A stretch of 24,961 nucleotides of DNA from a virus: positions 1-24,961 of the IMG/VR virus record IMGVR_UViG_3300025647_004826. One strand, 5' to 3'. How positions within the stretch are numbered: the first letter of the stretch is position 1; every line of letters begins with the position of its first letter. The translations under genes were made by a program, and so were the position numbers. Of the stretch, positions 1-24,961 are shown one piece after another. Below the pieces are notes generated by a model. It was not told where the DNA came from, ran no database searches, and saw only the letters and a list, made by a program, of their open reading frames with translations.

Positions 1-1440
1 AGAGAACTTAAACGCATAACCATACCCAGGCTCAAGAACTGACATATCAAAGTCGAAATAAGAACCTGAAATATCATAAGATAAAACAGTATGCGCGTCA
101 GAACCAGTTCCGTATTCAATAGCCTCATATGCGTCCAAAAGTCGATAAACTCTGTACGAAGCGCTTTGAATAATCGTGGAAGGAGGGTCTGTTCTTGACA
201 CAGTATAAATACTTGGACTCCAGTTTTTATTGCGAACATAAAGGTTGAAACGTGGAGCTTCTGAAGTATTGTATTTGCTCTTCAAGTTTGTGATATTTAT
301 GTAATAAGAAAGTTTTGTTGCTGTCTGGGAAGCATACTGAACTACTGGCTTGATTGTGCCTGTAAAATATTGTGTTGAGCCTGAATACCAAACATCAAAT
401 AAAGTTGTTATTGGTGTTGAAGCAGCAGTAATGCTGACAGAACAAGAGTAAATACCAGTCGAAACATACCCGCCAGTAGCAGGAGTGCTAACTGATTGAT
501 TCAAGGCGGAACCAGAAGGTCCGCTATTGTTAGCAGAACCAGAATAAAGATCAACGTAAATAGCACCCGTGCCAATATCTGGAATATTGCGTAGCCTACC
601 GCGAACATAATTGTATAAATATAATGTGTTTAAGTTGTCCTCTGCTGGTGCGAGAGAAGAACTGTAATAAAAGTTACCCCTATCATCACGAGTAGAAGAA
701 TCCCAACGAGCCTCAATAATCGGTCTTTTAAAGAAATATTGAGAGCCGCGAGCAAAAAAACGTTTCGTATAATAAGATGTAGTAGCACCACCAGTATTAT
801 GAATAATACCACCATCGTCTAATCCTGTTGAACTTGAGTAATAAGCTTCTTGAGAAGAAGTTAAATGAACACCAACGCCATAGTTTTCTTGCGTTCCATC
901 GATCCAGTTTTCAACTAGTGATGTAATATCAACTTCAAGATCTTCTAATCCAGTTTCAAAACTTTGAGAAAATAAATAACCTGAACCTGTTAGGTAATCT
1001 CCACCCACGTTAGTCCAAGCAGCAGTATTGGAAGCAGACATCCAATTGGAGCCCTCGTTTCCTTTGGTATCATCTTGGTAAGTTTCCAAATCTAATCCGA
1101 CGCCTTCTTGCCAAGATTGAGAAACAGCCGAAACTAAAAGCGTAAAACTTTCTGGAACTGTTTTGGAGTGCTGCGCGTTATAAAGCTTAAGATAAAAAGA
1201 CACAGAACCAGATGCCGGAATCGTTCCTGCTGTCCTATCAGTTGAAATACTGGAAACAGGAAACTTAACTAAGATTCTAGAAAGTTCTTGCGAACCGCTT
1301 GCTTCCCTACCGTAAATTGAATAAACTTCCATTACGTCAGCATAGCCAGCGTTAGAGCCAGTAGCTCTTAACTTAAATCCTGGTTTAAAAGTATTTACTA
1401 TCGTGTTATCGGCATCTGCTTTATATCTTTTAAAAGCCAT
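1..1440 (-). CDS. Large virion structural protein with DNRLRE-like N-terminal domain (3' end outside window)
   Basis: The reading frame is open from the ATG at 1440 to the window edge, giving 480 residues with no stop, so the C-terminus is missing. The start is fixed by a TAATG overlap with the stop of the upstream gp6-like gene. The visible protein is rich in Ser, Thr, Gly, Tyr and Asn, and has no signal peptide or membrane helix, as in beta-rich phage fibre or baseplate proteins. Residues ~30-200 follow a pattern known from DNRLRE-type jelly-roll domains: a RILVKFPV strand, then SWQEGVG, then GSNWMSAS, then a strand ending in VENWIDG and NYGVGVHL. Its place directly after the wedge genes suggests a baseplate-peripheral or fibre-attachment role, possibly binding carbohydrate. 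That it is structural is likely; the exact role is not known. Confidence 0.7.
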   Translation of the reverse strand, partial: MAFKRYKADADNTIVNTFKPGFKLRATGSNAGYADVMEVYSIYGREASGSQELSRILVKFPVSSISTDRTAGTIPASGSVSFYLKLYNAQHSKTVPESFTLLVSAVSQSWQEGVGLDLETYQDDTKGNEGSNWMSASNTAAWTNVGGDYLTGSGYLFSQSFETGLEDLEVDITSLVENWIDGTQENYGVGVHLTSSQEAYYSSSTGLDDGGIIHNTGGATTSYYTKRFFARGSQYFFKRPIIEARWDSSTRDDRGNFYYSSSLAPAEDNLNTLYLYNYVRGRLRNIPDIGTGAIYVDLYSGSANNSGPSGSALNQSVSTPATGGYVSTGIYSCSVSITAASTPITTLFDVWYSGSTQYFTGTIKPVVQYASQTATKLSYYINITNLKSKYNTSEAPRFNLYVRNKNWSPSIYTVSRTDPPSTIIQSASYRVYRLLDAYEAIEYGTGSDAHTVLSYDISGSYFDFDMSVLEPGYGYAFKFS

Positions 1441-3236
1441 TATCTAACTTTTCCTTTGATATCAACTTCTGAAAATTTAATTTCTGCAACAGCATTCTTT
1501 GGAATTATTAGCTGTGTGCCGTCAGGCGATAGGTTTTTGTTGATGTTAAAATCGACATTTGAGTAATTTCCGCCTTTCTTATTAATTAGTTTAACAGAAG
1601 AAACATCAAGCACTCCTGATACCTTATTTAGCTCATTATAAATATCAGCTATGTTAACAGGTTCTCCAATATAATACTGTGTTTTAAATTTATTTCTTAA
1701 CTGTGTCACACAAGCTTCCAGTAAATCAAACTTATCAACATTAGCCTTTGGTTTAACAATAAAATCAATACCAAAGTTAATAATGTAAGTATCTAAAATG
1801 TCGATTGTATCTGAAAGCATTCTATACTGGTTTAACCAAGTTTTTAAATTATTTTTAATTGTTATATTTGATGTCGTTAGTTTTCCAAAGCGGTCTTCCG
1901 AAATAACGTACATGTTTAAGTTTCTTTTTCTCGCACTTGGATCTCTTTGAACAGAGCAGCGTTTGATGGATCCAAACTTTGCTGGCATTCTATAAGCAAG
2001 ATTCTCGTAGTCTGCTTGAGTTACCGCACGGTTCTGTGTTGGGAAAGTATCGTAAATTCTTCTTTTAATCTCTGATGTAGTTGCATTGGTGACATTACCA
2101 ACGATTGGCTCTTCATTACTAACTTCAATAGAGTTTCTAATTGTTGTTAAAACTGAAGAATCTAGGTTTTGTGGATTTGCAAACTCCAAGTTTGCAGAAC
2201 TAACGGCATTCAAAGATCCAACAGCTATGTTTGAGTTAACGGGTTGAATGACTCTATAAGACACATTTAGCGTTGTATTGGTTGGCACTACACCAAAGCT
2301 ATCATTTTCAGATAATCTTGAAGGATCGAACGTTGTACTTGATATATATTCTTTTCCAAACAAACTCATAGCAACATTTGATGGATCAGCAATAACATCA
2401 GTCTGCCCTTCTTTGCCGCTACCAAACTGTAAAATTGTTCTGTTGCGCAATCTTTCAACCACGAACTTGCGAGAAACAAGGAAAGGCTTAAGAATAGAAG
2501 GAACATTATCATTTCTGAAATTATTGTTTGTTGCTTCTTTGAAAATCATGTCTTGAGACAAATAATCAACTTCATAGTATTCATTACCTTGCGAATCTCT
2601 TACAGAGATAATTTCTGCTATGTTGTTATCGCCAATACTAACTGCTTTAAATCTCTCATACGCGCCGACTTCAACTTGTGTGCGACTAAAAAATCCAGAA
2701 ACAACATTACCATAAGCTTTAATTGCATAATAAGTCGGAGCACCAGTTGTTGTATCCGTTCTCGCAACAACGATTGGGTTTTCTGGAGATCCAAAATCTA
2801 CGTTCTCTGTGAGCACAAAGTTAATACCAGTATCTGAAGTAAAGCGCGAGCCTCGTTTTATTGTTGGAATGTAACTTGAATCTGGTCCGATACCTGTTGA
2901 GCTAGCTGGCACAAGCACATAAATTGCCACCTTACCATATGTTGATGGTCTTCCAGTATATTTATAGCCAAGAGTGCGACCATGACGGATAACATTATCG
3001 TATTGGTAAGCGGTATCTAAAAATGCCTCGTTAACGTTATAATCAAGATAAAAAGACATCTGGTCACCGATGTAAGCAACAGCGTCCACCATCATCGCAC
3101 CGAAAGAACCTTGACTGAAATCTTGAAAGCTATCAGGATAAAGACGTTCTGCAATACCTAACAAGTCTCTTCTGATGCCTTCAAATTCTCTATTCGTATA
3201 ATTGATAGGCACTATCTTTTTTTGTTCATCTGACAT
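1440..3236 (-). CDS. gp6: Baseplate wedge protein, T4 gp6-like (baseplate J family)
   Basis: This 598-residue protein is close in size to T4 gp6 (660). T4 gp6 forms the ring that links the wedges around the baseplate hub. The N-terminus has the usual pattern of these proteins: NYTNREFEGIR, then FSQGSFGAMMVDAVAYIGD and SFYLDY (residues ~12-67), followed by AFLDTAYQYDNVIRHGRTLGY. A later segment around residues 395-430 (RAVTQADYENLAYRMP, then KFGSIKRCSVQRD) matches the conserved core of baseplate J proteins. It lies 12 bases downstream of the gp25-like gene, its natural wedge partner, and its stop overlaps the start of the next gene as TAATG. No key part looks missing. The assignment is secure at family level. 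Confidence 0.93.
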   Translation of the reverse strand: MSDEQKKIVPINYTNREFEGIRRDLLGIAERLYPDSFQDFSQGSFGAMMVDAVAYIGDQMSFYLDYNVNEAFLDTAYQYDNVIRHGRTLGYKYTGRPSTYGKVAIYVLVPASSTGIGPDSSYIPTIKRGSRFTSDTGINFVLTENVDFGSPENPIVVARTDTTTGAPTYYAIKAYGNVVSGFFSRTQVEVGAYERFKAVSIGDNNIAEIISVRDSQGNEYYEVDYLSQDMIFKEATNNNFRNDNVPSILKPFLVSRKFVVERLRNRTILQFGSGKEGQTDVIADPSNVAMSLFGKEYISSTTFDPSRLSENDSFGVVPTNTTLNVSYRVIQPVNSNIAVGSLNAVSSANLEFANPQNLDSSVLTTIRNSIEVSNEEPIVGNVTNATTSEIKRRIYDTFPTQNRAVTQADYENLAYRMPAKFGSIKRCSVQRDPSARKRNLNMYVISEDRFGKLTTSNITIKNNLKTWLNQYRMLSDTIDILDTYIINFGIDFIVKPKANVDKFDLLEACVTQLRNKFKTQYYIGEPVNIADIYNELNKVSGVLDVSSVKLINKKGGNYSNVDFNINKNLSPDGTQLIIPKNAVAEIKFSEVDIKGKVR

Positions 3237-3248
3237 TTAAAGTCCTCT

Positions 3249-3626
3249 CTATAAACCAGAAATCGTAAATTCTAAAATATTACGTATGTTCAAGCCAGTA
3301 TAACTATAACTAATTCTAATTCCAAGTTGACCTTGATCGATATTAACTGTATTAAAACCAATATCATTTATGGTCAAACCTCTCATGTAAACGGAAGCTT
3401 GTTCTCTTATTTTACTATCGATTCTTGCATAAACAGTTTGATCGAAGTTTTCAAATAAAAACTGTCTCATTCCCACGCCATAATTAGGATCCATTACTCT
3501 TTCACCTGGGTTTGTAAGAAGCAACATTTTTAAATTTTGTTTTATAAGTTGATTGAAGTTCTTAATGTTGGCAAAGCCATCAGCAGAATTTCTAATAAGT
3601 GGCAAACTAGGAGCTAATCCAGACAT
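3249..3626 (-). CDS. gp25: Baseplate wedge protein, T4 gp25-like (GPW/gp25 family)
   Basis: This 125-residue protein matches the gp25 family in length (T4 gp25 is 132). The family is a small wedge component that contacts the gp6 ring and the sheath initiator. The diagnostic core is visible at residues ~27-60: the NLKMLLLTNPGERVMDP segment, then YGVGMRQFLFE, the typical gp25 strand-helix pattern. The C-terminus (GQLGIRISYSYT, then a short beta strand) also fits. The ATG at 3626 follows GAGGG at a usable distance. The gene lies 44 bases after the giant upstream gene, one of the larger gaps in the window, and is followed closely by gp6. The family assignment is secure. Confidence 0.93.
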   Translation of the reverse strand: MSGLAPSLPLIRNSADGFANIKNFNQLIKQNLKMLLLTNPGERVMDPNYGVGMRQFLFENFDQTVYARIDSKIREQASVYMRGLTINDIGFNTVNIDQGQLGIRISYSYTGLNIRNILEFTISGL

Positions 3627-3670
3627 ATAATGTTTCCCTCATCAACTATAAATACAACCTCGTTTGCTTT

Positions 3671-6600
3671 TTAGTCGCAAAGATTTCCATTAGCATCAAA
3701 TGGATTAGTTCTTAATTTACGACGCTTCCACCACGGCAACAGTCTTTTGCCAGGAGCAGGGCGTAAAGCTTCTCTTAGTTTTTTAAACTCTATTTGTGCT
3801 GGCGAGCTTTGGTTTCCAAACTCTGCGTTATCAAAGTCGCGAGAATTGTAATAATTTTTGAACAGCTTTTTGATTCTATAAGTTGAATTCTTAAGCAATT
3901 CTTGATCCCAATTATCCCACTCAAGAACCCCTACCCCGCCAAACAACCCAGGGGCTCGATCTTTATAAGACGCCCATGCACCATCGGGAGCAGTTGCTTC
4001 GTATTCCGTTATATTTCCAAATATATCTTGAGTTTGTGTTGGCTCTCCAAATTTTTCAATTTCAATTCCATTAACTTCTGTCGTTGTTATTTGAACCCCC
4101 GGCTTTCCACCAAAATCAAAGTCTAATGATCGTTTAAATGTTTGACCTTTTTCAACGGTTACCTCGCCAATAGAAGGCAGCATTGCCACATCGTTGTAAA
4201 TGGCAGCTATTGCCACAAGCTTATTGAAACCAAAAACATACTGACTAGCAAGAATATAATCTTTATCTTTCTTTAAATGGTTTATTAAACAAAGTAAATT
4301 TAAACTATCGCCAGTTAGATTTTTGAAATCAGATAACGGAAGATCAAGTGCATCAATTTCAACAGAAGTTATTTCTCTGTAAATACCATTATAATACGTC
4401 CCAAAAGCTAAACCGTATCTAACTCCAAGCTTACCTTTGATACCAACAGCATTTCCACTTTCGTCCTCTATTAACCTCATGTCGCCAGGATAAACTTCGG
4501 AGATTAATAAATCAAGATTTTCATTTGAAGTTATTTCTGATGAAGCTTCTGTTGGGCTATACCTCTCTCCATTGATTGAAATATATTTTTGTAATGCGAA
4601 AGGCTGTGCCTGATCGTAACTAAATCCGCTACCGTACTCTGGAACGTCACCAACTTTAACTTCTACAATATTCGCAAATGGAGTTAATATATCTTGTGAT
4701 GCTTCTTCGTCATGATATTCCCCAGCCATGTAAATTGGAAGACCAGTCGTTGAATCGATGTGAACATGATAATAGCCAATATATTCTTGTCCAACTGTTC
4801 TAGTTCCTTCATTTGATTCTGAAACAGTTAGTTGTGCTCCGTTTGTGTAATAAGGCTCCTCAACTTCCTCGTTTTCTTCGTAAGGAATCGTTGGCAAGTC
4901 TCCATTAGTCGCGGAGTAAGTCCCATCAACATTTAATGATTCGTTAAGTGTTAGTGTCGAACCTTGACACATTTTTTCAAAAATATAATAATCTAAATCA
5001 AGGATGTCTGGCTCAAGATTAATACGTTTTAAATTAACCATAAAGTTCTTGCCCATCTCATTTAATTGCTGGACAACGAAATCTGTTAATATTAGTTTTG
5101 CATCTTCTTCTGTGTCCCTAACAGCTTCAAGATTTTTCTTTTGTCTGTAATTTTTAAGGTTAGTTAAGCGGTTAATTTCACCAATCTCAACTGCTTCTTT
5201 TCTTTCTTCTTTGTAGGGATACTCGTACTCTTCTTGGAGGTCGTTTAACCTAAAGAGCGCATCTAAAACTTCAGGTGGAGCTTCGATTTTTCCAATATCT
5301 ACAAGATAAGCATAAGTCTGAACTGACTGCTCTAAGAAAGAATACCAGAATTCATCGTCGCTGAAAAGGTTGAAGATCTCCCACGGAGGGTTTTTAACAT
5401 CTCTAAATGACTTTTCCATGTTCTCAACAATAAAAGAAGCATAAACAGAGCTAAATATCTGCGGGAACTTTGGAGCAAAACGAGAAAATGTTGGGAGAGT
5501 CTTAATCATGCTCGCGCTAATAAAGATGCGTGTTGCTGCCATAATAAGCCCTTGCATACTGGCTTTGGCAGCACGAGTCATAACTCTGTTATACGGAAGC
5601 TCAACTATGCAATCTTCGTCGTATTTTAATCGCTCATCTTCTGGGATGTTGGGATAAATTTCGTCTATCATATCTTGAATAGATTCAAAATTAACAACAT
5701 CTGCAATTTGTGGCTTGCACGCACTTAACTCAGGAAAGAATACATCCACCACACCCATCCAACCTTCAGGCGTTTGTGGCTTGATGTATAGTGGTGGACT
5801 AACATAATTTCCACCGTACTTTGCAGGATCAAGATAAAAGATTCTAGTTTTATCTGGCGTTTCAGCAATATCATTTTTGTATTGATCATAGCTGATACCC
5901 AAGATCATGTCTCTATTTGAATATCCAGTATCAGCATACGGAACCCATTCACCGTCTTGGTTGATACCATATGCCGTATCTTCTTCTGTTAAGTTCTCAA
6001 ACTGCGCACCATAATTCCAAGCACTTTGGTCGCTTTCATAATCCGAGATTGTAGTAAAAACAGTTTTTGAGAATTGTTTTATTACTTGCGCACGTAGTTT
6101 ATTGACATCTGAAATTGTAATAGAATCATCGTTTTTCATTTCCAGCATTTCTTTGAATAAAGTTGATTGAGGCGGGCTTGCTGGCTTGTCGCCGCCGAAC
6201 TGACCTATAAAACTTGGGTAGTTATCATTTAAATATAACTCCATACTATCGCCATTAGGAGCAATTCTCGTTAAAGTATTATCAACGCCAATAAATTCGT
6301 ATTTTAAATCTGTGATAATTGAAGGATCTTTCTTCTCGGCTGTTGAAGTTGCTGCATCTGAGCTTATTTCGTCGCCTTCTCCTTCAAATACTGGAGGAAT
6401 AAAATCACTATTAATTTCGTTTACTTTTGCATTTTGGTTGTTGTAGTCGTAAATTCTAATGCGTACATTATCGCTAAAGATGTTTTCTACAGATCCAGAT
6501 TCATTTAAAGCTAAATCCCCAAAGAAGCTTTGAAGCTCGAAGCCCCAACTAAAATCTGATTCATCAGTAGCTTTTAATCCTTTTGCATTATCATAATAAG

Positions 6601-9600
6601 TAAAAGATAAATCAGGTTCAGCTTTTCTTGGTAAATAAGTAAACTGAACTTCTTCTATTTTACCATCAGATTCTATTGGCTGAACATCTACATTATATCC
6701 AAGGTCAGGTATACCAAGAAGATCGACACTTCCAAATATACCATCCATGCCAAGTTCCTTCAGTGATAAAGACCATTGCTCTTCTTCTGAAACTTCGTTG
6801 TTTATATTTGTTGTGATTGAACTCCCTATGTTATTCATTTCTTCTTGAAGATACGCAGCAACTTTTGTTGGGAAAGCTCCTCTTTGGAAATCAGCAATAA
6901 ACGGAGTAAGTGCAAGACCAAGGAGCGGATTTGTTAAAAAGATTGCAGCCATTTGAGCATCAGTAGGTGAAAATGTTCCGTACCCATCAACGTAATTTGG
7001 TCTTAAAATTGCTCTTCTTGTATGCGCGGTAAGGGGAATGCCCATAGTGTCAGACAACATCATGTTGATTAAACCCCAATTATCTTCACCAGGACCGTTG
7101 CCAATCATGTCTTTTGAATAATCAACTTGTAACTGTTCAAAATCTCCACCAATCGCGAACGTTGTTGATTGTGATGCAACTTCGGACTCGTAAGGAATAA
7201 TGCCGTTATTACAACCAGGATCTGAAACTAACGGCGGCATTTGCTGCTGTAAATAACAAGCAATACCATCAGGCTTTGAAATACAATCCAAAACATTTGC
7301 AAAATCACCTAAATCCTCAAGACCTCTTGAGTTATCGCACATTTGAGAGATTTGTTCTGGTGATGCTCTGCCTTCTAATATTGAGAATCTTGTTTCACAA
7401 AAGTTTTCCACTAAAGCTGGATCCAAACAGATGCTTGGGTTTGCTGGACTATCATCTAAAATGTTGCCCAAAGATTGACCTAAAGAATCTCTAAAATCGG
7501 CTGGCATAAGCTTGCCCATATTGCCAAAAAAACTTCCAATTGCTTGTCTGTTTGGAATCGTAGATCTATAATCTGGATACTCATATTCAATAAGAGAATC
7601 AATTATTGAAAGAGTTTCGTCTGTTGCTTGCCCGAGGATTAACTGCGTTAACTCTGCTTGTGTTAGTGATGAACTAACATCTTCAGCAAATTGCAAAGTT
7701 TGTTCTGTATTTGCAAGAGCAGCAGAACCAACTCCGAGAGAAGCAACCATATCTATAATTGTATTATCAACGTCTTCGCTTGCTGCATTCTCTCCGCAAA
7801 TAGACTCTCTAATTAAGTTTACTAAATTTTGTCTTCCAGTTGAAAGCTGGGGGCTGTTCGACAAAATATCCCCTGCTAATTCTAGTCTATTACAAGTTGC
7901 GTTTCCAAGTGTTTGGCAAATCTTAACAATTAATTTAATTAAGATCTTCATTATTGTAACTTGAATTGTGCATCGAATAGCTGCGAAAAGGGATGCGGTC
8001 AAATCAAATCTAAGAGGCAACCAAACAAATGGATTTTGAAAATTTGGAAATGTTAGATCATCTATGTTCTCACAAAAAGGTAAATCAATTTCTTTAATAA
8101 AATCAATTATGCTTGGCTCGAAAAGAGGTGGCACTGGACAATCCACCAAAGCAATAATATTTGAAATTAAACGTGCGCCTGGGAATCGATTTAATTCATC
8201 TACTAATTCTAATAAGTTGTTTCCATAGACCTCAAGCATTGCTTGGATATAAGCTTCCAATACGATACTAGAACTCAATTTATTTGCCGCAGATGCCGGA
8301 TCTAGCTGACTAGCAAGTGTTCTTTTTTCTTGTTGCGTTTGTTGGTTACTGGAATTTGCTCCCGTCGTGTCATTTAAGCTTTCTGAACCAGCATCATTAT
8401 CTTCCCACGGAGGTAAAGCAGAAATATTTCCAGCAGCTATTGCATCAGAAATTTCTTGATTTGTTGAGCCTTCTTTAAAAATATCGCCACTTTCTAGCTT
8501 TTGCTTTACAAGGGCGTCTAGTTCTGCTTGTTTGTCTGGGGGCAAGCCTACAAATAAATCTCCAAAATTGGTTATTGACATTCCACGTAGAGCAGATTCA
8601 GTAATTTTAGAAAGTGATTCTTCAAGTGTCAGACCGCTCATCAAACAATTAATAACATCAATTAGCGCATCATAAAGACCACATAATTTAATATCGTCTA
8701 ACCCAAGCTCCCACAATTGATTAATGTCAAAATCGGTACTACTGCCAGTTGAACCGCCAGCAAAACAAGAAATAAAATTAATTTTGTCTAACGAACTAGA
8801 TCCTCCAATAAGAATCGTGTCACATAAATTTAAAAATGGTTGTTTGCCTTGTTCAAGCTCGGCGTAAGCTTGCTCTAAAGCCATCGCTTTCATATTTTGT
8901 TCAGCTTCGTCAAGATTTCCAACAGCCACAAGGGTTCTAACTTCTAACGAAAAATCTAGGTCGGCTGTAAACCTGTTTTCTCTTTTTGCTTCGCTTACAG
9001 ACTTACACAGCGATTCGTGGAACTTATAAGCAATAGCATCACCAATACCAAATACATCATCTAAAATATCTTGACCGAGTTGCTTTCCTTCTTCTGCAAG
9101 CGCACTTGCAATACAACTTCCGGCAGACAAATTAGCTGTTAAGTTATCGCCACCAGCGGAATAGACTTCTGGAAATGTATGTTTAATAACAAAATCAAGC
9201 CAAGGTAAGGGCTCTCTTGCTGTTAAGTCAGTTTCCATCTCTTTCATGCGAGAGAAATAATAAACTGCTGTTTGATCTTTCCACGCTTGCTTGCTGTTTA
9301 AATCGTTACACCTTTTCTGTCCCCAAACAATAGGCTTAGAACCACACGCTTCATAAAAAAACTCTATTTTCTTGACAACATACCGACTAAGATTTTGATC
9401 AAAAGTAATAGTAAATGTAGCTTCTGTAACTACATTTCTGCCTTTTAAGAATAGTCCATCTGTGCCTGGGATTGAATAATTGTATTTTGAAAAGAAAGCT
9501 CCAAGGTCGTCTATTAAAGACTTCATGCTTGAGTTGCCAAACCCAAAATCACCATAGTTGCCTAAGTTGAAAACACGATCATCGTCTAAAAATCGAAGAC

Positions 9601-10219
9601 TTTCTTCTTGAGTGAACTGATATGCTTTATAATAGCGGTTATAAAGACTAAGACCTTTACGAATTTTAAGTGCTAAAATGGCGATCTCATCACCAGAATA
9701 GGTAAATTCAATATCTCCAGCTTCTGTTTCTGATTCTTCTTCTGAATCTGATTCTCCAATAGCGTCCAGAACTTCAATTGGGACAGAGTAAAGTAATTTT
9801 AATTTAGAGAATTGTCGTGGATCAAGATAATAATCAGTATACTCAAGATTTTCTTTTATAAAAGAGCGAGTTCCTTCTGTGTCGTTTTTATTGTAAGACA
9901 ACAAAAGAAACTCAATTGCTTGATCAGAATAAGCATCATAAATATTATTTAAAGCGCTTTGAGCTTCACTATCTGACATTCCATCTGTATAGCCAGTATT
10001 TGATTCTGTTGTAGTAATAGTAATTTGGTATTGGCATTCTCGACCATTAAAATACGGCTCGTATTCCGTCAAGTTGTACCAAATAGGAATTATCGCATTT
10101 GGATCTGGAGTGCAAGTGGGACATTCTTTAACGTCTTCTATTCTTACTTCTTCTTTACAAGAATCGTTAAACCCATCACCATCAACATCTTGGAATGGTA
10201 AAAACTTTGATTCAGCCAT
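3671..10219 (-). CDS. Giant virion-associated protein (2182 residues), function unknown
   Basis: This single intact frame encodes roughly 240 kDa and is the largest gene in the window. The start is supported by AAAGGT just upstream of the ATG. Residues 11-19 read DVDGDGFND, a calcium-binding loop of EF-hand or thrombospondin-type-3 form. A Cys-x-x-Cys pair follows at about residue 34, then a DPNAIIPIW segment resembling N-termini of large structural proteins of marine T4-like phages. Much of the protein is acidic and Gln/Ser/Asn-rich. Three stretches are hydrophobic or helical, near residues 740-765, 1090-1115 and 1555-1580. The last ~40 residues are very basic. There is no signal peptide and no recognisable catalytic motif. 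It lies between the hub-like genes and gp25, so a tail or baseplate role is likely, perhaps a tape-like, hub-surrounding or ejected protein. I cannot assign a molecular function. Confidence 0.7.
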   Translation of the reverse strand: MAESKFLPFQDVDGDGFNDSCKEEVRIEDVKECPTCTPDPNAIIPIWYNLTEYEPYFNGRECQYQITITTTESNTGYTDGMSDSEAQSALNNIYDAYSDQAIEFLLLSYNKNDTEGTRSFIKENLEYTDYYLDPRQFSKLKLLYSVPIEVLDAIGESDSEEESETEAGDIEFTYSGDEIAILALKIRKGLSLYNRYYKAYQFTQEESLRFLDDDRVFNLGNYGDFGFGNSSMKSLIDDLGAFFSKYNYSIPGTDGLFLKGRNVVTEATFTITFDQNLSRYVVKKIEFFYEACGSKPIVWGQKRCNDLNSKQAWKDQTAVYYFSRMKEMETDLTAREPLPWLDFVIKHTFPEVYSAGGDNLTANLSAGSCIASALAEEGKQLGQDILDDVFGIGDAIAYKFHESLCKSVSEAKRENRFTADLDFSLEVRTLVAVGNLDEAEQNMKAMALEQAYAELEQGKQPFLNLCDTILIGGSSSLDKINFISCFAGGSTGSSTDFDINQLWELGLDDIKLCGLYDALIDVINCLMSGLTLEESLSKITESALRGMSITNFGDLFVGLPPDKQAELDALVKQKLESGDIFKEGSTNQEISDAIAAGNISALPPWEDNDAGSESLNDTTGANSSNQQTQQEKRTLASQLDPASAANKLSSSIVLEAYIQAMLEVYGNNLLELVDELNRFPGARLISNIIALVDCPVPPLFEPSIIDFIKEIDLPFCENIDDLTFPNFQNPFVWLPLRFDLTASLFAAIRCTIQVTIMKILIKLIVKICQTLGNATCNRLELAGDILSNSPQLSTGRQNLVNLIRESICGENAASEDVDNTIIDMVASLGVGSAALANTEQTLQFAEDVSSSLTQAELTQLILGQATDETLSIIDSLIEYEYPDYRSTIPNRQAIGSFFGNMGKLMPADFRDSLGQSLGNILDDSPANPSICLDPALVENFCETRFSILEGRASPEQISQMCDNSRGLEDLGDFANVLDCISKPDGIACYLQQQMPPLVSDPGCNNGIIPYESEVASQSTTFAIGGDFEQLQVDYSKDMIGNGPGEDNWGLINMMLSDTMGIPLTAHTRRAILRPNYVDGYGTFSPTDAQMAAIFLTNPLLGLALTPFIADFQRGAFPTKVAAYLQEEMNNIGSSITTNINNEVSEEEQWSLSLKELGMDGIFGSVDLLGIPDLGYNVDVQPIESDGKIEEVQFTYLPRKAEPDLSFTYYDNAKGLKATDESDFSWGFELQSFFGDLALNESGSVENIFSDNVRIRIYDYNNQNAKVNEINSDFIPPVFEGEGDEISSDAATSTAEKKDPSIITDLKYEFIGVDNTLTRIAPNGDSMELYLNDNYPSFIGQFGGDKPASPPQSTLFKEMLEMKNDDSITISDVNKLRAQVIKQFSKTVFTTISDYESDQSAWNYGAQFENLTEEDTAYGINQDGEWVPYADTGYSNRDMILGISYDQYKNDIAETPDKTRIFYLDPAKYGGNYVSPPLYIKPQTPEGWMGVVDVFFPELSACKPQIADVVNFESIQDMIDEIYPNIPEDERLKYDEDCIVELPYNRVMTRAAKASMQGLIMAATRIFISASMIKTLPTFSRFAPKFPQIFSSVYASFIVENMEKSFRDVKNPPWEIFNLFSDDEFWYSFLEQSVQTYAYLVDIGKIEAPPEVLDALFRLNDLQEEYEYPYKEERKEAVEIGEINRLTNLKNYRQKKNLEAVRDTEEDAKLILTDFVVQQLNEMGKNFMVNLKRINLEPDILDLDYYIFEKMCQGSTLTLNESLNVDGTYSATNGDLPTIPYEENEEVEEPYYTNGAQLTVSESNEGTRTVGQEYIGYYHVHIDSTTGLPIYMAGEYHDEEASQDILTPFANIVEVKVGDVPEYGSGFSYDQAQPFALQKYISINGERYSPTEASSEITSNENLDLLISEVYPGDMRLIEDESGNAVGIKGKLGVRYGLAFGTYYNGIYREITSVEIDALDLPLSDFKNLTGDSLNLLCLINHLKKDKDYILASQYVFGFNKLVAIAAIYNDVAMLPSIGEVTVEKGQTFKRSLDFDFGGKPGVQITTTEVNGIEIEKFGEPTQTQDIFGNITEYEATAPDGAWASYKDRAPGLFGGVGVLEWDNWDQELLKNSTYRIKKLFKNYYNSRDFDNAEFGNQSSPAQIEFKKLREALRPAPGKRLLPWWKRRKLRTNPFDANGNLCD

Positions 10220-10243
10220 ATAATTTACCTTTGTGTACAGTAG

Positions 10244-11218
10244 TTAGTTTGTTTTAACGTTTTTAGATACGATGTAGCGATCAGCGGTAGCTCCAATATA
10301 TCTATTTTTCCAAAGTGTTGAATTGACTCTTGTTTGGTACAAAGAAGTTAAAACTTTAGATGCATACTGGCTGTTTCCATAAGCAACAGCAGGAGCCTGC
10401 CACGGCAAAGGACTAACACCAAGAGGAATATTAACACCTATTTGTATTAATGTCATATTAAATACTGCACTCCAAAGTTCGCCTATAATGTCGTTTAACT
10501 CTGAAATACAAAGCTCTGTTCTTTTTCCTAAAGCCACGCCTTGAACTTGGTCAAATGCATCTTTGCTATTGAATTTTAAGCTATAGTTATTGCCTGCGAC
10601 CAATTCAATTTTTGGAGCTTTTGATTCTAAAACACCACCAAGAGAATTTGTTTCACCTTTAGGTCCAAGTTTGCCACCACGCATTTTGCCAGTAGTAATC
10701 TTGACTCCTTCGCGCCCGATAATACGCACACCATCTGCTTTAATGCCAATACCAGAACGCGCTATTAATCCTCGTCCTTCTTTTTTTGTTGGCGAAGATT
10801 CTAATCCAAAGATCTGATCAATGTCGCAGAGCCTTGAAATATAAATTCTTGCTGCATCTGCTGAAAAGTTATTATCAATAACAGAACCTTCTTTCGGTCC
10901 TTTTCCACCATAAGTCGAAGAATGGCGACCTACAACCAAATCGATTGAAGAAGCTGGAATACCTTTGGCACCATATCCGCTTGTTTTACCGGAAGGAGGA
11001 ACTTGACCAAATACAATATAAGCACCTTTATTTTCAAGTTGGGAAGCGCCAGCGGGAGTATCGTAAGTAAAAGGAGTGCCGTATAAAGGCGTGTTAAATA
11101 ATCCAGTTCCAGTAGGTACTGAGTTTATTTGTGCTCCAGAATCAATAATCTCTTGTGCGGTTAGAGTTGGATCTTCTGAATTGCCTTTGACTAAATCTGA
11201 TAATTTCTTTTTTGCCAT
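10244..11218 (-). CDS. Baseplate hub or spike-associated protein, possible gp5 C-terminal (spike) counterpart
   Basis: This 324-residue protein has no signal peptide or membrane helix. The N-terminus is basic (MAKKKLSDLVKG) and then low in complexity. The middle (residues ~120-215) carries short beta-type repeats with glycine turns, such as ARSGIGIKADGVRIIGREG and VKITTG followed by IELVAGNNYSL. These resemble the strand-turn repeats of trimeric spike and VgrG-like proteins. Before them lies a DAARIYISRLCDID segment that I associate with conserved structural proteins in marine T4-like phages. The C-terminal third is mixed helical. The gene starts 3 bases after the stop of the gp5-like peptidase protein. 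T4 gp5 itself is cleaved into an enzymatic part and a spike part, so this may be the spike function as a separate gene. That role is inferred from context and repeat character, not from a clear domain match. Confidence 0.6.
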   Translation of the reverse strand: MAKKKLSDLVKGNSEDPTLTAQEIIDSGAQINSVPTGTGLFNTPLYGTPFTYDTPAGASQLENKGAYIVFGQVPPSGKTSGYGAKGIPASSIDLVVGRHSSTYGGKGPKEGSVIDNNFSADAARIYISRLCDIDQIFGLESSPTKKEGRGLIARSGIGIKADGVRIIGREGVKITTGKMRGGKLGPKGETNSLGGVLESKAPKIELVAGNNYSLKFNSKDAFDQVQGVALGKRTELCISELNDIIGELWSAVFNMTLIQIGVNIPLGVSPLPWQAPAVAYGNSQYASKVLTSLYQTRVNSTLWKNRYIGATADRYIVSKNVKTN

Positions 11219-11221
11219 TTT

Positions 11222-12346
11222 TTATCTACCGTCTATGCTCCAGTGCCAGGGTTCTTCCCTATAATTTTTAAAACCATCTGTCTTTTTCTCTAAATCCAGC
11301 ATGTAGTTGTAAGTTTTTGAATTTTTAGCTGAATCAGTACCTAGAATGCCAGAAAAGTCTATCGCAAGACCAAATAAATGTCGAGAACCATCTTCTGGCG
11401 ATTTAGTTGGGATAGGAGCAGCAGGAGGTTCAAAATTGCCATCGCCAGAACTTATTGTCAAAAGTTGTTCATAGGTAAAATCGTTTCCTGCTTTTATAGA
11501 ATTAGTTATTCTTAGTGACATTTGCGTCTCCACGCTTCTAAGTCCACCTCCAGCGTCGAATTTTTCACCAAACCCTTGTGCTTTAACGTTCTCGTAAACT
11601 TCTTTTACTTTATCCCAAAAAACGGGGTGTAAAGTTACATTCTTTGTTCCTATCTTGCCTGTCTTACAAAGCACTATGTCATAGCCGCCTATGCCGCCAC
11701 AATGTCCCTCTGGAGGAAACAATTTTGCTGCGTTAGGGTACTGGCTTGTCCAGTAGTCATAAAGCTTTTGTGTATTTTCTATATTACCTGGATTTTCACC
11801 ATTCCTAAGTTCTGCTAAAGAAAAAACTGGAGATGTGTCAAAAGCATCTTTTAAACTTTCACAAGGTGCGCCGCCCTCTGGTGATTTTTGGAATATTTCT
11901 GATATTCTGGATAATTCTATTGTTTGTAAGTCAAAATCTCCAACATCAGATGCGCGACATTCACCCACGATCTCATCACCAATTTGTAGATTGCCAACGT
12001 CAGGGCTGATTTTTGTACTAGCTATTATTCTTGTATGCAAACTACCAAGAACATTTTGTTTGTAAGGATCAGAAGCGACAGAAAGATCACAAATGTCAGG
12101 CAAGTAACTTTCATGAGCCATATTGTTTTGTAATATTCTTCCCATAAAAATAAACTTAGTTTCGGCTCTTCCATCTTCTGTCTCCTTCTCCTCGGTATCA
12201 CCACTTGAAGTTTGAGGTCCAGAAAATCTTGTTGGCTTACTAATCACCCTAATCTTAAAGGAGTTTTCGTTTTTAAACGCATTTGTTCCATCGTCAAGTG
12301 TTTTAACAAAAAGAATCTCTGCTAGCTCCCTTAATGAAAGAGACAT
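11222..12346 (-). CDS. gp5-like baseplate hub protein with C-terminal M15 (VanY/D-Ala-D-Ala carboxypeptidase-like) peptidase
   Basis: This 374-residue protein has two parts. Residues ~25-150 look like an OB-fold hub domain, with a strand pattern around GNLQIGDEIVGECRAS. Residues ~255-374 carry the M15 metallopeptidase pattern: GGGLRSVETQ (Arg270, Gln275), SRHLFGLAIDF with zinc ligands His323 and Asp330, and EEPWHW with the likely base Glu365 and ligand His368. M15 enzymes cut peptide bonds in the peptidoglycan stem or cross-bridge. In T4 gp5 the same position holds a lysozyme domain that opens the cell wall during infection. Here a peptidase probably does that job. It starts 2 bases after the small upstream gene and is followed by the spike-like gene. 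The zinc motif is clear; the OB assignment is weaker. Confidence 0.82.
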   Translation of the reverse strand: MSLSLRELAEILFVKTLDDGTNAFKNENSFKIRVISKPTRFSGPQTSSGDTEEKETEDGRAETKFIFMGRILQNNMAHESYLPDICDLSVASDPYKQNVLGSLHTRIIASTKISPDVGNLQIGDEIVGECRASDVGDFDLQTIELSRISEIFQKSPEGGAPCESLKDAFDTSPVFSLAELRNGENPGNIENTQKLYDYWTSQYPNAAKLFPPEGHCGGIGGYDIVLCKTGKIGTKNVTLHPVFWDKVKEVYENVKAQGFGEKFDAGGGLRSVETQMSLRITNSIKAGNDFTYEQLLTISSGDGNFEPPAAPIPTKSPEDGSRHLFGLAIDFSGILGTDSAKNSKTYNYMLDLEKKTDGFKNYREEPWHWSIDGR

Positions 12347-12348
12347 GA

Positions 12349-12645
12349 TTATGACTCCTGATTACTATCTTGGAGCATATCAAAGATGTCATTTTTATCG
12401 TCGTCTGTAAGCTCAAAAGATTGAATTTTTGCTTTTTGACGTAAACCGATAATTTTAACTAACTGCTCGTTTGAACGTTGCATGGTTTCTATATGTTTTG
12501 CAGCTACAGGTGAAAGATATTTATTATTTTCTGCATTAACCGCGATTTGGTTTGCGATCTCATTTAAAAACTCACGAGCTATCTTGCGATCATCTCGTAT
12601 GTTGTCTAATGCTTCGCTAATTAATGAATCAATATCTTTGCTCAT
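12349..12645 (-). CDS. Small helical phage protein, unknown function
   Basis: This 98-residue protein is mostly charged and predicted helical, with no cysteine pair, membrane segment or catalytic motif. I chose the ATG at 12645 because it forms an ATGA overlap with the stop of the gp55-like gene, which gives coupled translation. The frame also stays open to a TTG at 12663, but that would add only six residues and has no better context. The middle (HIETMQRSNEQLVKIIGL) looks like a helix-pairing segment, and the C-terminus is acidic. It lies between the late sigma factor and the hub gene, 2 bases from the latter. It could be a baseplate assembly factor or a transcription-related partner. Neither can be shown from the sequence. 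Confidence 0.7.
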   Translation of the reverse strand: MSKDIDSLISEALDNIRDDRKIAREFLNEIANQIAVNAENNKYLSPVAAKHIETMQRSNEQLVKIIGLRQKAKIQSFELTDDDKNDIFDMLQDSNQES

Positions 12646-13337
12646 ATTAAACCATTTTCCCAATCTTCTTTAAATGATGAATACTGCTTTCTAAACTTCT
12701 TTAAAGAATTAACTATTTGTTTAGTGTTTAAATCAGTAATCTCGCGAAGATATAAGTAAATAGCTTTCTTGTTAAAAATTTCAATGTCTTCTTTGGACTC
12801 AAAGAGAATCAAAATAGCTTTATAAACTTTTAAATCGTTTTCTTTCATGGACTCTGTATTCCAATCTTTTATTTCCTCGTAAAAAGATTGCCAGAACTCT
12901 TTCTGTAAACGATTTACTTCATAAGCATTTTGGGTTGATAAATATTGTTCTTCATATTTTTTAGAGATGTTGTCTAAATCAATCTCTCTTGTATTTTTCT
13001 TTTTCTGTTGTTTTACCTTATGAATAAACCAGTTCTTTGAGACAACAGAAAAATAAGAAAATGCCTTTGCTTTTTCTGGACTATATTTATCGAGAACTGT
13101 AACTAACCATATTTTGCATTCTTCTCGCAAATCATCACAGTTTGGTAAGGTTGTAAATTTGTAAGTAAAAACTATTTTATCAACCATTTCAGAAAAAGCA
13201 GGTTGTATAAAGTTTTCATAAAGGTATGTCTTTTCTTTTAAATCATCACTATTGACATACCCTATAATTGCATCTTCATGAACTTGAGTAAAATAATGAT
13301 TTGGTTCTCTACTCGACCTGCGTTGCCTGTTCTTCAT
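12642..13337 (-). CDS. gp55: Late transcription sigma factor, T4 gp55-like
   Basis: In T4, gp55 binds host RNA polymerase and, with the sliding clamp and gp33, directs it to late promoters of form TATAAATA. This 231-residue protein is longer than T4 gp55 (185). The recognisable part is a region-2-like segment at residues ~85-115: CKIWLVTVLDKYSPEKAKAF, then SYFSVVSKNWFIHKVKQQKKK, which has the aromatic-rich helix and basic tail expected for core binding and promoter melting. The N-terminal NHYFTQVHEDAIIGYV resembles marine gp55 proteins. The C-terminal ~100 residues are helical and charged and less conserved. The start at 13337 is supported by AAAGGA at good spacing, and it overlaps the end of the upstream membrane-protein gene by 29 bases. 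The family call is good though made by eye. Confidence 0.82.
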   Translation of the reverse strand: MKNRQRRSSREPNHYFTQVHEDAIIGYVNSDDLKEKTYLYENFIQPAFSEMVDKIVFTYKFTTLPNCDDLREECKIWLVTVLDKYSPEKAKAFSYFSVVSKNWFIHKVKQQKKKNTREIDLDNISKKYEEQYLSTQNAYEVNRLQKEFWQSFYEEIKDWNTESMKENDLKVYKAILILFESKEDIEIFNKKAIYLYLREITDLNTKQIVNSLKKFRKQYSSFKEDWENGLI

Positions 13338-13653
13338 CTATTGTTTCCTTTAACTGCGTTTGCTCTTCTTCGGCAGTTAAAGAATAGATATATTCAAAAG
13401 TTGTTAACTGCTCGCTAAAAGACGAGGCATGATCTAATAAAAACTTCAAAGTATTATCGCCATAATACATTTCTAATTCGTAAATTGACTGTACGTGTGC
13501 CGCAAACGATTCTACCATGCTTTGTAGATCGCCAAGCTCTTCAGAGATAGATAATAATCTTATAATCGCTGAACGAGCATAAATAAGCATGCCAACATTA
13601 AATACAAGAGAAACCAACAAAATCGCTGATAAAATAATTTCAAGTCGGCTCAT
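13309..13653 (-). CDS. Conserved small phage protein with one N-terminal membrane helix
   Basis: This 114-residue protein has a strongly hydrophobic N-terminal segment at residues ~5-26 (IILSAILLVSLVFNVGMLIY), best read as a signal anchor because no cleavage site follows. The rest is a soluble, acidic, helical region with a coiled-coil-like part. The central pattern FAAHVQSIYELEMYYGD, then TLKFLLDHA, resembles a small protein I associate with marine T4-like phages, of unknown function. The start at 13653 has AAGGA nine bases upstream. Its 5' end overlaps the zinc-ribbon gene by 14 bases and its 3' end overlaps gp55 by 29 bases. Such tight packing suggests co-expression with gp55. A membrane-side role during infection is possible but not shown. 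Confidence 0.78.
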   Translation of the reverse strand: MSRLEIILSAILLVSLVFNVGMLIYARSAIIRLLSISEELGDLQSMVESFAAHVQSIYELEMYYGDNTLKFLLDHASSFSEQLTTFEYIYSLTAEEEQTQLKETIDEEQATQVE

Positions 13654-13900
13654 AAGTTTGTTTCCTTGCTTTCTGTTGCTCTTCTTTTAGAAGCTTTCTG
13701 TTATCTTCTATATATTGCTTTGTTAGTTTTCCAACTTGTGCATTTGATTCTATCACTTCTTTTTTCAATGAAGGGGAAGTCAAGCCACGCACAAGTTGTG
13801 ACTCACAAACATCGCAAATAACAATAGGCGACTCAGAGTACAAATGAAAAACCATTTTCTCTGAATCGCAATCTTGGCATGAGTATTTATATCTCGGCAT
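13640..13900 (-). CDS. FmdB-type zinc-ribbon protein
   Basis: This 86-residue protein opens with MPRYKYSCQDC and has two Cys-x-x-Cys pairs (Cys8/Cys11 and Cys29/Cys32), the layout of the FmdB/CxxC small zinc-ribbon family. Such proteins bind one zinc ion. They are often called putative regulators, but the molecular role in phages is not known. The C-terminal half is highly charged and helical, with Lys and Glu runs. The ATG at 13900 shares its A with the TAA stop of the preceding 69-residue gene (TAATG), and it has no strong ribosome site of its own, which fits translational coupling. The position next to gp55 makes a nucleic-acid or transcription-linked role plausible. That is inference from family and location. 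Confidence 0.8.
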   Translation of the reverse strand: MPRYKYSCQDCDSEKMVFHLYSESPIVICDVCESQLVRGLTSPSLKKEVIESNAQVGKLTKQYIEDNRKLLKEEQQKARKQTYEPT

Positions 13901-14109
13901 TAGCTTACTGTGCTGTTTAGATCATCTTCTGAAATCTGCTCACCAGTAATGCGAACTGTTGGAGGGTTCATTACAACTAGCCCCTCTTCTGAAAGGTTTA
14001 GCTCAAAGCCCTTTAAAATAGGCACAATATCTAGCTGATGTAGTAGCGACTCTTGCAAAGCCATCATAATAGCACCAAGCGCTTGGTTTGATAATCTCAT
14101 GTTTTCCAT
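13900..14109 (-). CDS. Small conserved T4-like phage protein (69 residues), unknown function
   Basis: The start is taken at the ATG at 14109, because AAGGAGAT stands five bases upstream, the best ribosome site in the window. The frame is open up to 14169, but the extra 20 residues would overlap the cupin gene and lack such a site. The product has an amphipathic helix (LSNQALGAIMMALQESLLHQ) followed by a short beta-type part (GFELNLSEEGLVVMNPPTVRI). The whole resembles a small conserved protein of marine T4-like phages. There is no enzyme motif. It is the first core-type gene after the sugar module, one base from the cupin stop, and it is coupled to the zinc-ribbon gene downstream by TAATG. 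Its function is unknown. Confidence 0.8.
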   Translation of the reverse strand: MENMRLSNQALGAIMMALQESLLHQLDIVPILKGFELNLSEEGLVVMNPPTVRITGEQISEDDLNSTVS

Positions 14110-14110
14110 A

Positions 14111-14470
14111 TTAATCTCCTTTTTGAATTCTATAACTATCTGAATCAAAATGTTGAGTTGAAAACTCAAACAATTCAGTGTCTTCTAACGCTATCATTTG
14201 GTGTCTAAGCCCACGATATACATGGAAATTGTCGCCCGATCCAAGTATTATTTCCTGTGCTTTTTCAATATCATCTGTGTCTGAAAAAAGAACTTTTATT
14301 TTTCCAGATTGGATATAAAAAACTTCATCTTTTAGTTCATGATAATGCCAAGAGCATTTTTTGTCTTTGACAAAATAGAGAAGCTTTCCGCAATACTCTT
14401 CGCAGTTAACGATCCATTTTTCAAATCCCCAGCCTTTGGGGACAAATTTAATTTCCAAAGAAGTCTTCAT
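14111..14470 (-). CDS. Single-domain cupin, phosphomannose isomerase type II / sugar-isomerase-like
   Basis: This 119-residue protein is a one-domain cupin. Cupin motif 1 is complete, with His42, His44, Glu49 and Gly56 in HYHELKDEVFYIQSG. Motif 2 is present but loose, with the third histidine at His90 in GLRHQM. The four usual metal ligands are therefore there. The opening KGWGFEKW resembles the stand-alone cupin often labelled mannose-6-phosphate isomerase in phage and polysaccharide clusters. It may isomerise or bind a sugar phosphate, but such small cupins vary widely in function. The start at 14470 has AAAGGA eight bases upstream and overlaps the HAD gene by 23 bases, placing it at the end of the heptose-type trio. 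The fold is sure; the substrate is not. Confidence 0.8.
   Translation of the reverse strand: MKTSLEIKFVPKGWGFEKWIVNCEEYCGKLLYFVKDKKCSWHYHELKDEVFYIQSGKIKVLFSDTDDIEKAQEIILGSGDNFHVYRGLRHQMIALEDTELFEFSTQHFDSDSYRIQKGD
14114..14121 (-). promoter_or_regulatory. Strong ribosome binding site deciding the 14109 start
   Basis: The minus strand reads AAGGAGAT here, a near-perfect Shine-Dalgarno sequence four to five bases before the ATG at 14109. It lies inside the last codons of the cupin gene. It is the reason for preferring the shorter 69-residue product over the longer open frame starting at 14169. Confidence 0.85.
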
Positions 14471-14768
14471 CTTTCATTCCTTTGTCATCAATATAAAAAT
14501 CACCAGATGGTTTGCCTAAAAACAAACGATGATATTTAACACCCCATTCTTTTAGTTGTGATTTTGTTAAAACCTCAAAAGCCTCATAAGCAAAAGCAAT
14601 AGAATTTCCGCTTCTGCCCATACCTCTTGCTGTTAAAAAATAAATGGTATGTCCTTGGTCATATAACTTATTTACAGTGTCTATTCTGTCTTGTAGAGGC
14701 TCTGCTCTTGAATATTTTCCATTAGTATTGGTGCAAATTGTACCATCTATATCAAAAACATATGTCAT
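14448..14768 (-). CDS. Small HAD-superfamily phosphatase
   Basis: This 106-residue protein has all four HAD motifs: DIDGT with nucleophile Asp6 and Asp8, FLTAR with Thr46, a lysine at about Lys86, and YIDDKG with Asp94 and Asp95. It has almost no cap, so it should act on open or small phosphorylated substrates. Its start overlaps the stop of the nucleotidyltransferase gene as ATGA. In the heptose pathway a HAD phosphatase (GmhB) removes the 7-phosphate between the kinase and nucleotidyltransferase steps. The gene order here suggests the same job, although GmhB is longer (~190 residues). The closest type is the short capsule-biosynthesis phosphatase group. HAD membership is secure and the substrate is inferred. 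Confidence 0.85.
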   Translation of the reverse strand: MTYVFDIDGTICTNTNGKYSRAEPLQDRIDTVNKLYDQGHTIYFLTARGMGRSGNSIAFAYEAFEVLTKSQLKEWGVKYHRLFLGKPSGDFYIDDKGMKDEDFFGN

Positions 14769-15157
14769 TGTAAACCTACCAATATATTTGTTGTTGAGTA
14801 TCCTTCTATTCTATCAAAAAATTTTACTTCCTGCACATGTCTGGAGCCGATCACTCTTTTATCTTTGTAATCGGAACCTACCACCATTATTTCAGCACGA
14901 CTTAAAAGAATCTGTGTATCAAGCTCATCATCGTGGTTAAACACTCTTATTTCGTCAATGTACTTAATTGATTCAAGTAACATAACCCTATCTTCTATAG
15001 TGTTAAAAGGGCGCGACTCTCCCTTAGCGGCTCTAACTCTCTGGTCAGTATCAATTCCGACCACCAACCAATCACCAAGAGACTTAGCATATTTAAATAA
15101 TTCTATATGTCCTCGATGTAAAACGTCAAAACAACCGTTTGTCCATATAACTTTCAT
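14765..15157 (-). CDS. hldC: HldC/RfaE domain II-like nucleotidyltransferase (D-beta-heptose 1-phosphate type)
   Basis: This 130-residue protein is a complete cytidylyltransferase-fold domain. It has NGCFDVLHRGHIE with the nucleotide-binding His14-x-Gly-His17, then GIDTDQRVRAAKGESRPF, then GSDY, and a terminal YSTTNIL motif in the place of the ISSTxI signature. The RPFN-x3-DR segment is typical of RfaE domain II, which joins ADP to D-glycero-D-manno-heptose 1-phosphate. I chose the ATG at 15157 because it overlaps the kinase stop as ATGA. The longer frame to 15199 would add a cysteine-rich, unrelated leader inside the kinase gene. The neighbours are the matching kinase and a HAD phosphatase, as in a split HldE system. 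Nucleotide and exact sugar are not proven. Confidence 0.85.
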   Translation of the reverse strand: MKVIWTNGCFDVLHRGHIELFKYAKSLGDWLVVGIDTDQRVRAAKGESRPFNTIEDRVMLLESIKYIDEIRVFNHDDELDTQILLSRAEIMVVGSDYKDKRVIGSRHVQEVKFFDRIEGYSTTNILVGLQ

Positions 15158-15885
15158 ACTATAGTAACGCCTTTTTTCTGTACCACAATTGTAGCACATG
15201 TATTACCGAATTTTATAGATTTATGAATATTTTTAGATTTTACATATTCGGCAACCATAGCAGCAATAAAAGTATCACCAGCACCCGATGTGTCTTTGAT
15301 TTCTACTTTTGGTACTGGATAAATCATATTATTATACTTTGCCCCATCTGATCCCATTGTTACTATTAGGGTGTTTAATATTTCTTCATCTAATATGTGT
15401 TTTGTTTTTTCATATTCATCAAGGTTAATCTTAATATAATTTATGCTTTTACACCACGAGCCTAAAATCTTTTTTGTATCTAAAAATACACAATCATGAT
15501 TTTCTCCAATAAACTTTATATCTTCTTCCGTAAGAAAACCTTTGTTATAATCAGAAATTAGAATAACCGCATACTGAGAAAAATCTATTTTCTTAATATC
15601 ACATTTATCATAAGAATTATCATTTTTATCAAGTCTCATAAACATATGATTTGTCTTTTCATCAATAAATCTAGTTTTTGTAATATTTTTAAAATTATTG
15701 TTTGTGTGTAGAGTGCATTCAACTTCTAGAGATTGTAGATTTTGATAAACATTATAAGCCATTCCTCCATTTTCAATTTTATACAAAGGATTAAAAACAG
15801 GTACGGGGGCTTCAGGACACAACCTTTTACATTCTCCGTACATAAATATATCTAAACAACTCTCTCCTATAACAAGAACTGTCAT
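15154..15885 (-). CDS. Short PfkB-family kinase, HldA/RfaE domain I-like
   Basis: This 243-residue protein starts with VLVIGESCLDIFMYG and CPEAPVPVF, the characteristic opening of RfaE domain I heptose-7-phosphate kinases. It ends with the PfkB signature DTSGAGDTFIAAM, which carries the catalytic aspartate and the anion hole. A glycine pair at NGGMAYN stands in for the usual GGAANVA sugar-binding loop. It is about 75-90 residues shorter than HldA, mainly in the middle, so the lid region may be reduced. The start at 15885 is set by a TAATG overlap with the preceding gene and by AAGGAT seven bases upstream. The longer frame to 15909 lies inside that gene. It is followed by the matching nucleotidyltransferase. 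Kinase family is certain and heptose specificity is likely. Confidence 0.85.
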   Translation of the reverse strand: MTVLVIGESCLDIFMYGECKRLCPEAPVPVFNPLYKIENGGMAYNVYQNLQSLEVECTLHTNNNFKNITKTRFIDEKTNHMFMRLDKNDNSYDKCDIKKIDFSQYAVILISDYNKGFLTEEDIKFIGENHDCVFLDTKKILGSWCKSINYIKINLDEYEKTKHILDEEILNTLIVTMGSDGAKYNNMIYPVPKVEIKDTSGAGDTFIAAMVAEYVKSKNIHKSIKFGNTCATIVVQKKGVTIV

Positions 15886-17048
15886 TATATATCCTTTATA
15901 ACGTTGCAAATAAATTCTATCTCTTCTTCGGTCAATTCGGGGTAATTAGGCACAAAAAATCCTCTAGAATGAATTGCATCGCTTTGAAAATCAGCGAATT
16001 CATTATACAAATCAATCCAAAATGGATGTCTTCCTAAATTTCCAGCACTAAAAATTCTTGTCTCGATACCGTTTTCAACCAAACGACTTACTATTTCTTT
16101 TCTATGTTGCGTACTGTTAGCTAAGGCACCAAAAGAAATAGATACCGGGTACTCAACTCCCCAATCTTGAAACTCAACATAGCCTTGAAGCTTTTTAGCA
16201 TACAGTAAATGATTTCTATTTCTGTTTTTAGATGCCCACTCTGCTTTTTTGATTTGTCTAATTCCCAAAAAAGCCTGCAAGTCTGTTGACCTTAAATTGT
16301 ATCCGGGTACAAAAAATGTAAAAGGAGAATGAAAATCGTCAATATTCCTTTCTTTCATCATGTCACTATAAGTTTCCTCATCCAGATCTTTAGCCCAACC
16401 GTGACTACGCAACATTAAAAGCATATCATAAAGTTTCTTATCATTGACGTTTACCATACCACCTTCAATTGTGGAAAGCTGATGTCCAAAATAAAATGAA
16501 AAAGAAGACATATCACCGATAGTACCAACCATTGTGCCATCACTATATCTAGCCCCAAGTGCTGCACAAGCGTCCTCTAGAAGTACAAAACCATATTTTT
16601 CTTTCAGTTTCAACAACCTTTCTTTATGATGAGGAACACCCAATACTTGTACAAATATAACAGCATCAGGTCTTTCGGTTTCACAAATTTGCTCCAACTG
16701 ATCCAGATCAATACCAAAAGTTTTTGGGTCCGCACCACACATAATTGGGTGTAATCCTAGCTGAATAGCTGGTGAAATCGTTGTAACCCATCCAACCGAT
16801 GGAACAACTATTTTCTTATTTGGTATTAGACCACATTGAACTGCTGTGGCTATCATTAAAAGATTAGCCGAAGACCCAGAATTATTGAATACTGAATATT
16901 TTGTACCGATATATTCAGCCCAATCTTTTTCTACCTGTAAAGTCAAATCTCCTTTTGTTAGTCTAGGATAACTTTTTAGCCAATTGCACAGCGCATCGAC
17001 ATCTTCATCATTAATTGTTTCTTTAGCCAACGGATATCTTATTTTCAT
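15885..17048 (-). CDS. ColD-like PLP-dependent sugar 3-dehydratase (DegT/DnrJ/EryC1 fold, catalytic Lys replaced by His)
   Basis: This 387-residue protein has the DegT/DnrJ/EryC1 fold and is close to the length I recall for E. coli ColD (388). The PLP phosphate loop NNSGSSANLL and the ring-stacking or pairing segment LLEDACAALGA (Asp159) are present. The lysine that normally forms the internal aldimine is replaced: the segment reads SFYFGHQLSTIEGG with His189. ColD (GDP-4-keto-6-deoxy-D-mannose 3-dehydratase) and RfbH/E1 of CDP-3,6-dideoxyhexose routes share this His. The FGH-x-x-STIEGG form is nearest to ColD. Such enzymes remove the 3-hydroxyl to give a 3,6-dideoxy-4-keto sugar. There is no ferredoxin-type Cys cluster, unlike RfbH. 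It overlaps the RmlC-like gene as ATGA and the kinase as TAATG. The His is seen directly; the substrate is inferred. Confidence 0.88.
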   Translation of the reverse strand: MKIRYPLAKETINDEDVDALCNWLKSYPRLTKGDLTLQVEKDWAEYIGTKYSVFNNSGSSANLLMIATAVQCGLIPNKKIVVPSVGWVTTISPAIQLGLHPIMCGADPKTFGIDLDQLEQICETERPDAVIFVQVLGVPHHKERLLKLKEKYGFVLLEDACAALGARYSDGTMVGTIGDMSSFSFYFGHQLSTIEGGMVNVNDKKLYDMLLMLRSHGWAKDLDEETYSDMMKERNIDDFHSPFTFFVPGYNLRSTDLQAFLGIRQIKKAEWASKNRNRNHLLYAKKLQGYVEFQDWGVEYPVSISFGALANSTQHRKEIVSRLVENGIETRIFSAGNLGRHPFWIDLYNEFADFQSDAIHSRGFFVPNYPELTEEEIEFICNVIKDI

Positions 17049-17572
17049 TTAATCTCCTTTAAAAATTTAGATTTTTTGTCTCGTTCTGATAAAACCGGCA
17101 ATGCCTTTATTAAAGGCCATTTAATGTCTAATATTGGTTCGTCCCATCTTAGAGAAAATTGGTTTTCTGGAGAAACATAGTTTTCTGACCATTTATAATA
17201 GAACAAGCAATCTTCAGTTAAACAGTAGTGTCCATTCAAGAAATTTTTAGGAATAAAAACAGCAAAATTGCTATCTTCGTCCATCTCTATCTCAAATTTT
17301 TGTAAATATTGTTCACTTTGTTTATCATAATTTACAATAGCTAAATATATTTTTCCTTTAAGGCAGTATATCAATTTATCATTTATTGAATCTCCGTGCA
17401 AGCCCCTTAATACATTTTTTTTTGATTTTGTCAATTTATCAATTTTAAAATCTGGAAATTGGTTTACATCAAATAAATTTGTGATATTTCCTCTATTGTC
17501 TGAGAAGTTTTCTAAATATATTTTATACACTCCATTTAATGGAAGCTCTTCTTTTACAAACAACATTTTCAT
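17045..17572 (-). CDS. RmlC-like sugar 3(,5)-epimerase / cupin isomerase
   Basis: This 175-residue protein matches the RmlC family in length and pattern. It has VLRGLHGD with the catalytic-position His59, LKGKIYLAIV, FIPKNFLNGHYCL with His115, KWSENYVSPENQFSLRW with Tyr132 in the acid position, and the closing DIKWP and LSERD. RmlC enzymes epimerise 4-keto-6-deoxy nucleotide sugars at C3, C5 or both. The phage version has GD after RGLH instead of the usual FQ, a variant that also occurs in 3-epimerases and 3,4-isomerases, so regiochemistry is open. The first ATG at 17572 is used, with GGAG eleven bases upstream; a second ATG at 17566 is possible. It directly precedes the ColD-like dehydratase, so both probably act on one 4-keto sugar. 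Confidence 0.85.
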   Translation of the reverse strand: MKMLFVKEELPLNGVYKIYLENFSDNRGNITNLFDVNQFPDFKIDKLTKSKKNVLRGLHGDSINDKLIYCLKGKIYLAIVNYDKQSEQYLQKFEIEMDEDSNFAVFIPKNFLNGHYCLTEDCLFYYKWSENYVSPENQFSLRWDEPILDIKWPLIKALPVLSERDKKSKFLKEIK

Positions 17573-17597
17573 ACAATATTGTACTCCACAAATCAGT

Positions 17598-18386
17598 TCA
17601 TTTGTTATTATTTTGCATATTATTATATGCTTTTATCATTCGATCTGCAACTATATTTAAATATAGATTTTTGGCTTGTTGCGCGACTAAATCATAATAG
17701 TACAAATTTTCAGGGTTTTTCATACCATCCATTTCCATATTGTTATAAGATCCCCCAAATCCTGATGCTCCATCGGTGGGATTCCGACTGAAAAAATCGG
17801 GGACTGTTCTCCACAAATCTATCCCGTAAGACTCATACATTAAGATATGCAATAATGTTTTCCAATTATCTCCATTACATTGCCAACCGTAATTTTGTAA
17901 AACTTCAATACATCTTACTGAAAAGCATGGCAAACTAACACCTTCATTGTGTTTCCATACTTCCATGATTTGCGGTTCTCTCCAGCGACCTTTATAAAGC
18001 TCTACTCTTGGACGGCGGGGACCAACAAAACAATATTCATCTTTTATTGATAAGATATCATCAATAAAACCTTTTTTTATAAATGTGAAATCATCAGCAC
18101 AAAGTAGAACAAATGTTGATTTTTGGTTTCTTTGTGAAAACAAATAAAAATGATCTAAATGAAAACCATGACGACCTTCGCCTCTTGACCAAACAAAAGT
18201 TTTAACACTAAAAGGAAATTTATTAAAATATTCTTGAGGAGGGCGTAAATCATCATCAGAATCATATTTTATCAAAACCTCACAATTTTCCGCATTTCCT
18301 CCACATTGCTGTAAACTTGTCAGTAGTTGATCTATATTGCTATCTTTATTACCTTTTACTCTTGAAGTCAATATCAATGTTAACAC
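17598..18386 (-). CDS. GT-A type glycosyltransferase
   Basis: This 262-residue protein has the outline of a small GT-A glycosyltransferase. A beta strand at the start (LTLILTSRVKG) leads into a helix, a second strand VLIKYDSDDDL, and then STFVLLCADDFTFI with an acidic triad (Ala97-Asp98-Asp99) in the DxD position that binds metal and nucleotide sugar. The C-terminus contains WRTVPDFF and a Gly-rich SGFGGSYNN turn likely to lie near the acceptor site. It has no membrane segment. The start is a GTG at 18386, because GAGAGGT stands at good distance and no ATG is available at the N-terminus of the fold. It comes 10 bases after another glycosyltransferase gene, so the two probably add successive sugars. 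Donor and acceptor are unknown. Confidence 0.75.
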   Translation of the reverse strand: MLTLILTSRVKGNKDSNIDQLLTSLQQCGGNAENCEVLIKYDSDDDLRPPQEYFNKFPFSVKTFVWSRGEGRHGFHLDHFYLFSQRNQKSTFVLLCADDFTFIKKGFIDDILSIKDEYCFVGPRRPRVELYKGRWREPQIMEVWKHNEGVSLPCFSVRCIEVLQNYGWQCNGDNWKTLLHILMYESYGIDLWRTVPDFFSRNPTDGASGFGGSYNNMEMDGMKNPENLYYYDLVAQQAKNLYLNIVADRMIKAYNNMQNNNK

Positions 18387-18391
18387 AAAAT

Positions 18392-18398
18392 ACCTCTC
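18392..18398 (-). promoter_or_regulatory. Ribosome binding site supporting a GTG start
   Basis: The minus strand reads GAGAGGT here, then TATTTT, then GTG at 18386. The site overlaps the stop of the preceding glycosyltransferase gene. It is what makes the non-ATG start credible. Confidence 0.65.
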
Positions 18399-19167
18399 AA
18401 ATTTCTAAATAAAATTTCTTCATATCTTCTAGATTATCAAAAACACTGTTTTTGTCATAGTAGTTGTTATTCAAATTACCAACCAGATTGTATAGAACAA
18501 TCATATCGTAAACATCATAAGTTGTTTTAGCGTTTCTCCCAGCCCAATCCCACAAAGTAATTTCTCTGCATTCTATTGTTGGTTCCCCCATGTGACCAAG
18601 ATAAATTGACATATAGTTGTCTGCTACATGGTGTAGGAAATGAGGATGAAATATTTTTTCTCCAAACAACTCATAAGTTTTTCTGTCCATTGTTGGGAAT
18701 TTCATAATATAATTTCTATTATGTTTTCTTTCGGCTTTGGTTATTGGGTGTATTACACTTGGCGGAACTAATTCGGCTGGTAATTTATAGTAATGCCCGT
18801 TATTTTTAACCGTAACTGATAAGCTAGTAACTTTATATATTCTATCATAATATAAAGGAGATTGTAAGAAATTAATAACAGAAAACAAATTTTTTGACGG
18901 CAAATAATCATCTACCAAAACACAAAGATAATCTCCATTTGCCTGAGAAGCAAGAAAATTAATTGGGCGTATTGATCCTTCGTTGTCAGTATCTTTAAAA
19001 TATTTAATATTTTTACTATCAATACCAGAATTGGTAGAAGAAACTAAAATTTCATAATCAAAACCCAAGCTGTCCATACGATTAATAGTTAATATTGTTT
19101 TATCTAAATATTTTTCGTGTGACCTGTTGGTTGGTATCAAAAAAGAAATATCTTTTTTACTTTTCAT
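18397..19167 (-). CDS. Family 2-like GT-A glycosyltransferase
   Basis: This 256-residue protein starts with the typical family 2 strand-helix ISFLIPTNRSHEKYLDKTI, then YEILVSSTNSG, and ANGDYLCVLVDDYLP with an acidic Val-Asp-Asp at ~85-87 in the DxD position. The second half is His-, Asn- and Tyr-rich (FHPHFLHHVADNYMS) and may form the acceptor side. No membrane helix is seen. The ATG at 19167 is preferred over the one at 19188: GGGGTGA sits nine bases before it, whereas the upstream ATG has no ribosome site and only adds MSGVIII. It overlaps the thiamine-enzyme beta gene by 11 bases and is followed by another glycosyltransferase. The fold is well supported; specificity is unknown. Confidence 0.78.
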   Translation of the reverse strand: MKSKKDISFLIPTNRSHEKYLDKTILTINRMDSLGFDYEILVSSTNSGIDSKNIKYFKDTDNEGSIRPINFLASQANGDYLCVLVDDYLPSKNLFSVINFLQSPLYYDRIYKVTSLSVTVKNNGHYYKLPAELVPPSVIHPITKAERKHNRNYIMKFPTMDRKTYELFGEKIFHPHFLHHVADNYMSIYLGHMGEPTIECREITLWDWAGRNAKTTYDVYDMIVLYNLVGNLNNNYYDKNSVFDNLEDMKKFYLEI

Positions 19168-19696
19168 TATAATAATCACCCCACTCAACTAAAATGGTAC
19201 TTTTTCCATCTGTCCTGTGATATGCTTTATGATATGCTGGAAAAATATCTTCTGGCTCATCTAGTCTTATAACTTCTACTGTTGTCAACATATTTCTAAA
19301 TGCATCGGTAAAGTCTCCAGTGTGTTGTATTTGCGGATTTAAAGGATTTTCAGACCCAATGCCAACCCGAATAATTGCTTTTGGAGCATATTCTCCGTGT
19401 GTATAAATTGAGTATTTGTCCAAATGATTAACCAATTGATTTACTGCTAAAAGAAGAAAATTCCAACGCGGGTATATACTAATCGGAACAGTTCCAGCTA
19501 TGCTTAAGCCATTTGTGATTCCCATTTGCATTTCTTCATTAACAGGCATTTCCAACAATTTATTTCTTGGAACTTCTTTCAAAGTATTTGTCATTGCCGT
19601 TCCTTTATATTCAACCGCTTGACCCAAAAATAAAGTATTATTTTGTTCTCCCAAATAAGACATAGCACGGCTTAATTCATCAAAATATTTTCCCAT
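19157..19696 (-). CDS. Thiamine-diphosphate enzyme, E1 beta-like subunit (Pyr domain only)
   Basis: This 179-residue protein matches the pyrimidine-binding (Pyr) domain of E1-beta and transketolase-type enzymes. The segment EMPVNEEMQMGITNGLSIAG contains Glu54, the position of the conserved glutamate that activates the cofactor aminopyrimidine. It is followed by PISIYPRWNFLLLAVNQLVNHLDK, the usual pocket and subunit-contact region. Full E1-beta proteins are about 325 residues and add a transketolase C-terminal domain; that domain is missing here, although the gene has a clean stop at 19157. AAGGAG stands before the ATG at 19696. It follows the alpha subunit by 12 bases, so the two should form an active heteromer. 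No lipoyl partner or E2 gene is present in the window. Function is likely acyl or ketol transfer, or decarboxylation. Confidence 0.85.
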   Translation of the reverse strand: MGKYFDELSRAMSYLGEQNNTLFLGQAVEYKGTAMTNTLKEVPRNKLLEMPVNEEMQMGITNGLSIAGTVPISIYPRWNFLLLAVNQLVNHLDKYSIYTHGEYAPKAIIRVGIGSENPLNPQIQHTGDFTDAFRNMLTTVEVIRLDEPEDIFPAYHKAYHRTDGKSTILVEWGDYYNEK

Positions 19697-19708
19697 ATTG
19701 TTTTCTCC

Positions 19709-20320
19709 TTAAAATTGAACTCTGATTCCAGCACCAGCATGAGGATATTTGTCTAATTTATATTTATAATAAGTAACATAATCGTCATTAATACCTTCAT
19801 AAGTTAGCTTTTCCATATTCCATGTTGCTCTTGTGTCGGTGCAAACTGATTTTCCATTATCTTCAATTATAAAGTGTATCGGCAATTTGTGATTACGAGC
19901 ATATTTTATACACTCATGGGCAGCGCCAGTCTCGGAAGTCATTTCTCCCATAAAACAATATACTTTATTTTTTCCGCCTCGACGTTTAATATCAATGGCT
20001 ATGCCTAATGAAACAGACAATTGTCCAGTTACAATTCCAGAACAAAGAATTTTGTGTTCTTTAAAACTTAAAGATATCGATCTCCCTTCTAAGATCGCTT
20101 CCTTCAATTGTTTTGGTGGAACACCTTTTAAAAGACACTGATAATGGCTTCTCCAAGAACATAAAACCCAATCTTCTTTTCCTATTTTATGTTTTTTAAA
20201 AACATCAATTATTTGTTCTTCATTACCATTATATAAATGAACAGGAGCTTTAATCATGGCTGAATTAAAACAATCTGCTATATCATTTTCGAATTCTATC
20301 AATTCTTCTTTTGTTAACAT
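19709..20320 (-). CDS. Thiamine-diphosphate enzyme, E1 alpha-like subunit (PP domain)
   Basis: This 203-residue protein is the diphosphate-binding (PP) half of a split thiamine enzyme. The binding motif is present in altered form: MGEMTSETGAAHE at ~124-136, where the common GDG reads GEM, and IIEDNGKSVCT with Asn155 some 30 residues later. These hold the metal and diphosphate. Earlier, WVLCSWRSHYQCLLKGVP corresponds to the E1-alpha substrate loop with a conserved His. Usual E1-alpha proteins are 320-370 residues, so this is a reduced form. The ATG at 20320 immediately follows the stop of the radical SAM gene, whose end supplies AGGTGAT as ribosome site. It is followed by the Pyr subunit. Asp-to-Glu at the metal-binding position is conservative and activity is plausible. 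The substrate is unknown. Confidence 0.85.
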   Translation of the reverse strand: MLTKEELIEFENDIADCFNSAMIKAPVHLYNGNEEQIIDVFKKHKIGKEDWVLCSWRSHYQCLLKGVPPKQLKEAILEGRSISLSFKEHKILCSGIVTGQLSVSLGIAIDIKRRGGKNKVYCFMGEMTSETGAAHECIKYARNHKLPIHFIIEDNGKSVCTDTRATWNMEKLTYEGINDDYVTYYKYKLDKYPHAGAGIRVQF

Positions 20321-21835
20321 TTAATCACCTAATATTTTCCTCTTTAATTTATGTTCGCACATTTTCACAATTCCATCGTGGGTTTCTTGACCGAATTTTT
20401 GCTTAATGTAACTTAGGTATTTTGGATTTTGATAATACTCGTTAAAAGCATTATCTCTAAATTTTACTACTTCTGAAGAAGTAATATATTTTGTACTTAA
20501 AGGAAGTATATCATAGGAATGCTGTGAATATCCACTATAAGTTTCTGGTAAGGGTAAATTATTTTTGATAGCATCCAAATATAGTCGTGAACCGGGGTAT
20601 GCCATAGAACAATAAAAATTGGCAAATTCACAATTTAAGTCTTTTGCTAGTTCTAAAGTTTCTCTCATTGTGCTGTGATCATCTTCCGGTAGACCAAAAA
20701 TAAAATTCCCTATTACATTAATTCCAGAATCTTGTATTTCTTTAACTAAATCAGAAATCTTTACATCTGTAAACTTTCCTTTAACAACATCTTTTCTAAC
20801 TACACCGTTACCAGACTCGATACCAAGAGCTAACCATTCTATACCAGCTTTCTTTAGAGTGTCTAGGTAAGATTTTTTAACTGTATCAATTCTAGCATAT
20901 GCCCAAATATTAAAATCATATTTTCTGTCTATTATTAGATTACACAATTTTAAAAAATGATCTTGATTTAAAACAAACATTTCGTCAGCAATTTTGATAT
21001 TTCTAATCCCCATTTGATGTATCTTATCAAATTCATTTATAGCATATTCTGGATTCCAAAATCTAAATTTGTTTCTTTCATAATTCCAGTTCTCAACATT
21101 ATTATTTCCAAACGGGGCGTTAATGCAACAAAAACTACATCTAAATGGACAACCCAAACTAGTATAAAGAGAGGCAAAAGGCATTGTTTGATTTTTGTTA
21201 GACATCCCATGCCAATTTGAAGTTCTATATTTTTCCATTGGCAACAAATCCCAAGCCATACCCGGAAGTTCTGTTTGCATCTCTTCTTGTGTTATTAATG
21301 GGGCAGGTTTAGTAAAACAAATTTTATCTCCATCCCTATACCATAAACCGGGAACCTTACTTAGCTGATAAGGATCCGATAAATTATCAACTTCCATTAA
21401 TGCTGTTAATGTTCTGGGTCCTTCTCCCTGACAAACAAAATCAGTTTTTTCGTCTTGCATTGTTTTTCTAGAAACAGCAGACGGATAAAGTCCTGTTATT
21501 AGTACTTTTCTTTCTGGATTGTTTTGTTTTAATATTTCTAAGCAATTGTGGACACCTAGCATATTCTGAGCCGATGCTGATGGCTGCTGTCCATAGACAA
21601 CAAACACTACTAACTTTGGATCAAAATCTTCTATTTTTAAATAACTTTCGACTGGACTTAGCTGCTCAGCCTCACAATCTAATATGGCTACATTTTCATA
21701 TCCTTTCGAGCGGACATGATTTGCCAACAAAGCAGCCCATATTGGTGGCTCTATAGCTGAGTATTTTTTACTCAGACTCTGATAAATTTGTTTTGAAGCA
21801 TTCGGATGCACAAATAGAATGTCCAATTTATTCAT
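20321..21835 (-). CDS. B12-binding-type radical SAM protein (class B layout)
   Basis: This 504-residue protein has two clear parts. Residues ~1-150 have the Rossmann-like cobalamin-binding layout (LDILFVHP, VVFVVYGQ, KVLITGLYPSA, FVCQGEGP). I do not see a DxHxxG motif, so B12 would bind without histidine ligation or not at all. Residues ~220-440 are a radical SAM barrel with the cluster motif SLGCPFRCSFC (Cys229, Cys233, Cys236), then IKIADEMF, ALGIESG and GNFIFGLPEDD. Class B enzymes often methylate unreactive carbons or rearrange rings. In a sugar cluster C-methylation or deoxygenation is possible. The start at 21835 has AAGGA at seven bases, while the frame to 21865 lies inside the SDR gene. 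Family is certain; reaction unknown. Confidence 0.88.
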   Translation of the reverse strand: MNKLDILFVHPNASKQIYQSLSKKYSAIEPPIWAALLANHVRSKGYENVAILDCEAEQLSPVESYLKIEDFDPKLVVFVVYGQQPSASAQNMLGVHNCLEILKQNNPERKVLITGLYPSAVSRKTMQDEKTDFVCQGEGPRTLTALMEVDNLSDPYQLSKVPGLWYRDGDKICFTKPAPLITQEEMQTELPGMAWDLLPMEKYRTSNWHGMSNKNQTMPFASLYTSLGCPFRCSFCCINAPFGNNNVENWNYERNKFRFWNPEYAINEFDKIHQMGIRNIKIADEMFVLNQDHFLKLCNLIIDRKYDFNIWAYARIDTVKKSYLDTLKKAGIEWLALGIESGNGVVRKDVVKGKFTDVKISDLVKEIQDSGINVIGNFIFGLPEDDHSTMRETLELAKDLNCEFANFYCSMAYPGSRLYLDAIKNNLPLPETYSGYSQHSYDILPLSTKYITSSEVVKFRDNAFNEYYQNPKYLSYIKQKFGQETHDGIVKMCEHKLKRKILGD

Positions 21836-21843
21836 TTTTTTAT

Positions 21844-21848
21844 TCCTT
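21844..21848 (-). promoter_or_regulatory. Ribosome binding site deciding the radical SAM start
   Basis: The minus strand reads AAGGA here, seven bases before the ATG at 21835, and overlaps the TAA stop of the SDR gene. It favours the 504-residue product over a longer frame starting at 21865 inside the SDR gene. Confidence 0.6.
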
Positions 21849-22782
21849 AATAATTCGCATACCACGGTGATTCTATAATAGAATAAGCTTTTATCAATTG
21901 TATAATACCATCATCCAAATCATATTTGCAGTCAAATCCTTTATTATAAATCTTCTGACTACTAACTTCATAATCACGAACATCTGGATCAGTATTTATT
22001 TCCGCTTTTATAATTTGTAAAGGTATGTGCTCTTGAATTTTTTTAGCTAGCTGTAGCTTATTCATATTTATTCCATCGTGACCCACATTATATGTCTCAT
22101 TTTTACAATTATCCCAATTATCAATTACAAATTTAAAAGATCTACATGCATCTTGTAAGTGCAAATAATTTCTCATAAATTCACATTCGTATAAAACTAA
22201 TACGCCTTCTCTCAGTGCCTTAAGAACAAAATTATTTACCAATAGATCTGTTCTCATTCTAGAACCGGGTCCGAATACAGTTGCAAATCTAAAAGTGACA
22301 TGATTTTCTATTTCTCGATAAGCCTTTTCTGCCTGAACTTTTGTTGTTCCATATAGAGAAACTGGATTAAGAGGAGATTCTTCTGTACACATGGAGCCAT
22401 CTTTGGAGGTTCCATAACCAGAATTAGTGCAAGGATAAATCACCATTTGATCTTTTGATTTGTTATCGGCAATCCATTGATTTACCTCATAATTTATTTC
22501 TCTTGCTCCTCGTTTGTCTTTTTCGCACAACGGGAAGCCGACTAAAGCTGCCAAGGGTATAATAACATCTGCTTGTGCCATATGCTTTCGTAAAAAATTT
22601 ATATTTCTTACATCCCCTTTTTCAAAATTAAAATTTGAATCAACTGTATATCTTAACAGAGACGTAGCATCATACATAAGATTATCTATACAAGTAACTT
22701 GATGACCGTCTCTTAGTAAATGTCCCGTCAATTCGCTACCGATATATCCAGCGCCACCTGTAATCAATATTTTTTTACTCAT
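21847..22782 (-). CDS. NAD-dependent epimerase/dehydratase (extended SDR) for nucleotide sugars
   Basis: This 311-residue protein is a complete extended SDR. The dinucleotide motif TGGAGYIGS (Gly9, Gly12, Gly15) is followed by CIDNL, KGDVRN and PLAALVG. The active site has Ser121 in TNSGYG and Tyr144-x3-Lys148 in SLYGTTK. The sugar-binding region includes TVFGPGSRMRTDLLVN and FMRNYLHLQDA. These proteins act on NDP-hexoses as 4,6-dehydratases, 4-epimerases or 4-keto reductases. A 4,6-dehydratase usually has Asp-Glu after the catalytic Ser or Thr, and here the pattern is Gly-Tyr, so an epimerase or reductase is more likely. Its ATG at 22782 overlaps the previous stop as TAATG. No separate 4,6-dehydratase is visible in the window, so the 4-keto sugar must come from the host or from genes outside it. 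Confidence 0.87.
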   Translation of the reverse strand: MSKKILITGGAGYIGSELTGHLLRDGHQVTCIDNLMYDATSLLRYTVDSNFNFEKGDVRNINFLRKHMAQADVIIPLAALVGFPLCEKDKRGAREINYEVNQWIADNKSKDQMVIYPCTNSGYGTSKDGSMCTEESPLNPVSLYGTTKVQAEKAYREIENHVTFRFATVFGPGSRMRTDLLVNNFVLKALREGVLVLYECEFMRNYLHLQDACRSFKFVIDNWDNCKNETYNVGHDGINMNKLQLAKKIQEHIPLQIIKAEINTDPDVRDYEVSSQKIYNKGFDCKYDLDDGIIQLIKAYSIIESPWYANY

Positions 22783-23084
22783 TAAAACTCCAATCTTCCA
22801 ATTAAAATGTCTTTAAACATAATCCAATCACACAATTTTGCTTTTATGGGGTGACTAAACGCGGCTGGTTTATTTTTTTCAAAAAAGTAATGCCCAGACC
22901 AAGCAAAAGGGTATACTACAAAAGGTGCTAAAAACAACAATAACCAAAGTTTAAGGTATACAACCATAGCAATAAATATTATTGTTGCAATCTGTCCTAG
23001 TATGTGTGTTCTTCTGGTCCATCTATTTTGATGTAAGGTTAGATAATATTCATAATATTCACTAAGACTCATATCTTTATTCAT
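22782..23084 (-). CDS. Mpo1/DUF962-like membrane protein
   Basis: This 100-residue protein matches the Mpo1-like (DUF962) family. It has YYLTLHQNRWTRRTHILG with His18 and His27, then two hydrophobic helices at residues ~30-48 and ~48-62, then FAWSGHYFFEKNKPAAF with His65 and SHP with His78. Yeast Mpo1 is an iron-dependent dioxygenase that shortens 2-hydroxy fatty acids by alpha-oxidation, and its conserved histidines bind the iron. All four appear to be kept here. I take the ATG at 23084, which has GGGAG upstream and overlaps the preceding stop by 8 bases. An ATG at 23072 is a possible alternative. A phage copy could alter host membrane or LPS lipids, but function in bacteria is poorly known. 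Confidence 0.78.
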   Translation of the reverse strand: MNKDMSLSEYYEYYLTLHQNRWTRRTHILGQIATIIFIAMVVYLKLWLLLFLAPFVVYPFAWSGHYFFEKNKPAAFSHPIKAKLCDWIMFKDILIGRLEF

Positions 23085-23502
23085 TCCAACTAATCTCCCA
23101 ATCTTTGAATTCTGCTGCCAGACAATCGATTTTATAATCTTTCCTGCCACCTACAATTTCTTGAATTTTATTTTTAGCAGTATTTCGAATTCCATTTAAT
23201 CCGTGCGTCAACTCTAGATTGTTGCCGTCTTTAATACCTTTACGGTAATTCGACTCGTTATGCCAAATGTGTAAATTCATTTGTGAAAGTACTACGATAG
23301 CTCTAATCGTTTTGGCATCAACTACCATATGTCCTTCTGAAGATTGTTTTTCTTCTAAAATCATCTGGATATCATACAAGATATCTGAAATTTCTTGTGC
23401 GTATTCATCTTTATGCTCTGAAATAAAGACTTCTTTTAACTGTGCGATACTAAGTCTGTCAACTAGTTCCGACAGTGTTGGGAGATATTTCCTATTTGTC
23501 AT
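23077..23502 (-). CDS. Conserved phage protein of unknown function (141 residues)
   Basis: This protein is soluble and largely helical. Its most distinctive stretch is IRAIVVLSQMNLHIWHNES, followed by LTHGLNGIRNTAKNKI, and it ends in DCLAAEF and WEISW. The N-terminus (KYLPTLSELVDRLSIAQLKEV) reads as an amphipathic helix. I recognise it as resembling small proteins of marine T4-like phages but know no function, and it has no catalytic motif. The ATG at 23502 has AAGGA eight bases upstream. A consensus sigma70 promoter lies 30-60 bases before it, so this is the first gene of the long downstream operon. Its stop overlaps the Mpo1-like start by 8 bases. It may be a core gene at the border of the sugar module and not part of it. 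Confidence 0.8.
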   Translation of the reverse strand: MTNRKYLPTLSELVDRLSIAQLKEVFISEHKDEYAQEISDILYDIQMILEEKQSSEGHMVVDAKTIRAIVVLSQMNLHIWHNESNYRKGIKDGNNLELTHGLNGIRNTAKNKIQEIVGGRKDYKIDCLAAEFKDWEISWNE

Positions 23503-23533
23503 TTGGGTGTTCCTTTTTTAATAGAATAAACAT

Positions 23534-23562
23534 ATTATAGCGCATATTAAACTGCATTTCAA
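23534..23562 (-). promoter_or_regulatory. Sigma70-type promoter at the head of the downstream operon
   Basis: On the minus strand TTGAAA (23557-23562) is followed by a 17-base spacer and a perfect TATAAT (23534-23539). Transcription would start near 23527, leaving about 25 bases before the ATG at 23502. It lies in the largest gene-free gap of the window (23503-23591). It is a host-type promoter, not a T4 late box (TATAAATA), so the downstream genes could be read early in infection by unmodified host polymerase. Confidence 0.72.
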
Positions 23563-23591
23563 TATAATAATCATTATTCTTGTTATCACAT

Positions 23592-24961
23592 TTATTTTGT
23601 ATTTAAAAATTGTGAAAAATAGTTTTTATAAAGTTCATAGTTTTTTCCAAAAATATGACCATTTTTAAAAAATATCTGCGCTTCTTCTTTACGTTGCTCC
23701 AGATTATTTTGCGATTGCGATCTGCCGCCTTCCATATATAAACCAACAACTTGTTCAACTTTAGAGAATATGCAGTTCTCGTTAACAGCACGAAGCCATA
23801 AATCCCAATCATCTGAAAAATCTAGATTTACTTCATCAAAAAAACCAACTTTTTCATGAAGTCTTTTCCTCCACATTGGCATTGGCCCCGGTAAACATTT
23901 TATCATATTTTCTTTTGAAAATGGTAAAATGGAATGTTCAGATAATTTTGTTGATTTGGTGTTTTCTACTGTTTCGTTTTTTTTGTCCGTAACTAAGCAA
24001 TCCCCATACACCAACTCTATTTTATCACTGGATGTTAATCTATTATATAGAATTTCTATACCATCAATACTTTTTCTATCATCTATCATAGCCCAAACAA
24101 CAAAAGGGCAATTACTCTTCATGATTGCTATATTGTGTCCAATTGTGGGCTTAAAATTTTTACTATATTGATAATAATGTATATTATTAAATTTTTTCAT
24201 GTATTTTTTAACTATTTCTTTTTCTCTGCCGGGTGAAGCAGAATCAACTAGAATTAGTTCACACTGATCGAAAATTGTTTGTTTGGTTATGTTATCTAAA
24301 TAATCTTCTATGTATTCTTCTGCTTTATGAAATGTTGTTATAATGCTAATCTTTTTATCAGTTTTTGTGATTCTAGGTTTATCTATTTCCTCTAATACTA
24401 AATTTAATATATAATCTCTTCTATCGTTCATATAATCTATTAATTTTTCGCCTTTTAGCTTAAACCACGGTTCATGACTAGCACCAACCATTTGATTTAA
24501 AATAACACCGACTCCCATCATTCTAGCTTCACACACAATTCTAGATAATGTTTCCGGTGATTTAGGGAAAAAAATCAATTTTTTGTTATTACTAAGTTTA
24601 TGTAAAAAATTGATATAATTTGAGTCTTCTATTAAATCATATTCTAAATTATTTTTATTACAATAATCAATAGCACCTACTGTGTTTTTATGGGGTATTT
24701 GACTTTTCAAAATAGAAACTCTATCTTTTTTTTGGTTTTGAGATAAAGCTTTCAATTTAGTTAATACTTCCAAAGACCACAAATTTCCATTTACGGATAA
24801 AACATTGTCTAACTCAAGATTTTTTGTGATTATATTTTTGTGATAATTTGTTTGGCAAAAGACTTTTTTAGCATTTTTGTAAAAGAAATAATTTCTAAAA
24901 TTATCATTTGAAGCTTTGAAGTCTTTAAAAAATATTGGATTTCTTGTATTTAAATATTTAT
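23592..24961 (-). CDS. Two-domain glycosyltransferase: GT-B C-terminal half fused to GT2-type GT-A domain (5' end outside window)
   Basis: The frame is open from the stop at 23592 to the window edge, so the N-terminus is missing. A TTG at 24782 is only an internal codon: the frame continues upstream without a stop through VFCQTNY and VLSVNGN. The first visible part looks like the C-terminal nucleotide-binding half of a GT-B enzyme, with LIFFPKSPETLSRIVCEARMMG, where the two glutamates stand in the E-x7-E position. The second part is a complete GT2 domain: KISIITTFHKAEEYI, LILVDSASPG, VVWAMIDDR in the DxD position, PMPMWRKRLHEKVGFFDE, then DWDLWLRA. Such tandem enzymes add two different sugars. 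It ends before the promoter gap and may belong to an upstream operon. Donor sugars are unknown. Confidence 0.82.
   Translation of the reverse strand, partial: KYLNTRNPIFFKDFKASNDNFRNYFFYKNAKKVFCQTNYHKNIITKNLELDNVLSVNGNLWSLEVLTKLKALSQNQKKDRVSILKSQIPHKNTVGAIDYCNKNNLEYDLIEDSNYINFLHKLSNNKKLIFFPKSPETLSRIVCEARMMGVGVILNQMVGASHEPWFKLKGEKLIDYMNDRRDYILNLVLEEIDKPRITKTDKKISIITTFHKAEEYIEDYLDNITKQTIFDQCELILVDSASPGREKEIVKKYMKKFNNIHYYQYSKNFKPTIGHNIAIMKSNCPFVVWAMIDDRKSIDGIEILYNRLTSSDKIELVYGDCLVTDKKNETVENTKSTKLSEHSILPFSKENMIKCLPGPMPMWRKRLHEKVGFFDEVNLDFSDDWDLWLRAVNENCIFSKVEQVVGLYMEGGRSQSQNNLEQRKEEAQIFFKNGHIFGKNYELYKNYFSQFLNTK

Follow-up and report, generated by a model that had tools for sequence, protein, structure and literature searches.

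A widespread sugar operon of a marine phage probably makes an unusual heptose that is 3-deoxy and possibly branched, not a 3,6-dideoxyhexose

Described pathways closest to the locus

ColD-type enzymes carry a catalytic histidine whose role and mechanism have been reviewed (PMC8987622). In the Campylobacter jejuni HS:5/HS:11 pathway, a ColD-type C3-dehydratase and a C5-epimerase act on 4-keto-6-deoxy-heptose, and GDP-3,6-dideoxy-heptose is formed (PMC10440746). Additionally, Cj1427, a Campylobacter GDP-heptose C4-dehydrogenase that acts on GDP-α-heptose, has been combined in vitro with a ColD-type C3-dehydratase to give GDP-3-deoxy-heptoses, which were described as novel (PMC10680097). With regard to sugar branching, a 2025 review describes three thiamine superfamilies that take ketone acceptors, namely the decarboxylase (YerE-like), transketolase and aKADH2 superfamilies, all of which branch sugars, and the substrate of YerE is itself the product of a 3-dehydratase (PMC12247030). 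The papers found contain no phage example of thiamine-dependent sugar branching, and a literature search for phage colitose or 3-dehydratase genes gave no match.

The locus described here lies in the window, that is, the whole stretch of 24,961 nucleotides of viral DNA that was analysed (IMG/VR record IMGVR_UViG_3300025647_004826). It shares with the HS:5/HS:11 pathway a ColD-type enzyme and a putative C5-epimerase, probably acting on 4-keto-heptoses, but that pathway uses a 4,6-dehydratase where the phage has a Cj1427-like C4-dehydrogenase; the C6 oxygen would consequently stay in the phage product, and no SDR reductase is seen in the phage. The two enzyme types of the Cj1427 and C3-dehydratase mixture are co-encoded in the phage. 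In the mixture, the enzymes did not come from one and the same serotype, and what was combined there in vitro seems to be paired naturally in the phage operon. Finally, in yersiniose biosynthesis (RfbH/E1 and YerE) and in the aKADH2 systems (AviB1/AviB2 and Pau11/Pau12), a thiamine enzyme acts after the deoxysugar enzymes and adds a two-carbon branch to a 4-keto sugar, as may be the case in the phage. The thiamine enzymes of these systems are longer, however, and their substrates are attached sugars or nucleotide sugars of other kinds.

The dehydratase gene and its family

The gene at the centre of the analysis and its most informative codon are the following.

15885–17048, minus strand: ColD-type PLP/PMP-dependent NDP-4-ketosugar 3-dehydratase of 387 aa with a DegT fold, in the ColD clade; ColD is the best PDB match by both sequence and fold
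16482–16484, minus strand (read 16484–16482): CAT codon of His189, which corresponds to ColD His188 and to the aminotransferase lysine

A preliminary description of this DNA had located the gene correctly without giving its strand; the ORF, which is intact and contains the active-site segment SFSFYFGHQLSTIEGG, is read from the minus strand, while the plus strand has many stops over the same positions. The protein is a full-length member of the DegT family (Pfam DegT, 221.6 bits, E 2e-65, residues 14–384). Among PDB entries, ColD structures come first (E 4e-53 over residues 3–385, and about 1e-52 for the structures as a group), followed by RfbH/E1 (3bcx) and then by lysine-dependent enzymes.

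The alignment proposed in the preliminary description, with ColD, Salmonella RfbH and lysine-dependent enzymes (E. coli ArnB and WecE and three phage DegT proteins), bears out its claim of a histidine at the PLP-lysine position, as His189 shares a column with ColD His188 and, in ArnB and WecE, with the PLP lysine. The identity of this column is confirmed by the ColD mutant structures 3b8x and 3gr9 (H188N and H188K). In the alignment, the Schiff-base lysine of the lysine-dependent DegT sugar aminotransferases is not present, His189 standing in its place; a PLP lysine elsewhere in the segment was looked for, and the segment contains no other lysine. The codon of His189 is two changes away from a lysine codon.

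In the tree made from the same set of proteins, the window protein is within the ColD clade (support 100/97), and the RfbH-like group (96/97) and the lysine group (99/97) are both separate from it. Although identity to ColD (E. coli WbdK; 2gms, 2r0t, 3b8x, 3gr9) is only 29%, most active-site residues are shared. Among the positions compared, which follow the published ColD numbering, the matches are Trp87 (W88 in ColD), Asp159 (D159), Ser184 (S183), His189 (H188), His216 (H215), Phe243 (F240), Asn251 (N248) and Glu329 (E329), and the departures are Lys220 for R219, Gly188 for S187 and Ala162 for E162. The whole fold is also shared: with the AlphaFold model (pLDDT 91.9, the His loop at 187–193 being below 50 and modelled without cofactor), the top 11 PDB matches in Foldseek were all ColD, with a TM of about 0.87. 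Residue, tree and fold thus agree with the earlier proposal of a ColD-type 3-dehydratase. To judge by these sequence features, the gene product very likely catalyses C3-dehydratase chemistry, and it is a divergent member of an already known kind of enzyme.

Operon content and the probable substrate

The cassette genes of the window, apart from the dehydratase gene, are listed below.

14111–14470, minus strand: cupin protein, a conserved downstream neighbour (profile match, relatives)
14448–14768, minus strand: small HAD phosphatase (EcbF-BcbF/HAD-IIIA, weak match)
14765–15199, minus strand: nucleotidyltransferase like HldE/RfaE domain II (heptose-1-phosphate adenylyltransferase; TIGR02199, 115 bits, below the curated cut-off)
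15154–15909, minus strand: PfkB kinase like HldE/RfaE domain I (heptose-7-phosphate kinase; TIGR02198, 116 bits, below the curated cut-off), short at 251 aa
17045–17572, minus strand: RmlC-like cupin epimerase, whose gene has a 4-nt overlap with that of the dehydratase, nearest to C. jejuni GDP-4-keto-heptose 3-/3,5-epimerases
17598–18386, minus strand: probable glycosyltransferase-like protein without a Pfam match, assigned by context only
18397–19188, minus strand: family 2 glycosyltransferase (Pfam)
19157–19696, minus strand: E1-β-like thiamine-diphosphate subunit, PYR domain, with the family-invariant Glu54 and His125
19709–20320, minus strand: E1-α-like thiamine-diphosphate subunit, PP domain, with the cofactor motif G(D/E)M...EDN
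20321–21865, minus strand: B12-binding radical SAM enzyme, recurrent in the operon
21847–22782, minus strand: Cj1427-like NDP-heptose C4-dehydrogenase, an extended SDR (303 bits, full length, to 6vo6)
23592–24782, minus strand: family 2 glycosyltransferase; the window holds its C-terminal part, and a longer contig encodes 543 aa

The preliminary description expected a 3,6-dideoxyhexose as the product. This is not supported for the phage, and the neighbours of the dehydratase gene point to 4-keto-heptoses. For instance, the epimerase scores 88 bits to 8dcl/7ani/8dco versus 71 bits to RmlC (1dzr). The Cj1427-like SDR and 6vo6 have the motif TNSGYG in common, where 4,6-dehydratases have an acidic (Asp/Glu) pair. 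A C4-dehydrogenase of the Cj1427 type is present in 35 of 43 relatives as well as in this operon. The candidate genes for NDP-heptose synthesis in the window are those of the HldE-like kinase and nucleotidyltransferase, both under their curated cut-offs, and no isomerase for this synthesis was recognised in the window with Pfam and NCBIfam profiles. Considering this gene content, we put the chance that the dehydratase acts on a heptose at about even. As for the nucleotide, the HldE-like pair suggests ADP and a β-heptose, versus GDP-α-heptose for Cj1427.

It is also conceivable that deoxygenation of host-made GDP-4-keto-6-deoxymannose leads to GDP-colitose or to a different 3,6-dideoxyhexose, the kind of product first proposed. 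ColD is the closest characterised enzyme, and GMD together with a fucose-synthase/ColC-like SDR is found beside 8 of the 43 close relatives, beside most members of the 41–46% clade and also in S-CAM7 and ACG-2014f; given the true GMD (at least 354 bits) in eight relatives, some family members may use GDP-4-keto-6-deoxymannose. However, a colitose pathway was looked for and not found in the window and in two contigs that are near-identical to it (50.8 and 66.8 kb): there was neither GMD or another 4,6-dehydratase nor an SDR-type C4 reductase, including any ColC/fucose-synthase-like one in the two contigs. Both contigs are identical to the window over the cassette, and the sole extended SDR in each whole contig is the Cj1427-like gene at 21847–22782; the colitose reading is consequently unsupported here. 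ColD itself, moreover, is a distant relative at the identity given above, and the constant companion of the dehydratase is the Cj1427-like SDR, not GMD. Such a product is therefore rather unlikely in this phage. A mutual exclusion of GMD and the Cj1427-like SDR within 8-kb flanks was also considered and dropped, because GMD-bearing records also have the SDR, which is consequently read as a constant partner.

Thiamine-dependent enzymes in the operon

The model of the E1-α-like subunit matches PDH E1 α. Both E1 halves are short (203 aa for α and 179 aa for β) and have no transketolase C-terminal domain; Pau11 and Pau12, which are subunits of the AviB1/AviB2 type, are far longer (325 and 345 aa). 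In relatives, the same slot is occupied by full-length E1 subunits (L033, L034, L049, L050), by a split transketolase (L024, L030, L039) or by an ALS/YerE-like enzyme (L029, L031, L035, L036, L037), one example of each type having been confirmed by Pfam and NCBIfam; these are the three thiamine classes for which branching of ketosugars is known. The ALS/YerE-like enzyme best matches JanthE (YerE-like), only slightly above ALS.

Whole records of the 43 relatives contain both the SDR and a thiamine enzyme in 34 cases and one of them in three (thiamine enzyme only in L041 and L045, SDR only in L044); the six with neither are mostly contigs cut near the dehydratase gene. A search seeded by E1-α alone returned 80 loci, in which 64 of 66 examined DegT ORFs were of the His type, and the remaining two, with lysine, were extra ArnB-like genes in loci that also hold a His-type gene. 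Among 32 non-redundant E1-α loci with at least 6 kb on each side, a His-type DegT gene and a Cj1427-like SDR were each found in 31, a radical SAM enzyme in 28, the epimerase and the HldE-like kinase in 19 each, and GMD in six. The 32nd locus is on the contig of L012, where a His-type gene lies about 10 kb away and starts at the edge of the stretch analysed around E1-α. As many of the E1-α-linked dehydratases are just 35–40% identical to the comparison set, this linkage does not just reflect a common origin within one phage group. The enzyme family, the histidine, most active-site residues and what the operon contains and conserves are direct readings of the sequence. We give thiamine-dependent branching of the dehydratase product slightly less than an even chance.

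The dehydratase and the thiamine-enzyme block could instead serve two separate sugars, the shared operon being one glycan cassette. In the window-like clade, a variable stretch separates the SDR-radical SAM-thiamine block from the dehydratase-HldE block by several kb, so that they could be two pathways, and S-SM2 and P-TIM68 have an E1-like gene with no dehydratase listed. Nevertheless, divergent loci reshuffle gene order and yet keep the content: in L047, the SDR, dehydratase, E1-α, E1-β and epimerase genes are almost consecutive, and the His-type gene is within 120 nt of E1-β in 20 of the E1-α-seeded loci. We regard two independent sugars as about equally unlikely as a colitose-type product.

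The E1-like protein of the cyanophage isolates S-SM2 and P-TIM68 (L183, L184) is a fused "transketolase central region" protein, and it is accompanied by a carbohydrate kinase, an HldE-A-like gene and a phosphoheptose isomerase gene.

In the window, the radical SAM gene (20321–21865, minus strand) sits between the Cj1427-like gene and the thiamine slot, and C-methylation is possible.

Alternative chemistries of the dehydratase

The preliminary description anticipated that routine annotation would call the gene an aminotransferase, and PHROG 3139 and several RefSeq entries do so; most entries for phage homologues are labelled "aminotransferase" or "hypothetical protein". The family is indeed named after aminotransferases, and SpnQ, a dehydratase that transaminates when its reductase is missing (PMC8987622), suggests how an aminotransferase, or a dehydratase/aminotransferase hybrid without reductase, might exist despite the histidine. 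However, under the same no-reductase conditions ColD and E1 gave no transamination, and that of E1 H220K was non-catalytic only (PMC8987622). Additionally, the histidine is invariant in independently found relatives, versus a retained lysine in the lysine control proteins. It was kept in all viral relatives at 71–100% identity, which had been collected with patterns leaving out the His site; these relatives, the tblastn phage records and the E1-α-seeded loci are independent evidence for it, while the 80 loci collected with the pattern FSFYFGH are not. With histidine in the lysine column and a clade apart from the lysine enzymes, an ordinary aminotransferase was rejected, and transamination as the natural reaction seems very unlikely.

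The earlier proposal had also named the Lys-to-His change as a hallmark of both ColD and RfbH; the window protein is of the ColD type and not of the RfbH type. An RfbH/E1-type enzyme would have a [2Fe-2S] cluster and a reductase partner, and RfbH is the best NCBIfam model for the window protein, at 195.9 bits, but this is far under the 423-bit cut-off. In the alignment, the window protein does not have the cysteine motif of the cluster: the columns of Cys251, Cys253 and Cys261 of the RfbH-like group contain K, a gap and D in the window protein, and Cys193, which is common to it and the RfbH-like group, is found in ColD, too, which also has no Fe-S cysteines. Salmonella RfbH itself departs from ColD at W88, H215, R219 and E329. 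Given these columns and the separate clade, the Fe-S type was rejected as extremely improbable. The same holds for a degenerate or non-functional gene copy, which was raised since histidine replaces the catalytic lysine and for which nothing in favour was found, as the ORF is intact, dN/dS among closer relatives is 0.033–0.035 (about 0.035), pN is far under a saturated pS and the active-site segment is invariant.

L030 and L039 (10285–11640 in both) encode a further His-type dehydratase, which is of the RfbH type and has the Fe-S cysteines. Its gene adjoins an HldE-A-like gene, and these phages have it besides their ColD-type dehydratase.

Proposed pathway

The best explanation as a whole, C3-dehydration of an NDP-4-keto-heptose followed by probable C-branching, is given a probability of roughly 45%. 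The substrate, its nucleotide, the sequence of steps, the branching and the use of the product in the infection are inferred. The 4-keto substrate would most likely arise when the Cj1427-like dehydrogenase oxidises C4 of a nucleotide-linked heptose, with no 6-deoxygenation. In the dehydratase, PLP and glutamate would first give PMP, which would form a ketimine with the C4 ketone of the nucleotide sugar; His189 would then deprotonate the cofactor at C4′, the hydroxyl at C3 would depart, and hydrolysis would release a 3-deoxy-4-keto sugar and ammonia. The RmlC-like enzyme would epimerise C5 and/or C3, and the E1-α/β pair would probably carry out a thiamine-dependent C–C ligation onto the 3-deoxy-4-keto sugar. 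The resulting C4-branched 3-deoxy sugar could enter a surface glycan, plausibly host LPS, through the phage glycosyltransferases; this use is suggested by those genes and by published views of pelagimyophages that are relevant to host LPS modification (PMC7029224).

We therefore consider that this widespread operon of a marine phage probably makes an unusual seven-carbon sugar, 3-deoxy and possibly branched, and not a 3,6-dideoxyhexose. A more detailed version would have it naturally make a C4-branched 3-deoxy-heptose through C4 oxidation, C3 deoxygenation, C5 epimerisation and carbon branching by any of the three thiamine enzymes that replace one another, with a possible methylation by the B12 radical SAM enzyme, to rebuild the host surface in infection; in all its particulars, this is doubtful. 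The type of enzyme is known, and the operon combination is new.

A common phage "aminotransferase" gene is almost certainly a deoxygenase, so that glycan pathways of phages are at present read incorrectly. A C4-dehydrogenase, a 3-dehydratase, an epimerase and a thiamine carboligase of interchangeable type recur together, and this set predicts a specific sugar, the first part of which has so far been made only from mixed enzymes of different bacteria. Should the prediction hold, phages would offer a wealth of enzymes for heptoses of the branched and 3-deoxy kinds, and infecting phages would put chemically unusual sugars on their hosts.

Distribution among phages

The earlier proposal considered a phage with such a sugar pathway unusual, which does not hold for the enzyme: at least 547 IMG/VR stretches encode relatives of the dehydratase, and tblastn found relatives in 77 phage records, 65 of them at 80% query coverage or more. 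Isolates are among the carriers. In S-CAM7 and ACG-2014f, GMD, GDP-fucose synthase and a His-type homologue are consecutive, and the S-CAM7 homologue is annotated as CDP-4-keto-6-deoxy-D-glucose-3-dehydrase. These cassettes resemble the present one in having a phage-borne ColD-like gene among glycan genes, but they are fed by GMD, have no adjoining E1 pair, and their homologues are 30–34% identical to the window protein. A colitose-like cyanophage cassette is thus already in the databases, and the enzyme alone is consequently not new.

Within the bacterial genomes covered by the search, the one match to the dehydratase is a lone, intact His-type gene, 71% identical, in a contig of a chlamydial MAG (L016, 8001–9176). 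It lies among chromosomal genes (Lon-like, DnaJ-like), the other cassette genes being absent, which suggests transfer between phage and bacterium.

Other features of the window

No near DNA match was found among named phages, and the baseplate protein of the window is nearest, distantly, to those of Microcystis and Flavobacterium phages. Between the baseplate genes and a VanY-like protein, a phage protein of 2182 aa (3671–10219, minus strand) is encoded for which there is no convincing Pfam match. Upstream in the same phage (L097; contig G001, 1–14000), a run of leucine-rich-repeat-like proteins shares the N-terminal tag MKITKTKLKQIIKEEVVKLL.

The glycan cassette (14000–24000) has a GC content of 0.31–0.33, versus about 0.37 in the structural genes. 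It includes an Mpo1-like protein (22782–23150, minus strand; PF06127, 2-hydroxy fatty acid dioxygenase family, 98 bits), which is also found in L030, L033, L034, L036, L037 and L049. A 141-aa protein (23077–23502, minus strand) is often 75–85% conserved across otherwise distant cassettes and is often encoded directly before the Cj1427-like SDR.
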